Shown here piece by piece: positions 1-64,000 of a stretch of 64,000 nucleotides of DNA. Location of the stretch: positions 1,922,001 to 1,986,000 of the forward strand of contig NZ_CP081903.1 in assembly GCF_020091405.1 (NCBI RefSeq), read 5' to 3'. Below the pieces are notes generated by a model. That model was not told the DNA's origin and did no database searches. It saw nothing but the letters and a program-made list of their open reading frames with translations. A program made the position numbers and the translations under genes. This DNA comes from Bacteroides cellulosilyticus (lineage in GTDB: Bacteria > Bacteroidota > Bacteroidia > Bacteroidales > Bacteroidaceae). The first letter of the stretch is position 1; the number at the start of each line of letters is the position of its first letter.

Positions 1-1
1 G

Positions 2-1027
2 GCAAACGTGATAAAGGGAGTTGAAAAGAAAGATGGCATCAAGTTCGATTATCTTTCTCCCTTCAATGAACCGGATGGACACTGGAACTGGATCGGTCCC
101 AAGCAGGAAGGCACTCCGGCTACAAAGAAAGAGATAGCCCGGGCCGTACGCCTTATCAGTAAAGAGTTTGTAAAGGAAGGTATTCATACGGGAATCACCA
201 TTTGTGAAGCATCAGATTACCGCTGCATGTTCGCTACCCATATGACCGACCATGAACGCGGATATGAGATACAATCTTTCTTCTGCCCTGATAGCGTGGA
301 TACTTATCTGGGCAATACCCCGAATGTGCTCCCTCTTATTTCAGGACATAGCTACTGGACTACTACCCCACTGAACATGCTGCGTGATTATCGCCTCCGG
401 TTGCGGAATACGTTGGATACATACGGTGTGGACTTCTGGCAGTCCGAAACCTGTATCATGGGTAATGACGAGGAAATCGGTGGCGGACATGGATTTGACC
501 GAACCATGAAGACCGCACTTTATGTGGCGCGTATCATTCACCACGACATCGTTTATGCAGGTGCTCGTAGTTGGCAATGGTGGCGTGCCATTGGCGGTGA
601 TTACAAAGACGGACTGATCCGTGAGTATACAGACTCCGATTTACAAGACGGCAGGGTGGAAGACTCCAAGCTGATGTGGATATTGGGGAACTACAGCCGC
701 TTCATACGTCCGGGCGCTGTACGTATGTCTGTTGAAACTACTGATAAAGAAGGAAAAGCTATCCGGGATGGCGATACCGATCAGCAGGGATTAATGTGTT
801 CTGCCTATCGGAATGCCAACGGGCAATGGGCAATGGTGGTCATCAACTATGCCGACCGGGAACAGGAATTCACTGTCGATGTAAACGATCCGAAGGTGCA
901 GTCATGGCAAGGTTATCGTACGTCGGATGTAGCCGGAGAAGACCTTTTGCCTGTTGGAAAGCTGAAGAATAAAAAGGTAGCGGTGATCCCCGCCCGTTCG
1001 GTAACAACATTTGTTTCCGGAAACTGA
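2..1027 (+). CDS. GH30-family glycoside hydrolase, C-terminal part (5' end outside window)
   Basis: The open frame runs in from the left edge of the window, so the start and signal peptide are missing; about 341 residues are visible. The pattern SPFNEPDGHWNW followed by QEGTPA fits the acid/base region of GH30 enzymes, close to the endo-beta-1,6-galactanase-like members, with Glu in NEP as candidate acid/base. WQSETCIMG, about 125 residues later, carries the candidate nucleophile Glu. The last ~100 residues look like the beta-sandwich that accompanies the GH30 barrel (MVVINYADREQEFTVDV, ending IPARSVTTFV). The GH51 gene lies 165 bp downstream on the same strand, so an arabinogalactan- or arabinan-related role is plausible. 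Family call is fairly safe; subfamily and substrate are inference. Confidence 0.8.
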   Translation, partial: ANVIKGVEKKDGIKFDYLSPFNEPDGHWNWIGPKQEGTPATKKEIARAVRLISKEFVKEGIHTGITICEASDYRCMFATHMTDHERGYEIQSFFCPDSVDTYLGNTPNVLPLISGHSYWTTTPLNMLRDYRLRLRNTLDTYGVDFWQSETCIMGNDEEIGGGHGFDRTMKTALYVARIIHHDIVYAGARSWQWWRAIGGDYKDGLIREYTDSDLQDGRVEDSKLMWILGNYSRFIRPGAVRMSVETTDKEGKAIRDGDTDQQGLMCSAYRNANGQWAMVVINYADREQEFTVDVNDPKVQSWQGYRTSDVAGEDLLPVGKLKNKKVAVIPARSVTTFVSGN

Positions 1028-1140
1028 TGCATAATAAAACTTTAGTTATCAGTTCCGAAATTAGCTGAGAATTGCGATTATGAATTGAAATGTCCACCTA
1101 TTTGATGTTTTTATATACCCTGTTCTTGGAAGATATAGTT

Positions 1141-1149
1141 TATTTTTGC
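1141..1149 (+). promoter_or_regulatory. Candidate -7 box (TAnnTTTGC) before GH51 gene
   Basis: TATTTTTGC fits the Bacteroides sigma-ABfr -7 consensus TAnnTTTG, 44 bp before the GH51 start. No convincing -33 TTTG lies at the usual spacing, so this may be a weak or activator-dependent promoter. Confidence 0.45.
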
Positions 1150-1192
1150 ATGTGGAACATTATATATCTAATACCGATAAATAAACAGGCTT

Positions 1193-3706
1193 ATGAAAAA
1201 GATTTTTTTACCCTTCGCCGCGGTTGCTCTTTTGTTGAGTTCCTGCAAGGACGCTACGCCGAAGGAAGAACTTGTAATCAACCTACAAGAGAAAGGTGCT
1301 GAAGTTGCGCCATCCATGTATGGTATCTTCTTCGAAGAGATTAACCATGCGGGCGACGGTGGCTTGTATGCCGAACTGGTGAAGAACCGTAGTTTCGAGG
1401 AACTGGAAATGCCCGAAGGTTACTATGCCGAGGGTGATGTGCTGCATCCGAAGAAAGTGTGTAACCACATTTCGGGTGAAGTGAGAGAAGGAAGTTTCCG
1501 CTGGACTACCGAACCGGTGCCAGGCTGGACTCTGAACACAAAGGATGCTGCGGAAATGAAACTGACCAAGGAACAACCCAAGTTCTCCACGGCTCCGAAC
1601 AATCTGAAGGTAACCATTAAAAATGCTTCAACTCCTGTTCGCCTGGTAAACGAAGGATACTGGGGGATGAATCTGGTGAAAGACAACTCTTATCAGTTGC
1701 GTACCATTATCCGCCCTGCTTCCGATTACAAGGGAAAAGTGACTGCCCTGTTACTGTCCGAGCAAGGTGAAGTGCTGGCTTCCGCTCCTGTTGATATAAC
1801 TGCTGCCGGACAATGGAACGACCTGAACCTGGCAATGCAACCTACGGCAACTTCTGCCAAAGGAAAGCTTGCTTTGGAATTTGACGCTCCGGGTACAGTC
1901 TATGTAGATTATGTTTCCCTCTTCCCCGAAAAAACTTTCCGCGACCGTCCGAATGGACTGCGGAAAGATGTAGCTGAAATCTTGGAAGGATTGCACCCCG
2001 CCTTTGTACGCTGGCCCGGTGGCTGTGTGGTAGAAGGTATCTCGTTGGAGAACCGTTTTGAATGGAAGAAGTCTCTGGGCGATCCTGCCGCACGGTCGGG
2101 AGAATACAGTACCTGGGGCTATCGTTGTTCGTACGGTTTCGGCTATCACGAAATGTTGCAGTTCTGTGAAGATATCGATGCAAAGGCAATGTTCGTCTGC
2201 AACGTCGGTCTGGGTTGCCAGTATCGCATGGGAGACGCTTCACCGGAGAGTAAGATAGATTACTATCTGGACGATTGCATGGATGCCATCGAGTATGCTA
2301 TCGGTGACGTGACTACCGAATGGGGTGCCAAGCGTGCCGAACAGGGCCATCCCGAACCTTTCCCGTTGCAATACGTGGAGATTGGTAATGAGAACTGGGG
2401 CGATGAGTATGACAAACGTTTCGATATCTTCTATACAGCTATCAAAGCGAAATATCCCGAGTTGATCCTGATTTCCAATCACGGTTTGGGTGGAACGGGT
2501 AAGATTGCCAAAACGGATATGATCGACCCGCACTGGTACGTGAATCCGGAATTCTTCTTCCAGAACACGACTGTCTTTGATAACCATCCGCGTGGAAAAT
2601 ACGATGTCTATGTAGGTGAATATGCTTGTAACGCCAATGTAGGCGGTGGAAATATGCGTGCCGCCCTCTCGGAAGCCGCCTTTATCTCCGGTATGGAGCG
2701 CAACGGCGATCTGGTGAAGATGACTTCGTATGCCCCGCTTCTGGAGAACCGGAACGACCGTTCATGGGCTGTCAACCTCATTTGGCTGGATACGGACCAG
2801 GTATTGGGGCGCAGTTCTTACTATGTACAACAGATGGCGGCTGAAAACCGTCCGACCTACAATGTAAAGAGCAATATGACTATGAGTACTCCACGGATAG
2901 CCGATTATAATGAAGGACGTTTCGGCTTCGGCTCCTGGCATACACAAGTTGAATTCAAGGACGTGAAACTGACCGGAGCAGATGGAGCGCCCATTGATAT
3001 TGATCTTAACAAGGCGGTGAAGAAAGAAGGCGAATGGAGTCTGGATAACGGTCTGCTGAAGCAAACATCTCTGAGAGAACCTGCGAAATACATTGTCGAT
3101 GGCTTCAATGGCAACCAGTTTACACTGGAGTTCAAGGTTCGCAAAGAAGGCGGTAACGAAGGTTTCTTCCTCTATTTCGGCTTGTCGGAAGACAGTAACA
3201 AAGGCTTTGTGTATAACGTTGCCGGATGGAACAATGGAACGACGGCTGTAGAAGAAGTCACGGGCGGACGCACTTCCGGTGTGGCAGGCGACCGGGTACC
3301 TCAGAGCCTCGAAACCGATAAATGGTACGACGCGAAACTGGTGGTTACTCCTCAGAAGAGCGAACTCTTTATGGATGGCAAACTGATATTGGCCCATGCC
3401 CCGGAGACGACTCCGCTTCAGTTCTTCTCTTCCGGTTATGATGAAGCAACTGGTGAGGTGATCGTGAAAGTAGTGAACTCAGAGGCTCAGCCCTATCCGT
3501 TACGGATCAAACTGGATGGAGTGGACGACGTGGAAAAGACCGGTAAAGTGATTTCTCTGTCCGCAGCCAGTGACATGGATGAGAACTCGTTTGAAGAACC
3601 AATGAAGATCTCTCCGAAGGAAAGCGAATACAAAGGCTTTGGAAAGAGCTTCGATTATACCTTCCCGCCATTCTCATATACTATATTGAGAGTGAAGGCG
3701 AAATGA
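1193..3706 (+). CDS. GH51 alpha-L-arabinofuranosidase, lipoprotein
   Basis: 837-residue lipoprotein: signal peptide with lipobox LLSSC (Cys18), so membrane anchored. The start PSMYGIFFEEINHAGDGGLYAELVKNRSFE is typical of GH51 arabinofuranosidases, which release non-reducing alpha-L-arabinofuranosyl residues with retention. E400 in VEIGNENWG is the predicted acid/base and E476 in VGEYACN the predicted nucleophile. A carbohydrate-binding-like beta-sandwich lies between the leader and the barrel (about residues 100-245). A second beta-rich insert sits at about 570-740 (FTLEFKVRKEGGNEGFFLYFGL, resembling a concanavalin-like sheet), which makes the protein longer than minimal GH51 enzymes. It follows the GH30 fragment and ends at a strong terminator. 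Family confidence is high; activity against arabinan versus arabinogalactan side chains cannot be told. Confidence 0.92.
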   Translation: MKKIFLPFAAVALLLSSCKDATPKEELVINLQEKGAEVAPSMYGIFFEEINHAGDGGLYAELVKNRSFEELEMPEGYYAEGDVLHPKKVCNHISGEVREGSFRWTTEPVPGWTLNTKDAAEMKLTKEQPKFSTAPNNLKVTIKNASTPVRLVNEGYWGMNLVKDNSYQLRTIIRPASDYKGKVTALLLSEQGEVLASAPVDITAAGQWNDLNLAMQPTATSAKGKLALEFDAPGTVYVDYVSLFPEKTFRDRPNGLRKDVAEILEGLHPAFVRWPGGCVVEGISLENRFEWKKSLGDPAARSGEYSTWGYRCSYGFGYHEMLQFCEDIDAKAMFVCNVGLGCQYRMGDASPESKIDYYLDDCMDAIEYAIGDVTTEWGAKRAEQGHPEPFPLQYVEIGNENWGDEYDKRFDIFYTAIKAKYPELILISNHGLGGTGKIAKTDMIDPHWYVNPEFFFQNTTVFDNHPRGKYDVYVGEYACNANVGGGNMRAALSEAAFISGMERNGDLVKMTSYAPLLENRNDRSWAVNLIWLDTDQVLGRSSYYVQQMAAENRPTYNVKSNMTMSTPRIADYNEGRFGFGSWHTQVEFKDVKLTGADGAPIDIDLNKAVKKEGEWSLDNGLLKQTSLREPAKYIVDGFNGNQFTLEFKVRKEGGNEGFFLYFGLSEDSNKGFVYNVAGWNNGTTAVEEVTGGRTSGVAGDRVPQSLETDKWYDAKLVVTPQKSELFMDGKLILAHAPETTPLQFFSSGYDEATGEVIVKVVNSEAQPYPLRIKLDGVDDVEKTGKVISLSAASDMDENSFEEPMKISPKESEYKGFGKSFDYTFPPFSYTILRVKAK

Positions 3707-3716
3707 TAAGTATAGA

Positions 3717-3758
3717 GGCGCTTTTGATGCAATACGTCATCAAAAGCGCCTTTTTTTT
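3717..3758 (+). terminator. Rho-independent terminator after GH51
   Basis: A 13-bp perfect stem (GGCGCTTTTGATG pairing with CATCAAAAGCGCC) with an 8-nt loop is followed by eight T. It ends the GH30/GH51 transcript 10 bp after the stop codon. Confidence 0.93.
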
Positions 3759-4259
3759 GACTTATGCCGTTTGCTGAAAGCCTGAAATAGAATTGTACCG
3801 CAGAATGGAATGCATATACATGCGGCAGATTTGCATGATTTCTTATCCTTATGCAAGCTTTATGCAATGAGTATAGTTTTTGGACAGATCATACAGGTAT
3901 TCCGGATGAACGGAACAAGTATTCTTGTTGAGCATAACAAGCATTCCGGACGAGCGGAGCATGCATTCTTGTTGAATGGAACGTCTATTCTTCTGAAACG
4001 GAGCATCTATTCCGGACAAAACGGACCGGCTTTCAACATAACAGGATTGTCCGTATTTTTGTATCATTCTATTAGTTAAGCAGATGCGATTTTTCTTTTG
4101 TATATTTCCGATGTACTTGTACTTCGGGGCTAAAGAAATGATTCTCGATGGCTTAGGAATGCAAAATGTCACAATGTAACTTCGTATTCCGGACGGTTCA
4201 TCTGCCGGATAGGTTTTGTTTTTTAAGCCCGGTTTTGTCCGGTTATGAATGAAAAGGCT
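3759..4259. other. Gene-free intergenic region carrying a 22-bp array
   Basis: About 550 bp lie between the GH51 terminator and the sigma-factor gene. It holds the 22-bp tandem array at 3898-4029 (listed separately) and the sigma-gene promoter at its right end. Short ORFs on both strands look fortuitous: they have no signal peptide or recognisable family and read through the repeat array. Confidence 0.6.
3898..4029. repeat. Array A: six head-to-tail degenerate 22-bp units
   Basis: Units start at 3898, 3920, 3942, 3964, 3986 and 4008, all exactly 22 bp. Each begins YATTC followed by YGG or TTGT and most contain a GARCGGARC-like right half. Unit junctions can form small palindromes, for example ACAAG-TATT-CTTGT at 3915-3928. 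Flanking 22-mers (3876-3897, 4030-4051) are weakly similar and may be decayed units. There is no separate spacer, so this is not a CRISPR. Family unknown to me. Confidence 0.8.
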
Positions 4260-4268
4260 TATATTTGC
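4234..4268 (+). promoter_or_regulatory. Promoter of the ECF sigma gene
   Basis: TTTG at 4234-4237 and TATATTTGC at 4260-4268 fit the -33 and -7 elements of the Bacteroides housekeeping promoter, 40 bp before the sigma-factor start. Confidence 0.7.
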
Positions 4269-4307
4269 ATTGCCGTACCTTTTTTAATTTAATACACTTG
4301 ACGGTCA

Positions 4308-4868
4308 ATGACAATAGATCTGAATTTTTTTAATAAGTTCTTTATTGACTATCAGCAGCGCTTCGTTCACTTTGCCTGTACCTATGTGCACGATGAAGCC
4401 GTTGCCGAAGACTTTGTCATTGAGTCCATGATGTATTACTGGGAAAATAAAGACCGCTTGCCTGCCGATACCAATATTCCGGCTTATGTACTGACCACTA
4501 TCAAACATAAATGCATTGACCATCTGCGTCACCAGCAAATCCGACAGGACGTTTCGGATGAAATCTCCCAAATCTATGCCTGGGAGCTGTCCGGCAGAAT
4601 CGTTACATTGGAAGACTTTGAACCTTATGAGGTCTTTACGGCAGAGATACAGGAGATTGTTGATAGGACTCTGGATAGCCTGCCCGAACAAACCAGACGT
4701 ATTTTTAGGATGAGCCGTTATGAGAATAAGTCTCATAAAGAAATTGCTGCTTTACTGGAAATGACAACCAAAGGCGTAGAGTTTCATATCTCTAAGTCTA
4801 CCAGGGAGTTACGCTTGGCCCTGAAAGATTACCTGCCCGTCTCTTTACTCTTTTTCTACCTCAACTGA
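4308..4868 (+). CDS. ECF-type RNA polymerase sigma factor
   Basis: 186 residues with the two-domain ECF sigma layout. The region-2 helices run over about residues 10-80 (FFIDYQQRFVHFACTYVHDEAVAEDFVIESMMYYWENK) and region 4 over about 120-175, with the HTH segment RMSRYENKSHKEIAALLEMTTKGVEFHISKSTRELRLALKDYLP. This matches the Bacteroides sigma-70 family whose members sit beside FecR anti-sigma genes and PULs. The FecR gene follows after 74 bp and the STN-containing SusC after that. In such systems the SusC STN domain relays substrate arrival to FecR, which releases the sigma factor. Here it is inferred to drive the 6041-15074 genes. Confidence 0.93.
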   Translation: MTIDLNFFNKFFIDYQQRFVHFACTYVHDEAVAEDFVIESMMYYWENKDRLPADTNIPAYVLTTIKHKCIDHLRHQQIRQDVSDEISQIYAWELSGRIVTLEDFEPYEVFTAEIQEIVDRTLDSLPEQTRRIFRMSRYENKSHKEIAALLEMTTKGVEFHISKSTRELRLALKDYLPVSLLFFYLN

Positions 4869-4942
4869 AAAAAGTTTGTTTTTCTACTAGGGAATATTTC
4901 CCGTGGTTCGCTATTACTATAGATACACAAATAAAAGTATGT

Positions 4943-5890
4943 ATGGATAAAGACTTATTATATCGTTTTTTTGAAGGTCGTGCTTCCGTAGAAGAAATGA
5001 GATTAGTGAAAGAATGGTCGGAAGCCTCCGAGGAGAACAGCAAGCTGTTACGCCGGGAGCGCAAGCTGTTCAATGCCATCATTCTTTCGGGGCGCCTCGA
5101 ACCATCTGACGGCCAAACTACACTCAGGAAGAAAAGAAACCATTTCGTCAGAGAGCTTCTGAAGATAGCTTCTGTTGTCGCGATAACGGTAGGCATAACG
5201 GCTGCATTGTTTTCAATAGGAGAAGATAAGGAGGATATGAATGTAGCCATGCAAACTATTACCGTGCCGGCCGGCCAGCGTGTGAACCTCGATTTACCCG
5301 ATGGTTCAAACGTCTGGCTGAATGCCGGGACGACGATGAAGTATCCTGTTTCGTTCATGAAAGGCAAACGCGAAGTGATACTGAACGGAGAGGCTTATTT
5401 TGAGGTGGCACACAATGAGAAATCCCCGTTCGTGGTGCGGACACATGCTATGGATATAGAAGTGCTGGGCACAAAGTTCAATGTGGAGGCTTATTCGAAG
5501 AAAGCGGTATTTGAAGCATCGTTGATGCAAGGAAAAATCAGGGTGAAGTCGCCTCATAATGAAAAGACGGCTGTGGTACTCCTTCCCAATTATAAAACAA
5601 CTCTGAAAGATGGCAGGTTGGTAGTGAGCAAGATTGATGATTACAATGTGTATCGTTGGAAGGAAGGTCTGTACTGCTTTAAGAGCAAGCGGTTCACCCA
5701 GATCATGGAAGATTTGGAAAGATATTATGACCTGAAAATCCAGGTGGATAAGAAGAGCATAGAAAGTGTGGCACTGACCGGAAAGTTCCGTATATCCGAC
5801 GGATTGGACTATGCATTGCGTGTTTTGCAGAAGGATGTAGCCTTTACTTACCGGAGAGATAAAGATAATGACGTCATTTATATAAAGTAA
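4943..5890 (+). CDS. FecR-family anti-sigma factor
   Basis: 315 residues. The N-terminal cytoplasmic part is about 70 residues (DLLYRFFEGRASVEEMRLVKEWSE), followed by one membrane helix at about 73-92 (LKIASVVAITVGITAALFSI). The periplasmic FecR domain covers about 108-205 (TVPAGQRVNLDLPDGSNVWLNAGTTMKYP, then GEAYFEVAHNEKSPFVV and VLGTKFNVEAY). The C-terminal DUF4974-like part holds RFTQIMEDLERYYDLKI and LTGKFRISDGLDYALRVLQ. It would hold the upstream sigma factor inactive and receive the signal from the STN domain of the SusC at 6041. Complete, with no odd features. Confidence 0.95.
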   Translation: MDKDLLYRFFEGRASVEEMRLVKEWSEASEENSKLLRRERKLFNAIILSGRLEPSDGQTTLRKKRNHFVRELLKIASVVAITVGITAALFSIGEDKEDMNVAMQTITVPAGQRVNLDLPDGSNVWLNAGTTMKYPVSFMKGKREVILNGEAYFEVAHNEKSPFVVRTHAMDIEVLGTKFNVEAYSKKAVFEASLMQGKIRVKSPHNEKTAVVLLPNYKTTLKDGRLVVSKIDDYNVYRWKEGLYCFKSKRFTQIMEDLERYYDLKIQVDKKSIESVALTGKFRISDGLDYALRVLQKDVAFTYRRDKDNDVIYIK

Positions 5891-6040
5891 ATCGTAATAT
5901 TAACCGGATTAAAACAAGAGATTAGCCTATGGAACAATACTGATGGAAAACAAGAAAGCCGATAGATGTTTGCCCCATCCACCGGCCCTGATTAACACAA
6001 TTCAATTTATAAATCGTATTAATAACTCATTTACAAAGAT

Positions 6041-9000
6041 ATGAAAAACATTCCTTTGTCGGATATTTATTGCCCTAAAAATCCGCAATTAACATTATTA
6101 TTTAGAATTATGAGAATATCAATATTCTTTTTGTTCTTCTGTGCTTTTAGCCTGATGGCGAAGAATAGTCACTCACAAAATGCACGGGTGACAATCAATC
6201 GAACCAATGTACAACTTGAATCTATACTGAATGAAATAGAGTCTCAGACGGATTATCTGTTCATTTATAAAGAAGATGTAAACGTAGAGGCGCGCAAAAG
6301 TATCCGGGCGGATAATGCAAAGGTATCGGAAGTACTGAATACATTGCTGGCAAACTCTCCTATCCGCTATAAGATGGAGGGAAATCATATCATCCTGACC
6401 AGACAGGCAGTGGCTGATGCACGTCAGGCCGGCGTAACGGGTGTGGTTACCGATGAATCGGGAGAACCTCTGATTGGGGTTACCGTTCTGGTGAAAGGTG
6501 GCAGCCAAGGCAGTGTGACAGACCTTGAAGGTAAGTTTACGCTGGTTGCCAATGTGGGCGATGTACTTCAGTTTAGCTATATAGGATATGTTTCACAGGA
6601 AGTGAAGCTGAAGGATCTGAAACTGTTGCGTGTGGTTCTGCGTGAAGATGCCAATTTACTGGACGAAGTCGTTGTAATCGGCTATGGCAGTATGAAAAAG
6701 AAAGACCTGACAGGGGCCATTACCCATGTGCAGGCTGAAAAGATGGCGAAAGAGAAACCGGCTACCATGCAGGATTTATTGCGTAGCGCGGCACCGGGAC
6801 TGAACGTGGATCTGTCCAACGATGCCAAAGGCGGTGGTAATATGTTAGTGCGTGGACGTCGCTCTCTGAAGGGTGGAACCGGACCGTTGATTGTTCTGAA
6901 CGGTATGATCTTTCAAGGTGATCTTTCTGAGATAAATCCGGTGGATATAGAGTCTGTAGACGTCTTGAAAGACGCATCATCGGCAGCCGTTTACGGAGCA
7001 AAGTCGGCTAACGGTGTGGTACTTGTTACTACCAAGAAAGGAACGGAGGAGAAACCGACTATCCGGTTCGATGCAAGCGTGGGTTTTGTGACCATGGGGG
7101 CTAACCGGGAGGTGTATAGTGCAGATGAGTATTTGCAATATCGTGCAGATTATGCGGCAAGCAGCAACGGGTTTGGAAATCAAGGCTATTACGTTAAGCC
7201 TACGGCCGAAAACCTGAATAAGTATAATCTTACCGAAGCGCAATGGCGTAGCTATGATGCCATAGGACAGGGTTCCACGAATATGGAAGACATCTGGTTG
7301 CAACGCATCGGTCTGGGAGAGATAGAGCGCGAAAACTATTATGCGGGTAGAACATACGACTGGTATGATGCCTCTTTTCAAACCGGATTGAGACAGGACT
7401 ACAATGTAAGTCTGTCCGGTAAGACGTCCAACCTGAATTATTACTGGTCTTTAGGTTATCTGGACAGCGAAGGATTGGTGGTAGGAGACCGGTTTAAGAA
7501 CTATCGTACCAATTTACGACTGGATGGAAAGATAGGTAACTTCATGGAGGCAGGTGTCAATCTGAATTTGCAGAGCCGGGAAGAAGGCTTCCAGGCGGTG
7601 AGTTGGGAAGGACAGATCGCTAATTCTCCTTACTCTACTCCATATTATAGCGACGGCATGCTGAACCCCTGGCCTATGGGAGAAAAAAATCAGGTAACGG
7701 GTGTGAACAGCCTTTACAATAACTCCATGTCATCCAAAGACGCAGGTACCCAGAATGTGACGGCGAATTTCTATGCTAAATTAAAACTGCCTTTCAACAT
7801 TTCATATCAGTTCAACTTTGCACCCCGGTATAGTTGGAACCATTCAAGATACTGGAACAGTTCGCAAAGCGTCTTTGATAAAGACAACGGAGTTGCAGGC
7901 AGATCGACGGCCCGTTCCGTAGATTGGACACTGGACAATATGGTGAAGTGGAACTATACTTTCGCCAAGAAACATAATATAGACTTGACCTTGCTTCAGA
8001 GTGCCGAGAAATATGAAGTATGGGAAGAGTCAATGGTAGCTTCCGACTTTACCCCTTCGGATGTACTGGAATGGCATAACATGAAGACTGCGGGTAACAA
8101 AGAAATCAGTGCCAATGATACGAAACATACGGGTGCCGCATTGATGGCCCGTTTATTCTACTCTTATGACAACCGCTATATGCTGACCGCATCTGTTCGT
8201 CGCGACGGTTTCTCAGCTTTCGGTGCTTCCAATCCCTGGGCTACATTCCCCGCCATAGCCGTGGCATGGAGTTTCACGAATGAAAAGTTCTTCAAGTGGG
8301 AGCCAATGAGTAGCGGTAAGCTGCGTTTGTCCTGGGGTAAGAATGGAAACCGGGATATCGGTATTTACCAAGCTTTGTCCCAATTGTATGGAGGTACGGC
8401 CGGCAAATATACTTATGTTACCCCACAAGGGAGTTTGTATGAAGTGTCTTCATTGCAGATTGCAAGAATGTCCAATACGGATTTGAAATGGGAAACTACC
8501 ACATCCTGGAATGTCGGTCTGGATTTCGGTTTCTTAAATGACCGTATCAATGGTAGCATTGAATGGTATCATATGCCTACAACGGACTTGCTGGTAGACA
8601 GAAGCTTGCCGAATTTCACTGGTTATACAAATATCGTAACCAATCTGGGACAGGTTAATAATGAAGGGTTTGAATTCTCATTGAATACGGTTAATATCCG
8701 CAATAAGAACTTTACCTGGTCTTCTACATTCGGGCTTTCACACAACAAGAATACGATTAAGCATTTGTATTACCGTTACGAAGATGTATTGAACGAGGCC
8801 GGAGAAGTGGTAGGAAGTAAAGAAGTGGACGATGTGAACAGGGGCTGGTTTGTAGGGAAAGATATTTCGGCCATCTGGGACCATGAATTCATCGGCATCT
8901 GGCAGGAAGATGAAGCGGAAGAAGCTGCAAAGTACGGGCAGCAACCGGGTGATGCAAAAGTCAGGGATGTGAATGGAGATTATAAGATTACCCAGGAGGA

Positions 9001-9481
9001 TAAGGTCTTCTTAGGTCAGGAAACACCTAAGTTCAGATGGTCGTTCAGAAATGAATTTACTTTGTTCCGGAATTGGGATATTTCTCTTAATCTTTATTCT
9101 CAGATGGGACATAAGCAAAGTACAACGGAATATCTGAACTTCTTTGATAATCTGGGTGATTATTCGAATACCTATAAGCGCGAATACTGGACTCCTGAGA
9201 ACAAATCAAATTCGTATGCCCGTCTGAAGTCGACACGTCCTTCGAATATCAACCCCAAGAAGGTGATAAACAAAGGCTTTATCCGTCTGGAGAATATTTC
9301 TGTTTCCTACAGGGTACCCCAACAGTTTGCACGGAAACTGATGGCTAAAGAGATCAGCATATACGGAACTGTCAGGAACGTGGCTGTCTGGGCCTTTGAC
9401 AAAGAGTGGGATTATTGGGACCCGGAAACAAAGGGACTTCTCCCCAGAACATTTACTTTCGGTGCAAGTATAACATTTTAA
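6041..9481 (+). CDS. SusC-like TonB-dependent transporter with STN signalling domain
   Basis: 1146 residues. The long leader (to about residue 46, ending MAKNSHSQ) is followed by an STN domain at about 48-120 (VTINRTNVQLESILNEIESQTDYLFIYK). Next come a carboxypeptidase-regulatory-like domain (GVTGVVTDESGEPLIGVTVLVKG, about 130-205), a DEVVVIGYG segment at about 208, the plug (VDIESVDVLKDASSAAVYGAKSANGVVLVTTKKG) and a beta-barrel ending GASITF. The STN domain marks it as the sensor partner of the FecR/sigma pair upstream. A second ATG at 6110 would leave a shorter signal peptide; the upstream start is kept because STN-type SusC proteins commonly have such extended leaders. It pairs with the SusD 13 bp downstream to import oligosaccharides. 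Confidence 0.96.
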   Translation: MKNIPLSDIYCPKNPQLTLLFRIMRISIFFLFFCAFSLMAKNSHSQNARVTINRTNVQLESILNEIESQTDYLFIYKEDVNVEARKSIRADNAKVSEVLNTLLANSPIRYKMEGNHIILTRQAVADARQAGVTGVVTDESGEPLIGVTVLVKGGSQGSVTDLEGKFTLVANVGDVLQFSYIGYVSQEVKLKDLKLLRVVLREDANLLDEVVVIGYGSMKKKDLTGAITHVQAEKMAKEKPATMQDLLRSAAPGLNVDLSNDAKGGGNMLVRGRRSLKGGTGPLIVLNGMIFQGDLSEINPVDIESVDVLKDASSAAVYGAKSANGVVLVTTKKGTEEKPTIRFDASVGFVTMGANREVYSADEYLQYRADYAASSNGFGNQGYYVKPTAENLNKYNLTEAQWRSYDAIGQGSTNMEDIWLQRIGLGEIERENYYAGRTYDWYDASFQTGLRQDYNVSLSGKTSNLNYYWSLGYLDSEGLVVGDRFKNYRTNLRLDGKIGNFMEAGVNLNLQSREEGFQAVSWEGQIANSPYSTPYYSDGMLNPWPMGEKNQVTGVNSLYNNSMSSKDAGTQNVTANFYAKLKLPFNISYQFNFAPRYSWNHSRYWNSSQSVFDKDNGVAGRSTARSVDWTLDNMVKWNYTFAKKHNIDLTLLQSAEKYEVWEESMVASDFTPSDVLEWHNMKTAGNKEISANDTKHTGAALMARLFYSYDNRYMLTASVRRDGFSAFGASNPWATFPAIAVAWSFTNEKFFKWEPMSSGKLRLSWGKNGNRDIGIYQALSQLYGGTAGKYTYVTPQGSLYEVSSLQIARMSNTDLKWETTTSWNVGLDFGFLNDRINGSIEWYHMPTTDLLVDRSLPNFTGYTNIVTNLGQVNNEGFEFSLNTVNIRNKNFTWSSTFGLSHNKNTIKHLYYRYEDVLNEAGEVVGSKEVDDVNRGWFVGKDISAIWDHEFIGIWQEDEAEEAAKYGQQPGDAKVRDVNGDYKITQEDKVFLGQETPKFRWSFRNEFTLFRNWDISLNLYSQMGHKQSTTEYLNFFDNLGDYSNTYKREYWTPENKSNSYARLKSTRPSNINPKKVINKGFIRLENISVSYRVPQQFARKLMAKEISIYGTVRNVAVWAFDKEWDYWDPETKGLLPRTFTFGASITF

Positions 9482-9494
9482 TTAAATAACTATC

Positions 9495-11438
9495 ATGAAA
9501 ACAAATCTAATAAAAGCCATATATCTGACCTTCGGGTTATCTTCATTAGCATTAACGGGATGTTCGGACAGTTGGCTGAAACCGGAACCATTATCATTTT
9601 ATGAACCCAGTGTGACGTTATCCACCAAAGAAGGGTTGGAAGCTGCACTCACTACCTGCCACAGACAGATGCGTTATTATTATATGGAGGATAACGGACC
9701 TGCATTGGCTACGGAAATGATATTCTCGGATGTGGCTGTAACGGCTGTATCCGACTTTAGCGGGTGCCAGGACATCCTTTCGAATGTGACTCCTATTTCT
9801 GAGAACAATTGGTTCGGTACGAATATGATTAATTGGTTCTGGAATATGGGTACGCAAGGTATCAGCTTTGCCAATGTGGTGATTTCGCGCATTTCCGAGT
9901 TGGATTTGGACCAGACCACTAAAGAACAGATGTTATCCAGTGCTTATTTCCAGCGTGCCTGGCGTTACTATCATCTGATTTTCCAGTTTGGTGATATCCC
10001 CTTCCTGTCGAAAGAAGTCACGACTCCGAAGCTCGACTTTCGTTCCACAAAGATGGAAGTGGTTATCGAGCAAATGATTAAAGACCTGGAATATGCCGTA
10101 GGGCATATCCCTGATCAGGTTGATTATGGTAAAGAAAACAAGGGAGCCTGCCGGATGCTGCTTATTAAGTATTACATGGCAGCCGGAGATTTTGACAAGG
10201 CGCTTGAACAGGCCAATGCCCTTATTGATGCTTCCGGATATGAACTGATGGAAAACACATTTGGCAAGTGGGAGAATCCCTATCCGGAACATCATCCGGT
10301 GACGCGCAATGTGATCTGGGATTTGCATAGACCGGTAAATAAGGCAGATGCGTCCAATAAGGAGACCATCATGCTCATGGTGAACAGATATGATAATTCA
10401 GAAAGCCGGCTCAATACGAATTACCTGTATAATATGACTCCGTTCTGGTCGCAAACAGATGTGAACAGAGGTATCCTGGTGCCCAGTAAGTCGCAGTCCG
10501 GTATGACGAGACAGTCTGCTACGGCGGGTATGCTGGCACAATATCCTGACTTTTTAGATTGCAGGGCGATCTATGGACGTGGTGAAGCGTTTTCAAGACC
10601 TACTTATCATGCGGAAAAATCCATGTGGGGGGATAAGAATGATCTCCGACACAGCCGGGAAGCCGGTAACTGGTTCGTGATGGAGGATCTGAAATATAAT
10701 GATCCTAAATTATTGGGTACGGACGATGCTGTCTATTATCTGAAACCTATACAGAAGTATGCGGATGACGGCACGCTATTGTGCAAGGATACCATTCGTT
10801 GCTGGTTCGATTATCCGTATTATAAATTATGGGTAGAAGATACGGCGAGGGAAGTAGCCAATGGATATTCGGGTACGGACTACGTTGGAGGTTCGGGCGA
10901 TTGGTATGTATATCGTCTTGCGGAAGCTTATCTGCTGAGGGCGGAGGCTTACTACTGGAAGAAGGAATATGCGAAAGCTGCCGCTGATGTAAATAAGATC
11001 AGAGAACGTGCCGGATGTACGGATTTGTTCGATGCCGGCAAACTTAATGGATTGGACGGGCTGGACGTGATTATGGATGAAAGGGCCCGTGAACTGATGT
11101 ATGAAGAGTTCAGGCATGTGGAACTTGTACGTGTTTCGTTTATAAAAGAGAATCAGGAAGGGAATTACACCTCTCCGAAAGACCTTGCAGACGAAAGTAG
11201 TAACAGTTATTGGTGGCACAGAATCACGGAATATAATAACTATTACAATAAGGGTGTGAAAACGCTTCATAATGATGAATACAAAATAGGGAAGTACAAT
11301 ATATTCTGGCCTATACCGCAGACCGCCATTGATGCGAACTTGTATGGCCGGGTAAATCAGAACTATGGGTATTCCGGTTATGAGCTGAATGAAACCCCTA
11401 TTGCTTCACAAGAAGAGCAAATAGCATCCGGTCAGTAA
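9495..11438 (+). CDS. SusD-like surface glycan-binding lipoprotein
   Basis: 647 residues, lipobox LTGCSDSW. SusD/RagB features include an N-terminal helical region (LSSAYFQRAWRYYHLIFQFGDIPFLSKEV) and the C-terminal helix-rich part VYRLAEAYLLRAEAYYWKKEYAKAAADVNKIRERAGC, followed by MDERARELMYEEFRHVELVRVSF. It ends with the usual WPIPQTAID segment. It is longer than a typical 500-600-residue SusD. Expected to form the lid of the upstream SusC in the outer membrane and to capture the substrate of this rhamnosidase-linked locus. Confidence 0.95.
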   Translation: MKTNLIKAIYLTFGLSSLALTGCSDSWLKPEPLSFYEPSVTLSTKEGLEAALTTCHRQMRYYYMEDNGPALATEMIFSDVAVTAVSDFSGCQDILSNVTPISENNWFGTNMINWFWNMGTQGISFANVVISRISELDLDQTTKEQMLSSAYFQRAWRYYHLIFQFGDIPFLSKEVTTPKLDFRSTKMEVVIEQMIKDLEYAVGHIPDQVDYGKENKGACRMLLIKYYMAAGDFDKALEQANALIDASGYELMENTFGKWENPYPEHHPVTRNVIWDLHRPVNKADASNKETIMLMVNRYDNSESRLNTNYLYNMTPFWSQTDVNRGILVPSKSQSGMTRQSATAGMLAQYPDFLDCRAIYGRGEAFSRPTYHAEKSMWGDKNDLRHSREAGNWFVMEDLKYNDPKLLGTDDAVYYLKPIQKYADDGTLLCKDTIRCWFDYPYYKLWVEDTAREVANGYSGTDYVGGSGDWYVYRLAEAYLLRAEAYYWKKEYAKAAADVNKIRERAGCTDLFDAGKLNGLDGLDVIMDERARELMYEEFRHVELVRVSFIKENQEGNYTSPKDLADESSNSYWWHRITEYNNYYNKGVKTLHNDEYKIGKYNIFWPIPQTAIDANLYGRVNQNYGYSGYELNETPIASQEEQIASGQ

Positions 11439-11461
11439 TAAAATGAGTGTCTCATAATGAA

Positions 11462-11500
11462 GAGATTGGGCAAGTTTATTATCTTTGCTTGCCTAATCTC
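11462..11500 (+). promoter_or_regulatory. Hairpin with embedded -7-like box between SusD and GH78
   Basis: GAGATTGGGCAAG (11462-11474) pairs with CTTGCCTAATCTC (11488-11500) with one G-T wobble. The 13-nt loop overlaps TATCTTTGC (11480-11488), which fits the -7 consensus. It could be an attenuating or processing hairpin or an internal promoter for GH78. Its position inside the longest possible GH78 frame supports the later start at 11526. Confidence 0.45.
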
Positions 11501-11525
11501 CTTTATAACCCCAAAAACATCACGT

Positions 11526-14500
11526 ATGAAAAGATGTAGAATTCACATTTTATCTGTTTTGCTTATCTGTCTTTCCTGCCCTGCTCTGTTGTATGCGGCT
11601 ACGGAACATTCTGTATCTATTGAAAAGCTTAAAGTGGAATATGCCGAAATGCCATTGGGTATAGATGTGGAAAAGCCCCGCTTCAGTTGGCAGATGGTAA
11701 TGCAGAATACCGAAAGGGGGTATTCGCAGAAAGCCTATCAGATAACGGTGACTGACGAAGCGGGACAAACGGTATGGGACAGCGGAAGAGTGTCGAGTGA
11801 CCTGTCGCTGAACATTGAATATGCCGGTGCTCCCCTGCAACCCACTACCTGCTATTTCTGGACGGTAAACGTATGGAACCAGAAGGGTGAGCAATCTTCC
11901 TCGACCTCTTGGTTTGAAACGGGACTAATGAGTAAAGCCAATCCGTATGAGGGATGGAGTGATGCGAAGTGGATAGGTGGCGGAGATGAAGACATGGTGC
12001 TCTATTCCCACTATCTTCCGGTGTTCAGGCTGAACGTTGCACTCCGGTTGGATAAAGAGACAAAGAGTACTCGTGCAGGCTTTGTCTACGGAGCGAATGA
12101 TAAGCGCCTGATGAATAAGAATCTGTATCAGTTACAGAACGGGAAAGATGAGTCTTACATAAAAATAGAACTGGACTTGGATTCGCTTGCTTCGGGTAAA
12201 GAGGCGATGTTGAATGTATATCGTGTAGGATACCATCCGAACGACCGGAAAGATGTTCCTTTCAAGAGCTTTCCCATCCCCCTGGCATTGATTAATGAAA
12301 GTAATAAGTATGACCTGCATACGGTGAACCTTACTTCTGATCTGGGTTTTACAAGATTCTACGTGGATAATGCTGAAGAGCTTGGTTGGATAAATCTGAA
12401 TCCGTTGGGGCAGGGAGGTGATTTCATCGCTTTCCCGGTAGTGGGCGACATTGGCTTTGATGTTCCCGCCGGGCAATCCGTTACTTTCCCGAAGATGGAG
12501 ATTGCCAACTTCAGAAGTCCTTCGAACGTGATTGCTACTTGCCGGGAAGGAAATAGCCGGATAGTCGGCGGAGCTTCCGGCGTTCTTGCTATATTTACTC
12601 CCGAAGGAAACTCCGCACCGATGCTTCGTACGGTCTTCTCTTCTCCCGATGCGGAGATTGTAAAAGCCCGCCTGTATGTTACTTCACGTGGCATTTATGA
12701 GGTCTATCTCAATGGTGAGCGTGTAGGGGATGATTATTTTAATCCCGGAGTTACCCAGTATAACAAAACTCATCTGTACCAGACGTTTGATGTGACAAAG
12801 TACGTCCATTCCGGCAGAAATGCCCTGGGTGCTTTGCTGGCAGAAGGCTGGTGGAGCGGTGGCGCTACTTTTACGGGAGATAACTGGAACTTCTTCGGTG
12901 ACCGCCAGTCTTTATTGGCAAAATTGGTTATCACGTATGCGGACGGTAGGACCAATGTTGTGGTGACCGATCCTTTGTCCTGGCAGTATTTCGGCAAAGG
13001 CCCCGTTGCTTACGGCAGTTTCTTTCAGGGCGAAGTGTATGATGCTTTAAGGGAACCGGCAGTGGAAGGCTGGAGCACGGCATCTTATGATGCATCTGCC
13101 TGGAAACCGGTTCATGAGGTTGCTTTGAAAGGACATATCAGTACGGCGGGAAATCCGAATATGCCGTGGGTGAACGATTATTCCGGTTTTGAACTTATCG
13201 GGCAATTCGGCCAGACGGTGAAACAAATCAATGAACTGACGGCTCTTTCAGTAGAAGAAGTCCGCCCCGGTGTGTTTGTGTACGACATGGGGCAGAATAT
13301 GGTAGGAGTCCCCCGTATCAGTTTGTCGGGCATGCAGCCCGGAACGGAAATCACTCTGCGCTTTGCGGAAGTGAAATATCCCGATTTGCCGGAATACGAG
13401 GGAAACATCGGCATGATTATGCTGGAGAATATCCGTGCCGCTATGGCTCAGGATATTTATATCGCCAAAGGCGGGCAGGAAACCATCTCTCCCCGTTTCA
13501 CCTATCATGGCTACCGCTTTATAGAGATAACGGGTATTGACAAACCCTTGCCTGTGGAATCCGTGAAAGGGATAGTGCTAAGCTCTATACACGAACTGGC
13601 TTCTCACTACGAAACTTCCAATGCACGGGTGAACCAGCTGTGGAAGAATATCACCTGGTCTTCTTACGGCAACTTCCTTTCCATTCCTACGGACTGTCCG
13701 CAACGCAATGAGCGCTTGGGGTGGAGTGGGGATATCTCCGTCTTCTCCCGTACCGCCACTTATTTGGCGGATGTACCGCAGTTCCTGCGCCGTCATATGC
13801 GTGCCATGCGCGATGTGCAGCGGACGGACGGACGCTTCCCGGATATCGCCCCATTAGGTGGTGGTTTCGGTGGTATACTGTGGGGCAGTGCCGGAATTAC
13901 GGTTCCCTGGGAGTGCTACCAGCAATACGGAGATACCGCACTGCTGAGCGAGCACTACACTGCCATGAAGCGCTATATTCAATATATCATTGACCAAACG
14001 ATTGAGACGGAAACCAATCTGATCGTGCAGACCCGTTCATGGGGTGACCTGTGTGACTGGTTAGGATTGGAGGATGAGAAGAATGATAAGTCCCTGGTAT
14101 GGGAAGCCTATTTCATCCACGACCTGGAATTGATGACAAAGATAGCGGCGGCTTTGGGTAAGACGTCCGATGCCGCATGGTTCCGCAACTTGCATGCCGC
14201 CCGGAGGGATTTCTTCAATAAGACTTATATAGAGCCGGAAAGCGGAAAAACGATATTCTCCGCTTTCATCCCTGACAAGAAGGGGCAACCTGTCGATATA
14301 CAGACTTCGTATGTGCTTCCATTGGCTTTCGGCATTATCGATGAAGAGAACCGTAATAAGGTGATTGCTAATCTTGCGGAGACAGTCAGACGGGAGAATA
14401 CCACTGATAGAGGCCGCCTGTGTCCTTCTTACTCTCTTATGACCGGTTTCATCGGTACGGCATGGATCAGTAAGGCTTTATCCGATTACGGGCTGAACGA

Positions 14501-15074
14501 TCTGGCTTACAGGCTGCTTCAACAGACTGATTATCCTTCGTGGCTTTATTCCGTGGAACAGGGAGCGACTACCATTTGGGAACGTCTGAACTCTTACACT
14601 CACACGGATGGTTTCGGTGGTAACAATCGCATGAACTCTTTCAATCATTATTCTTTTGGTGCCGTAGGTGCCTGGATGTACAATTATTCTTTAGGAATAC
14701 AGCGTGATGAGGCTTATCCCGGTTTCAAACAGTTCATTCTGAAGCCGATGCCCGATCCGACCGGAAAGATGAAGTATGCCCGGGGATATTATGATTCGAT
14801 GTACGGACGTATTGAGAGTGGTTGGAGAGAGGAAAGAGGCATGATTCGTTATACTTTCACGGTGCCCGGAAATACTACGGCTACGCTGTATCTGCCGGCT
14901 GCATCGTTGAGAGATGTCCGCGAAGGGGAAAAACTGATCCGGAAATGCAAAGGAATAGAATATATTGGTGAAGGAAGCGGGCAGGTAGTCTTGAAGCTTC
15001 TTCCCGGTAGCTATTCGTTCGAGGTAAAGAAGGAACACCTGATGGCGGGGAAGAAGGGAAAGAAGAGGAAATAG
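11526..15074 (+). CDS. GH78 alpha-L-rhamnosidase
   Basis: 1182 residues from the ATG at 11526, which gives a clean signal peptide (MKRCRIHILSVLLICLSCPALLYAAT). An ATG at 11457 is in frame but would add a hairpin-derived, signal-like stretch in front of it. An N-terminal beta-sandwich (IEKLKVEYAEMPLGIDVEKPRFSW) is typical of GH78. The (alpha/alpha)6 barrel contains PTDCPQRNERLGWSGD, with E729 the predicted general acid, and GATTIWERLNS, with E1019 the predicted base. A C-terminal beta-domain follows (GYYDSMYGRIESGW). It would release alpha-linked rhamnose by inversion in the periplasm. The basic C-terminus (KKGKKRK) is unusual but short. The substrate is probably a pectin- or plant-derived rhamnosylated glycan (inference). 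Confidence 0.93.
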   Translation: MKRCRIHILSVLLICLSCPALLYAATEHSVSIEKLKVEYAEMPLGIDVEKPRFSWQMVMQNTERGYSQKAYQITVTDEAGQTVWDSGRVSSDLSLNIEYAGAPLQPTTCYFWTVNVWNQKGEQSSSTSWFETGLMSKANPYEGWSDAKWIGGGDEDMVLYSHYLPVFRLNVALRLDKETKSTRAGFVYGANDKRLMNKNLYQLQNGKDESYIKIELDLDSLASGKEAMLNVYRVGYHPNDRKDVPFKSFPIPLALINESNKYDLHTVNLTSDLGFTRFYVDNAEELGWINLNPLGQGGDFIAFPVVGDIGFDVPAGQSVTFPKMEIANFRSPSNVIATCREGNSRIVGGASGVLAIFTPEGNSAPMLRTVFSSPDAEIVKARLYVTSRGIYEVYLNGERVGDDYFNPGVTQYNKTHLYQTFDVTKYVHSGRNALGALLAEGWWSGGATFTGDNWNFFGDRQSLLAKLVITYADGRTNVVVTDPLSWQYFGKGPVAYGSFFQGEVYDALREPAVEGWSTASYDASAWKPVHEVALKGHISTAGNPNMPWVNDYSGFELIGQFGQTVKQINELTALSVEEVRPGVFVYDMGQNMVGVPRISLSGMQPGTEITLRFAEVKYPDLPEYEGNIGMIMLENIRAAMAQDIYIAKGGQETISPRFTYHGYRFIEITGIDKPLPVESVKGIVLSSIHELASHYETSNARVNQLWKNITWSSYGNFLSIPTDCPQRNERLGWSGDISVFSRTATYLADVPQFLRRHMRAMRDVQRTDGRFPDIAPLGGGFGGILWGSAGITVPWECYQQYGDTALLSEHYTAMKRYIQYIIDQTIETETNLIVQTRSWGDLCDWLGLEDEKNDKSLVWEAYFIHDLELMTKIAAALGKTSDAAWFRNLHAARRDFFNKTYIEPESGKTIFSAFIPDKKGQPVDIQTSYVLPLAFGIIDEENRNKVIANLAETVRRENTTDRGRLCPSYSLMTGFIGTAWISKALSDYGLNDLAYRLLQQTDYPSWLYSVEQGATTIWERLNSYTHTDGFGGNNRMNSFNHYSFGAVGAWMYNYSLGIQRDEAYPGFKQFILKPMPDPTGKMKYARGYYDSMYGRIESGWREERGMIRYTFTVPGNTTATLYLPAASLRDVREGEKLIRKCKGIEYIGEGSGQVVLKLLPGSYSFEVKKEHLMAGKKGKKRK

Positions 15075-15090
15075 GTATGGAAATGGAGTC

Positions 15091-15172
15091 TCACCACAGA
15101 GTAACAAAGAGTTTCACGGAGTTAAAATTAGAGAAATAAAACTCCGTGAAACTCTTTGTTACTCTGTGGTGA
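15091..15172. terminator. Perfect 33-bp-stem palindrome between convergent GH78 and GH97 genes
   Basis: The arm at 15091-15123 is the exact reverse complement of 15140-15172, with a 16-nt A/T-rich loop. It begins 16 bp after the GH78 stop and ends 6 bp before the GH97 stop, so it can act as a bidirectional terminator. Neither side carries a T tract. The arm contains CACAGAGTAACAAAGAG, a word I associate with dispersed intergenic repeats in Bacteroides, although that could not be checked here. Confidence 0.8.
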
Positions 15173-15178
15173 AAGGCT

Positions 15179-17194
15179 CTACATCTTCTCTATCCTTATC
15201 GCCGCTCCACCGCCTCGCGCGAGAGGTAATTTCAACACCGTATCCGCATTCACTTCTTGTTGTATGATGTTTACCGGATAAGGGTTTGTCTTATAGTCCG
15301 CCTTATCACCATCCAGATAAAGAGTTGCTTTATAAGTGGTGTGGTCATCCAGAAAGTCCAGAGGCAGTTCCATGTTCCGTGTCTTCCGGTTGGTGATACA
15401 GCCTACAAACCAATCTTCGCTATTCCGGTCCTTACGGGCGATGGTCACGTACTCACCTATTTTTGCATCAGGTATCACCGTCTTTGCCCACGTGGTGGGG
15501 CAGGATGTAATGAATGAGAACTCCGGTCTTCCTTCATAGTTCTCTATCATATCCGATGCCATTTGAAGCGGGCTGAACAGAATTACACTCAGTGCCAGTT
15601 GCTTGGCAATCGTGGTCTGTACCTGTGTGCCGGGAAAGACGGGGTTGCTGAAGTTGAACGTTCCCGGCGTGAAGTCCATCGGCCCGGCAAGTCCGCGAGT
15701 GAAGGGGATGATGCAGGTATGTTCGGGCGGATTACCTCCGTCGGCTGACCAGGCATCATATTCCTGTCCGCGTACTCCTTCCTGGGTCATCAGGTTGGGG
15801 TAGGTACGTTGCAGACCGCTGGGCATGGCCGGTTCGTGGTTGTCCACCATGATACCGTAGCGGGCAGCCGTCTCTATAACTTTGCGGTAGTGGCGTACAC
15901 CATATTGGCTGTGTTGCAGTTCCTTGCCGTCAAGCTGTGGGTTGACATATCCCGTCTTTACGGCATTGATACCGAGTGAACGATACAGGGCGTAAGCACT
16001 GTCTAGTTGCTGCTCGTAGTTGGTGGCCGCGCCGCCGGTTTCGTTATGAGCTATCAGGCGCACACCTTTCTCACGGGCATACTCGGCCAGTTTCTTCAGG
16101 TCATAGTCCGGATAGGGGCGGGTGAAGCTGAATTTATCTCCTTCAACCGTCCAGTCACCGTCCCAGCCGTAGTTCCAGCCTTCCACCAGTACACCGCTGA
16201 ATCCGTTCCGGGCGGCAAAGTCTATGTGACGCATGGTGTTCCGGGTAGTAGCACCATGTTTGGGACCTTGTGCCCAAGTGTATTTCTCCATGTGCATACC
16301 CCACCAGATGCCGATGTAACGGCCCGGTTCTATCCACGACGTATCTTCCAGCTTGCAGGGTTCGTTCAGGTTCAGCATCAGGCGGGAGAGGATAAGGTCG
16401 CCCGGTTTTTTACCTACGATAATCGTCCGCCAGGGGCTGGCGAAAGGCACGGTGGCAAATACCTTCTCACCCGTAGACCACGGAGTGAGTGCTGCACGCA
16501 GCGTGGTAGGGATTTCCGAGTCCGGCGTCAGGTTCAGACTGGCATAGTCGGCCAGGTTCGCTTCGTGCAGAACGATGTAAAGGCTGTCATTGGCTTCTAT
16601 CGTCACCGGTGTGGAAACCGTGTCCTTGCTGCTGACGGGAGAAGATTCATACAGTGCCTCGTAGTATTTGGTTCCGTTTGTCGGGATACTCCAGGTGGGG
16701 GCGTCCCATGGCAGGTTGAATTCTGTTTGCTCGTCCAGGATGACGAATTGTTTCAGACTTTTCTGTTCGGGAAATACGTAGCGGAAGCCCACTCCGTCGT
16801 CGAACGCTCTGAAGACGATGGAAAGCCGGCGGTGAAGGTTGCTCTTCTCTTCCAGTTCCAGTGTCAGTTCGTTGTAGTGATTCCGCACTTCCACTTCTTC
16901 ACCCCAAGGTTGTTTCCAGGTTTCATCCAGTGAGTCATGCCTAACGTTGAGGATGCGGAAATTCCCGTCGAAGTTCCCTCCCTCCAGTTTAAAGCCGAGG
17001 AAAGATTGGTTGATGACGGGTTCTGTTCCCCGCTTCACGGTGTAGTAAGGCCTTCCGTTCTCCAGTCCGGCAGTCAGGCGGATTTGCCCGTCGGGTGATT
17101 GGAGGAGGGACGGTTTATCCGTAGTGCATGCGCCGAAGGCGAGGCATAGCCATGTGGCTAATAATGTATATAACAGGTCTGTTCTCATATTCAT
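15179..17194 (-). CDS. GH97 glycoside hydrolase, SusB-type (inverting alpha-glucosidase-like), lipoprotein
   Basis: 671 residues, lipobox AFGAC (Cys23; the second ATG at 17188 is also possible). The GH97 N-terminal beta-domain is SPDGQIRLTAGLENGRPYYTVKRG, followed by a barrel with VEGWNYGWDGDW and NAVKTGYVNPQ. E385 (AHNETGG), E454 (DNHEPAMPSG) and E478 (VRGQEYDAW) are spaced 69 and 24 residues apart. That equals the spacing of the catalytic glutamates 439/508/532 I recall for B. thetaiotaomicron SusB, and points to the inverting alpha-glucosidase branch rather than the retaining alpha-galactosidase branch. It is last in the minus-strand operon, 3 bp after the GH71/99-like gene. Confidence 0.92.
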   Translation of the reverse strand: MNMRTDLLYTLLATWLCLAFGACTTDKPSLLQSPDGQIRLTAGLENGRPYYTVKRGTEPVINQSFLGFKLEGGNFDGNFRILNVRHDSLDETWKQPWGEEVEVRNHYNELTLELEEKSNLHRRLSIVFRAFDDGVGFRYVFPEQKSLKQFVILDEQTEFNLPWDAPTWSIPTNGTKYYEALYESSPVSSKDTVSTPVTIEANDSLYIVLHEANLADYASLNLTPDSEIPTTLRAALTPWSTGEKVFATVPFASPWRTIIVGKKPGDLILSRLMLNLNEPCKLEDTSWIEPGRYIGIWWGMHMEKYTWAQGPKHGATTRNTMRHIDFAARNGFSGVLVEGWNYGWDGDWTVEGDKFSFTRPYPDYDLKKLAEYAREKGVRLIAHNETGGAATNYEQQLDSAYALYRSLGINAVKTGYVNPQLDGKELQHSQYGVRHYRKVIETAARYGIMVDNHEPAMPSGLQRTYPNLMTQEGVRGQEYDAWSADGGNPPEHTCIIPFTRGLAGPMDFTPGTFNFSNPVFPGTQVQTTIAKQLALSVILFSPLQMASDMIENYEGRPEFSFITSCPTTWAKTVIPDAKIGEYVTIARKDRNSEDWFVGCITNRKTRNMELPLDFLDDHTTYKATLYLDGDKADYKTNPYPVNIIQQEVNADTVLKLPLARGGGAAIRIEKM

Positions 17195-17197
17195 CAG

Positions 17198-18442
17198 TTA
17201 TTTCTTCAGTTCATTCATCAGTTGTTGGGCTTTGTCCGCTTGCAGGGATACGAAGTAGTAGAAGGCTTGCGACAGAATCTTCTGTGCCGCCGCATCCTTG
17301 GCATACTCTTTTTCCAGCACGTACCAGCGGTACACGTCTTTCAGTACACTCTCGCTATAAGTGACGCCGGCAAACTGTTGCAGGGCGGTCAGATAGCGGT
17401 ATTCCCATTCTTGCGTAGGTTCGATGTTAGTACCTTCGCCAAAGTCGTTCCAGGTGATTAGTTGCAGATGGTCCAGTCCGGCGGTTCGGGCGGCTTCCAA
17501 TTGGCGGGTGAAGAGGGCGCCGTTTTCGGAGTCTACCTTCACGTGGGGATTGTCTCCCCATCCGCCTTCTTTATAGTAGGCATCAAAGCCGGGCATGGCA
17601 CCTCCCATAAACACGTTGAACTTGTCTTTTTGCTCATAGGCCTTTTCTGGTTGCGCGTCTACCCACAGATATTCTCCGGCGGCATTCGTGTACTGGCTGT
17701 TGTTGGCCGTACTGGCTGAGAATGTGTAGAGCGTAAGGAAAGTGGGGCGGGTTTTCAGGCTTCCCAGCACGTCGTTCCATTCTTCAGGGGTTTGTATGGT
17801 TTGCGGGCCGAAGGTCATCAGCAGCGGTTTGCTGTTTATCCGGATGTAGCAGTCCTTGCTGAAGAAGCTGTTTTCCAGATATTTCAGGTCTTGCTTGGCT
17901 TGAGTCAGTTGTCCCTGTTTGCTCAGGTCCTTCAAGGTCTGGTCTTCGTAGACGATGGCTAACTCCAGTCCGGCACGTTCCACGGCTTTGACGAGCGCTT
18001 CCGTATTCCGCTTGTTGGCGGGGTAGTCCCATTTGTCCTGGATGCCGTACCAATCAACCAGTATTCCGTCTATGCCGGAATACTTCATCAGCAGGAGGTG
18101 GTAGTTCAGCACGTCGGTATCACTGGAGGCATACGGGCCGATGAGCGGGTAGTAACGGGAAGCTATTTCCCGTTTTCCGTTGCTGTTCACTTTGTCCGGG
18201 TTGCAGTTGCTCATGGTCCAGTGTTGTCCCCATGTGCCGTTGTTGCTGGCGGGGTCTTCAAACCACGGCATATAGTGCACGTATAGCTTCATGGGGTTCG
18301 TCTTGGTCACGGCCACGGGATCCAGCGCTCCGGGCAGGACGGGTTCTCCGCCACCGTTACCGGGAGAATCGTTTCCGCTGCTGCAAGCACCTGCTCCGAG
18401 CAGGAGCAGGAGGCAACAAATAATGGCTTTTATCAGCTTCAT
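17198..18442 (-). CDS. GH71/GH99-like endo-acting glycoside hydrolase, lipoprotein
   Basis: 414 residues, lipobox GAGAC (Cys20). The motifs MKLYVHYMPWFEDP, GQHWTMSN, YYPLIGPYASSDTDVLNYHLLLMKYSGIDGILVDWYG and LITWNDFGEGTNIEP fit the GH71/GH99-like barrel found in Bacteroides PULs. In GH99 endo-alpha-mannanases the catalytic motif is close to WNEWHEG; here it is WNDFGEG, with D333 and E336 at the corresponding places, so activity may differ from GH99 proper. GH71 members cleave alpha-1,3-glucan and GH99 members alpha-mannosidic bonds near Glc- or Man-alpha-1,3-Man. With the neighbouring GH97 and SusR-like gene, an alpha-glucan or glucosylated alpha-mannan is the best guess. Confidence 0.82.
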   Translation of the reverse strand: MKLIKAIICCLLLLLGAGACSSGNDSPGNGGGEPVLPGALDPVAVTKTNPMKLYVHYMPWFEDPASNNGTWGQHWTMSNCNPDKVNSNGKREIASRYYPLIGPYASSDTDVLNYHLLLMKYSGIDGILVDWYGIQDKWDYPANKRNTEALVKAVERAGLELAIVYEDQTLKDLSKQGQLTQAKQDLKYLENSFFSKDCYIRINSKPLLMTFGPQTIQTPEEWNDVLGSLKTRPTFLTLYTFSASTANNSQYTNAAGEYLWVDAQPEKAYEQKDKFNVFMGGAMPGFDAYYKEGGWGDNPHVKVDSENGALFTRQLEAARTAGLDHLQLITWNDFGEGTNIEPTQEWEYRYLTALQQFAGVTYSESVLKDVYRWYVLEKEYAKDAAAQKILSQAFYYFVSLQADKAQQLMNELKK

Positions 18443-18464
18443 GACAGTTCGTTTTATTAGGTCC

Positions 18465-19982
18465 TTATAGATAATCCGGATTCTGTTTCAGATTCGGATT
18501 CTTGTCGAGCACTGATTGAGGAATGGGGAATACTCCCTTGTAAGTAGGAGTCGCATCCTTGTTCCACCAAGGCTGGAAATAGGTACCGAAGCGAATGTTC
18601 ACCGTCCGGCGCAAACCTTCGAATACGAACTCATGCAACCACTCTTTATCCAGATCTTCTTCCGTTACCGCTGCCAATGGTGCCACTAGGGCACGGCCGC
18701 GAAGCTGGTTCACCAATAGCAATGCGTTGCCGTCGAATCCCAGGCGGAAGTTGGCTTCGGCCCTCATCAGCAAGATTTCGGCATAGCGCATCAGCACCCA
18801 GTCATTATCGCGTTCCCAGATGTCATCCGTCTTCCAAGCGTACTTGTTGAGGCGGGCACCGGCAGCTTGCGGGGCTTTTTCGTAAGGCTCTATCTCTTCG
18901 GTATAATTCAGTGGAGTACCGTCTTTCTGGCAACTTAGCGGTGCACCGGTAGCCATATTGTACTGTTGTCCTACCATGAGAGACTTACGGCGGATGTCCG
19001 TTTCATCGAATGAGGAATATACGCCCGGCTGTGCGGAGATACCGTTTCCGCACCAGGGATAACTGCCGTCGATGGAGAAAGCCCAAGTCTGGTTGTATTC
19101 GAAAGTCATGGATGCCAGATAGTTTCCTACTGTACCTTCTTTATGGTCGTAAGGAATGGCAAAGATGATTTCCTTTGATTTTTCATTGTCCTGTGCAAAG
19201 TTTGCGAAGTAATCGGTTTCCAGAGAGTAGCCGCTCACCTTATCGCAGGCATCAAGACATTCCTGCCAACGCGGTGTACCTGTGTATACTTCCGCATTTA
19301 GATAGAGGCGTGCCAACAGTGTGTAGCCTACGTTTTGGTTGAAGGTGGCATAGACGGCTCCGCTGGGTAGCAACGGGAGGATTTCCTTCAACTCCTTTTC
19401 TACAAAATTGAATACTTCCTGGCGTGTGGACAGTTTTGGGAGTTCCTTCTGCGTATAGTCCGTTACGATGGGCACACTGCCGAACTGGTCGAGCATCTGA
19501 TAGTAATAATAGGCCCGCAATCCGCGGAGTTCGGCCTTTACGGTGGCTTTTGCCTCGTCTGTCAGTGCCGAACTATCTACTTGGTAGATGATGGCATTCA
19601 CATTGCCGATACCCTGGAAGGCATAGTTCCATAATGACAGCACCAGTGTGCTGTTGGCGGTCCATTGGTGATATTGTATTTCGCGATATTGCCCGGCATC
19701 GTCCCAGTCACCGGTATCGCGGGTGGGAACGCAGGCTTCATCAGAGGCGCATTCCAGCATGAAGAACACGTACTCGCTGCACGGATAGCAATTGACACCT
19801 CCGTTGCTCGAATCGAATCCGCGCAACGTGGAGTAAGCGCCAGATACAATGGTTTTTACCTCCGCAGGAGTTTGTCCGTATTCGTCCATGGATACCTTGT
19901 CATAAAGAGTTTCGCTCAGATCGGTGCAGGCACCCAGGGCAAGCGATGAAATCAGAAAGGCTGATATGATTCTATTTTTCAT
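18465..19982 (-). CDS. SusD-like surface glycan-binding lipoprotein
   Basis: 505 residues from ATG at 19982 (MKNRIISAFLISSLALGACTDLSE, lipobox LGAC). An ATG nine bases upstream at 19991 is equally possible and cannot be separated by a ribosome-binding site. SusD/RagB features: ELRGLRAYYYYQMLDQFGSVPIVTDY, LMRYAEILLMRAEANFRLGFDGNALLLVNQLRGRA, then FEGLRRTVNIRFGTYFQPWW and FPIPQSVLDKNPNLKQNPDYL at the end. It lies between SusC and the GH71/99-like gene on the minus strand, as the lid of that SusC. Confidence 0.96.
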   Translation of the reverse strand: MKNRIISAFLISSLALGACTDLSETLYDKVSMDEYGQTPAEVKTIVSGAYSTLRGFDSSNGGVNCYPCSEYVFFMLECASDEACVPTRDTGDWDDAGQYREIQYHQWTANSTLVLSLWNYAFQGIGNVNAIIYQVDSSALTDEAKATVKAELRGLRAYYYYQMLDQFGSVPIVTDYTQKELPKLSTRQEVFNFVEKELKEILPLLPSGAVYATFNQNVGYTLLARLYLNAEVYTGTPRWQECLDACDKVSGYSLETDYFANFAQDNEKSKEIIFAIPYDHKEGTVGNYLASMTFEYNQTWAFSIDGSYPWCGNGISAQPGVYSSFDETDIRRKSLMVGQQYNMATGAPLSCQKDGTPLNYTEEIEPYEKAPQAAGARLNKYAWKTDDIWERDNDWVLMRYAEILLMRAEANFRLGFDGNALLLVNQLRGRALVAPLAAVTEEDLDKEWLHEFVFEGLRRTVNIRFGTYFQPWWNKDATPTYKGVFPIPQSVLDKNPNLKQNPDYL

Positions 19983-20004
19983 AATCGTCATTTATTTAGT
20001 CAGA

Positions 20005-22932
20005 TTAAAAGGAAATATTGAGTCCCAGTGAGAAAGTGCGGGGACGTGGATAACTATCGAAACGGTCGATACCCGGAGCATCCAGACCGCTCATGTTCAC
20101 TTCAGGGTCGATGCCGCTGTAGCCGGTTATGACAAAGAGATTTTCACCGGTTACGTAGACGCGTATCTTTTCCAGACCGATTTTCTTGATTCCCGGGAGG
20201 GTATACCCCAGTGTCACGGATTGCAAGCGGAAGAATGAACCGCTCTCAATCCAGTAGTCAGAGTATACGGGAGTGCTCTGGATTCCGCTTTTCAAGAAGT
20301 CGTCCGTAACGTTCTGGGCGGGAAGGCGGGTAGGACTGCTCATGCTGATGGCAGTAGCGTTCAGTACCTTTTGTCCGAACATGCCATAGCCGGAGAAAGC
20401 GAAGTCGAAATCTTTGTAAGCCATGTTCATGCCGAAACCGAGGTTGAACTTGGGCTGGGCGCTGCCCAGGTATTGTTCAATGGGTTTTCCGGTTTCGTCC
20501 GTCTCCAGGATATATTCACCGTTTTCGTTCAGTCCGTTGCATTTGGGGCCGTAGAAGGCACCGGCGGGATATCCTTCTTTGATAATCTGCGAGTACATGC
20601 CCGACATACCGGGCAGGCCATGCAGTGAACCCGATTTCAAGCCTACAGCCTGATAGTCACTGTTGGACAGTTTGGTGATTTCCTGTTCGTTATAGGCAAA
20701 GGTCAGGTTCGCATCCAGCGTCAGGTCCTTTTGCCGCAGGATACTGGCACTCAGGCTGACTTCGATTCCTTTGTTCACCAGGTCGCCCACGTTGGCAAGC
20801 ATGGTACCTACCAGATAAGGCGGTTGCGGTACGGGGTAAGTCCACAGCAAGTCACTCGTTTTCTTGTGATACGCTTCGATGGTACCGTTGATGCGGTTGA
20901 AGATGCCGAAGTCGATACCAACGTTGAACTGTGCGGTCGATTCCCATTTCAGGTCGGGGTTGACGTTCTGCGTCGGGGTATATGATTTCTTCCATACACC
21001 TGTAGCCGCATCATAATAAGAAGCACCGTTCGCCGAGAGGATAGCCAGAGATTTGTATTCGCCGATGCCATCCTGATTACCGGTTACTCCGTAGCCTGCA
21101 CGTAGTTTCAGGTTGTTCAGCCAGGAAGAAGTGCCTTGCATGAATGCTTCGTCGGAGATACGCCATGCCAAGGATACGGAGGGGAACATACCCCATTTGT
21201 GGTTTTCGCCGAAGCGCGAGGAACCGTCGCGGCGCAGGGTGGCGGTGAGCATGTACTTGCCCATCAGGTTGTAGTTGACGCGTCCGAAGAAGGAAACCAG
21301 TTTCGAGTTGCCTTTGTAAGAGTAGACGTCTCCTGCACGGTAGTCGGAACCGGCGGCCAGGTTGTTGTACAGGAATGCATCCGTGTCGAAACCGCTGCGG
21401 GTGGAGCCGAATCCTTCGTATGTATTGTCGAGGTAAGAGTAACCGGTCATTGCGTTCAACCTGTGAATTCCGGCGAACTCCAGGTCGTAGTTCAGATAGG
21501 CTTCAATCTGTTTGTTGGTATATTCGGCTAAGGTGCGCTGTCCCCATCCTTTCTCTGTTTTGCCTTCCATCATGGCATACGTGGGTTTGTAGAGTCGCCC
21601 TTGCAGGGAGTTGTACTCATACGAACCGTTGGCAACAGCTTTCAATCCTTTCACCAGGTCCAACTCTATCTTTCCGTAGCCCAGGAAGCGGTGGCGTGAG
21701 CTGTCGTCTTCGCGGTTGGTCAATATTTCTACGGGGTTCTCGTTCAGCGTACCGCCGATGTTGGTGAAGCTGCCGTTCTTGTCTCTTACGGGCAGGGTAG
21801 GGTTCAGGTTCAGTGAACGCTCGAAGATGCGGTTATCGATAGGATTCCATTTGTCGAAGTTGCCACTGACGCCGGCTTCAAGGCGCAAACGTCCGTTCCA
21901 GCCGTTCTGGAAGGCGGAAAGGCTGCCGGTAAGGCGGTCCAGGTCATTGCGCTTGATGATACCCTGATTGTGCTGGTAGGTTACCGAAGCACGGTATCCG
22001 CTATTCTTGCGGGTGCTACTGAAAAATACATTGTGGGAGTGTGAGATAGCTGTGCGCTGTATTTCTTTCTGCCAGTTGGTGTCACCTCCGTAATCGGTGG
22101 CGGAGGCTATGTTGTTGTCGCGAACATAAGCCCTCCACTGGTTGGCGGAAAGCAGGTCCAGATTGTTGGCTGCGGAGCTGATGGCAACATAGCCGTTGTA
22201 TTCGATGCTTTTACGCTCTACATCTGAAGAAGCGCGATTGGTGGTAACGATGATAACACCGTTGGCTCCGCGCGAACCGTAGATAGCTGCGGCGGAAGCA
22301 TCCTTCAATACGTCGATAGAAACAATCTCAGAAGGTTGTACGGTATTGAAATCCACACCGGGAATGCCGTCCACTACTACGAGTGGAGAGTTGGAAGCGG
22401 AAAGGGAAGTACCGCCACGCAAACGGATGGATGCGCCTACCGTAGGGTCACCGGAACTTTGCACTACCGATAAACCGGCAATTTTACCTTGCAGCAGTTG
22501 CTCTGCACTGGTGATGATGCCCTGTTTCATATCTTTCTGGCTGACGGAAGCAATGGCTCCGGTAAGGTCCGATTTACGCATGGTGCCGTAACCTATGCCA
22601 ACGATGACCGTCTCCTGCAAGGTGATGGCATCTTCTTCCAGCACGATGGTCAGGTTCTGTCCGGCAGCCACCTTTTGTGACACGTAGCCGATGAACGAAA
22701 CTTCCAGTATGCTGCCTTTGGGACATTCCAGTGTGAAGTGACCGTCCGGATTGGTGATAGTGCCCGTGGCTGTGTCCAGTACCTTTACATTGGCTCCGAT
22801 CAGAGGCTCCTGGTTTCTGTCCAATACCTTACCGCTGGCAGTGATGGTCTGTGCCCATGCACTTTGTCCGAATCCTGCGAGAGTGAAGAATACGAGCAGG
22901 AAACAAATATGATTTATATATTTATTTTTCAT
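20005..22932 (-). CDS. SusC-like TonB-dependent transporter
   Basis: 975 residues. Signal peptide ending SAWAQ, carboxypeptidase-regulatory-like domain at about 30-105 (TASGKVLDRNQEPLIGANVKVLD), the LQETVIVGIGYG stretch near 110, and a plug with LRGGTSLSASNSPLVVVDGIPG and SIDVLKDASAAAIYGSRGANGVIIVTT. The barrel ends in an aromatic terminus (SLGLNISF). There is no STN domain, so control is expected through the SusR-like regulator upstream rather than by sigma/FecR. It imports the oligosaccharides captured by the downstream SusD. Confidence 0.97.
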   Translation of the reverse strand: MKNKYINHICFLLVFFTLAGFGQSAWAQTITASGKVLDRNQEPLIGANVKVLDTATGTITNPDGHFTLECPKGSILEVSFIGYVSQKVAAGQNLTIVLEEDAITLQETVIVGIGYGTMRKSDLTGAIASVSQKDMKQGIITSAEQLLQGKIAGLSVVQSSGDPTVGASIRLRGGTSLSASNSPLVVVDGIPGVDFNTVQPSEIVSIDVLKDASAAAIYGSRGANGVIIVTTNRASSDVERKSIEYNGYVAISSAANNLDLLSANQWRAYVRDNNIASATDYGGDTNWQKEIQRTAISHSHNVFFSSTRKNSGYRASVTYQHNQGIIKRNDLDRLTGSLSAFQNGWNGRLRLEAGVSGNFDKWNPIDNRIFERSLNLNPTLPVRDKNGSFTNIGGTLNENPVEILTNREDDSSRHRFLGYGKIELDLVKGLKAVANGSYEYNSLQGRLYKPTYAMMEGKTEKGWGQRTLAEYTNKQIEAYLNYDLEFAGIHRLNAMTGYSYLDNTYEGFGSTRSGFDTDAFLYNNLAAGSDYRAGDVYSYKGNSKLVSFFGRVNYNLMGKYMLTATLRRDGSSRFGENHKWGMFPSVSLAWRISDEAFMQGTSSWLNNLKLRAGYGVTGNQDGIGEYKSLAILSANGASYYDAATGVWKKSYTPTQNVNPDLKWESTAQFNVGIDFGIFNRINGTIEAYHKKTSDLLWTYPVPQPPYLVGTMLANVGDLVNKGIEVSLSASILRQKDLTLDANLTFAYNEQEITKLSNSDYQAVGLKSGSLHGLPGMSGMYSQIIKEGYPAGAFYGPKCNGLNENGEYILETDETGKPIEQYLGSAQPKFNLGFGMNMAYKDFDFAFSGYGMFGQKVLNATAISMSSPTRLPAQNVTDDFLKSGIQSTPVYSDYWIESGSFFRLQSVTLGYTLPGIKKIGLEKIRVYVTGENLFVITGYSGIDPEVNMSGLDAPGIDRFDSYPRPRTFSLGLNISF

Positions 22933-22953
22933 GGTTCTTGTATGATTAATTAT

Positions 22954-24069
22954 TTATTCGACTTCCGACAGGGATACCAATGGGATGGTGGTGTTCACTA
23001 TTTCTACACCGTTCTTATGGCTTACTTTCACGGTGATCTTGTCTACACCGTTTTCCCCCGCCAGTTCTTTCAGCAGGTTGACGTGGGCAAGGCGTTCGGC
23101 CAGTGTTCCTTCAAACTCACCGGTGATGGTCTTGCTGCCCGCTGTAATCGTATATTCCAGTCCCCGGCTGCTCTTTTCGTTGTTGATGCGTATCAGCGTG
23201 AGGATGTCATGCTGCGTGAATTGTTGCGGGAAGAAGAAGAATTCCGGCGTCAGGGCTGTGGCGTCCACCTTGTATTCATCATCGGGACTCTTCAAGCCCC
23301 AGTCGGGGTTGTGCGAGATGAAGAAATATTGTATCGTTTCCATTTCGTAGAACTCATCTATGCCCCAATAATTCGTGGGGATCAGTGAAATCTTGTACAG
23401 TCCGTCGCCCAAAGAGGAGAGTCTGGTTTTTTCCACGATTTCAGGCTTGTACATTTCGCCGTCCACTTTATGATCCCAACCATTCAGTCCCGACACCAGG
23501 TGTATGGATTCGAATTCCTGACCGGCGAAGGGCAGATCGTTTGCCGTCAGTACGGAGGCGTTCACCAGGATGGTTACTTCATCGTTGTTGCCGAACTGCT
23601 GCGGATAGAACATATTGGCCTTTCCCGATTCTTTGAACTCTTTCAGTGTCTGGCGTGGATCGGACATGGCGAATTCTTTGGTGCAGAGTCCGTCGTGCTT
23701 CTCTTTCAGTTGCATCCAGAAGCCCGGGAAATCGTTGAATTTAGCAAGGTCGCAGTTGAAGTACACGGTAGGTATGAGTGTCTTTTTGTAGATACCTTTT
23801 CCCACGTACTCCAGTTTGGCGAAGTCGGAAGAATTATCGCGGTTGCCCGCATCGGGTTCGCTGGGTTCCCATGCCCATAGATAGAGGTCCAGCCCTTCTT
23901 CGAATCCGAGTCCGGACACATCGAAGTACCAGGTTACTTCTTCATCAAAAGCATATATGGCAGGTACTGTCCAAAACTGGGGGAGCGTATTACTTACATA
24001 TTCGGCAGAGGCGGTGCCCGGGAGCATCATCCATACTAAAGCTATTAAAGCCATTAATTTACTTTTCAT
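22954..24069 (-). CDS. Secreted two-domain beta-rich protein in SusE/SusF position
   Basis: 371 residues with a signal-peptidase-I type leader (MLPGTASAEY), not a lipobox. I see two similar modules. Module one (about 30-150): VTWYFDVSG, LYLWAWEPSEPD, LEYVGKGIYKKTLIPTVYFN, FWMQLKEKHDGLC. Module two (about 180-290): VTILVNASV, IHLVSGLNGWDH, LSSLGDGLYKISLIPTNYWG, IQYFFISHNPDWGLKSPDDEY. The shared G-L/I-YK-x-x-LIPT-x-Y line and the aromatic residues suggest repeated carbohydrate-binding beta-sandwiches, as in SusE/SusF, though the sequence is not recognisably those families. It precedes SusC in the operon. Function inferred from position only; the lack of a lipid anchor is odd for a surface glycan-binding protein. 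Confidence 0.7.
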   Translation of the reverse strand: MKSKLMALIALVWMMLPGTASAEYVSNTLPQFWTVPAIYAFDEEVTWYFDVSGLGFEEGLDLYLWAWEPSEPDAGNRDNSSDFAKLEYVGKGIYKKTLIPTVYFNCDLAKFNDFPGFWMQLKEKHDGLCTKEFAMSDPRQTLKEFKESGKANMFYPQQFGNNDEVTILVNASVLTANDLPFAGQEFESIHLVSGLNGWDHKVDGEMYKPEIVEKTRLSSLGDGLYKISLIPTNYWGIDEFYEMETIQYFFISHNPDWGLKSPDDEYKVDATALTPEFFFFPQQFTQHDILTLIRINNEKSSRGLEYTITAGSKTITGEFEGTLAERLAHVNLLKELAGENGVDKITVKVSHKNGVEIVNTTIPLVSLSEVE

Positions 24070-24086
24070 AATGTGTTTCTCCTTCC

Positions 24087-24623
24087 TTATTTGGCAGCAG
24101 GCGCCAGTTCATAATTATATGATATGAATACTTTTCCTTTGGCTGAGCGTGTCAGCTTCAGTCCCAGAATGGCGGTGGAACCGGGCACTGACGAAACAGT
24201 CAGTTGACCTGTTTTCTGACTTTTTGAGGCGTCAGAATACAGATACATTACGGTTGGAGATCCGTCGGTATTGTAGAAATCGTTGCTCAGTTCCCAGTAT
24301 CCGTTGGTGGGGAACAGGGCGGGGGCATCTCCACTTACCTGGAAAGTTGTAGGGCGTCGGCTCTCATCGAGTTGCAGATTGAGCTTGAAGGTGGTGAAAT
24401 CAAAGCTTTGGGTAAGCTCCATGGTGGTGTACTTGGCACCGCTTGCTTTTCCGGCTTCGTCCACTTGTTGCAGAGTGCGCAGGCTCCATGTTCCCTGCAG
24501 TTTTTCGTAAAGAGTGATAGGCTCTACGTAGGAACCATCCTCAGTATCGTTGCAGGCGGTAAATAGGGCACCGGTCATCAACGACAGTAGTAGTAAAGCA
24601 TACAAAGGTTTCAATGCTTTCAT
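24087..24623 (-). CDS. DUF5004-like (lipocalin-type) lipoprotein
   Basis: 178 residues from ATG at 24623 (MKALKPLYALLLLSLMTGALFTACNDTEDG, lipobox FTAC). The longer frame upstream lacks a signal peptide and crosses the 5' leader. After the acidic anchor comes LYEKLQGTWSLRTLQQVDEAG and alternating beta-strand-like segments, which fits the DUF5004/lipocalin-like lipoproteins often found in Bacteroides PULs. It is first in the minus-strand operon, 17 bp before the SusE-position gene. CNDTEDG is acidic after the lipidated Cys, as in surface-exported Bacteroides lipoproteins. Precise role unknown. Confidence 0.7.
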   Translation of the reverse strand: MKALKPLYALLLLSLMTGALFTACNDTEDGSYVEPITLYEKLQGTWSLRTLQQVDEAGKASGAKYTTMELTQSFDFTTFKLNLQLDESRRPTTFQVSGDAPALFPTNGYWELSNDFYNTDGSPTVMYLYSDASKSQKTGQLTVSSVPGSTAILGLKLTRSAKGKVFISYNYELAPAAK

Positions 24624-24713
24624 AGGTTGTAGTTTTTTTAAGTGAATAAATAAATAGGTTAACTCTCTAAAGCAATGCATTGGTCGAGGGAAGGGTTTCT
24701 TCCGGTTGACATT

Positions 24714-24722
24714 GCAAAGCTA
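24714..24722 (-). promoter_or_regulatory. -7 box of the minus-strand SusCD/GH97 operon
   Basis: The minus strand reads TAGCTTTGC, a full match to TAnnTTTGC, about 90 bp before the first start codon (24623). No good -33 box is apparent, consistent with activation by a regulator such as the SusR-like protein. Confidence 0.6.
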
Positions 24723-24901
24723 CAGGGTTTGGAGGGGAAAGTGAAAATAAATAGGAATTGTATAATGCTTTTTGGGCTTTGTATTTTAGCAAATCGCTTG
24801 TTATCAGTATGTAACGGTTTTTTTAAAGGTGGGTTTGTATAAGGGAAATATTCTTCTTTTTCCTTCTTTTTTCTATTTCCCTTAGTGCTTGGTGTCTCAA
24901 T

Positions 24902-26518
24902 CTATTGCGGCGTCACGGAGGCAATCTCCATAATCTTGGGTTCAAACAACTCGTTTGGAACAAGCGATTTGTTTTTCACGCGAGTCTTATAAGTATTGAT
25001 GGTGTGAACTGAGTAGTTCAGGAATTTGGCAATGCGTTCCGGTTCGCAGATACCCAAGCGTATCAGTGCGAAGATGCGCATTTCGGAAGAGAGAGATTTC
25101 TCATGATCTCCGCGTGTACGCTCTTCGACAGGGAAGAGGTTGTTGTAGGAAGTGATGAAACCGGGGAATAACTTCAGGAATGTCTCATCGAAAGACGCAT
25201 ACATATTATCACGCTCTTTGTTCAGGTCGGACTCTTTGAACGAGGTGCGCAGGTCCTCGAACTGACGGGCGGCGATCTTCCGGTTAATCATCTTGTAGAG
25301 GCTTTCCATTTTGTCTATATACTCAGAATTGAGATAGAAGGAATAGCCGATGTACTCATCTTTGATGTTGTTGGCTTCGGACAGGAGGTCGTTCGTCTGC
25401 TGCAACTGTGTGTTACGTTCTTCGATGGTATGACGGGCAGAGCGCAACTTTTTCATCTGTTTATAGATGATGAGCGTAGCGGTCAGCAGCAGAATGAAAA
25501 GCAGGGATACAAGGGAGACAAATCCTATCAGCACGTTCCGTTGCTTCTTTACAATGTCGAAACGATCCTGCTCGATAATGGGCAGAATGGAGCCTACCTC
25601 TATCTTCCGGTGGCGGGCATTGTAGAAGTTGGCGTCTTCCAGTGCCAGCCGCACATAGTTGTTGGCACGGTTGATGTCACCCCGTTCGTAAAGCAAACCG
25701 GCGAGCACGCGCAAAGCGGTGGTTTCTTTGGTGGCGGAACGAATATCTCCGATGGCGGCACGTATCAGGTAAATCATAGCACGTTCCTTATCGTTGAGCT
25801 CGTAGTACATCCAGCCCAGACTGGACGAAATAATAGCTTCTGTATGTGGGTCTATATCTTTTCTTTCCAGTAGTGTCATGAATGAATGTATGGAAGCATC
25901 GTACTGTCGTTCTTTCATTTGCTTTTGTCCTACGGCGTACCACCATTTCAGCGATTTTTCGGGAAGAAGCCTTAGCAATGAATCGGTATAGAGACTTCCC
26001 TTTTCAATATATTCGTTTTGGAAAGGAGCTTCGTGGTTATAGTCAGCAATGTCGTAGTATAACCGGCTGTACAGGGAGTAACAGGCTATCCGGCTGGAGA
26101 GGGACACGTCTGTAATATCAATTCTGCTTATCACATCGAAAGCTTCTTTGAACAGTCCCGAGGACAACAGGCAGAATACGATTCCTCCGTTTGCTTCTGC
26201 TACGTATCCCCGGTTGTGCAGTTTCTCTGCCAGGTGCAGGGATCTGTTGGCGTAGATATAGGCTGAGTCGTACTTATAGGATTTATATTCGTCGAACAGG
26301 TGGATGGAGGCTTCGTAACGTTTCTCGTCGGATACGGCTTCCCCAAGTTTCCGTCGCCATTCGGCTATCTGCTTCTCTTTCCGGTCGATATATTGCTTGC
26401 TGTTTGCCAGGTGGGTGTCCAGTTGCACGAGCATAGTATCCAAAGGCAGGGAGGCAGAATACCCTCTGAGGCAACCGGTAACGGATAACAGGAAAAGGAG
26501 GAAGAGGCTTTTTTTCAT
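24902..26518 (-). CDS. SusR-like membrane-spanning transcriptional regulator (TPR + TM + C-terminal HTH)
   Basis: 538 residues from ATG at 26518 (MKKSLFLLFLLSVTGCLRGYSAS). The longer frame upstream overlaps the promoter and is rejected. Residues ~25-290 are helical TPR-like repeats (SSLGWMYYELNDKERAMIYLIRAA, LAGLLYERGDINRANNYVRLAL). A membrane helix follows (about 310-333, VLIGFVSLVSLLFILLLTATLIIY), then a coiled-coil (SARHTIEERNTQLQQTNDLLSEANN) and a C-terminal region with a LuxR-like HTH (ICEPERIAKFLNYSVHTINTYKTRVKNKS). This is the DUF6377/SusR-type layout that controls alpha-glucan PULs in Bacteroides. It sits directly upstream of, and is co-oriented with, the GH97 operon, its likely target. 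Confidence 0.85.
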   Translation of the reverse strand: MKKSLFLLFLLSVTGCLRGYSASLPLDTMLVQLDTHLANSKQYIDRKEKQIAEWRRKLGEAVSDEKRYEASIHLFDEYKSYKYDSAYIYANRSLHLAEKLHNRGYVAEANGGIVFCLLSSGLFKEAFDVISRIDITDVSLSSRIACYSLYSRLYYDIADYNHEAPFQNEYIEKGSLYTDSLLRLLPEKSLKWWYAVGQKQMKERQYDASIHSFMTLLERKDIDPHTEAIISSSLGWMYYELNDKERAMIYLIRAAIGDIRSATKETTALRVLAGLLYERGDINRANNYVRLALEDANFYNARHRKIEVGSILPIIEQDRFDIVKKQRNVLIGFVSLVSLLFILLLTATLIIYKQMKKLRSARHTIEERNTQLQQTNDLLSEANNIKDEYIGYSFYLNSEYIDKMESLYKMINRKIAARQFEDLRTSFKESDLNKERDNMYASFDETFLKLFPGFITSYNNLFPVEERTRGDHEKSLSSEMRIFALIRLGICEPERIAKFLNYSVHTINTYKTRVKNKSLVPNELFEPKIMEIASVTPQ

Positions 26519-26562
26519 TGTATTACGTATAGGTTCATGTCTTTTTTTCCTAACGGGGTTCT

Positions 26563-26596
26563 GCAAATGTAGGAGAATAAATTGAAAAATCAATAT
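26563..26596 (-). promoter_or_regulatory. Promoter of the SusR-like gene
   Basis: The minus strand has TACATTTGC (26571-26563) preceded by TTG with exactly 19 bp between them, a good Bacteroides -33/-7 pair. It lies about 45 bp before the start at 26518 and just after the HTCS stop. Confidence 0.75.
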
Positions 26597-26618
26597 CATT
26601 CTGACACTTTGTACTGCC

Positions 26619-29600
26619 TCATATCTCTTTCTTCTTTTCTTTATATTGCGTTGGAGTCTTCCCTGTATACTGCTTGAACGCTGTACTGAAATAGCTGGGA
26701 GTGGTGAATCCGGTTTCCTCCGCAATCTCAGCAAATGTCATATCTGTATTGGCTATTAACTTGATTGCTTTTTCTATCCGGAATTTATTGATATACTCAT
26801 TTGCCCCCATGCCGGTAAGCGCTTTCAGCTTATTGTAAAGCGATGAACGACCTACTCCCATCTCCTTGCACATCAATTTGATGCCCAGTTCCGTATTGCT
26901 TAAGTTTTCCTGGACAATCTTATTCATTTTTAGTAAGAAAGTCTCGTCAGCCTGGCTGAACGTACTCTCTTCCGGGGCGGGAATTACTCCCATATCCATG
27001 TATCTCTGCTTGATACATTCCCGGTTCTTCAGTCGGTTACGAATCATTCCCATGAGCATTTCCACTTCGAAAGGCTTTGTTAGGTAAGCATCTGCTCCAT
27101 TCTTGTAGCCGCTCAGTTGGCTTTGTTTGTCGTCTTTCGCCGTCAGCAGAATAATGGGAATATGGCTGATGGTAATGTCCTCTTTGATGTTTCTGCATAG
27201 TTCATATCCATTCATACGGGGCATCATCACATCGCTGACAATAATGTCCGGAATATGATTCTTGGCAAGTTGGATAGCCTCTACGCCATCTTTGGCAGTA
27301 ATCACCCGCTTGAAACATTCTCCTAATACTTTCTTCAGGAAATCTGTCATATCTGGGTTATCGTCCACTGCCAGGACTGTGTAAGGGGTGGTATCGAATG
27401 TTTCCTTCTCAGCAGAGGCGGGTTCACTGTTGTCGTCCAGCATCAGTTCATTCAGATATGCTTTCGGCTGGCAGATAACCTCTTCCGGTTCTTGTTTCAG
27501 CGGCAATTCGAAGAAGAAAGTAGCTCCTGCTTCCTGGTTGTCCCGTGCACCAATGGTGCCACCGTGAAGCTCTACCAGAATTTTGGAATAGGACAGGCCG
27601 ATTCCCGTTCCACTCTGTTCTCCGGTTCCTTGGTAGAAGCGGGTAAAGAGTTTGTCCGTGTCCACTTGCTGCAATCCGCATCCCTGGTCGATGATGGAGA
27701 TGCGCACTGTTCCTGCTTCGGGGCATAATTCTGAATCAATGGTTATTTCCGTGTCTTGCGGACTATGTTTCAGCGCATTGATAAGCAGGTTGCTCAGGAT
27801 GATTTCGCACTTGTCCTTGTCGAAGCTGACTATGCCTATCTGTGGGTCGAGTTGGTAGCGGATATGGATATTCTTCGCATCCCCCTCGCTGATGAAATCT
27901 TGCGATATATGCTCAATCCATTGGTTGAGCGGATGAGGCTGTATGAACAGTTTGCTTTCCCCTACTTCCATTTTTCGAACATCGAGCACCATGTTAATCA
28001 GGTTCTTCATGCGTTGTGACTGGCGGTAGATACCTTTTAGCGGCAGGTATTGAGTGTCTCCGGGCGAGAGGGATTTCAATATCCGGCAGAGTGGCGCGTG
28101 GATTAATGTCAGTGGAGTGCGCAGTTCGTGGCTGATGTTGATAAGAAAGCGTACTTTCTCCTCGTACGTCTGTTTTTCATGTTCTTTCATGGCCCACTTC
28201 AGCTTTTCTGCGTTGCGTTTCAACGTCCTGCGCACAGCCTCGATAATGATGGCTGTAACCAGAAGGGCGCAACCAAGTGTGAACCACCATGTCCGGTACC
28301 AGGGAGGAAGTACTATCAATTCCAATATCTCCTGATTGGGAATCCAGCTGCCGTCTTTAGTGGTGCATGAAGCCATGATTTTGTAATTGCCCGGTGGTAG
28401 CGACCGGATAGCCAGTTCCGGACTGTACTGTTCGATGTATTGGTCATTCAGCCCTTCAATCTGATACCGGTATGCTTTTTGCCGAAATATATCTTCTTCT
28501 CTGGACATGATGCGAATGTTGATATTGCTGTTCCACGAAACGGAAACTTTCACCGGGCTTTTGTATATCTTTTCATTGGCCGACTCGCCGTTGATAATAA
28601 CATCCAGTAGTTGGAGTTCCGGTGACTCGGATGTATTGAGAAAGAGCTGTCCGTCGATGCGTAGCAATCCCCTCACCCCGCCTATATAGGCATCTCCCTG
28701 TTTGTTTACCAGCCGTGAATTGGGCAGGTACTCGTTCTGTATGGCACCGTTCGACTCGCCGAAAAGTACAAACTTCTGTTCTTTGATGAGCCAGGCAAAA
28801 AGCATATTATCAGCGCCTACCCAAACTTTTCCTTTCCGGTCGCACAGCACCATGTTGACTTCAGTGAACAGATTGGTAGGAATATGTACTTGCGCTTTCG
28901 TAACCGGGTCATAGTGAATCAGTCCGAAATTACTTCCTATCCAAAAGCGTCCGTATTTATCCTGAGAGGCGGAACTGATGACTGTGTCCCTGTAGCACTC
29001 GAAGACCGTTTTCAGTTGTGAAGTGCGGTTGTCCAGTCCATAGATGTGTTTGAAGTCATTTATATAAGTCAGATTCCCGTCGTGCCTGAAGGGGACAAGC
29101 GTGCCTACGATATCCTTTCCTTCTTCTTCGGTGATGATGCTGAATGTTTTGTCTTTCAGATGATATTGGTAGATATGATCACCCAGAAGCAATACGGTGC
29201 TGGGAGTGTTCCGATACAAATTGACGGATTTCCCCCGGTTGCAGAGCCGTGTAGTGGTTTCTTTGTCGATGATGGTGAAGGGCTGTTTCTCCCCTGTTGC
29301 GGGGTTAAATTCAAATACTCCCTGTGAGAAAAGAGATATGAGCAATTTCCCGGGAGTAAAGTTGGTGATATAGGCTACTTTATCTCCCCAAGTGGAAGGA
29401 TAGTATGTAAATTTCTCCGAATTCGGATTGAAGAGGTTGATACCTCCTCCGTCCGTACCTATCCATATACTGTCGGGCGATTGTTGGTAAAGGCTCCGTA
29501 CGGTGCTGTTGCTTAGTCCGCGGTCGTTGCCGGGAACCACATCCGTGTAGGTTTTCATGGACACTTCCCGGATGCTGATTAAACCGTTGCAAGTGCTTCC

Positions 29601-30554
29601 TGCCCACATGTTATTGCTATAGTCATTGTGCAGGTAGAGAATGGAGTTGGCGGGAAGCGAATAGTTTTCCCGTCCCGGGATGTGCTCCAGTTGTGAGATT
29701 TTCCCGGTTTCCGGGTCAAGGATGTTGATGCCTCCTCCATCTGTGCCTATCCATAGTTGTCCTTCCCTTTCGGCAAGGCTTACTACGATGTTATTACTGA
29801 GGGAAGAATTGGTTGTGGTATACGTGGATAATGGTTTGCCGTCTGGCGAGAAACAATGCAGTCCGCCGTTGTAGGGCGCCACCCATATTCTTTTCTGCGT
29901 ATCGGCAATCATACTCATGATTTCCAGTCCGCAGTCGAAAGGGGGACGCCTGTACTTTCCGGTTTGCAGGTCTACCAGCAACAATCCCATCCAGCGGCTG
30001 CAACAGAGCAGTGTTTGGGAGTCCCAGGGACAAAGTGCCGTGATTTTAAAAGATTTGGCATTGAAATATTGCAAGAGTTTGAAAGAGTCATCTTCATATC
30101 TATACATATAGATTCTGTCTTTACCTCCGAACAGGATGCCCTCCGGGACGGAACAGAAAGAATAGGCAGTGATGTAATTCCCGTCTTCGTCCGTAGGAAA
30201 TGTGAAATTATTCCTTTCCCGTTGATAGCGGGCAATTCCTTTTTCGGTCAGTACCCAGATGTTATGCTGTTTGTCTTCGGCAATTTGATGAATCAGGTTG
30301 TGAGGCAGAGAGTTCGGGTCGTTTGCCTTGTGTGTGTATCTCTTAAGTTCGTGTCCGTCAAACTTTCCCAACCCTGCTCTGGTGCCTACCCATACAAATC
30401 CCTGCCCGTCTCTCAGGATACAGCGAACGTTGGATGGTAGTCCTTCTTTCACGGAAATTTGCTTGAAGTAGTAATGCTTTGCCTGAAGAGGATAGACAAG
30501 TATCAATTGCATGATAAATGTGAGACCCAGTGTCGTGAGAAATCCTTTTTTCAT
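26619..30554 (-). CDS. Hybrid two-component system sensor/regulator (HTCS)
   Basis: 1311 residues with every HTCS element in order. A signal segment is followed by periplasmic two-bladed-propeller repeats (VWVGTRAGLGKFDGHEL, LWIGTDGGGINILDP, IWIGTDGGGINLFNP; about 30-660) and a Y_Y_Y domain (about 665-750). The membrane helix is at about 757-775 (WFTLGCALLVTAIIIEAV). HisKA has H809 in INISHELRTPLTLIHAP; the HATPase has GTGIGLSYSKILVELHGG; the receiver has D1108 in PDIIVSDVMMPRMNGYELC. An AraC-type HTH ends the protein (MGVGRSSLYNKLKALTGM, AEIAEETGFTTPSYFSTAFKQYTGKTPTQYKEKK). It lies 61 bp downstream of GH95 and is probably part of the regulon marked by the direct-repeat promoters (inference). 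Confidence 0.97.
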   Translation of the reverse strand: MKKGFLTTLGLTFIMQLILVYPLQAKHYYFKQISVKEGLPSNVRCILRDGQGFVWVGTRAGLGKFDGHELKRYTHKANDPNSLPHNLIHQIAEDKQHNIWVLTEKGIARYQRERNNFTFPTDEDGNYITAYSFCSVPEGILFGGKDRIYMYRYEDDSFKLLQYFNAKSFKITALCPWDSQTLLCCSRWMGLLLVDLQTGKYRRPPFDCGLEIMSMIADTQKRIWVAPYNGGLHCFSPDGKPLSTYTTTNSSLSNNIVVSLAEREGQLWIGTDGGGINILDPETGKISQLEHIPGRENYSLPANSILYLHNDYSNNMWAGSTCNGLISIREVSMKTYTDVVPGNDRGLSNSTVRSLYQQSPDSIWIGTDGGGINLFNPNSEKFTYYPSTWGDKVAYITNFTPGKLLISLFSQGVFEFNPATGEKQPFTIIDKETTTRLCNRGKSVNLYRNTPSTVLLLGDHIYQYHLKDKTFSIITEEEGKDIVGTLVPFRHDGNLTYINDFKHIYGLDNRTSQLKTVFECYRDTVISSASQDKYGRFWIGSNFGLIHYDPVTKAQVHIPTNLFTEVNMVLCDRKGKVWVGADNMLFAWLIKEQKFVLFGESNGAIQNEYLPNSRLVNKQGDAYIGGVRGLLRIDGQLFLNTSESPELQLLDVIINGESANEKIYKSPVKVSVSWNSNINIRIMSREEDIFRQKAYRYQIEGLNDQYIEQYSPELAIRSLPPGNYKIMASCTTKDGSWIPNQEILELIVLPPWYRTWWFTLGCALLVTAIIIEAVRRTLKRNAEKLKWAMKEHEKQTYEEKVRFLINISHELRTPLTLIHAPLCRILKSLSPGDTQYLPLKGIYRQSQRMKNLINMVLDVRKMEVGESKLFIQPHPLNQWIEHISQDFISEGDAKNIHIRYQLDPQIGIVSFDKDKCEIILSNLLINALKHSPQDTEITIDSELCPEAGTVRISIIDQGCGLQQVDTDKLFTRFYQGTGEQSGTGIGLSYSKILVELHGGTIGARDNQEAGATFFFELPLKQEPEEVICQPKAYLNELMLDDNSEPASAEKETFDTTPYTVLAVDDNPDMTDFLKKVLGECFKRVITAKDGVEAIQLAKNHIPDIIVSDVMMPRMNGYELCRNIKEDITISHIPIILLTAKDDKQSQLSGYKNGADAYLTKPFEVEMLMGMIRNRLKNRECIKQRYMDMGVIPAPEESTFSQADETFLLKMNKIVQENLSNTELGIKLMCKEMGVGRSSLYNKLKALTGMGANEYINKFRIEKAIKLIANTDMTFAEIAEETGFTTPSYFSTAFKQYTGKTPTQYKEKKKEI

Positions 30555-30576
30555 CTTAGTTGCAGATTAACTCTAA

Positions 30577-30584
30577 CAAAGGTA
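30577..30584 (-). promoter_or_regulatory. -7 box of the HTCS gene
   Basis: The minus strand reads TACCTTTG, 22 bp before the HTCS start and within the 61-bp gap after GH95, so the regulator can be transcribed independently of GH95. Confidence 0.6.
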
Positions 30585-30615
30585 AGCTTTTTTTTTCTTT
30601 AGACTATCTTCTGGC

Positions 30616-33063
30616 TTAGAGTTTTTTCAGACGGTCTTTCTTTAGGACCACCTCATATATCTTGCCTTTTGTGGTTTTGAACATGAGTTCATCGTCTCCG
30701 TACTTCACTTTACAGGGAGCTCCTGATTTTGAAAGGAATGTAGCTTTCTCCAACTTGCCCTCTTTCCATGAGATGGAGACCTCAAAATTACCTTTGGCGC
30801 AGATTCCGGTTATCGAACCGTTTCTCCAGGCGTCCGGAAGGGCGGGAAGCAGTTGGATGAATCCCATGTGACTTTGCAACAGCATCTCGGTTACTCCGGC
30901 CGTGCCTCCGAAGTTTCCATCAATCTGGAAAGGAGCGTGCGTGTCCCACAGATTGTCCAGGGTTCCGTTCTTCAGCAGATTACCGTATAATTTATAAGCA
31001 TGGTTTCCATCTTGAAGCCGTGCCCATTGATTGAGTTTCCATCCCATACTCCATCCGGTGGCGCCATCTCCGCGGTGTTCAAGCACTACCCTGGCGGCTT
31101 GGGCCAGTTCGGGGGTGGTTACGGGAGAAATGGTGTGTCCCGGATGTAGTCCGAATAGATGGTTGACGTGGCGGTGTTCATCTTTCGGGTCGTCTATATC
31201 CGAAGACCATTCCAATAGTTGGCCGTAACGTCCTATACGATAGGGAACTAACTTTTCCAGTACATTCTCCCATTCTTTACGTTCGTTGGCGTCTACTCCA
31301 AGCACGCGGCTTGCTTGGATGGCATCCAGCAGTATTTCGCGTACTACGGCATGTGCAAAGGTGACTCCTTCGTCTACCGGCCCGTGCTCGGGTGAGGTGG
31401 AAGGGGCGGCAGTGTAAGTTCCGTCCGGCTTATGCCACAGATGGTCTACCGTGAATTGGGCGCTGCTTTTGATAAGCTCGTATCCTGTTTCTTGCAGGAA
31501 CTTCTTGTCACGGGTGTAGTCGTAATACTCCCAGATATGTGTGGCTAACCAAGGTCCTGCAGTAGGGTTCAGGTTCCACGACATGGCTTCATTGGACAGA
31601 GGCGCTGTAAATCCAAAGATGTTGGCGGATATGGAGGCAGTCCATCCGCGGGCGTTGAAATAGGCTTGGGCTGTCTTCTCACCCGGTTTCACCAAGCTAC
31701 GAATGAAGTCTATCAAAGGCCAGGTGCATTCTGAAAGATTAGTGGAACAAGCGGGCCAATAGTTCATCTGTATGTTGATGTTATTGTGATAATCCACTCT
31801 CCAGGGACCGTCCAGATTGTTGTGCCATATTCCTTGCAGATTTGCGGGCATATTGCCGGGGCGGGAGCTGGCAATGAGCAGATAGCGGCCGAACTGATAG
31901 TACAATTGTTCCAGTTGATAGTCCGGCATGCCTTTCTTATAATTAGCCAGACGTTGGTAAGTCGGCAGATTCGGGCTATTTTCCTCCGGATTGAGTTGCA
32001 GGCGAACCCGGTTGAAAAGGGAGGTGTAGTCGTTTTCATGGTTCCGGTACAATTCATCATATCCTTTCTGTAGGGCTTGGTTCATCATGGCTTGTGTGGT
32101 TTGTTCGGGGTCGTTGCCTACATAAGCTTTTGAATCTTTGAAGTCCGGGTTGAAGTTCATTTTATAGTCCGTATCTGCTGTGAGCAGGAATACCACTTCA
32201 TCGGCATCCTTCACGATGAGGCGGTCATCTTCGGCTTTCAGTGTTCCCCCCTTGTGAATGGCTTTGATGCGGAAGGCAAATTTCATGCCGTTATTGTTGA
32301 GGATTCCGGTGTAGACCAGTCCATTATTCCCGTCTGCCTTGAGATGACTTTTTGCTTCGCTGTTGGGGCAATAGCTGAGTATGAGGTTCTGTTTCCCGGC
32401 CTTGCTGGCTGTGAACTTCATCACCATGACACTGTCCGGATATGATATGAAGTATTTGCGCTGATACTGCGTCCCGTCCTTGTCAAACTGCACCACTGCC
32501 ATAGCGGAATCCAGTGACAGGATGCGGCGGTAATTGTCCATTCTGATTTCACTAAGTCCGGTTTCTATGTAAAGTTCTCCCATAGTAGTAAACGAGCCGA
32601 ATCGGAACGGTGTTTCGTCCTTTTCTTCATAGGCGGCTAATCCGTTGAAGTTCTTTTGAGTGAGTAAGGCTGCCTTCTCTTGGTTACCGTCCAGAAAAGC
32701 CTGTCGGATTTCTTTCAGGACTTCTGCCGATTGTTTGTTGACGTTCCAATAGTAATCGGCTCCTTTGGCCGTATTAGGTCCTCCTTTCCAGAGGGTTTTT
32801 TCGTTGAGGGTGATTCGCTCGGCGGATATGGAACCTAAGATGTTGGCTCCCAGACTACCGTTTCCGATGGGTAGTGAGCGGCTTTCCCATGCCCGGTCGG
32901 GGTTGGCTCTTAATCCGGAAGCACGCAGCCAGATGGCTTGTCCGTCCAGGTTGTTGGGGGTGTCGAACCAAATGGAGAGTCCTTGAGTGTAATCGGTCGT
33001 TCCTATTGCCGAGGCGGATAAGGAGAAGAACATGTAGATAAAGAAGGATTGGAGCTTTTTCAT
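30616..33063 (-). CDS. GH95 alpha-L-fucosidase (or alpha-L-galactosidase)
   Basis: 815 residues with a signal peptide ending SASAIG. An N-terminal beta-domain (WESRSLPIGNGSLGANILGSISAERITLNEKTLWKGGPN) is the GH95 hallmark. The (alpha/alpha)6 barrel carries NNINIQMNYWPACSTNLSE, with the Asn residues that assist catalysis, TSPEHGP with E559 as predicted general acid, and APFQIDGNFGGTAGVTEML with D715. GH95 enzymes remove alpha-1,2-linked L-fucose from host glycans or fucosylated plant glycans by inversion; a minority act on L-galactose. A weak version of the direct-repeat element of the nearby mucin-type PUL lies about 150 bp upstream, suggesting joint control. Confidence 0.93.
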   Translation of the reverse strand: MKKLQSFFIYMFFSLSASAIGTTDYTQGLSIWFDTPNNLDGQAIWLRASGLRANPDRAWESRSLPIGNGSLGANILGSISAERITLNEKTLWKGGPNTAKGADYYWNVNKQSAEVLKEIRQAFLDGNQEKAALLTQKNFNGLAAYEEKDETPFRFGSFTTMGELYIETGLSEIRMDNYRRILSLDSAMAVVQFDKDGTQYQRKYFISYPDSVMVMKFTASKAGKQNLILSYCPNSEAKSHLKADGNNGLVYTGILNNNGMKFAFRIKAIHKGGTLKAEDDRLIVKDADEVVFLLTADTDYKMNFNPDFKDSKAYVGNDPEQTTQAMMNQALQKGYDELYRNHENDYTSLFNRVRLQLNPEENSPNLPTYQRLANYKKGMPDYQLEQLYYQFGRYLLIASSRPGNMPANLQGIWHNNLDGPWRVDYHNNINIQMNYWPACSTNLSECTWPLIDFIRSLVKPGEKTAQAYFNARGWTASISANIFGFTAPLSNEAMSWNLNPTAGPWLATHIWEYYDYTRDKKFLQETGYELIKSSAQFTVDHLWHKPDGTYTAAPSTSPEHGPVDEGVTFAHAVVREILLDAIQASRVLGVDANERKEWENVLEKLVPYRIGRYGQLLEWSSDIDDPKDEHRHVNHLFGLHPGHTISPVTTPELAQAARVVLEHRGDGATGWSMGWKLNQWARLQDGNHAYKLYGNLLKNGTLDNLWDTHAPFQIDGNFGGTAGVTEMLLQSHMGFIQLLPALPDAWRNGSITGICAKGNFEVSISWKEGKLEKATFLSKSGAPCKVKYGDDELMFKTTKGKIYEVVLKKDRLKKL

Positions 33064-33198
33064 ACTATTATTTTTGTTGTTTAAAGGATTTTCTGTCAGC
33101 GAAACAGGTACATAAAAGTAATATGCCGCCAGTCACAATATTGAGTACAAAAATACGGGTTCTCTTTTATCTGCGTCACAAAAACAGCGTGTTATTTC

Positions 33199-33233
33199 TT
33201 TCAATTTTATCCAATATGCTTTCAAAAATCACT
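33199..33233 (-). promoter_or_regulatory. Possible regulator-binding direct repeat upstream of GH95
   Basis: On the minus strand GTGATTTTTGAA (33232-33221) equals 12 bases of the repeat at 40348-40361. At the same 21-bp register, 33212-33199 reads GGATAAAATTGAAA, which keeps the GG start and TTGAA end of the repeat. The second copy is degenerate, so this is tentative. Confidence 0.35.
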
Positions 33234-33338
33234 AAAAGAGTGTGAGATGTCCGGCGTTGAGGGAACGGCTTGTCCTGGCTGGGGGGGTGGAGAGATTTAC
33301 CTTGCGGTATATCCACTGAATAAATCCTTTGTTATTGC

Positions 33339-33368
33339 TTGGAATTCAACATTTTCCCCTTACCTTTG
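33339..33368 (+). promoter_or_regulatory. Promoter of the Rpn-family gene
   Basis: TTG (33339-33341) and TACCTTTG (33361-33368) are separated by 19 bp. Transcription would start around 33375, which excludes the upstream ATGs at 33329 and 33374 and agrees with the ATG at 33407, preceded by AAAGGAG at 33391-33397, one of the few clear Shine-Dalgarno sequences in this window. Confidence 0.75.
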
Positions 33369-33406
33369 TTATCATGAAAACAAAACAAGAGAAAGGAGAC
33401 GAAATT

Positions 33407-34309
33407 ATGGCAAGTAATTATATTCGTTTCGATTGGGCTATGAAGCGTTTATTGCGCAATAAAGCCAATTTCGGGGTACTCGAAGGACTTCTGACTACCC
33501 TGTTGAAAGAGACTATCACGATTCAAAAACTATTGGAAAGCGAAAGTAATCAGGAGGATGAATTTGATAAGTATAATCGCGTGGATATGCTTGCTGAGAA
33601 CTCCAAAGGCGAGCTTATTCTGATTGAAGTCCAAAACAATAACGAATATGCTTATTTCCAGCGGATGTTGTTCGGCACTTCAAAGTTGGTAACCGAATAC
33701 ATTAATCGCGGAGAAGGCTACGATAAGGTGCGCAAAGTGTATAGTATCAATATTGTATACTTCTCTTTAGGCAGCGGAAAGGATATTGTATATCATGGGA
33801 AAACGGAATTTCGGGGGATACATGAAGGTGATGTACTGGAACTGACTCCTTTCCAGAAACAAACTTTTAAAGTGGACCACGTAAGCCAGCTTTATCCTGA
33901 GTATTATATCCTAAAAGTGAATGACTTTAATCAAGTGGCCAAAAGTCCTCTTGAAGAGTGGATCTATTATCTGAATACAGGGAATATCCCTGATACCGCT
34001 ACGGCACCAGGTTTGCATGAAGCTCGCGAACGATTGACTCTGGATAGAATGAAGAAAGATGAACTGGGTGCTTATTATCGGCATCTGGATAACATCGTTA
34101 TTCTTCGTGATAATATATTCACAGAGCGTGCTGAAGGTAGAGCTGAAGGTAGAGCTGAAGGTCGTGAAGAAGGCCGTGAAGAAGGTCGTGAAGAAGGTCG
34201 TGAAGAAGAACGTGTAGCCAATGCCCGTAAAATGAAGCTTAGAGGATTGGATAACATTATGATTTCCGATATTACCGGTCTGCCTATTGAAGATATTGAT
34301 AAACTATAA
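33407..34309 (+). CDS. Rpn family / PD-(D/E)XK nuclease-family (transposase-like) protein
   Basis: 300 residues from ATG at 33407, chosen for its AAAGGAG and the promoter position. It begins NYIRFDWAMKRLLRNKANFGVLEGLLTTLL and carries RVDMLAENSKGELILIEVQNNNEYAYFQRMLFGTSKL, the PD-(D/E)XK-type core of Rpn/YhgA-like proteins (D...ExQ), predicted DNA endonucleases that promote recombination. Residues ~242-269 are AEGR x3, EEGR x3, EEER, a charged coiled-coil tail common in this family. No terminal inverted repeats were seen around it, so it is not obviously inside an insertion sequence. It has its own promoter and terminator and is unrelated to the PUL genes on either side. Confidence 0.88.
   Translation: MASNYIRFDWAMKRLLRNKANFGVLEGLLTTLLKETITIQKLLESESNQEDEFDKYNRVDMLAENSKGELILIEVQNNNEYAYFQRMLFGTSKLVTEYINRGEGYDKVRKVYSINIVYFSLGSGKDIVYHGKTEFRGIHEGDVLELTPFQKQTFKVDHVSQLYPEYYILKVNDFNQVAKSPLEEWIYYLNTGNIPDTATAPGLHEARERLTLDRMKKDELGAYYRHLDNIVILRDNIFTERAEGRAEGRAEGREEGREEGREEGREEERVANARKMKLRGLDNIMISDITGLPIEDIDKL
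34130..34213 (+). repeat. In-frame 12-bp tandem repeat in the nuclease gene
   Basis: Seven 12-bp units encode AEGR (3), EEGR (3) and EEER (1). Because units are a multiple of three, copy-number change by slippage would lengthen or shorten the tail without breaking the frame. Confidence 0.9.
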
Positions 34310-34337
34310 AGAGTAATAGAATATATTTCTATAGGGG

Positions 34338-34380
34338 AAATCCTGCAAACTGATAATAATCATAGTTTGCAGGATTTCTT
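34338..34380 (+). terminator. Terminator after the Rpn-family gene
   Basis: AAATCCTGCAAACT (34338-34351) pairs perfectly with AGTTTGCAGGATTT (34364-34377) around a 12-nt loop, then CTT. The stem resembles the hairpin at 54511-54550. Confidence 0.85.
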
Positions 34381-34680
34381 ATATATGGGTAAGGCAACTG
34401 CTAAGCCTTTTTTATTTCATTGCTTGCCTATCAGGATCTATTTTGTTAGGCATTATTTTTTCATTCAACCATAGTTATTCTTGCGTTATACTATAGTTAT
34501 CCGCAAGGAATACTATAGTTACCCTTGCGTTATACTATAGTAGAACGAATAAAGAATAGGCAATGAAGAAAGTCTTATTGGGCAATGAAGGAAGTTAGAA
34601 TAGCATCCTTACGGAGAATCTGTTGTGGCGTCTTGTGTTCATACGTTTGGTTTAAAACGGTGAAATACCCTATTCTTAGT
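34381..34680. other. Intergenic region with 22-bp array B
   Basis: About 300 bp with no plausible gene. It contains array B (34471-34540), then A/T-rich sequence leading to the conserved upstream element at 34681. Confidence 0.6.
34471..34540. repeat. Array B: 22-bp tandem units with inverted core
   Basis: Units at 34471, 34493 and 34515, then a partial unit from 34537. Each unit starts ATAGTTA and ends ATACT, so every junction forms the palindrome ACTATAGT. The core of units 1 and 3 contains CTTGCG while unit 2 contains CGCAAG, its reverse complement. Same 22-bp period as arrays A and C but a different sequence. Confidence 0.85.
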
Positions 34681-34762
34681 GATGAAACGGTCGTTTTTGG
34701 CGATTTCGAATATTAATGTGGTGATTCTTGAATGCCGGTCTGATAATGGCTTCATAACTTTG
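34681..34762 (+). promoter_or_regulatory. Conserved upstream element 1: direct repeats + -7 box
   Basis: It starts GATGAAACGG and carries GGCGATTTCGAAT (34699) and GGTGATTCTTGAAT (34720), 21 bp apart, then TAACTTTG (34755-34762) as -7 box. It aligns nearly base for base with 40330-40413. No -33 TTTG at standard spacing, so activator dependence is likely. The gene starts 27 bp after the -7 box. Confidence 0.75.
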
Positions 34763-34789
34763 TCGCGTTAACATTGAATTGAATACGCT

Positions 34790-36826
34790 ATGAAGACAAA
34801 ATTTCTATTGGTTTCTATTAGTTTCTTTTTCTTTTTGATTTCATGCCGTCCTTATCCTGATAAAGTAGAGCAAGCGTTAATACTTTCGGGTAATCATAAA
34901 GAAGAACTGATTAAAGTTTTAGAATATTATAGGGATAAAGACGACTTAAAGTTTGATGCAGCTTGTTTTCTGATTGGCAATATGCCCTATCACAAAAGTA
35001 AAATTCAGCAGGAACTTCCTGCTGCCTACTACTGCTATTTTAGAAAGATAGACTCCATCTGTCGTACAGATTCGGATGCTGTTAAAGACGAATCTTTGAA
35101 ACGTTGTTTAGGGAAAATTTTTGATTCTATTCCTATTCCGCTTGAAACTCAAAGTAAACCGGATATTCAATTCCTTTCGGCAGACTATCTGATAGATAAT
35201 ATTGAACTTGCTTTTGATGAATGGCAGAGTTCTGCTTTGTTAAGACAACTTTCTTTTGATGATTTTAAAGAGTGGATACTTCCTTATCGGACTGTAGATG
35301 AATCGCTGGTGGATGATAAACGAACTTTGAGGTCTATCATTTTTGAGAGGCTGACAGAAGAGGGTATGACTGATATACGTAAGCCTATTGATTGCTATCG
35401 GAAATATGTAAGGTTGCAAAAAGAAATGAATGATTATATAACCTCTTCGCATCATGTTGGCCCATTTGATCCATTTATTCCTGCTTTTAAAATGGATTGT
35501 CATAATTTAGCGGCGAGGACATGCAACTATTTTCGTGCATGTGGCATTCCCGTAGTATATGAGTTTACCCCTCAATGGCCGGATAAAGATAGTAAGCACT
35601 ATTGGTGTGCTTCGCCTGATTCTAATCATGTATTGCAACCTTATACTCCACCTTATAATAACTTAAGGGAAGATTGGGATTCTAATCTGAAATATGTGGG
35701 AAAGGTATTTCAAAGAACATTTGGTGCTATTGAAAATTCCCCCTATTTCCTTAAAAATAAAGGTGAGATTGTTCCATCTTATTTTGATGTTGCTACTATA
35801 AAGGATGTCACTGAGCGATATCATTTGTGCAAAGCCCTGACTATTCCTATAAAATGTAATTCGCCCAATAATCTGGCATATTTATCTTTTTTCAATACAA
35901 AGGAAAACCTAATGCCTGTGGCATGGGGCGAAGTAAATAAGTGCAAACGTTCGGTGACATTTCTTCAGGTACCTGTCAATATGCTTTTCTTTCCCACTTA
36001 TATGTCGGAAGATGGAGGGCTCTCCTGTTTCGGCAACCCTTTTATTTTTAGATATGATAGCGTTACGAAACAAGTTGTCTGTAAAGAGGCGGGGAAGGAG
36101 ACCGGAGTAAAGATTCCGATGCACTTGTTGCGTAAATATCCCTCCAAGAAACATTTGGATGAATCCAGAAAAACTTTGCAGGGGGCACACTTACTGGGTG
36201 CTGATGATTGGGATGGACCTTATGACACTCTTTTTGTTATTAAAAATGTCCCGGGACCCTATTGGCAAGAGTATTGCTTTAGTAATCTGCATAAATACCG
36301 TTATTATCGCTTTGCTCCTAAAGATGGATTACCCATGGACATTGCCGAGTTTGAATTTCTTGGCAAGAAAGATACTAAACACTCATATAGTATTCCGACT
36401 AAACTTCCTGTTTTCTCAAAGGCGATGGAGAATGTCGAATCAGATGAATATATGAAGGTAGAGGGTACTCCTATGAAAACCGGCCCGCTTTATTCTAATT
36501 TCTTTGATGGGGATCCGGAGACTTACACTCGGTGGGGGTATCTTGGAATGGACTTTAAATCGCCTGTTTGTGTTTCTCGAATAAGGTTACTTCCACGAAC
36601 GGCACTGAATATGATTGAACCTAGTCAACGTTATCAATTATTGTATTTTAAAGATGGGAGCTGGATCGAACATGCAATACTCGTTTCCAGATATAATTAT
36701 CTGGATATTGATTCAGTTCCTGCCGGAACAGTGTATTGGTTGCGGAATCTTGATAAAGGAAACGAGGAATTGCCTTTCTTTTATGAAAATGGGAAGCAAA
36801 TATTTATAAACCGATATACGCAATAA
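34790..36826 (+). CDS. Transglutaminase-like lipoprotein with C-terminal discoidin (F5/8 type C-like) domain
   Basis: 678 residues, lipobox LISC (MKTKFLLVSISFFFFLISCRPY). Residues ~20-220 are helical and unassigned. About 225-290 reads FKMDCHNLAARTCNYFRACGIPVVYEFTPQWPDKDSKHYWCASPD: C237, H270 and D277 fit a transglutaminase-like Cys-His-Asp centre. A beta-rich middle follows, then about 500-670 a discoidin-like domain (GPLYSNFFDGDPETYTRWGYLGMDFKSPVCVSRIRLLPR). The residues after the lipidated Cys are not acidic, so it may face the periplasm. First gene of the three-gene unit, visibly more A/T-rich than the PUL genes. Protease, peptide ligase or non-enzymatic roles are all possible; function unknown. 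Confidence 0.75.
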   Translation: MKTKFLLVSISFFFFLISCRPYPDKVEQALILSGNHKEELIKVLEYYRDKDDLKFDAACFLIGNMPYHKSKIQQELPAAYYCYFRKIDSICRTDSDAVKDESLKRCLGKIFDSIPIPLETQSKPDIQFLSADYLIDNIELAFDEWQSSALLRQLSFDDFKEWILPYRTVDESLVDDKRTLRSIIFERLTEEGMTDIRKPIDCYRKYVRLQKEMNDYITSSHHVGPFDPFIPAFKMDCHNLAARTCNYFRACGIPVVYEFTPQWPDKDSKHYWCASPDSNHVLQPYTPPYNNLREDWDSNLKYVGKVFQRTFGAIENSPYFLKNKGEIVPSYFDVATIKDVTERYHLCKALTIPIKCNSPNNLAYLSFFNTKENLMPVAWGEVNKCKRSVTFLQVPVNMLFFPTYMSEDGGLSCFGNPFIFRYDSVTKQVVCKEAGKETGVKIPMHLLRKYPSKKHLDESRKTLQGAHLLGADDWDGPYDTLFVIKNVPGPYWQEYCFSNLHKYRYYRFAPKDGLPMDIAEFEFLGKKDTKHSYSIPTKLPVFSKAMENVESDEYMKVEGTPMKTGPLYSNFFDGDPETYTRWGYLGMDFKSPVCVSRIRLLPRTALNMIEPSQRYQLLYFKDGSWIEHAILVSRYNYLDIDSVPAGTVYWLRNLDKGNEELPFFYENGKQIFINRYTQ

Positions 36827-36835
36827 GAAAGTCTG

Positions 36836-38554
36836 ATGGGTATGTTGCTACTAAATGAAAATATGATAACCTTTCTGAGTGAAGCATTCCGTTCTTCGAT
36901 ATTTGTAGTTACTTTGCTAGGAATTGGAGCGGGACTATACGTCTTTTTGAGCAAGATAAAATCACTTGTTTTCTTCAATTGGGTAGATGTGTTTGTTTCA
37001 GTTGTGGCGTTGGGCTATTATTTCTTCCACTTTTCTGTTTCCAATTTGTGGACGATGGGCACTTTCTCCCTCCTCCTTATTTATTGGGCGATCCGGCTTA
37101 TTCCCCGGTTGCCTTATGGCTTTTTGTATTTCGGGCTACTGGCGAGTACTTTTATATTGGCACTTACCGGCTATTTGCAATATGCCGGAATTGTTTCGGC
37201 GAATCATCCTTATTTTGCGGTAACCGGTCCTTATGACAGTCCGGCTATCTATGGAGGCGTGATGTGTTTGTTGTTAAGTATCCTTTTTACTTGGTGTCTG
37301 CATACAGGCTATCGGAAGCACTACAAGTTTCTTTATATAATCACGGTTTTAATGGGAATTATTTGTTTGCCGGTATTTATCATTATCGGTTGCCGGGCGG
37401 CATGGGTCGCTCTTTTGATGGTTGTTGCCCGTTCTGTATACCTGTCTCGTTTTCGTTGTGGCAATGATTTTTTTGCCTGGTTTCGTTCTCATGCCGTTTT
37501 TCGGGTTTTGATACCTCTTCTCATTATCCTTTCCGTTTATGGACTTTACCGGTTTAAACCGGATTCTGCTGACGGAAGAATACTGATATGGAAAGTTACG
37601 CTAGGTATGGTAAAAGAGAAACCGTTAACCGGATTCGGCCCGGGAGGATTCACTGCCCATTATATGCATTACCAAGCCTCTTATTTGGAGGAAGGGGGGA
37701 CGCCTCGCGAAAGATTTCTGGCTGATAGTAACCATTTGGTATATAATGAGCCTTTACGTTTGATGGTAGACTACGGGGTGGCAGGTTTCTTATTATACGC
37801 CTGTTTCTTATACATTGCGCTAATCATTCCCCGCAAAAAAGATGTGGTAACTTTATCAGCCCAATCGCTTTTAACGGGCTATTTAATTTGGGGTTTATTT
37901 GCTTATCCCGATCAGACGTTCCCTATGCAGGTAATTGCTCTGATAGCCTTGGCATGTTTATCTCATCGTTGCAGGAAGCCTCTTTGGGTTTTCCGGTTAG
38001 CTGCTCGCACCTGTAAAGTTTTGCAGATGGTTCTGCTGATAGCTGCAATAGGACTTGCCTTTACATTTACGGAGAAATATAGGTGTCATCGGAAATTCTA
38101 TCAGATCATGAACGCTTACTCTTCAAACCGATTGGATGAGTCCGTTAAGGAATTAGCAACGATGGAGAGTATAATGCAGGATGAATCGGCTTATTGGATA
38201 TATTATTGTATGCTTCTGAATAAGATAAAGTCCGATTCGGTCCTATTGGATAAGATAGTCAGATGGGAAGAATTATATCCTACTCCCGACACTTATATTA
38301 TGAAGGGGGACCTTTGGCAGCGCATGGGGCAGTATGACAAGGCAGAAACCGCATACTTGCTTGCCAATTGGATGGTACCCTCGCGACAGCGTGCCCGTAG
38401 TAGGTTAGCGTTACTTTATCGGAGATTAGGACGGAATGAAGAAGCGATGTGCATAGCTCATGAAATTCTGACTGAAAAGGTCAAAGTCTACGGATTTCAG
38501 ACTCATAAGATACATGAGGAATTAAAACGGATTTTCGAAAATCAAATTAAATAA
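36836..38554 (+). CDS. O-antigen ligase/polymerase-like (Wzy_C superfamily) membrane protein with TPR tail
   Basis: 572 residues. About 10-11 membrane helices fill the first ~415 residues. The large periplasmic loop holds LTGFGPGGFTAHYMHYQASYL and ADSNHLVYNEPLRLMVDYGVAGFLL, the pattern of the O-antigen ligase/Wzy/PglL superfamily, which transfers lipid-linked glycans to lipid A, to growing polymer or, in PglL-type enzymes, to protein. The C-terminal ~130 residues are soluble and TPR-like (YIMKGDLWQRMGQYDKAETAYLLANWMV, SRLALLYRRLGRNEEAMCIAHEIL). It starts 9 bp after the transglutaminase-like gene. There are no glycosyltransferases next to it, so it is not part of an ordinary surface-polysaccharide locus. 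A protein-glycosylating role toward its neighbours is a hypothesis. Confidence 0.8.
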   Translation: MGMLLLNENMITFLSEAFRSSIFVVTLLGIGAGLYVFLSKIKSLVFFNWVDVFVSVVALGYYFFHFSVSNLWTMGTFSLLLIYWAIRLIPRLPYGFLYFGLLASTFILALTGYLQYAGIVSANHPYFAVTGPYDSPAIYGGVMCLLLSILFTWCLHTGYRKHYKFLYIITVLMGIICLPVFIIIGCRAAWVALLMVVARSVYLSRFRCGNDFFAWFRSHAVFRVLIPLLIILSVYGLYRFKPDSADGRILIWKVTLGMVKEKPLTGFGPGGFTAHYMHYQASYLEEGGTPRERFLADSNHLVYNEPLRLMVDYGVAGFLLYACFLYIALIIPRKKDVVTLSAQSLLTGYLIWGLFAYPDQTFPMQVIALIALACLSHRCRKPLWVFRLAARTCKVLQMVLLIAAIGLAFTFTEKYRCHRKFYQIMNAYSSNRLDESVKELATMESIMQDESAYWIYYCMLLNKIKSDSVLLDKIVRWEELYPTPDTYIMKGDLWQRMGQYDKAETAYLLANWMVPSRQRARSRLALLYRRLGRNEEAMCIAHEILTEKVKVYGFQTHKIHEELKRIFENQIK

Positions 38555-38580
38555 ATTATTAACTTAAAAAACAAAGACTT

Positions 38581-40125
38581 ATGAAAAACAAGAAACTGCA
38601 AAGAAGATTGTATTTTCTGGGAGGATTATTCCTCTTGAGCTTTTTGATTTATTCGTGTCTATCGGATGAAACATTCTCCGGTAGCGATGATAAATCGGAA
38701 GATGAATCCGTATTAGGAGAAAATACGGAACTAACTGTTTCAAAGGCGGAACTGTGGTATAATGCCAATAATCCGCAAGTTACGAAACTTCGTTTCTCTA
38801 ATTTTCAAGAAGAAATTCTAATCAGACCTCAATGGTCGAAAGCAAAGGAGCGCCGAAAGGGTGATTGTGAAATAGTGGAAACGCCTTTATTGGTGGATGG
38901 AAGTGCTATTTTTATGGATTCGGAAACCTTAAAAAATGATTTAAAAATCAGTCAGAAGAAAATCCGGAACATTGTGCGGTTAATAGTCAGAAAGGATTTG
39001 AAGACCGGGCAGACACGCGACTTCATTATGATAATAAGAGGATCGTATGATTATTTGGCGAAAACGAATCGTTTAGGATATAATAATTATTTCCATCGTG
39101 AACCGGATTTTGATGGAGATATTTATTTCTATGAGGTAGGGCAAGGTCTGAGGAATGGATTTGAATTTCAATCTGGGAAATTGGTAGCGACCATTGCGCT
39201 TGGAATGGAAGAAAATTGTAATACTCGGACTAATGTACATTATTTAGAGGATTGTTACTTAAGGTATATAGACGTTGTAACAGGAGAATATTGTGACGAT
39301 AATGTTAGTGGAGATGCTGAATTTGGAGGTTCTTTTTCTGTATGTGAAACTAATTATCGTACAGAGATTGTGCAGATTTGCCCTGGTGACCCTGTGCCGA
39401 TAGAACCTTGGGAACCTGGACCTTGGGGGCCACATGATGATTCAGACTCTCACCCGCCAGTGTCTCCTGCTTGCGCTAAATCGGATGAGATGACTGATGA
39501 TAATGTGTTCTTGGTTAAGATGTTTAATATATTTTCTGCTCCTTTAAATTGGAAAGATGAAGCACAGTTAAAGAATATCTTGAGTAGCGGTAGTGGAGAC
39601 TATACGGAATGGATGGGGATAACAGATAATTATCATCATGAGATTCGTCCGAGTGTATATAAAGGTGGAGTAAGACTCTTATTCAAGGAAGAACAACTAG
39701 AAGGTAAGGTTTTTGATGAATGGTACCATATTCAAGCTCTTCCGGGGATAGGTATCCCTTTACTATATGACTTGAAAGAATTAGGAGTACAATTCCAAAA
39801 AGGTAGAATAAAAACAGACAACTTTGTTTATGGAATAATATCCCAATATGGATGTCTATGTATGATGATTACTAGTGCTGGTGAATTTGATAGGTTTACA
39901 TATGCATTGAAAAGGGGAGAATTAGATGCGGAATATAATAAATGTATTCAGGAAGGGAATGGTAAGCCCGAGAAACAGAGAATAGGGTTGTTTATAAAAT
40001 TCCTTGAAGATAACTATGCTGGTCTAACCTTTATATATGGTTATCCTGATCCTAATAATTTTAAAGGATTCTATGCGCAGACTATTGATTCTGATAATAT
40101 TATGATAAATGATTCCTGTGAATAG
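38581..40125 (+). CDS. Modular surface-type lipoprotein of unknown function with Pro-rich hinge
   Basis: 514 residues, lipobox IYSC (Cys26). The tail after the anchor is strongly acidic (LSDETFSGSDDKSEDES), like the export signal of surface lipoproteins in Bacteroides. The N-terminal module (~45-255) reads TVSKAELWYNANNP, RPQWSKAKERRKGDCEIVETPLL, NIVRLIVRKDLKTGQTRDFIMII. Then comes a Cys/Pro-rich hinge at ~266-298 (CPGDPVPIEPWEPGPWGPH) and a C-terminal module (~300-514) with no family I recognise, including ISQYGCLCMMITSAGEFDRF. The leader-module-hinge-variable tail plan resembles Bacteroidota secreted proteins whose C-terminal domains vary, possibly toxins or enzymes, but nothing here proves this. 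Last gene of the unit, A/T-rich. Confidence 0.7.
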   Translation: MKNKKLQRRLYFLGGLFLLSFLIYSCLSDETFSGSDDKSEDESVLGENTELTVSKAELWYNANNPQVTKLRFSNFQEEILIRPQWSKAKERRKGDCEIVETPLLVDGSAIFMDSETLKNDLKISQKKIRNIVRLIVRKDLKTGQTRDFIMIIRGSYDYLAKTNRLGYNNYFHREPDFDGDIYFYEVGQGLRNGFEFQSGKLVATIALGMEENCNTRTNVHYLEDCYLRYIDVVTGEYCDDNVSGDAEFGGSFSVCETNYRTEIVQICPGDPVPIEPWEPGPWGPHDDSDSHPPVSPACAKSDEMTDDNVFLVKMFNIFSAPLNWKDEAQLKNILSSGSGDYTEWMGITDNYHHEIRPSVYKGGVRLLFKEEQLEGKVFDEWYHIQALPGIGIPLLYDLKELGVQFQKGRIKTDNFVYGIISQYGCLCMMITSAGEFDRFTYALKRGELDAEYNKCIQEGNGKPEKQRIGLFIKFLEDNYAGLTFIYGYPDPNNFKGFYAQTIDSDNIMINDSCE

Positions 40126-40329
40126 CAATATTGGAGTTACTACGTATTAGTCAGTGGAAAAGGATGCGGAGAAAATACATATAATATGTTGTGTTTTCTC
40201 CGCTCTTATTATTAAATGGAAAATAGAATTTGGATAGAATTAAGTATTTTTATTCTATTTGCTTTTTTGGTTACTTGTTTCGAAATCTTCAATTTTGATT
40301 GTTCTCTCTGCGAATATCGTCACTTTTTC
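40126..40329. other. Intergenic region after the three-gene unit
   Basis: Contains the terminator at 40166-40210 and then about 120 bp of A/T-rich sequence with no gene before the second conserved element. Confidence 0.6.
40166..40210 (+). terminator. Terminator of the three-gene unit
   Basis: GCGGAGAAAATAC (40166-40178) pairs with GTGTTTTCTCCGC (40191-40203), one G-T pair, 12-nt loop, followed by T-rich sequence. It isolates the unit from the PUL at 40531, so both need their own promoters. Confidence 0.85.
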
Positions 40330-40413
40330 GATGAAACGGGCGCTTCTGGTGATTTTTGAATATTAATCGGTGATTTTTGAATGCCCTTCTCGTTATTCCT
40401 GCTTTACATTTGC
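40330..40413 (+). promoter_or_regulatory. Conserved upstream element 2: perfect 14-bp direct repeats + -7 box
   Basis: GGTGATTTTTGAAT occurs at 40348-40361 and again at 40369-40382, identical copies 21 bp apart (two helical turns, same face). TACATTTGC (40405-40413) follows after 22 bp. The block starts with GATGAAACGG, as in the element at 34681. This is the promoter region of the SusC/SusD/GH16 operon and looks like an AraC-type (HTCS) activator site. Confidence 0.8.
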
Positions 40414-40530
40414 ACATAAATTTTCGTTTATGAGTTTGTCAGGCATCGCCCTTCAATTCTCAGCATACTCAAGGATTTATTTTGTTAGCTAATATAATAG
40501 AATCTTTTATTGTTAATTAAATTTAGTATT

Positions 40531-43500
40531 ATGAAAAGAAAGAAGCTTATGAAAAAACAAAGCTGCTTTGTTGTTCTTCTGATGCTCCTCCTGTTATTAT
40601 CTCCGAGAGCGTTCGCACAGCAACAAATGATTAAAGGACAAGTGCTGGACAACACTGGTGAAACCGTTATCGGCGCTACAGTCATGGTAAAAGGGACGGA
40701 GAATGGTACGCTGACCGACATTGACGGTAACTTCTCCATTCAAGGTAAGGTCGGCAGCACGCTGGTCATCTCTTTTATCGGTTATACCCCTCTTGAAGTC
40801 AAGGTGACGAAACTTGACGGTAATCGCTTCACATTGAAAGAAGATGTGCATCTGCTGGATGAAGTTGTTGTGGTAGGTATGGGGCAACAAAAACGTAGCA
40901 CCATTACGGCTGCTGTGTCTACGGTAAGTTCCGATGCTATTGTCAACCGTCCGATAACTGACCTTACCAGTGCCCTTCAAGGTAACGTGGCTGGTTTGAA
41001 CTTTGCCACGGATGCCGTTTCCGATGGTGTGGGTGGTGAAACAGGTGCCGAAATCAAATTCAATATCCGTGGTATAGGTTCCATCAATGGAGGCGAACCT
41101 TACGTACTGGTAGATGGAATTGAACAAAGCATGCAGAATGTAAATCCTAATGATATTGAAAGTATCAGTGTGTTGAAGGATGCTTCGGCTGCTGCCGTCT
41201 ACGGAGCTCGTGCCGCCTATGGTGTGGTATTGGTCACCACCAAGAGTGGGCGGAAGGAGAAAATGCAGGTCTCTTATCGTGGAACATTCGGCTTCAGTGC
41301 GCCTATCAATATGCCGAATATGATGAACTCAGTTGAATTTGCTAATTATGTGAACGAACGTTGCGACAATATGGGCGTGAAACATAAAATCTCTGACGCG
41401 CTTATTGAAAAGATGGAAGGATTTATGAAGAGTCCTTATTCTGCTGAGTTCCCGGGGATCGACCCCAATCAAAATAAAACGGACTGGGCTTCTTCAATGG
41501 ATGCGGTATATGCCAATACAGACTGGTTTGATCATTATTTTAAAAGCACCACTATGCGTCATTCACATAACCTGAGTGTGATGGGAGGTTCGGATAAAAT
41601 CAATTACTATGTGGGGCTGGGATATATTTATCAGGAAGGTCTGTTAGACAAAGTGGATGATAACCTCAGTAAATATAATGTGAATACGAAATTTGAAATT
41701 AAGGCTAAAGAATGGTTAAAGTTCAACTTCAATAATAACATCACATTGAATATTTTGAAACGCCCGATGCCTAATCAAACTATTTTCTATGCTACTCTTG
41801 GGAAAAGTCTTCCGAATGCCCCTACTCACTATCCGGTGGCCTCGCAGTATAACGATGCCTCAGAATTTAGGTATATGAAAGAATCACGCTACGTGCAGAA
41901 CCGTATATCTGATGCAATGTCTTTCTCCGCTACTGTTACCCCATTGCTGGGTTGGGATATTATGGGGGAAATGAAAGTTCGTTTCGATGTGGAAGATAAC
42001 AGCTTTAAGCGTGGATACCCTGCTTATGAGAAGCCTGATGGAGAATTGCAAGTGTATAAAGATACTCAACAAGGATATACCTATCCGGGGATGAATTGGC
42101 GAAGTTCTAAATGGGGTTCTTATACTCATGGCAATGCATTCAATTATTATCTGTCTCCGAATGTAATGTCCTCTTATGCCCATAGCTGGGGTGAACATTC
42201 TTTCAAGGCGATGGCAGGTTTCCAGATGGAGATGCAGGAAAACTCTAATGGATACTATTATGTAGATGGGCTTTTGTCCAGTGATATATTTTCAATTGCC
42301 AATGGCAATGGTAGCACTGCTATAGGAGAAGATCGTACCCACTGGGCTACGATGGGTATGTATGCCCGAATGAACTGGAACTATCAGGATACGTATTTTT
42401 TGGAATTCAGTGGACGTTATGACGGTTCTTCCCGTTTTGCTCCGGGGCACCGTTGGGGATTCTTTCCTTCTTTCTCTGCTGGTTATGATATTGCCCGTAC
42501 AAATTATTTCAAGGAGTTGGATCTTCCGTTTTCTCAATTAAAGGTACGTGTTTCTTACGGACGTTTAGGTAATCAGAATGGTGCCGGACTTTATGATTAT
42601 CTTGGAATCATGGATTTAGTTCCCGGTTCAAGCGATGCATGGATATTACCAGGGCTAAATCCTGTTCCTGCTCAAGGGGTACTTGCTAAAACGCCTAAGA
42701 TGATCAGTCCTTATATCACATGGGAAAAGGTAGATAATGCTAATTTAGGTATCGACCTGATGCTTCTGGATAGTCGGCTTTCTGTTACTGCCGATTTCTA
42801 TCAGCGTACGACGCGTGATATGATTGGCCCGGCTGAAGCAACTCCGGCCATTGGAGGTATTAGTAAGGATAATCGTGCCAAAGTGAATAATGCAACGTTG
42901 CGTAACCGTGGTTGGGAGTTATCCGTTAATTGGAATGATGAGCTGAAGTGTGGCTTTAGCTATGGTGTCGGATTCAATGTGTCCAATTATAAAGCTGTGA
43001 TTACGAAGTACAATAATCCGGATGGAGTGCTTTATAATAATCATACAGGTCTGGCACGTAACAGAGGATATTATGAAGGAATGGATATAGGCGAAATCTG
43101 GGGATACGAGGCCGACGATCTTTTTATGACCAACCGTGAAGTGGATGAATACCTCAAAACGGTAGATCTCAGTTTCTTTAAAGCCGATAACCTATGGCAA
43201 CGTGGTGACTTGAAGTATATTGATTCCAATGGCGATGGAAAGGTAGACCCGGGTAAAGGTACTCTGTCCGACCATGGAGATCTGAAGGTTATCGGTAATG
43301 CGACTCCTAAATACTCTTTCGGTATCAATCTGAATGCAGGATATAAAGGATTTGAAGTATCTGCCCTCTTCCAGGGAGTTGCCAAAAGACAGTTCCCGAT
43401 GGCAGGTGGTAATTATTTATATGGTGGCGACTGCTACTTCAAAGAACATCTTGACCATTTCAGTGCTCAACAGCCTGACGCATACTTACCGCGCTTGGTT

Positions 43501-43854
43501 GACACGAATACCCAGGACTTTGAAGCGAATACTGGTTATAACACAACCCGCTATTTGCTGAATGCAGCCTATATACGTTTGAAGAATTTGATGGTATCTT
43601 ATACTTTTAAACCTCAAATGCTGAAAAGTATCGGACTGAGTAATTTGAAAGTATATCTCACTTGCGATAATCTGTTCACAATTTCTAAATTACCGCAACA
43701 GTTTGACCCGGAAACTATTAATCAGGTGAATAGTTGGGTCGGAGGTAGTAATGATGCCGCCCCTGCATTGACCTCACCTTTGAAAGCTAATGGTAACGGC
43801 AGGGTTTATCCAATGAACAGGAACTTCGTATTTGGAATTGATGTCACATTTTAA
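40531..43854 (+). CDS. SusC-like TonB-dependent transporter
   Basis: 1107 residues from ATG at 40531; a TTG at 40510 extends the frame but there is no reason to use it. Signal peptide ends SPRAFAQQ. Carboxypeptidase-regulatory-like domain at ~32-105 (IKGQVLDNTGETVIGATVMVKG), LLDEVVVVGMGQQKRSTITAAVSTV, plug with FNIRGIGSINGGEPYVLVDGIEQ and SISVLKDASAAAVYGARAAYGVVLVTT, barrel ending FGIDVTF. No STN domain. The long leader from the predicted start near 40420 to 40531 contains no obvious structure. First gene of the GH16/GH20 PUL; pairs with the SusD 16 bp downstream. Confidence 0.97.
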   Translation: MKRKKLMKKQSCFVVLLMLLLLLSPRAFAQQQMIKGQVLDNTGETVIGATVMVKGTENGTLTDIDGNFSIQGKVGSTLVISFIGYTPLEVKVTKLDGNRFTLKEDVHLLDEVVVVGMGQQKRSTITAAVSTVSSDAIVNRPITDLTSALQGNVAGLNFATDAVSDGVGGETGAEIKFNIRGIGSINGGEPYVLVDGIEQSMQNVNPNDIESISVLKDASAAAVYGARAAYGVVLVTTKSGRKEKMQVSYRGTFGFSAPINMPNMMNSVEFANYVNERCDNMGVKHKISDALIEKMEGFMKSPYSAEFPGIDPNQNKTDWASSMDAVYANTDWFDHYFKSTTMRHSHNLSVMGGSDKINYYVGLGYIYQEGLLDKVDDNLSKYNVNTKFEIKAKEWLKFNFNNNITLNILKRPMPNQTIFYATLGKSLPNAPTHYPVASQYNDASEFRYMKESRYVQNRISDAMSFSATVTPLLGWDIMGEMKVRFDVEDNSFKRGYPAYEKPDGELQVYKDTQQGYTYPGMNWRSSKWGSYTHGNAFNYYLSPNVMSSYAHSWGEHSFKAMAGFQMEMQENSNGYYYVDGLLSSDIFSIANGNGSTAIGEDRTHWATMGMYARMNWNYQDTYFLEFSGRYDGSSRFAPGHRWGFFPSFSAGYDIARTNYFKELDLPFSQLKVRVSYGRLGNQNGAGLYDYLGIMDLVPGSSDAWILPGLNPVPAQGVLAKTPKMISPYITWEKVDNANLGIDLMLLDSRLSVTADFYQRTTRDMIGPAEATPAIGGISKDNRAKVNNATLRNRGWELSVNWNDELKCGFSYGVGFNVSNYKAVITKYNNPDGVLYNNHTGLARNRGYYEGMDIGEIWGYEADDLFMTNREVDEYLKTVDLSFFKADNLWQRGDLKYIDSNGDGKVDPGKGTLSDHGDLKVIGNATPKYSFGINLNAGYKGFEVSALFQGVAKRQFPMAGGNYLYGGDCYFKEHLDHFSAQQPDAYLPRLVDTNTQDFEANTGYNTTRYLLNAAYIRLKNLMVSYTFKPQMLKSIGLSNLKVYLTCDNLFTISKLPQQFDPETINQVNSWVGGSNDAAPALTSPLKANGNGRVYPMNRNFVFGIDVTF

Positions 43855-43870
43855 TTAGAGAGGAAATATC

Positions 43871-45724
43871 ATGAAAAAGAAAATAATCATCCTAACAGCT
43901 TTTATGGGGCTGATGTTGTCCGCTTGCTCCGATTTTCTGGACCGGAAGCCGTTGACGCAGCCTGATAACACGAATTTCCTGTCAGGTCGTGAACAGGTAG
44001 AGAACTATATTAACGCTTTATATACAGCATTGGCGGTTCCCACGCAATTTGGAATGGGAGTCAGAGGCGAAGAAGTGAATAGCGATAACATTTTGGCGGA
44101 GAAGTATGACAGACGTTTGAATGGTGAAAATACTCTGTTCAGTGGTTCGGATAGTTGGTCGAAAGGCTATCAGAATTTGCGTAATGTCAACTATTTCTTT
44201 GAGTATTACAAAGTTCCTGAAACTTTGGAAACAGCCGAAGTTCGTTCGCTCAAAGGAGAAGCTTACTTCTTCCGTGCTTATTGGCATTTCTATTTACTCA
44301 CCCGTTTTGGCGATATACCCGTTATGGATGGATTCTGGGACGCGAATGCAACGGTCGAGGGATTACAAATACCCGCTACCAAACGTTCGGATGTTGTCCG
44401 GTTTATATTGAATGACCTGAAGGCAGCCATCGGACAAATTCCGGAGGCACGGGCAGAACTGCTTCCTCGTGGTAAATATCAAGGATTGCGGGTCAGTAAA
44501 GAGGCTGCCACTATTCTGGCTATGCGGGTTGCGCTCTATGAAGGTTCGTGGGAGAAGTATCATAAAGGGACTGAATTTGCTAAGGAAGATAACTCCGCAG
44601 AGTTTTTTCAGGAAGTGTTGGACTGGGGTGACCAGCAATTATTCTCTTCAGGCTTGGCTCTGAATACGAAAGCGACGGATAAAGAGGCTATTAATACGGA
44701 GGATGCTTTTGCACATTTATTTAATAAGGATAATCTTTCCGAAATTTCTGAGGCTGTCTTATGGAAGAAGTATGATATTAATTCTGGTATTTTCCACAAA
44801 CTGAGCTCTTTGCTTGCTGCAGGTGTAGTAGACGGTCAAGGCCCTTCAGGCTTGTCAAAATCGTTGGTAGATAACTTTTTGAATGCAGATGGCACTTTTA
44901 TTGACCCCAACGACGAGAAATTCAAGGATTTCAATAAGACGTTTGAAGGACGGGATGCGAGATTGCTGGTGACTGTGATGCATAGTGGATGCAAATACCG
45001 TTCATCATTAGCTTCCAGTTCGTCGAAACCGATGAATGTGCGAGCCTATGATGAAACGGGCAGCGAAGAAGAAGTTAAGGAAAAGAATGCCGATATCGTA
45101 TCTCCTAACCTGAATGGTGATGGCAATAGCAAGAGTGTGACCGGATTCCATATTCGTTTAGGCATTGATACGACTTATGTGGCTGATAACTCTCAGACGG
45201 GTATCATTTTATTTCGTTATGCAGAAGGTTTGCTTTGCTATGCGGAGGCTGCAGAAGAACTAAATAAATGTGATGATAGTGTGTTAGAGAAAACATTGAA
45301 GCCACTACGCGAAAGAGCGGGAGTGACGTATGTGAAACCGACTTTGGTTGACCCGAACTTCCCCTTTACCGGACTTACTCCCGTGTTGCAGGAGATCCGT
45401 CGTGAAAGGCGTTCGGAGCTCTCTCTTCAGGGATTCCGCCTGGACGACTTGATGCGTTGGGCGGGTGCCGATGTACTAAAAGGAGCAAAGGGGCGTGGCA
45501 GAGGTGCCTATCTGGGCGAAGATGGCATTCTGTATAAGAGTTTCTCACCTGATGGACGCAAATCATTAAAACTGGTATTGAAAGATAATGATGGCTGGAT
45601 GGATCCATTGAAAGAATATCTGCCCGAAGGATATCTTTTCAATCTGAATCGGGATTACTTGATGCCGATACCGGCTGATGAATTACTGATGAACCACAAG
45701 ATGATACAAAATCCGGGTTGGTAA
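43871..45724 (+). CDS. SusD-like surface glycan-binding lipoprotein
   Basis: 617 residues, lipobox LSACSDF. SusD/RagB traits: LKGEAYFFRAYWHFYLLTRFGDIPVMDGFWD, SKEAATILAMRVALYEGSWEKYHKG, IILFRYAEGLLCYAEAAEEL, and IRRERRSELSLQGFRLDDLMRWAGADVLKGAKGRGRGAYLGEDG, then YLMPIPADELLMN near the end. Outer-membrane partner of the SusC upstream for glycans later cut by the GH16, GH20 and GH-D-like enzymes of the same operon. Confidence 0.96.
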   Translation: MKKKIIILTAFMGLMLSACSDFLDRKPLTQPDNTNFLSGREQVENYINALYTALAVPTQFGMGVRGEEVNSDNILAEKYDRRLNGENTLFSGSDSWSKGYQNLRNVNYFFEYYKVPETLETAEVRSLKGEAYFFRAYWHFYLLTRFGDIPVMDGFWDANATVEGLQIPATKRSDVVRFILNDLKAAIGQIPEARAELLPRGKYQGLRVSKEAATILAMRVALYEGSWEKYHKGTEFAKEDNSAEFFQEVLDWGDQQLFSSGLALNTKATDKEAINTEDAFAHLFNKDNLSEISEAVLWKKYDINSGIFHKLSSLLAAGVVDGQGPSGLSKSLVDNFLNADGTFIDPNDEKFKDFNKTFEGRDARLLVTVMHSGCKYRSSLASSSSKPMNVRAYDETGSEEEVKEKNADIVSPNLNGDGNSKSVTGFHIRLGIDTTYVADNSQTGIILFRYAEGLLCYAEAAEELNKCDDSVLEKTLKPLRERAGVTYVKPTLVDPNFPFTGLTPVLQEIRRERRSELSLQGFRLDDLMRWAGADVLKGAKGRGRGAYLGEDGILYKSFSPDGRKSLKLVLKDNDGWMDPLKEYLPEGYLFNLNRDYLMPIPADELLMNHKMIQNPGW

Positions 45725-45770
45725 AAATACGGATGAATAAATATTTAATTTCTAAATAAACCATATTGTT

Positions 45771-47645
45771 ATGATAAAAAGAATTCTATATACGTTTTTA
45801 TCTGCTTGCTTACTATCCACAGGTTTTGCAAGTTGCGATGACGATGCGATGGCTCCGTTGCCGGAAAGCGTCCCGTTGATAGTGGAGGCAAATGGAAAAA
45901 GTTTTGTGATGGGAGATAAGTTAGTTCTTACCATCAAAGTGAACGACGCGGACAATCCGGAGTCGGTATCCAATGAAGATTTTGATGTTTATCTGACCGC
46001 TAAAGATGGAGAAACGGATGTATCGAAAGCTGTATTCAAGGATTTTCCTTCGATGGTTACTTTTCCGAAGGGGGTAAGTGAATTGAAGATTGAATTGCCG
46101 GTGGTAGAAAGCGGCCTTAAACCCCAAGAAAAAGTGTATGTAAACGTACTGGCTTTTGTACGAGGGTATAAAGTGACTGATCCTTCTCTGTCTATCGTTG
46201 TCTCTGATCACAATTATACCGTGGTATCGTTGAAAAACAATGCGGACAATGAGATTAACGAAGGTGACAAGTTCACTATTCAGGCACAGGTTTCTGTTCC
46301 GGTGACGGATGATGTGGATGTCAACATATCCATCCCCGATGCACAGAAAGTTTTCTATGAAACGCTGCCTCCTGCCAAACTGACTATCAAAGCCGGCGAG
46401 CAATTGGCGGAAGCGGTAGTCAAGACCAAACATAATCCCGATCCTTCGCAGCACGAAACATTGGTACTTGATTTCACGACTCTTTCCGGTGTTCATCCAT
46501 TGGATAAGACAAGAATCGAGATTTTGATGAAAGACCTCGAAGTAGGTAGAGGAGACAGGCTGCTTGACGAACGCTGGGTATATGACAGACCTGCAGTTCC
46601 GTTTGCTTCGAGTGGTAGGCAGGCGGCTGTGGCCGACCAGTACGGGGAAATTATTCCGATGAAGGAAATGAACTCGCATCCCAATGCGGATTTGGCTGCT
46701 GAAGGTTGGAAGTTCTATAACGCATGGGAATTCCATAGTGTAGGCAACTCCGGTGATATGTGGAATGATGGTAACGCATTCAAGAATAAAGTGCCTCTCT
46801 TCCTGGCAGCCCGTAACACGGCGGTTGCCCAGAATCATGCAGCTGTCTTTAATGAACAATTCTCTAATATTACGGAAGAAGGAATTCTGAAGATGATTCA
46901 GATGAAAGTGCCGTCAACGGCTACAGGTGGTGGAAAGGGAGAGAGAGACTATGGTACGGCAGCGTTCTATGCATGTGGTACAGGTTCTCCTTGGAAGTCC
47001 AACAGCCAGCTGATACTGGAAGGTTGCAGAATGGAAGTCCGTGCCCGTCTTCGTGGTGAAAAAAATGGATTCAATATGGGTATATGGCTGATGTCGGATG
47101 ATTCAGGGTCAAGTCCTACTTATTCGGAAGTGGATATTCTTGAAAATCCGGTTGGTCCTATCACCGGTAATAAAGCATTCCAGACTTTCCACTATGGGCT
47201 TTCTGCAAATGAGAACAAGGGTAGCAAATCTGCTCAGAATTCGATAAATATGAATGATTGGAATGTTTATTGGATGGAATGGCGCTCCGGCGAAGAAATT
47301 GCATTAGGTATCAATGGTGTAGAAACCGTATGCCTGAAGAAGAGTGAATGCAGTGAGGAGGATTGGACCTTCACCAATGCCAAGAACCAGAAGGGACTTA
47401 AATTCATACTTACCATGGGCGCACCCAACAAGTGGGCACTTGGCGGTGGTACGGAAACCGGTGGCGTATGGGCTCCCGACGCAGGTTGGGATTCCGGCTT
47501 TGCAAGCTTCAACAACTATGAACGGGATCGTGATAACGATGCTATTCCTCGTCTGGAAATTGACTGGGTTCGTACCTACATCAACAAAGCTTCGGTTGCG
47601 GACTATGAACAGGGGCAGACCAAGAATGGAACCAAATTCTATTAA
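45771..47645 (+). CDS. GH16-family endo-glycosidase lipoprotein with N-terminal Calx-beta-like domains
   Basis: 624 residues, lipobox FASCDDD, with the acidic tail of surface lipoproteins. Residues ~30-265 form two Calx-beta-like repeats (VMGDKLVLTIKVNDADNPESVSNEDFDVYL; EINEGDKFTIQAQVSVPVTDDVDVNISI). The GH16 jelly-roll follows from ~340, with E453, D455 and E458 in SEVDILENP, the intact retaining ExDxxE centre (nucleophile and acid/base). GH16 members cut beta-1,3 or beta-1,4 glucans and galactans, including mucin O-glycans. With GH20, a GH-D-like enzyme and GH95 nearby, O-glycanase or keratan-type activity is my favoured guess, not shown by sequence. It occupies the first post-SusD slot typical of surface endo-enzymes. 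Confidence 0.88.
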   Translation: MIKRILYTFLSACLLSTGFASCDDDAMAPLPESVPLIVEANGKSFVMGDKLVLTIKVNDADNPESVSNEDFDVYLTAKDGETDVSKAVFKDFPSMVTFPKGVSELKIELPVVESGLKPQEKVYVNVLAFVRGYKVTDPSLSIVVSDHNYTVVSLKNNADNEINEGDKFTIQAQVSVPVTDDVDVNISIPDAQKVFYETLPPAKLTIKAGEQLAEAVVKTKHNPDPSQHETLVLDFTTLSGVHPLDKTRIEILMKDLEVGRGDRLLDERWVYDRPAVPFASSGRQAAVADQYGEIIPMKEMNSHPNADLAAEGWKFYNAWEFHSVGNSGDMWNDGNAFKNKVPLFLAARNTAVAQNHAAVFNEQFSNITEEGILKMIQMKVPSTATGGGKGERDYGTAAFYACGTGSPWKSNSQLILEGCRMEVRARLRGEKNGFNMGIWLMSDDSGSSPTYSEVDILENPVGPITGNKAFQTFHYGLSANENKGSKSAQNSINMNDWNVYWMEWRSGEEIALGINGVETVCLKKSECSEEDWTFTNAKNQKGLKFILTMGAPNKWALGGGTETGGVWAPDAGWDSGFASFNNYERDRDNDAIPRLEIDWVRTYINKASVADYEQGQTKNGTKFY

Positions 47646-47662
47646 TAGGTAGTTTTATTATA

Positions 47663-47713
47663 AATCATCCGGGAGGAGGGCTCATCGGAGTTCTCTCCCG
47701 GATGATTCTTTTT
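47663..47713 (+). terminator. Terminator/attenuator between GH16 and GH20
   Basis: AATCATCCGGGAG (47663-47675) pairs with CTCCCGGATGATT (47695-47707) and is followed by CTTTTT. It lies 18 bp after the GH16 stop and 13 bp before the GH20 start, so it probably lowers expression of the three downstream genes relative to SusC/SusD/GH16. Confidence 0.88.
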
Positions 47714-47725
47714 AACCCGATTGCC

Positions 47726-50050
47726 ATGAAGAAAAACATCTTAATCATACTTATGGCGTTGCTGCCTTTGGCGGGTATGTGCGCTGACGACTTGACACCA
47801 ACCCCCATCTCAATAGTTCCCAGCCCGGTGCGCATCGTGCCGGGCAACGGGAACTTTACTATTTCGGCCGGAACTGTGTTCTCCGTAGAGAATCAGGAAC
47901 AGGCCGCCATCGCTCGCAATTTTATCGGTTTGTTTACGAAAAGTTCAGGGATAACCCCTCAGTTGACAATGGGTAAGAGTGAGAAGAGTCAGCTCCGTTT
48001 TACGACTGACTCTTCTTTTAAAAGCGAAGCGTACTTACTGGAAGTTACTCCGGAAGACATTCAGGTCAAAGCTTCGGATACGAAAGGATTCTTTTATGCG
48101 TTGCAAACCCTCCGTTTGTTGCTGCCTGCGGCTATTGAAGGCAATCAGCCGGTGAAGGATATGGTCTGGAGCATACCCGCAGTGACGATTCAGGATGAGC
48201 CGCGCTTCCCTTACCGGGCATTGATGCTGGACGCCGCCCGTTTCTTCATTCCCAAAGAAAATGTAATGCGCATTATGGACTGCATGGCGATGCTTAAAAT
48301 CAATACGCTCCATTTCCATCTGACGGATGACAATGGCTGGAGAATTGAAATCAAGAAATACCCCCGGCTGACGGAAGTGGGAGCCTGGAGGGTCAATCAC
48401 ATGGATGTTCCCTTTTATTTCCGGCGCAACCCGCAACCGGGGGAGCCTACGCCTATCGGAGGATTCTATACCCAGGAAGACATTAAAGAAATGGTGGCTT
48501 ATGCTGCTGAACGGCAGATAGAGGTGATTCCCGAAATTGATATGCCGGCTCATAGCAATGCCGCGCTGGCGGCTTATCCGGAATTTACCTGTCCGGCTGT
48601 GAAGGGTTATATCGGAGTGATACCGGGACTGGGTGGAGGCAACTCAGGAGTGATTTACTGTGCCGGAAAAGATAGTGTCTTTACTTTCCTGCAGGATGTG
48701 CTGGACGAAGTGATGGCATTGTTCCCTTCGCGATATATTCATCTGGGAGGCGATGAGGCTCAGAAAGTCTATTGGAAAAAGTGTCCGCTCTGCCAGGAGC
48801 GGATGAAAAAAGAGCACCTTGCCAATGAAGAAGATCTGCAAGGTTACTTTATGAAACGGATGAGTGAATATGTACGGGGCAAAGGTCGGGAAGTGATTGG
48901 CTGGGACGAACTGACAAACAGTAGTTTCTTACCCGAAGGAGTGGTTATTCAGGGGTGGAGAGGACTGGGAGCGGCAGCATTGAAAGCCGCTGAGAAAGGA
49001 CACCGATTCATTATGACGCCTGCACGAATTATGTACTTGATCCGATATCAGGGCCCCCAATGGTTCGAGCCCCAGACTTATTTCGGAAACAATACGCTGA
49101 AAGATATCTACGATTACGAACCAGTACAGGCGGATTGGAAGCCGGAATATGAGTCGTTGCTGATGGGAGTGCAGGCATCCATGTGGACGGAATTCTGCAA
49201 TAAGCCGGAGGATGTGGATTATCTGGTGTTTCCCCGTTTGGCAGCGCTGGCGGAAGTGGCATGGACACAGCCCGGGGCGAAGGATTGGGCGTCGTTCCTG
49301 CGGGCATTGGATGTGTATGACGAGCGTCTGACGGCCAAGGGAATCGTCTATTCCCGTTCCATGTATAACATTCAGCATACGGTGACACCGGAAGATGGAG
49401 TGTTGAAGGTGAAACTGGAATGTATCCGCCCGGATGTGGATATTCACTATACGGTGGATGGCCGTGAACCGACAGCGGCTTCACCGCTCTATGAAAAAGA
49501 ATTGACTGTCGAAGAAGAACGGACACTTAAATGCGCTACTTTTGCACAAGGCAGGCAGATGGGAAAGACACTGACACTTCCCATCCAGTGGAATCTGGCT
49601 ACTGCCAAACCTGCATTGGGAAGCAATCCGAGTGAGAAACTCCTGACCAACGGAATACGTGGGAGCCTGAAATATTCGGACTTTGAGTGGTGCTCGTGGA
49701 CCAAGAACGATTCTGTTTCCTTTACGGTGGACTTGCTAAAGAAAGAAGTTCTGAATACATTCACACTGGGATGTATCACAAGTTCCGGAATGGCTATACA
49801 TAAGCCGGTAACCGTCAACGTGGAGATATCGGACGATAATTGTAACTTCAGGAAAGTCGGTACGCTGAATTTCACATCTCAGGAGGTGTTCCAGGAGGGA
49901 AACTTTATAGAAGACCTGGCACTGGAGATGGGAGGCGTGCAGGCACGGTATGTGCGTGTGACCGCCAAAGGGCCCGGAGTTTGTCCGGAAGGTCATGTAC
50001 GTCCGGGGCAGGAGGCGAGAATACTTTTTGATGAGATGATAATCGAATAA
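47726..50050 (+). CDS. GH20 beta-N-acetylhexosaminidase
   Basis: 774 residues from ATG at 47726 (MKKNILIILMALLPLAGMCADD); an upstream in-frame ATG at 47702 falls in the terminator. Residues ~25-150 are the GH20 N-terminal domain. The barrel opens PRFPYRALMLDAARFFIPKENVMRIMDCMAMLKINTLHFHLTDDNGWRIEIKKYP and has D343-E344 in HLGGDEAQK, the substrate-assisted catalytic pair. After the barrel come a chitobiase-type C-terminal domain (IHYTVDGREPTAASPLYEKELTVEEERTLKCATF) and a discoidin-like domain (~640-774, VSFTVDLLKKEVLNTFTLG). It releases terminal beta-GlcNAc or GalNAc, probably from the GH16 products. Confidence 0.95.
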   Translation: MKKNILIILMALLPLAGMCADDLTPTPISIVPSPVRIVPGNGNFTISAGTVFSVENQEQAAIARNFIGLFTKSSGITPQLTMGKSEKSQLRFTTDSSFKSEAYLLEVTPEDIQVKASDTKGFFYALQTLRLLLPAAIEGNQPVKDMVWSIPAVTIQDEPRFPYRALMLDAARFFIPKENVMRIMDCMAMLKINTLHFHLTDDNGWRIEIKKYPRLTEVGAWRVNHMDVPFYFRRNPQPGEPTPIGGFYTQEDIKEMVAYAAERQIEVIPEIDMPAHSNAALAAYPEFTCPAVKGYIGVIPGLGGGNSGVIYCAGKDSVFTFLQDVLDEVMALFPSRYIHLGGDEAQKVYWKKCPLCQERMKKEHLANEEDLQGYFMKRMSEYVRGKGREVIGWDELTNSSFLPEGVVIQGWRGLGAAALKAAEKGHRFIMTPARIMYLIRYQGPQWFEPQTYFGNNTLKDIYDYEPVQADWKPEYESLLMGVQASMWTEFCNKPEDVDYLVFPRLAALAEVAWTQPGAKDWASFLRALDVYDERLTAKGIVYSRSMYNIQHTVTPEDGVLKVKLECIRPDVDIHYTVDGREPTAASPLYEKELTVEEERTLKCATFAQGRQMGKTLTLPIQWNLATAKPALGSNPSEKLLTNGIRGSLKYSDFEWCSWTKNDSVSFTVDLLKKEVLNTFTLGCITSSGMAIHKPVTVNVEISDDNCNFRKVGTLNFTSQEVFQEGNFIEDLALEMGGVQARYVRVTAKGPGVCPEGHVRPGQEARILFDEMIIE

Positions 50051-50080
50051 AAGCCGGAAATATAAAACAGATTTTTTACA

Positions 50081-51208
50081 ATGAATAAACTTTCAGAGAA
50101 TAACACACGGTTGGCCTCGTTGGATATCCTCCGGGGTTTTGACCTGTTTCTTCTTGTCTTTTTCCAGCCGGTGCTTTGGGTGCTGGCACGGCAGTTGGAT
50201 GTGCCGTTCCTTAATGGCATCCTCTATCAGTTCGACCACGAGGTTTGGGAAGGGTTCCGTTTCTGGGATCTTGTGATGCCGCTTTTCCTGTTTATGACGG
50301 GAGCTTCGATGCCTTTTTCGCTGTCGAAGTACAAAGGTGTTTCCGGTAGTTATTGGCCTGTTTACAGGAGGATTCTTAAACGGGTGGCTTTGCTGTTCAT
50401 TTTCGGGATGATAGTTCAGGGAAATTTGCTTGGGCTGGACAGTCGGCATCTGGTTATTTATTCGAATACATTACAATCCATTGCCGTCGGTTATTTTATG
50501 GCGGCGGTAATACAGTTGCATTTTTCATCCAAGTGGCAGGTGGGAGTAACCTTGTTGTTACTCCTCCTGTATTGGACTCCCATGACCTTCCTGGGCGATT
50601 TTACACCGGAGGGAAACTTTGCCGCTCAGGTGGACAAATGTGTGTTGGGGCGCTTCCGCGATGGGGTTTATTGGAATGAAGACGGGAGTTGGAGTTTCTC
50701 GCCCCATTACACGTATACGTGGATATGGAGTAGTCTGACCTTCGGAGTTACCGTGATGCTGGGCGCTTTTGCCGGGAAGATAATGAAGGAAGGGAAAACG
50801 GATCGGAAGAGAGTGGTGCGGATATTGTCGGTGGCCGGACTGGTACTGGTGGGACTGGGACTGTTGTGGAGCTTGCAGATGCCTGTCATTAAGCGCTTAT
50901 GGACAGGGAGTATGACGTTACTCTCCGGTGGTTATTGTTTTCTGCTAATGGCGTTGTTTTATTATTGGATAGATTATAAAGGACATACCCGTGGACTGGC
51001 TTGGCTGAAGGTGTATGGCATGAATTCCATTACGGCCTATCTGCTGGGCGAGGTGGTGAACTTCCGTTGTGTCGCCGCTTCGGTGAGCTATGGGTTGGAG
51101 CAATATCTGGGGACGTGGTATCCCGTATGGCTTACTTTTGCTAACTATCTGATTCTCTTCTTACTGCTGAGGGCTATGTACAAGTGCGGATTATTTTTAA
51201 AGGTTTAA
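50081..51208 (+). CDS. DUF5009 / HGSNAT-like inner-membrane acyltransferase
   Basis: 375 residues, about 9-10 membrane helices. It starts RLASLDILRGFDLFLLVFFQPV, the signature of the HGSNAT/YeiB-related family, and has LVMPLFLFMTGASMPFSLSKYKG and YGMNSITAYLLGEVVNF. In human HGSNAT this fold moves acetyl from acetyl-CoA across the membrane to terminal glucosamine. PUL-encoded homologues often sit with GH20 and are thought to acetylate amino sugars, but a substrate is not established here. It follows GH20 after 30 bp and precedes the GH-D-like gene, so its job is likely tied to periplasmic amino-sugar glycans. Confidence 0.82.
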   Translation: MNKLSENNTRLASLDILRGFDLFLLVFFQPVLWVLARQLDVPFLNGILYQFDHEVWEGFRFWDLVMPLFLFMTGASMPFSLSKYKGVSGSYWPVYRRILKRVALLFIFGMIVQGNLLGLDSRHLVIYSNTLQSIAVGYFMAAVIQLHFSSKWQVGVTLLLLLLYWTPMTFLGDFTPEGNFAAQVDKCVLGRFRDGVYWNEDGSWSFSPHYTYTWIWSSLTFGVTVMLGAFAGKIMKEGKTDRKRVVRILSVAGLVLVGLGLLWSLQMPVIKRLWTGSMTLLSGGYCFLLMALFYYWIDYKGHTRGLAWLKVYGMNSITAYLLGEVVNFRCVAASVSYGLEQYLGTWYPVWLTFANYLILFLLLRAMYKCGLFLKV

Positions 51209-51237
51209 TGAAATGATAATTATTCAAGTAAGATAGT

Positions 51238-54117
51238 ATGATGAAACACTTTTATATTCTTTCAATGCTGCTTTGGGGCTGGTGCCTTTCTATGACGGCG
51301 GCTGATACTAAAGAAGTCTATATCACCCGTACCGGAGATGTGGTGACGATTGGAAATGAGTTTCTGGCCCGTGAGTTTTCATTGGCAAACGGACGGGTTA
51401 GTACGCGAATGGTTGTGAATAAACGCACGGGAAAGAATCCGGTCCGGATTATTCCCGAGGCAGCTTCCGAAGAGTTTCTTATCCGTACACTGGTGGGACC
51501 CGACTCTGTGGCGGCGGATATCTGTTCGTCAAAACTTTCACTGGATGATGTGCAACTGGCAGATATGGAGAAAAATGGCAGGAAGCTAACTTTCCATTAT
51601 AAGACTTTCCGGTTTGAAGGAGTGGACTGGCAGATAAATATGGTGTTCACTCTGGAAAAGGGGAAACATTATATGAAGAAGTATCTGGAGATTGCGGTCC
51701 CTGACTCCCAACGTAGCCAGGCACGTATCGACTATATTGATTTCGAGCCGATGAAACTGCCGGAAGGAATTGCCACCTGGACACATCCGGAGATGGAAAA
51801 AGGCGTAGGGGGAGTGAGTGGCTATTATATCTCCCTGGGGCAACCGGTATACGTGCAGGCTATGTTCTTCGGGCTTGAATTTCCGGCAGCGGAAACAGAA
51901 ATCACTAAAGATAACACGGTGCGCATCCGTTACTATTCGGGCAAGAATTTTGAAATGCTTGCGGAAGAAGGTCGTTTGGAGGAAGGGACTTTCTCTACCT
52001 GGAAAGAGGTGATTGGCGCTACCCGTAGCACAGATATGGATGTCATCCAAACAGATTTCTTCAGTTATATCCAAGACATTTCCGTCCCGATTGACCTCCG
52101 CATACAATACAATTCATGGTACGATTTCATGTTGGACATCAATGAGAATAATATCCTCGATTCTTTCCGTGAGGTGGAACGTGGGTTGACGCAGAACGGC
52201 GTTCGTCCTCTCGACTCATACGTGGTGGACGACGGGTGGAATGCTTACGGACCTTGGCAGGAAGAGAATAAAACCGGGTTCTGGTCGTTCAACAGTAAGT
52301 TCCCGAATGAACTGGTCACTCCTTCGGACTTGTCGCATCGGCTTGCTTCCGACTTCGGATTGTGGCTGGGACCTCGTGGAGGCTATAATTATTATATCAA
52401 ATTCGCCCGCTTCCTTGAAGAAAATGGAAACGGTAAACTGAACCGGTACACAAACGACATCTGCACCAATCACAAGGTGTACTTGCAAAAGATGAAGACC
52501 TTCTTCTTATATTGCCAACAGAAGTTCGGCGTAAACTACTGGAAATTGGATGGATTCCTGGTACGTGCCCCACAGCCCGACCCGCAAGGGAATTATATCT
52601 CCGGAGGATATCAGGGAATGTACTACGTCACGGAGCACTGGGAACGCTGGATTGACATTCTCCGGGCAATACGTGACCAGCGTGGCGAGAAACGGGATGA
52701 CTTATGGATTAATCTTACTTGCTACGTGAATCCCAGTCCGTGGTTCCTGCAATGGGCCAACTCGGTCTGGATGCAGAACTCGCAGGATATTGGGAGGTTG
52801 AATGTGAAGCGTCCCTCTCAACTCGACCAGCTTTTATCGTACAGGGACGACCGTTATTTTGATTTTGTGAAGACCCGCGCTTTTCAGTTTCCTTTGGCGC
52901 ATATCTATAATCACGATCCTATTTATGGTAGTACTGCCAAACTTGCCGGGAAGATGGATGATGACGAATTCCGTACCTATCTGATGATGATGGCCACTCG
53001 TGGCACTGCTTTCTGGGAACTTTATTATAGCTATAATATGATGAACGAGGGGCAGAAATGGGTGATAAATGCGGATGTGCTGCATTGGATTCAGGATAAT
53101 TATCCGATATTGAAGCATGCCAAGTTGATAGGGCAGACGCCTGCGAAGGGCACTCCTTATGGCTTTTCTGCATGGTCCGATGGAGAAGGAATTATTTCAG
53201 TCCGCAATCCGTCGGATCAGGTAAAGAAATTCTCTTTTATACTGGATCGTACCATTGGAATGCCGGAGGGATTGAAAGGATTGTATCGTACGACTGTGTG
53301 GGCATATCGTACCGATGGACAGGGTGATTCTGGCAGGAATCATTTGTTCGGTTATGGTGAAGAGGTCTCATTAAGCCTGCAACCGGGAGAGGTGCGAATC
53401 TGGAAGTTCAGTACTACAGCTGATAAGAAAGTCCCTGTATTGCGAATGGTCAAGACTACTTCTCCAACGACTTTGACAGTAGAGTTCAATGAACCGGTGG
53501 TCTTGGATGAAGGGACGTTTATTGTTCCGGGGAATGAGGTGAAGAGCGTTTCGCTTTCTGCGGACAGGCGTATGGTAACTTTGACGTTGGCTCAAGAAAT
53601 GGAGCAGGAGGGTAAGTATCGCTTGGATGTCTCAGGTGTGAAAGATGATGCTGGGAATGGCAAAGCGCTGCGGATGGTTTTCAACTATTTTGAGAACCAG
53701 GAAATACCGGCTTCGATAGGAGTTGTCGGCGGCAGTGATTTTAATCTTTCTTTCTGTTTGAAAACAGATAAATCAGGTGTTTCTTTACTGCATCAGGGGA
53801 AGGATTTATCGGTGGATTTAGATATTGACGGACATCTGGTGTTCATGGTTGGAGGACTGAAGGTGATATCCGGACAAGCAGTAAATAACAATAGTGAGTT
53901 TTTTGTATCGCTGTGCCGTGAGCGGAATGGGATGTTGAAAATTTATCTGAATGGTGAATTGGAGCAATCGGCTTATGATGTTGCTATCGTGAATCCGGAC
54001 ATTAAACCAGGGAAGGTCATCGTAAACTCTTCGTTGGGTAATGCTATCAGTCGGTTGAAGATAAAGAATAGGGCGCTTGATTATAAAGAGAACAAAAAGA
54101 TGGCTTTGCCATTCTGA
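51238..54117 (+). CDS. Clan GH-D-like glycoside hydrolase with C-terminal Ig-like and LamG-like domains
   Basis: 959 residues (second ATG at 51241 equally possible), signal peptide ending SMTAADT. The beta-rich N-terminal part (~20-285) is followed by a TIM barrel with IQYNSWYDFMLDINENN, DSYVVDDGWNAYGPW, ASDFGLWLGPRGGYNYY and VNYWKLDGFLV; D438 is the candidate nucleophile, as in alpha-galactosidase or alpha-N-acetylgalactosaminidase clan enzymes (GH27/GH36-like). A candidate acid/base Asp lies in VWMQNSQDIG. The C-terminus has an Ig-like domain (~715-800) and a LamG-like domain (~815-955). I cannot name the family. In a GH16/GH20/GH95 context, removal of alpha-Gal or alpha-GalNAc (blood-group-like) caps is the leading guess. 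Confidence 0.72.
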   Translation: MMKHFYILSMLLWGWCLSMTAADTKEVYITRTGDVVTIGNEFLAREFSLANGRVSTRMVVNKRTGKNPVRIIPEAASEEFLIRTLVGPDSVAADICSSKLSLDDVQLADMEKNGRKLTFHYKTFRFEGVDWQINMVFTLEKGKHYMKKYLEIAVPDSQRSQARIDYIDFEPMKLPEGIATWTHPEMEKGVGGVSGYYISLGQPVYVQAMFFGLEFPAAETEITKDNTVRIRYYSGKNFEMLAEEGRLEEGTFSTWKEVIGATRSTDMDVIQTDFFSYIQDISVPIDLRIQYNSWYDFMLDINENNILDSFREVERGLTQNGVRPLDSYVVDDGWNAYGPWQEENKTGFWSFNSKFPNELVTPSDLSHRLASDFGLWLGPRGGYNYYIKFARFLEENGNGKLNRYTNDICTNHKVYLQKMKTFFLYCQQKFGVNYWKLDGFLVRAPQPDPQGNYISGGYQGMYYVTEHWERWIDILRAIRDQRGEKRDDLWINLTCYVNPSPWFLQWANSVWMQNSQDIGRLNVKRPSQLDQLLSYRDDRYFDFVKTRAFQFPLAHIYNHDPIYGSTAKLAGKMDDDEFRTYLMMMATRGTAFWELYYSYNMMNEGQKWVINADVLHWIQDNYPILKHAKLIGQTPAKGTPYGFSAWSDGEGIISVRNPSDQVKKFSFILDRTIGMPEGLKGLYRTTVWAYRTDGQGDSGRNHLFGYGEEVSLSLQPGEVRIWKFSTTADKKVPVLRMVKTTSPTTLTVEFNEPVVLDEGTFIVPGNEVKSVSLSADRRMVTLTLAQEMEQEGKYRLDVSGVKDDAGNGKALRMVFNYFENQEIPASIGVVGGSDFNLSFCLKTDKSGVSLLHQGKDLSVDLDIDGHLVFMVGGLKVISGQAVNNNSEFFVSLCRERNGMLKIYLNGELEQSAYDVAIVNPDIKPGKVIVNSSLGNAISRLKIKNRALDYKENKKMALPF

Positions 54118-54290
54118 CATTTTGTATATTTCATGGCTTTAGAATACGTTCTTTCGTCCTTCTTTATGGAATATATGAAAAGATTGGAACGAAAATCTGT
54201 AAGTGTTGGAAAATCACCGGAATATCAGATTATTTACAATTCTAATAAATCGGAGTACCCTCTTCAATTCGTTTCTTTATAAGGAAAGTG

Positions 54291-54488
54291 GTGTTTTTCT
54301 ACGGTAAAAAGTGTGTTCCTCTACGACTCCTTACTGTGATCTTACATTAAACGGAGGTGTTTTTCTACGGTAAAAAGTGTGTTCCTCTACGATGAAGTTA
54401 ACTCTTTGTTCGCAAGAAGTTAACTTCTTGTCGGCAGGAAGTTAAGAGTTTGTCGGCAAGATATTAGCTTTTTCTGCCGGATTAGTGC
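54291..54488. repeat. Array C: nine 22-bp tandem units
   Basis: Unit starts: 54291, 54313, 54335, 54357, 54379, 54401, 54423, 54445, 54467, always 22 bp. Units 1-2 recur as units 4-5 (36 identical bases, 66 bp apart, exactly three periods). Units 5-8 end in GAAGTTA or GATATTA and units 6-8 contain TTGTTCGCAAG or TTGTCGGCAG-like cores. GAAGTTAACTTC at a unit junction is a perfect palindrome. Two sub-families are thus fused in one register. Confidence 0.85.
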
Positions 54489-54510
54489 ATAAAGGAGGTA
54501 TATTATACGA

Positions 54511-54550
54511 AAATCCTGTATATGGATGCCATACTATATGCAGGATTTCT
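54511..54550 (+). terminator. Hairpin, probable terminator
   Basis: AAATCCTGTATAT (54511-54523) pairs with ATATGCAGGATTT (54536-54548) with one G-C/T-A exchange-sized mismatch, followed by CTTCTGTTTC. It shares AAATCCTG...CAGGATTT with the hairpin at 34338. No gene ends close by on the plus strand, so it may be a relic of the upstream operon end. Confidence 0.55.
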
Positions 54551-54577
54551 TCTGTTTCATCTCTTTTGTATAAAAGG

Positions 54578-54600
54578 GATTTAGCCTAAAAGGCTAAATC
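54578..54600. terminator. Short perfect hairpin
   Basis: GATTTAGCCT, loop AAA, AGGCTAAATC: a 10-bp perfect stem preceded on the left by A/T-rich sequence. On the minus strand it could end transcription coming from the DUF4143 fragment, but there is no clear T tract. Confidence 0.4.
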
Positions 54601-54652
54601 GTTGTCTTTATGATATCAAAACTGCGTAATGGATGTTTATTTGTATGGTAGC

Positions 54653-54757
54653 TTACATGTCTTCCATAGATAATCCCATATATTCTACCTGATAATCTTT
54701 TAGTCCGGAACTTTCAATGAAGAAACCGCCTATACGAATGCTGCTTTTTCTGAATAT
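54653..54757 (-). pseudogene. Possible C-terminal gene remnant
   Basis: The minus strand translates from a stop to a stop as an even, protein-like peptide (SAIFRKSSIRIGGFFIESSGLKDYQVEYMGLSMEDM) with no start codon of its own. It may be the end of a lost gene; no family recognised. Confidence 0.25.
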
Positions 54758-54807
54758 GGCAGATCACTTCTTGCGAAAAAGTTTGCAAGATGGGAAATCC
54801 TTATAAA

Positions 54808-55197
54808 TTATGGATCTAAATGGAAATTGCGGAAATTATAAATGCCATTTATTGCTTTATCATTTTCTTGTTTCCCATCATAGATAACAGCTGTCCGTGT
54901 AATACGGTCTTTTAATAACTCTTGCAAATATTTCAGGTGTTTGAAGTAGTCGCTATTATAAGTCATACCTGCTTTGATTTCATACGCTTCTATATTATTT
55001 GCTTTCATTCGTATGACGTCCACTTCCCGTTGCGTCTTGTCCCGATAGAAATAGAGGTATTCTTCCTTTCCTTTATTAGTACCCTCTTTCATTGTTTCTG
55101 ACAAGTCTCTATGTATTAGTCTATTATTATACATTTGGACAAATTTTAAGTTCAACTGAAAATTTGTCCAAATGTGCAATAAATATTTGATATTCAA
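54808..55197 (-). pseudogene. Truncated DUF4143/AAA-family ATP-binding protein (C-terminal fragment)
   Basis: The 129-residue frame has recognisable sequence only in its last ~95 residues: KEEYLYFYRDKTQREVDVIRMKANNIEAYEIKAGMTYNSDYFKHLKYLQELL, then TAVIYDG. This is the C-terminal DUF4143 part of the Bacteroides AAA-type ATP-binding proteins (about 380-400 residues when whole). The P-loop and ATPase domain are absent, and the first ~33 residues look like random upstream sequence. It sits 9 bp from the end of the transporter gene on the same strand. Most likely a decayed remnant. Confidence 0.7.
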
Positions 55198-55206
55198 AAG
55201 AAAGAG

Positions 55207-56559
55207 TTATTCTGTTTCAGATGCTTTTGCATTCCATACCAGCAACGCCAGCACTACTGACAACAGTGCCGCGCCAATCCAGAACCAATTGATATAGGTG
55301 AAATCATACACATCTGTTCCGTTCACTACGTTTTTTTGCCCTTCTATCAATATACCACTCATTACATCCTGTAATCCCGCACCGATGTAACTGGCGATGC
55401 CTACCACTCCGAGAGCGGCTCCCGAAGCATTGCGCGGGGCAATATCGACGGCCATCAGTCCGCCGAGGAAGCAAATCAATACTCCGATGCCAATACCGAA
55501 AAGTACCATTGCCAGAGCATCCAGCCAGAAGTGAACACCGGGAACCAATAAAAACAAGCAAAGCGCCAATACATTCGTTAATCCGAATATAAGTGCCGGT
55601 GCATTGCGGTGCCCCTTAAACAGTTTGTCTGAGATTACCCCGGAAAGCATGGTACCTATGATGCCACATACCGAACTGATAGAAATAATGAAACTGGCAT
55701 CCAATGTTGAGTAGCCTTTCTGTGCCTCCAGATAAAATATTCCCCAACTATTCACCGCATAACGGCTGATGTACATGAATGCACTGCTGAGGGCAAGTAT
55801 CCAGATTGCCGGATTCCTTAGGACAGCTTTCTGTGCACGGTTAAATTCTTTCGTTTCCAGTGCACTCATCACTTTCTTTTCTTTCGGTGCGTTGACCGGA
55901 GGAAGCCCCTTGCTTTCGGGTGTATCGTGAAAGAAGCGCCAGATAAGTAATGTACCTAATAGACCTACCATGCCTGCACCCAGAAATCCATAACGCCATC
56001 CGAGCACACTCACGACGGAGGCCACAATGATGAACGTCATTGCTTCACCTATGTTGTGACTGGCACTCCAGAAGCCATAGAATGAACCGCGTTCTTTGTC
56101 TGTGAACCAGCGTGATAACCCTACAACGCAGGATGCCGCTCCCATAGACTGAAACCAACCGCTGATACCCCATAATATGGCGAACAAGATGAACGAGTTT
56201 ACAAAGCCCAGGCACAAGTTTACCAGTGCCGTCACCAGCAATCCCGTTGACATGAAGCGGTTGATGTTGCTTCTGTCCGCTAAGAAACCGTTGGAGAACT
56301 TACCTATGGCATAGGTGAAGAATAATACAGAACCAATAATACCTAATTCAGTTTCGGAGAAGATGCCTTCATCTACAATCGGCTTCTTAACGATGTTCAG
56401 GCTCAGACGGCATACATAGTACATACTATATCCGAGAGTTGCCGCAAGGAAAGTGGACCATTGCAGACGCTTCAACCGACGCTTTTGTTCGGGCAAAGAT
56501 TCCCCGTTACAAGGTGCCGGAGCCGACACCTTGTAAAAATCAATGATATGTTTCAACAT
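55207..56559 (-). CDS. MFS transporter, organophosphate:phosphate antiporter type (GlpT/UhpT-like)
   Basis: 450 residues, 12 predicted membrane helices. LGYSMYYVCRLSLNIVKKPIVDEGIFSETELGIIGSVLFFTYAIGKFSNGFLADRSNINRFMSTGLL is typical of the OPA family, which exchanges glycerol-3-phosphate or hexose phosphates for phosphate. Later: GISGWFQSMGAASCVVGLSRWFTDKERGSFYGFWSASHNIGEAMTFI. Immediately upstream are two glycerophosphodiester phosphodiesterases in the same operon, so glycerol-3-phosphate is the likely cargo across the inner membrane. Last complete gene of the operon. Family call strong; substrate from context. Confidence 0.9.
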   Translation of the reverse strand: MLKHIIDFYKVSAPAPCNGESLPEQKRRLKRLQWSTFLAATLGYSMYYVCRLSLNIVKKPIVDEGIFSETELGIIGSVLFFTYAIGKFSNGFLADRSNINRFMSTGLLVTALVNLCLGFVNSFILFAILWGISGWFQSMGAASCVVGLSRWFTDKERGSFYGFWSASHNIGEAMTFIIVASVVSVLGWRYGFLGAGMVGLLGTLLIWRFFHDTPESKGLPPVNAPKEKKVMSALETKEFNRAQKAVLRNPAIWILALSSAFMYISRYAVNSWGIFYLEAQKGYSTLDASFIISISSVCGIIGTMLSGVISDKLFKGHRNAPALIFGLTNVLALCLFLLVPGVHFWLDALAMVLFGIGIGVLICFLGGLMAVDIAPRNASGAALGVVGIASYIGAGLQDVMSGILIEGQKNVVNGTDVYDFTYINWFWIGAALLSVVLALLVWNAKASETE

Positions 56560-56571
56560 GCTTTCTTTTCT

Positions 56572-57471
56572 TTACTTGTGCAGTTTCTTATCCTTTAAGT
56601 ATTGCAGCAATATAGCGGGACGGTCTGTCTGAATCAGTTTTGCTCCCTGGTTGATGATCCATCCCCAGCTCTCGTCCGGCTGATGCAGTTCTACGGCACG
56701 GTCATCATCATGTCCGCCACAAAGCTCGGGCCAGAGGGAGTTGATGAATATCTTTGCTCCACTGTCGTGGACCTTCTTGATGAGGCGCTGCACTTCGGGG
56801 CTGTCGTTATTGAAGACTAATTCAAAAGCCTGTGGCTTCATGTGTTTCAGATACCCGTCTATGATTGCTTCTGCTCCCTCTTTGTGTAACTGGATAACAG
56901 GCATGAAAATCATCTTATCCAGCACTTCGCCATTTTCGGCTTTCACTTGTTCATAGGGCAGGCTGGCTTTCATCACACATTGGTCTGCGGTGCCGGTTTT
57001 CTTTAGTACTTCATACGCATCTTTGAAGTAGTCATAGCCTTTGTCTACATTTACCATGATCTTGCCTTTACATAGATTCATGACTTCCTCAAAGGTAGGA
57101 ATCTGATGCCGGGTTTTGATTCCGGCACCATTTTTCAGTCTCATGGCTTTCAACTCTGCCAGAGTATAATCCTCCGGACTTCCTTTACCGTTCATTGTGC
57201 GGTCTATCATTTTATCGTGCATCAGTACCAGGTGACCATCTTTTGTTTTTTTCAGGTCGATTTCCACCATATCTACACCCATATCGATGCAGTTCTGGAT
57301 AGCCTGCAAGGAATTTTCCGGTGCATTGCGCCAATCGGCACGATGGGAAACAACAAGAACCGATTTAGTCTCCGGTTCCTTGAAGCTCTTTTCTATCTCT
57401 TTAAAATGTCCTTGGGCAAATGTTGCCAAATAAGCGATCAGTAATACTGATATTGATAATATCCTTTTCAT
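56572..57471 (-). CDS. Periplasmic glycerophosphodiester phosphodiesterase
   Basis: 299 residues, signal-peptidase-I leader (LLIAYLATFAQGHF), therefore soluble and periplasmic. GDPD barrel: SHRADWRNAPENS (H43, R44), VEIDLKKTKDGHLVLMHD (E70, D72, H85) and the end INQGAKLIQTDRPAILLQYLKD. The metal and catalytic residues are intact. It would split glycerophosphodiesters into glycerol-3-phosphate and an alcohol. The transporter starts 12 bp downstream. It is a different protein from the lipid-anchored GDPD at 58966, suggesting a surface plus periplasm division of work. Confidence 0.93.
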   Translation of the reverse strand: MKRILSISVLLIAYLATFAQGHFKEIEKSFKEPETKSVLVVSHRADWRNAPENSLQAIQNCIDMGVDMVEIDLKKTKDGHLVLMHDKMIDRTMNGKGSPEDYTLAELKAMRLKNGAGIKTRHQIPTFEEVMNLCKGKIMVNVDKGYDYFKDAYEVLKKTGTADQCVMKASLPYEQVKAENGEVLDKMIFMPVIQLHKEGAEAIIDGYLKHMKPQAFELVFNNDSPEVQRLIKKVHDSGAKIFINSLWPELCGGHDDDRAVELHQPDESWGWIINQGAKLIQTDRPAILLQYLKDKKLHK

Positions 57472-57507
57472 ATTCTATTTTTCTTTTGAGTTTTTTATTC
57501 GTTAAAG

Positions 57508-58953
57508 TTATTTTTTACGGGCGTTTCTCTTGTAGTCTCCACTCCGCATGGACCAACCTTGTTGTGCTCCTGTTGCATGGGTTCTGAGTGCGAATACCTT
57601 GCCTGGCTCTGATGATTTGGTAACATCGGTGCAAACGTAGATAAGTCCATTCTTATCAATAACAGGAGATGACCAGATGTTTGCTCCCAACTGAATTTCC
57701 TTATAACTCAGTTTTCCTTTTGAATTTAGTACATAGAAGTAGCCTTTTCCGTCACCGAAGTAAATATTCCCGGCATTGTCTATTGCAGGTACCGAACGAA
57801 TTTGTCCTTGTGCCTTGAACTTCCAGACAGAGGTACCGTCTTCCTGAGTATAGCAAAGCATATCTCCGTCAGAATTGCCTACATACAAATATCCGTCGAT
57901 ACTCAGCGAGATACCGGAATTAGCGAAGGCTGAGGCTGAATATTGTTGCCATTTTACAGTCCCATCCGGATTTACAGCCATTACTATTCCACCATCCGCC
58001 GTTTCACCACATAGATAAATGGTGCCGTCTTCTCCTATGGCGGGAACTGAAGTACAAGTCTTTCCATATTCCACAGTCCATCTCTTCTTTCCGTCATTTT
58101 TGGCAAAAGCATAAAGTTTGCCACTATTGGAACAGATGTATACAGCATCATCGCCTATTACTGGAGTAGATTGCGTAGTCCCTTCACAATCGGCATTCCA
58201 CTTTTCGGTCATACCCGGTGCCGCATTGATGGCAAATAACTTTTTATTGGCAGAGAAAAATACTGTACCATCTTTATCTATAGCCGGGCTACTGAACTTG
58301 GCTGTGGCACCCAGATCAAATGTTCCCAATGGTGCGGATGAACTGGCGGAGAAGGCGTATAGTTTCTTGTCATAGCTGCCCACATAGATAGTACCATCAT
58401 CTGCTATTGCAGCCGAAGAACGGATTACGTCGCCCGAAGAATAATGCCAGACTTCTGTTCCATTGTTTATTACCCATATATTTTGCCCGCCGCGTGCATT
58501 GTTTGCATCGCAGCCTACAACGACATTTCCATGATCGTCGATGGCAGGAGATACATCCTGAAAGCCGCATGGTGTCTGGAATTCCCATGCTATTTCGGGT
58601 TCTACGTCAGCAGTAGACTTTTCTTTTACAGTGATAGTCTTACTGAATGTATTTGCATTCTGTGTCCCTTGGTTATCCCAGACGGATAAAGTCACTGTAT
58701 ATTCTCCGGCCGCAGAGTATTCCGTTATTGGAGATTGTTCTTCGGAAGAACTGCCATTGCCAAAATCCCATGCCCATTGGGCTATTTGTCCGTCCTGGTC
58801 GAATGACAAGTCTGTGAAAGCCACAGACTGTCCTTCCTGGACGATGACTTCACTTGCCTTGAAAGCCGCCACCGGTTTTATATTCACTTTATCTTCATCA
58901 CTGCATGCCATCCATAGAAGTGCAGCCAGTATTATTAATATTGTATTTTTCAT
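57508..58953 (-). CDS. PKD-domain plus PQQ-like beta-propeller surface lipoprotein
   Basis: 481 residues, lipobox WMACSDEDK with an acidic tail, hence probably surface exposed. A PKD domain at ~25-110 (AFKASEVIVQEGQSVAFTDLSFDQDGQIAQWAWDFGNGSSSEEQSP) is followed by a propeller with about eight repeats of the type AIxxDGTIYVGSYDKKLYAF (for example AIDKDGTVFFSANKKLFAI, AIDNAGNIYFGDGKGYFYVL). Enzyme motifs are absent; a binding or scaffold role is likely. It lies between the two phosphodiesterase genes, 12 bp after the lipoprotein GDPD, so it may hold or position the same substrate as SusD. Confidence 0.85.
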   Translation of the reverse strand: MKNTILIILAALLWMACSDEDKVNIKPVAAFKASEVIVQEGQSVAFTDLSFDQDGQIAQWAWDFGNGSSSEEQSPITEYSAAGEYTVTLSVWDNQGTQNANTFSKTITVKEKSTADVEPEIAWEFQTPCGFQDVSPAIDDHGNVVVGCDANNARGGQNIWVINNGTEVWHYSSGDVIRSSAAIADDGTIYVGSYDKKLYAFSASSSAPLGTFDLGATAKFSSPAIDKDGTVFFSANKKLFAINAAPGMTEKWNADCEGTTQSTPVIGDDAVYICSNSGKLYAFAKNDGKKRWTVEYGKTCTSVPAIGEDGTIYLCGETADGGIVMAVNPDGTVKWQQYSASAFANSGISLSIDGYLYVGNSDGDMLCYTQEDGTSVWKFKAQGQIRSVPAIDNAGNIYFGDGKGYFYVLNSKGKLSYKEIQLGANIWSSPVIDKNGLIYVCTDVTKSSEPGKVFALRTHATGAQQGWSMRSGDYKRNARKK

Positions 58954-58965
58954 TGATGTATCTTT

Positions 58966-59868
58966 TTAATTGTTTTTTAAATACTCTTTCAGTTCAACGG
59001 GATAATCTGTCTGTATGATACTTCCTTCTTTTATCAGAAATGCTTTCACTTGTTTGTAGTTATCCGAAGTCGGAGTAATAGTGGTGTTTATATAAATGTT
59101 TTTGAATAGGAAAACACCGTTTTCGGATGCTTTGGCCAGAATGTCGTCTGTGAAAGCAGCGCTATTGAACTGGGCAACGGGAAGAGGTTTGCGAATTGCC
59201 AGATAATTTTCCAGATCCTGCATTTCGTAGATGACTGGTAAGAGGATGGCGTTTTCATCCAGATTCACTACCTTCTTGGCTGCCGCCACATCATAGACTG
59301 TAAACAGTACCTGGGAAAGCATACCATATTGCTTTACCAAGTCGTATACTGCCTTATAATCGGAAATCTTCACATCTATATCAATGTAGATCTTCCCTCT
59401 GGCTGTTGACAGGATATCTTTGAAGAGCGGTACTCTTTCCTCCGTCAATTCTCCCTCATGATACAGATTGTACGAACTTAATTCCTTGTAACTCAATTCC
59501 GATACTTTTCCGGTGCCATTTGTCGTACGTTCGATAGTGGCATCGTGCATCAATACCAGCTTTCCATCCTTTGACATTCTTACATCCAGCTCTATCATAT
59601 CAATTTTATTTTCGATAGCCAGGGTTACTGCTTTGATGGAATTCTCCGGTGCATCTTTCCAGTATCCTCGATGGGCGCATATCTGCACATGCTCTCTCTT
59701 CTGTAATGAAACGGGAATAGAAACCCGCTCACTTTCGGTAACTTCCGGATAGTATACTTCCGAAGGGTCGGGCTCTTCCGGAATAGATGGTTCGTTATCG
59801 CTCCCGCAGGCAACAAAAAGAAACAGGGAAAGGAAAAATCCGGTTATGTATATTTTATCTATTTTCAT
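58966..59868 (-). CDS. Lipoprotein glycerophosphodiester phosphodiesterase
   Basis: 300 residues, lipobox FVACGSDNEPSIPEEPDPSE with an acidic linker typical of surface lipoproteins. GDPD barrel: CAHRGYWKDAPENS (H66, R67), MIELDVRMSKDGKLVLMHD (E93, D95, H108) and a C-terminal SIIQTDYPVELKEYLK. The catalytic set is intact. It follows SusD by 17 bp, the usual slot for the surface endo-acting enzyme of a PUL, so it may cut a polymer such as glycerol-phosphate teichoic acid, or deacylated phospholipid head groups, outside the cell. Confidence 0.93.
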   Translation of the reverse strand: MKIDKIYITGFFLSLFLFVACGSDNEPSIPEEPDPSEVYYPEVTESERVSIPVSLQKREHVQICAHRGYWKDAPENSIKAVTLAIENKIDMIELDVRMSKDGKLVLMHDATIERTTNGTGKVSELSYKELSSYNLYHEGELTEERVPLFKDILSTARGKIYIDIDVKISDYKAVYDLVKQYGMLSQVLFTVYDVAAAKKVVNLDENAILLPVIYEMQDLENYLAIRKPLPVAQFNSAAFTDDILAKASENGVFLFKNIYINTTITPTSDNYKQVKAFLIKEGSIIQTDYPVELKEYLKNN

Positions 59869-59885
59869 GATTCACTCTGTTTTTA

Positions 59886-61652
59886 TTATTTCCAGTTCGG
59901 ATTTTGTTCCAGTTTCTTGTTCAGCATAATATCGCCTGAAGGTATTGGGTACAGGTAATCGCGTGTTTCATCAAACTTCTTCGTTATATTCAGGAAACCA
60001 ACCAGATAGCCTCGTTTCCCTTCTGTCAGTTGAAGGACACCTCCCACTTTGATTTTTTGTTTCGCTTTACTTTCGGGTGCTTTATCGTCGTAAAGCAGAA
60101 GATCGGCTGTGCCATCTCCGTCCAAATCAAATTCACCCAGTGAGGGGAAATACATACCTGTGAAATGAGGTTCAAGTAGTTTACCCATTTTCCAGCGCAT
60201 CAAGTCATCATAGCGGAATCCTTCGAGAGCTAACTCTATGCGGCGTTCGCGTCTGATTTCCAGAATGACGCCTTTATTACTTCCGGTTACGTTGGTGTAT
60301 TCGCTTGCAAGTATCCCGTCCGGGTTGGAATTGGATGTAGCAAGATTCAGATTTGGCATTCCGGCTCTTACGCGAATCAGCCTTATAGACTTATCAATGT
60401 CATCCTGTGTGATTACTCCCAGTTCAGCCTTGGCTTCGGCATAATTCAGAAGAACTTCCGCATAGCGAATGATAGCTACATCCTGATAGGATGCACCATC
60501 TCCATCCTGTGCCTCTTTGGATATGAATTTAGCAATCTGGTATCCCGTCATGGAGGCTTCTAAGTCGGGAAGTAATGGTTTGTCGCTGTCAATCCGGGTG
60601 TATCCCACTGAACGGATTGTCTGTGCCAGACGTTTGTCCCGGTTCTTCATTTCATCCTTGAACTGCATGGTAGCATAATCTGTTTGAGCGGTGAACGGTG
60701 TTCCGTTGGCCAACAGATAGGTATTCACAAAGTCTTTGGTCAGCCCTACGTCTTGTTGGGTTTTTGATAGAAAATAATAGTTTGTATTATGCATCTTGTT
60801 CAATACCAACGAGTAACGTCTTCCCAAAATAACTTCTGCCTCTTTCAGCTCATCGGAAGCAAACAAGTCCCTGTAATCGACATCGGAATTTCCTGTGGTA
60901 TATAAACTATAGCCCGATTCATTCATTACTCTTTCCGCTGCTTTATATGCTTTCTCCAGTAGTTTGTCGGCATCGGGAAGATTTAGTTCTGTGTGATATT
61001 TACGATAAGTACCTTCGTAGAGACATACGCGGGACAAGAAAGCTAATGCAGTCCATTTGGATATTTGGTCCGGTTTTCTGGTAGTACCCAGACGTTCCAC
61101 TGCTGTTTCCAGATCTTCAATTGTTTTGTTCATAATGAATTCACGTGAATCTCTGGGCTTATATAGCAAGTCTTCATCGTCTGTTTTGATTTCTGTTTCA
61201 TACCAGGGCACACCACCAAAGCGTTTCACCTTGTCGAAGTAGAACCAGGCTCTGAAGAAACGGGCAACACCTTCATACTTCAGTGCGGCAACTTTGTCTT
61301 CACAACGTGTGTAGTTATCAAAGAAAATATTGATTTTCCGGAGAGCTCCCCAACTCCAGCCACTACTGCCGGCTTCGGATGGGATATCTCTTTCCGCACT
61401 TCGCTGCTCCATAGGTACATTGCTGTAAAGTATATTATCTGATGTATTATCTCCTCGGACAATATCATTGATTTTCGGAAGATTCTCATAAAACCCATTG
61501 GTATACAATTCGAGGTCTTGTGCAGACTTGAATGAGTTCTCCGGTGATATTTCCGCGATTGGGAATCTGTCCATGAATGAGTCGTTGCATGAGGCCATGC
61601 CTATGCCTATCATACAAACAGTACAAACTTTTATTATATTGAATTTATTCAT
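59886..61652 (-). CDS. SusD-like surface-binding lipoprotein of the phosphodiesterase locus
   Basis: 588 residues, lipobox MASCNDS. SusD/RagB traits: FESYKSA-type start (DRFPIAEISPENSFKSAQDLELYTNGFYENLP), ALKYEGVARFFRAWFYFDKVKRFGGVPWYE, VAIIRYAEVLLNYAEAKAELG and LEIRRERRIELALEGFRYDDLMRWKMGKLL, ending YLYPIPSGDIMLNKKLEQNPNWK. Partner of the SusC at the right edge. No glycoside hydrolase follows it in this operon, only phosphodiesterases, a propeller protein and a transporter, which suggests an unusual ligand. Confidence 0.96.
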   Translation of the reverse strand: MNKFNIIKVCTVCMIGIGMASCNDSFMDRFPIAEISPENSFKSAQDLELYTNGFYENLPKINDIVRGDNTSDNILYSNVPMEQRSAERDIPSEAGSSGWSWGALRKINIFFDNYTRCEDKVAALKYEGVARFFRAWFYFDKVKRFGGVPWYETEIKTDDEDLLYKPRDSREFIMNKTIEDLETAVERLGTTRKPDQISKWTALAFLSRVCLYEGTYRKYHTELNLPDADKLLEKAYKAAERVMNESGYSLYTTGNSDVDYRDLFASDELKEAEVILGRRYSLVLNKMHNTNYYFLSKTQQDVGLTKDFVNTYLLANGTPFTAQTDYATMQFKDEMKNRDKRLAQTIRSVGYTRIDSDKPLLPDLEASMTGYQIAKFISKEAQDGDGASYQDVAIIRYAEVLLNYAEAKAELGVITQDDIDKSIRLIRVRAGMPNLNLATSNSNPDGILASEYTNVTGSNKGVILEIRRERRIELALEGFRYDDLMRWKMGKLLEPHFTGMYFPSLGEFDLDGDGTADLLLYDDKAPESKAKQKIKVGGVLQLTEGKRGYLVGFLNITKKFDETRDYLYPIPSGDIMLNKKLEQNPNWK

Positions 61653-61667
61653 AGCTATACTTCTTCT

Positions 61668-64000
61668 TTAAAATTTAAAATCAAAACCAAAAGCAAATGT
61701 CTTGCTGAACGGGTAAGAATTACCGTCTCCCAATTGTTCCGGGTCTACGGTGCGGTCCTCGTTATGTTTGTACAAAGGAGAGAATGTCAGGAGGTTGGTT
61801 CCTGAAACATAAACCCGGATGCTGGAGAATCCAATCTTACTACAGAGTGCCTTAGGCAGAGTATAGCCTAAAGTGATATCTTTCAGGCGGACATAAGCAG
61901 CATTTTGCAAGTATTTATCAGAATAGACTCTCAACTGGGCGCCTTCATAATTTCCACCTTCGTTGGCTGCATATACAGCCAGACGTGGGAAGTATGCATT
62001 CGGGTTTTCCGGGGTCCATGAGTTTTGCTCAATACTTTTAGGGTAGAAATTCTCGTACTGGCGTGTAAACGGTCCCCAGAAGAAACTGTTATCCTTGCCC
62101 GGCCACCAGTTACGTTTCAGGACTCCCTGAAAGAATGTTGAAAAGTCGAAGCCGTAATAATTGAATCCTAGGTTCAGGGAGCAAGTGTATCTGGGCGATG
62201 TATTACCGATAATGCGCAGGTCACCCGGATTTGCCAAAGTCTGGTCACCCGGAGATATTTCTCCATTGCCATCCAAGTCTTTGAATTTGATGTCTCCTGC
62301 TATCGGATGGTTAATGAGGTAGTTACGTTGGATTCTTCGGTTTACTTTCGTTTGGTCTGCATGTTTCAGATATTCCATGTCATCCTGGAAGAACCCTTCA
62401 ACCGTATATCCCCATATTTCACCCAAGCGTTTACCTACATAAAACTGGTCTATCTGTCCGTCGGGGTTGTCGAATTTGGTAATTTCTGTTACGTTATCGG
62501 CTAATGTGAATCCTACTTTATATTCGAACGGCTGGTGTGCCAGCAAGAATTTATCCTGCCATTTCACTGACAGCTCGAAACCTCTTGTGCGCAGATTAGC
62601 GGCATTCTCTTGTGGTTCGGAAGTTCCGAAAACAGATGGAAGTTTCTTACCTTGGGTCAACATATCTTTTGTGTCGCGTTGATACCAGTCGAAAGAAGTG
62701 GAGAACCGTCCGTTAAACAAAGAGAAATCGACTCCAAAGTCAATGGTCTGAGATTTTTCCCAAGTGAAGTTTGAGGAGATGGCATCAGGAGTAGTCAGGT
62801 AACTCATGTATGAACTGTCCATCAGGTAATCCCCTTGCGTGACTTTCATTTTGGCTATGTAGTCGTATGGACCTACGTTTTGATTGCCCAGTGTCCCATA
62901 GGAAACGCGGAATTTCAAGTTATCCATAACGGATTTCAATGATTGGAAGAATGGTTCTTCACTTATGCGCCAGGCAAAAGAACCGGAGGGGAAAATACCC
63001 AGGCGTTTGTTATGGGGGAACTTGGAGGAAAGGTCGAAGCGTCCGTTGAACTCTAATAGATAGCGTCCCAGGTAGTCGTAGTTCAGGCGGTAGAAAGCGG
63101 CACGGATAGCCCATTCATCAGCATTTCCCTGAACCTGTACATTTTCTCCCGTGGCGAGGTTGAAAGAACCCAGTTCTTCGGATGCGGGTGAACTGCGTCT
63201 TGCAACACTGCGCTCCCAATGTCTCCATTCTTGGTTGAATCCGATCATTGCCTTTACATCGTGTTTCTTTGCAAAGAGGTGGCTGTATGTACCGAAGGCA
63301 TTGACTGCCTGATACATAGTTTGCCAATGCATCTCCTTATAGAGTGATTTGTTAGGCATATAGCGGCTTGTTCCCTCACCGTTGGGTTGGTTGGTGTGCG
63401 GAGTTGAAACCAGTAACAGTTTGGAAACGGGACTTCCTTTACGGAAACTATAGTCGGCATTTAATACTACGTCCTTGATGGGAGTAAACTGCAAAGCAAT
63501 GGTGTTTGAAATGTCATGCTCCTGGTCAAGTCCCTTGCTTTTCCCATAGGTCAGGTCGGCAAATGTGCCGTCCGCTATGTCACGGCCGGGAGTGTAGGCG
63601 CCGTTGATAAGAATAGTACCATCCGGATTTCGGGGTAAGAATACCGGGGAAGCGTGGAAGGTATATTTTCTCCAATCCTCACTGTTATCGCTTCCACCTA
63701 CATTACGGTTGTTGGTTGCCGGATAATCATAATCGCTGAAATAGATATTGGTGGAGTTGGTTATCTTGATAGAGGAGGTCAGCTGGAAATCGATCTTGCT
63801 GCGTAAGGTATAACTTTTCAGTTTATCGGGGTTGATTCGGTAAATACCTTCTCTTGAATAGAATCTTCCGGAAAGATAGAAACGAACTTTCTCGCTACCA
63901 CCGGAAATATTCAGGTTATGTTCCATGGAGGGTTGGTTATTCTGGAAGATATAATCCCACCAATCCGTATTTCCGTAATGTACATAGCGCTCCACGCCGT
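61668..64000 (-). CDS. SusC-like TonB-dependent transporter, C-terminal part (N-terminus outside window)
   Basis: The frame runs off the right edge; about 777 residues of barrel are visible and the signal peptide, carboxypeptidase-regulatory domain and plug lie outside. Barrel landmarks: FRVSYGTLGNQNVGPYDYIAKM, NFTWEKSQTIDFGVDFSLFNGRF, DLDGNGEISPGDQTLANPGDLRIIGNTSPRYTCSLNLGFNYYGFDFSTFFQGVLKRNWWPG, ending FAFGFDFKF. It heads the minus-strand operon SusC-SusD-GDPD-propeller-GDPD-transporter with gaps of 10-36 bp. The promoter and any regulator are outside the window. Confidence 0.96.
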   Translation of the reverse strand, partial: GVERYVHYGNTDWWDYIFQNNQPSMEHNLNISGGSEKVRFYLSGRFYSREGIYRINPDKLKSYTLRSKIDFQLTSSIKITNSTNIYFSDYDYPATNNRNVGGSDNSEDWRKYTFHASPVFLPRNPDGTILINGAYTPGRDIADGTFADLTYGKSKGLDQEHDISNTIALQFTPIKDVVLNADYSFRKGSPVSKLLLVSTPHTNQPNGEGTSRYMPNKSLYKEMHWQTMYQAVNAFGTYSHLFAKKHDVKAMIGFNQEWRHWERSVARRSSPASEELGSFNLATGENVQVQGNADEWAIRAAFYRLNYDYLGRYLLEFNGRFDLSSKFPHNKRLGIFPSGSFAWRISEEPFFQSLKSVMDNLKFRVSYGTLGNQNVGPYDYIAKMKVTQGDYLMDSSYMSYLTTPDAISSNFTWEKSQTIDFGVDFSLFNGRFSTSFDWYQRDTKDMLTQGKKLPSVFGTSEPQENAANLRTRGFELSVKWQDKFLLAHQPFEYKVGFTLADNVTEITKFDNPDGQIDQFYVGKRLGEIWGYTVEGFFQDDMEYLKHADQTKVNRRIQRNYLINHPIAGDIKFKDLDGNGEISPGDQTLANPGDLRIIGNTSPRYTCSLNLGFNYYGFDFSTFFQGVLKRNWWPGKDNSFFWGPFTRQYENFYPKSIEQNSWTPENPNAYFPRLAVYAANEGGNYEGAQLRVYSDKYLQNAAYVRLKDITLGYTLPKALCSKIGFSSIRVYVSGTNLLTFSPLYKHNEDRTVDPEQLGDGNSYPFSKTFAFGFDFKF

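Follow-up and report, generated by a model that had tools for sequence, protein, structure and literature searches.

A predicted HTCS regulon linking a polysaccharide utilization locus, a GH95 gene and a transglutaminase-like lipoprotein unit in Bacteroides cellulosilyticus

Known HTCS operators and the layout of the locus

The closest described systems are the operators of HTCS regulators in Bacteroides. In the part of the regulon study by Ravcheev (2013; PMC3878776) drawn upon here, HTCS motifs are described as direct repeats averaging 21 bp, which are situated before PUL operons near the HTCS gene, with some regulons also including distant members, and the predicted SusR motifs as direct repeats whose centres are 67 or 77 bp apart. 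Binding of HTCS response regulators to susCD promoters has been tested by EMSA for BT4124 and BT4663, according to the portion of PMC11253607 used. The elements described below have the same architecture as the HTCS operators of PMC3878776, a likeness of layout to the 16 motifs of that study. As far as the same portion of that work goes, its regulons comprise glycan-use genes, whereas the regulon predicted here adds a unit of transglutaminase-like and Wzy_C genes. The candidate regulator belongs to the same class as BT4124 and BT4663 but is a different HTCS, and its binding is predicted. With the SusR operators the locus shares direct repeats and a nearby SusR-like gene, but its repeat spacing of 21 bp differs from theirs.

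Searches of the literature on HTCS regulons returned no title about a unit of the kind found here, and none was found on NVEALA peptides. In titles and the beginnings of abstracts, a search for transglutaminase-like, mucin-related Bacteroides lipoproteins gave only an unrelated match, and the match checked, in the part seen, from a search on O-antigen ligase, transglutaminase and polysaccharide utilization in Bacteroides concerned Akkermansia. The operator architecture is already known, and the new part is the membership of the cassette in such a regulon and its recurrence in one, perhaps two, related species.

The window, i.e. the whole stretch of 64,000 nucleotides that was analyzed, contains three putative operator copies distributed around an HTCS gene, a GH95 gene, a three-gene unit (TGl, Wzy_C and LP3) and a PUL (Table 1). 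The initial annotation had labelled the latter a GH16/GH20 PUL; the GH20 component holds, and Pfam found no GH16 domain among its six genes. The match of the DUF5009/NagX-like protein falls under the NagX cut-off, and the 959-aa protein shows weak alpha-galactosidase similarity.

Table 1. Features of the locus, in positions of the window
Feature	Position	Strand	Remarks
Window	1922001-1986000 of the contig		one-contig 6.94-Mb genome
SusR-family regulator	24902-26734	minus	SusR-like, DUF6377 (match NF058541)
HTCS, proposed regulator	26619-30554	minus	Reg_prop, Y_Y_Y, HisKA, HATPase, receiver, AraC-type HTH
GH95	30616-33063	minus	Pfam
Possible GH95 -7 box	33148-33155	minus	TATTTTTG, 57 bp past repeat 2
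Alternative, poorer GH95 -7 box	33179-33186	minus	TGTTTTTG, 26 bp past repeat 2
Operator copy 3, predicted, before GH95	33194-33237	minus	AGTGATTTTTGAAA 33220-33233, GGATAAAATTGAAA 33199-33212, 21 bp apart
PDDEXK_2 protein	33329-34309	plus	
Operator copy 1 (site 1), predicted	34681-34736	plus	GATGAAACGG; repeat 1 GGCGATTTCGAAT 34699-34711; repeat 2 GGTGATTCTTGAAT 34720-34733
-7 box of three-gene unit	34755-34762	plus	TAACTTTG, 35 bp past repeat 2 start
TGl, transglutaminase-like lipoprotein	34790-36826	plus	678 aa; Cys237/His270/Asp277; C-terminal CBM62/CBM32-like modules
Wzy_C (O-antigen ligase-like) membrane protein	36836-38554	plus	C-terminal TPR
LP3, lipoprotein	38581-40125	plus	514 aa, without recognised domain
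Hairpin, probable terminator of three-gene unit	40166-40203	plus	weak T-run
Operator copy 2 (site 2), predicted	40330-40385	plus	GATGAAACGG 40330-40339; GGTGATTTTTGAAT at 40348-40361 and 40369-40382
-7 box of PUL operon	40405-40412	plus	TACATTTG, 36 bp past repeat 2 start
Six PUL genes, same direction	40531-54117	plus	SusC, SusD, DUF5006/DUF5014, GH20, DUF5009/NagX-like, 959-aa protein

Paired repeats and their recurrence beside orthologous HTCS genes

Local alignment of sites 1 and 2 yields 48 identical columns out of 57, with a 1-nt gap on each side and a score of 65, against a mean of 17.9 and a maximum of 31 for 2000 dinucleotide-shuffled pairs and 29 for the best unrelated tile of the window. 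The similarity had originally been described as extending over about 80 bp; it is real, but covers about 57 bp only, and between it and the -7 box the length alone is kept, the letters having diverged. Paired direct repeats 21 bp apart, as expected of HTCS operators, are borne out at both sites, and the 14-mers at 40348 and 40369 are identical, as had been claimed; the first repeat of site 1 has a 1-nt deletion, for which the spacer compensates with one additional base. Both sites are followed by a TANNTTTG box, which is the general Bacteroides -7 box. The -33 box has a usual distance from this element, and TTTG is absent there in the promoters of both 34790 and 40531, in agreement with the earlier remark that a good -33 is lacking. 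The terminator proposed at 40166 fared less uniformly: a hairpin is present, and the fold predicted for the stretch 40126-40240 is much more stable than those of shuffled sequences (z -4.2), yet the T-run of the hairpin is weak, and the hairpin is missing from the output of a simple terminator scan.

Without mismatches, GGYGATT-N14-GGYGATT is present at just two places in the genome, sites 1 and 2, and with up to one mismatch it gives 15 matches, these two included, versus 7 for a reversed control. At the same tolerance this IUPAC pattern matched five of 158 genomes, with two sites in the genome of the window and one in each of the four others. As the operator letters change with the HTCS (see below), sequence models were preferred to such a pattern. 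A nucleotide search with a 106-bp element in 99 genomes of the genus returned site 2 of the window alone and missed site 1, the element being too diverged for BLAST; a search of a plasmid collection with 34650-34800 gave no match.

Orthologs of the HTCS (at least 70% identity, with eight candidates scored per genome) numbered 13, spread over 11 of the 74 other genomes of the genus. Their neighborhoods were examined for up to 20 kb on each side, or less at contig ends, with a first matrix whose input was site 2 plus the SusC promoters of four orthologs. An operator-like element was recovered ahead of the PUL beside all 13 orthologs, including nine that had not contributed to the matrix (scores 25 to 59), and the next-best score in any fetched stretch, leaving aside the sites discussed here, was 14.3. 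The gene behind the element is of the SusC type in seven cases and of the GH18 type in six, the latter label being based on BLAST matches to genes with a Pfam assignment to GH18. Together with ten second copies ahead of inner operons, these 13 first promoters provide 23 ortholog sites, and in every one of them TANNTTTG follows the start of repeat 2 by 35 or 36 bp, though the first promoters are the more independent evidence for this spacing, since the inner sites were selected partly because a box followed. The GATGAAACGG box is found with small variations at all 13 first promoters, and as a weak form, TGAAACAG, at two of the ten inner ones.

To gauge specificity, a model of the 23 ortholog sites only (R1) was run on 75 genomes with strict filters, under which weak sites may drop out. 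At E<=1e-5 it reported the training sites and 24 untrained ones, of which 22 precede GH2-type (6), GH18-type (6), sulfatase-type (5) or SusC-type (5) genes; hence the element does not stand before many unrelated genes. These kinds were assigned by Pfam for at least one example of each non-SusC kind, and otherwise by BLAST or by first residues. The other two matches precede the TGl unit of the genome G085 and a mechanosensitive-channel gene; the latter match is partial, spanning 59 of 73 positions, and lies 308 bp from the gene. R1 detected site 2 with a genome-wide E of 3.6e-5, and reported neither site 1 nor the GH95 site in the whole genome at E<=0.1; in a 232-kb set from 12 sources it gave the GH95 site an E of 0.61 and did not report site 1 at E<=10. 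A further model, R2, was trained on seven sites of the GGTGA type, site 1 being withheld. Its ranking in the genome of the window begins with site 2 and the GH95 site, both trained, followed by the held-out site 1 at E 0.08, which is thus the best untrained match in this genome, and then by a match elsewhere at E 0.44. Given that in G123, G090 and G012 R2 also yields E-values of 0.048-0.056 at places other than the known sites, the E-value of site 1 is weak by itself, but the match gains weight from its place between GH95 and the PUL and its right distance from the box. When the window is scanned without filters, site 1 reaches 16.6 bits and the next stretch 6.9.

The letters of the operators also covary with the DNA-binding domain. 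The HTCS of the window and those of two relatives (G085a and G123a) have the recognition helices (V/L)GRSSLYNKLK and TTPSYFSTAF and are paired with GGTGA-type PUL operators; in the remaining eleven the helices read GMSRASLYNKLK and TTSRYFST, and the first-promoter operators are of an AGA(C/T)A type. Motif likeness follows HTH likeness, but the split is a single one within a set of close relatives, and GG is also the start of many inner-promoter sites in the second group; for these two reasons the covariation backs the assignment of the element to the HTCS, as far as sequence comparison goes, without proving it.

The predicted third promoter and the putative operators of the unit in other genomes

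The minus-strand copy ahead of GH95 is more diverged and retains the 21-bp repeat spacing, and a copy is present at the orthologous place in G085 and G123. The first matrix scores these three copies at 8.7 (window), 8.1 and -3.3, i.e. at or under noise, and they were taken up by position and alignment and then used to train R2. R2 in turn recovered, untrained, a GH95 operator in G090 (E 1.3e-7), which lies before a truncated GH95 gene (residues 1-212) followed by an HTCS remnant. The distance from repeat 2 to the -7 box is 46 bp in G085, G123 and G090, and 57 bp in the window (26 with the poorer box), so that 46 and 57 are in rough helical phase with 36. Since the GH95 and HTCS genes are co-directional and only 61 bp apart, the HTCS may boost its own expression. 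The joint regulon initially proposed for two promoters is backed by the comparison but was drawn too narrowly, as three promoters are now predicted.

All three genes of the TGl unit are also found in G085 at 6.75 Mb, which is 0.65 Mb from the nearer HTCS ortholog. The predicted operator of this unit was held out from R1 and is reported by it at E 2.3e-6, stands at the standard distance from CATATTTG, one letter off TANNTTTG, and has a register-locked score of 42.4, above all 165 other promoter boxes. Its letters are those of the second type, and both kinds of HTCS are present in G085; site 1 is of the first type, which matches that of the adjacent HTCS. Ahead of the TGl homolog of B. salyersiae matching repeats occur 35 bp before TACTTTTG, with a register-locked score of -2.3; among the 165 boxes 10 score higher, and each of these is also an R1 match. 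As R1 does not report the site in this TGl promoter, we grade the B. salyersiae unit as probably having a matching operator. A Peptidase_C39-like frame at the corresponding place in B. salyersiae was considered as a relative of LP3, and was rejected because the best tblastn match in the locus lay elsewhere and was not significant (E 0.29). No operator was detected before a 52% TGl paralog of the same genome as the window (L103), whose score of -38.7 is background-like (95 of 165 boxes are as good), nor was an HTCS operator found at the five more distant TGl promoters that were scored (G124, G086, L104, L107 and L110).

The initial annotation called the three-gene unit a non-PUL gene set. It does lack SusCD and any known glycosidase, but TGl is apparently a lipoprotein that carries carbohydrate-binding modules. 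In an alignment of 13 sequences C237 and H270 are invariant and D277 nearly so, and these residues are likely to constitute a transglutaminase-like Cys-His-Asp triad. Pfam gave no match for TGl; profile searches with it recovered a structure deposited as carbohydrate binding family 6, which we take to be CBM62 (E 2.6e-19), a CBM32 structure (E 0.0035) and, weakly, the transglutaminase-like structure 3isr (E 0.25). An AlphaFold model from a two-sequence input had a pLDDT of 35. Relatives of TGl at E<=0.001 occur in 58 of the 75 Bacteroides genomes searched, but those with over 50% identity along the length are restricted to two in the genome of the window, a single one in G085 and another in B. 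salyersiae, and among 299 genomes of the family matches at E<=1e-100 occur in the genome of the window and in G124 only. Distant TGl and Wzy_C relatives in the same genome are located near NVEALA peptides (PF14055) and a 6-bladed propeller protein; Pfam confirms the peptides in the clusters L104 and L107, and a Wzy_C relative is present in four of the five such clusters examined. The locus of the window differs from these clusters in that the scored TGl promoters of L104, L107 and L110 lack an HTCS operator. A short-frame pattern search, which may miss variants, found no NVEALA peptide near the unit of the window or near L103, L105 and L018.

Proposed regulation, rival readings and significance

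Taken together, the element beside all orthologs, the HTH covariation, the ranking of the held-out site 1 and the G085 unit support the reading of these elements as AraC-type HTCS operators. We consider it very likely that all three are operators of the HTCS at 26619-30554, which would jointly activate the GH95-HTCS, PUL and TGl units, the last of these after an insertion that brought it a copy of the promoter. The HTCS would sense a host-type oligosaccharide, as suggested by GH20 and GH95 and by the kinds of genes that related operators precede (GH18, sulfatase and GH2). Its phosphorylated AraC-type domain would bind both tandem repeats on one helix face, two turns apart, and activate promoters in which the -7 box lies 35 or 36 bp past the start of repeat 2 and a good -33 is wanting, so that the GH95-HTCS unit, the SusC-GH20 PUL and the TGl-Wzy_C-LP3 unit would be switched on together. 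Copies of the PUL promoter on both flanks of the three-gene unit (34681 and 40330) suggest promoter capture, and in the simplest history the unit would have entered the interval that separates the PDDEXK gene from the PUL and would now run from a copy of the PUL promoter.

The same flanking copies are what would be expected if site 1 were a mere relic, left by duplication of the PUL promoter when the unit was inserted and without a regulatory role for it. This would also account for the presence at site 1 of GATGAAACGG, which is typical of PUL first promoters and absent from the operators of GH95 and of the G085 TGl unit, and for the variable content, among the relatives listed, of the interval between HTCS or GH95 and the PUL promoter. 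However, the repeats, their 21-bp spacing and the distance to the box have been kept although sequence likeness has been lost between element and box, and the TGl unit of G085, at an unrelated place, has an operator of its own, as probably does that of B. salyersiae; a relic therefore appears unlikely. That the likeness is a generic feature of Bacteroides promoters, or chance, is hardly credible: TANNTTTG is indeed a general -7 box and AT-rich intergenic DNA does yield weak matches, but the shuffles and genome counts contradict this reading, and the ten of 165 other boxes that outscore site 1 in the register-locked control are all reported by R1 at E<=1.1e-4, with the proviso that this control, whose boxes come from the fetched loci, has training sites in common with R1.

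It might also be asked if another regulator binds the element. A SusR-family gene (NF058541) adjoins the HTCS, and HTCS paralogs of 51-55% identity are encoded at 1.01 and 5.13 Mb, with a related operator near the former. The SusR-like DUF6377 protein was set aside because of the repeat spacing, as the 21 bp seen here equal the HTCS average and not the 67 or 77 bp between SusR repeat centres given in the cited part of PMC3878776. The recurrence of the element beside orthologs of 26619, along with the covariation of the HTH, likewise argues against a paralogous HTCS, leaving another regulator of either kind very improbable.

The predicted regulation by the HTCS at 26619 places three target promoters and their likely regulator in one window, making this a testable predicted operator, and the relation of helices to letters is a lead that could help to assign the binding sites of other HTCSs. 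It further ties one branch of an uncharacterized lipoprotein family to growth on an inferred host-type glycan, which provides a first condition for a search for its function. More speculatively, and on balance doubtfully, a TGl/Wzy_C cassette related to the NVEALA clusters and equipped with galactose-type CBMs might have been drawn into an HTCS regulon for host glycans, through capture of the PUL promoter here and in trans in other genomes, and might attack the peptide of mucin-type glycoproteins as the PUL strips their glycans. If this were true, one sensor would coordinate the attack on both glycan and peptide.

Promoter-proximal boxes and a third predicted operator

First promoters of the PULs (40330-40339 in the window, for example) carry, 18 bp ahead of the first repeat, a GATGAAAYGG-like box, which is kept with small variations at the first promoters beside all 13 HTCS orthologs and is weak at most in the inner promoters. 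Upstream of the transglutaminase-like lipoprotein (TGl) unit, an array of repeats lies shortly before the predicted operator (see Table). A third predicted operator of the HTCS type lies before the GH95-HTCS unit and has counterparts in G085, G123 and G090, suggesting, from its placement, that the HTCS is autoregulated.

Features of the window and compared loci
Feature	Location	Strand	Remarks
SusR-family regulator	24902-26734	-	NF058541
Third predicted HTCS-type operator	33194-33237	-	before GH95-HTCS unit
ACTATAGTTA-type repeat	34468-34541		three 30-nt copies, 22-bp-spaced; a short way upstream of site 1, before the TGl unit
L172	G090:C11:874200-886200		together with L143, a copy of the window's locus in decay
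L141	window's genome, 1.008-1.0215 Mb		paralogous HTCS (51%)

Neighboring genes and a decaying copy of the locus

The SusR-family regulator, whose listed frame overlaps that of the HTCS, adjoins a second cluster (15179-24680) encoding a GH97, a GH99/GH71-like protein and a SusD. In the decaying G090 copy residues 1-212 of GH95 are matched, followed by the final ~145 residues of the HTCS, and its SusC has no single reading frame.

Paralogs elsewhere in the genome

Distant relatives of TGl recur in clusters at five loci of the same genome (L104, L107, L108, L109 and L110), with a Wzy_C relative close by in four of them. The presence of NVEALA peptides at L104 and L107 was confirmed with Pfam, as was that of a 6-bladed propeller protein at L107, a locus that also encodes a signal peptidase I (NCBIfam); the word NVEALA appeared in no paper of the collection searched. 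Near the HTCS paralog of L141, a predicted operator of the type modeled from the 23 ortholog sites (R1) precedes a GH2 gene; paralogous HTCSs may be served by related operators.
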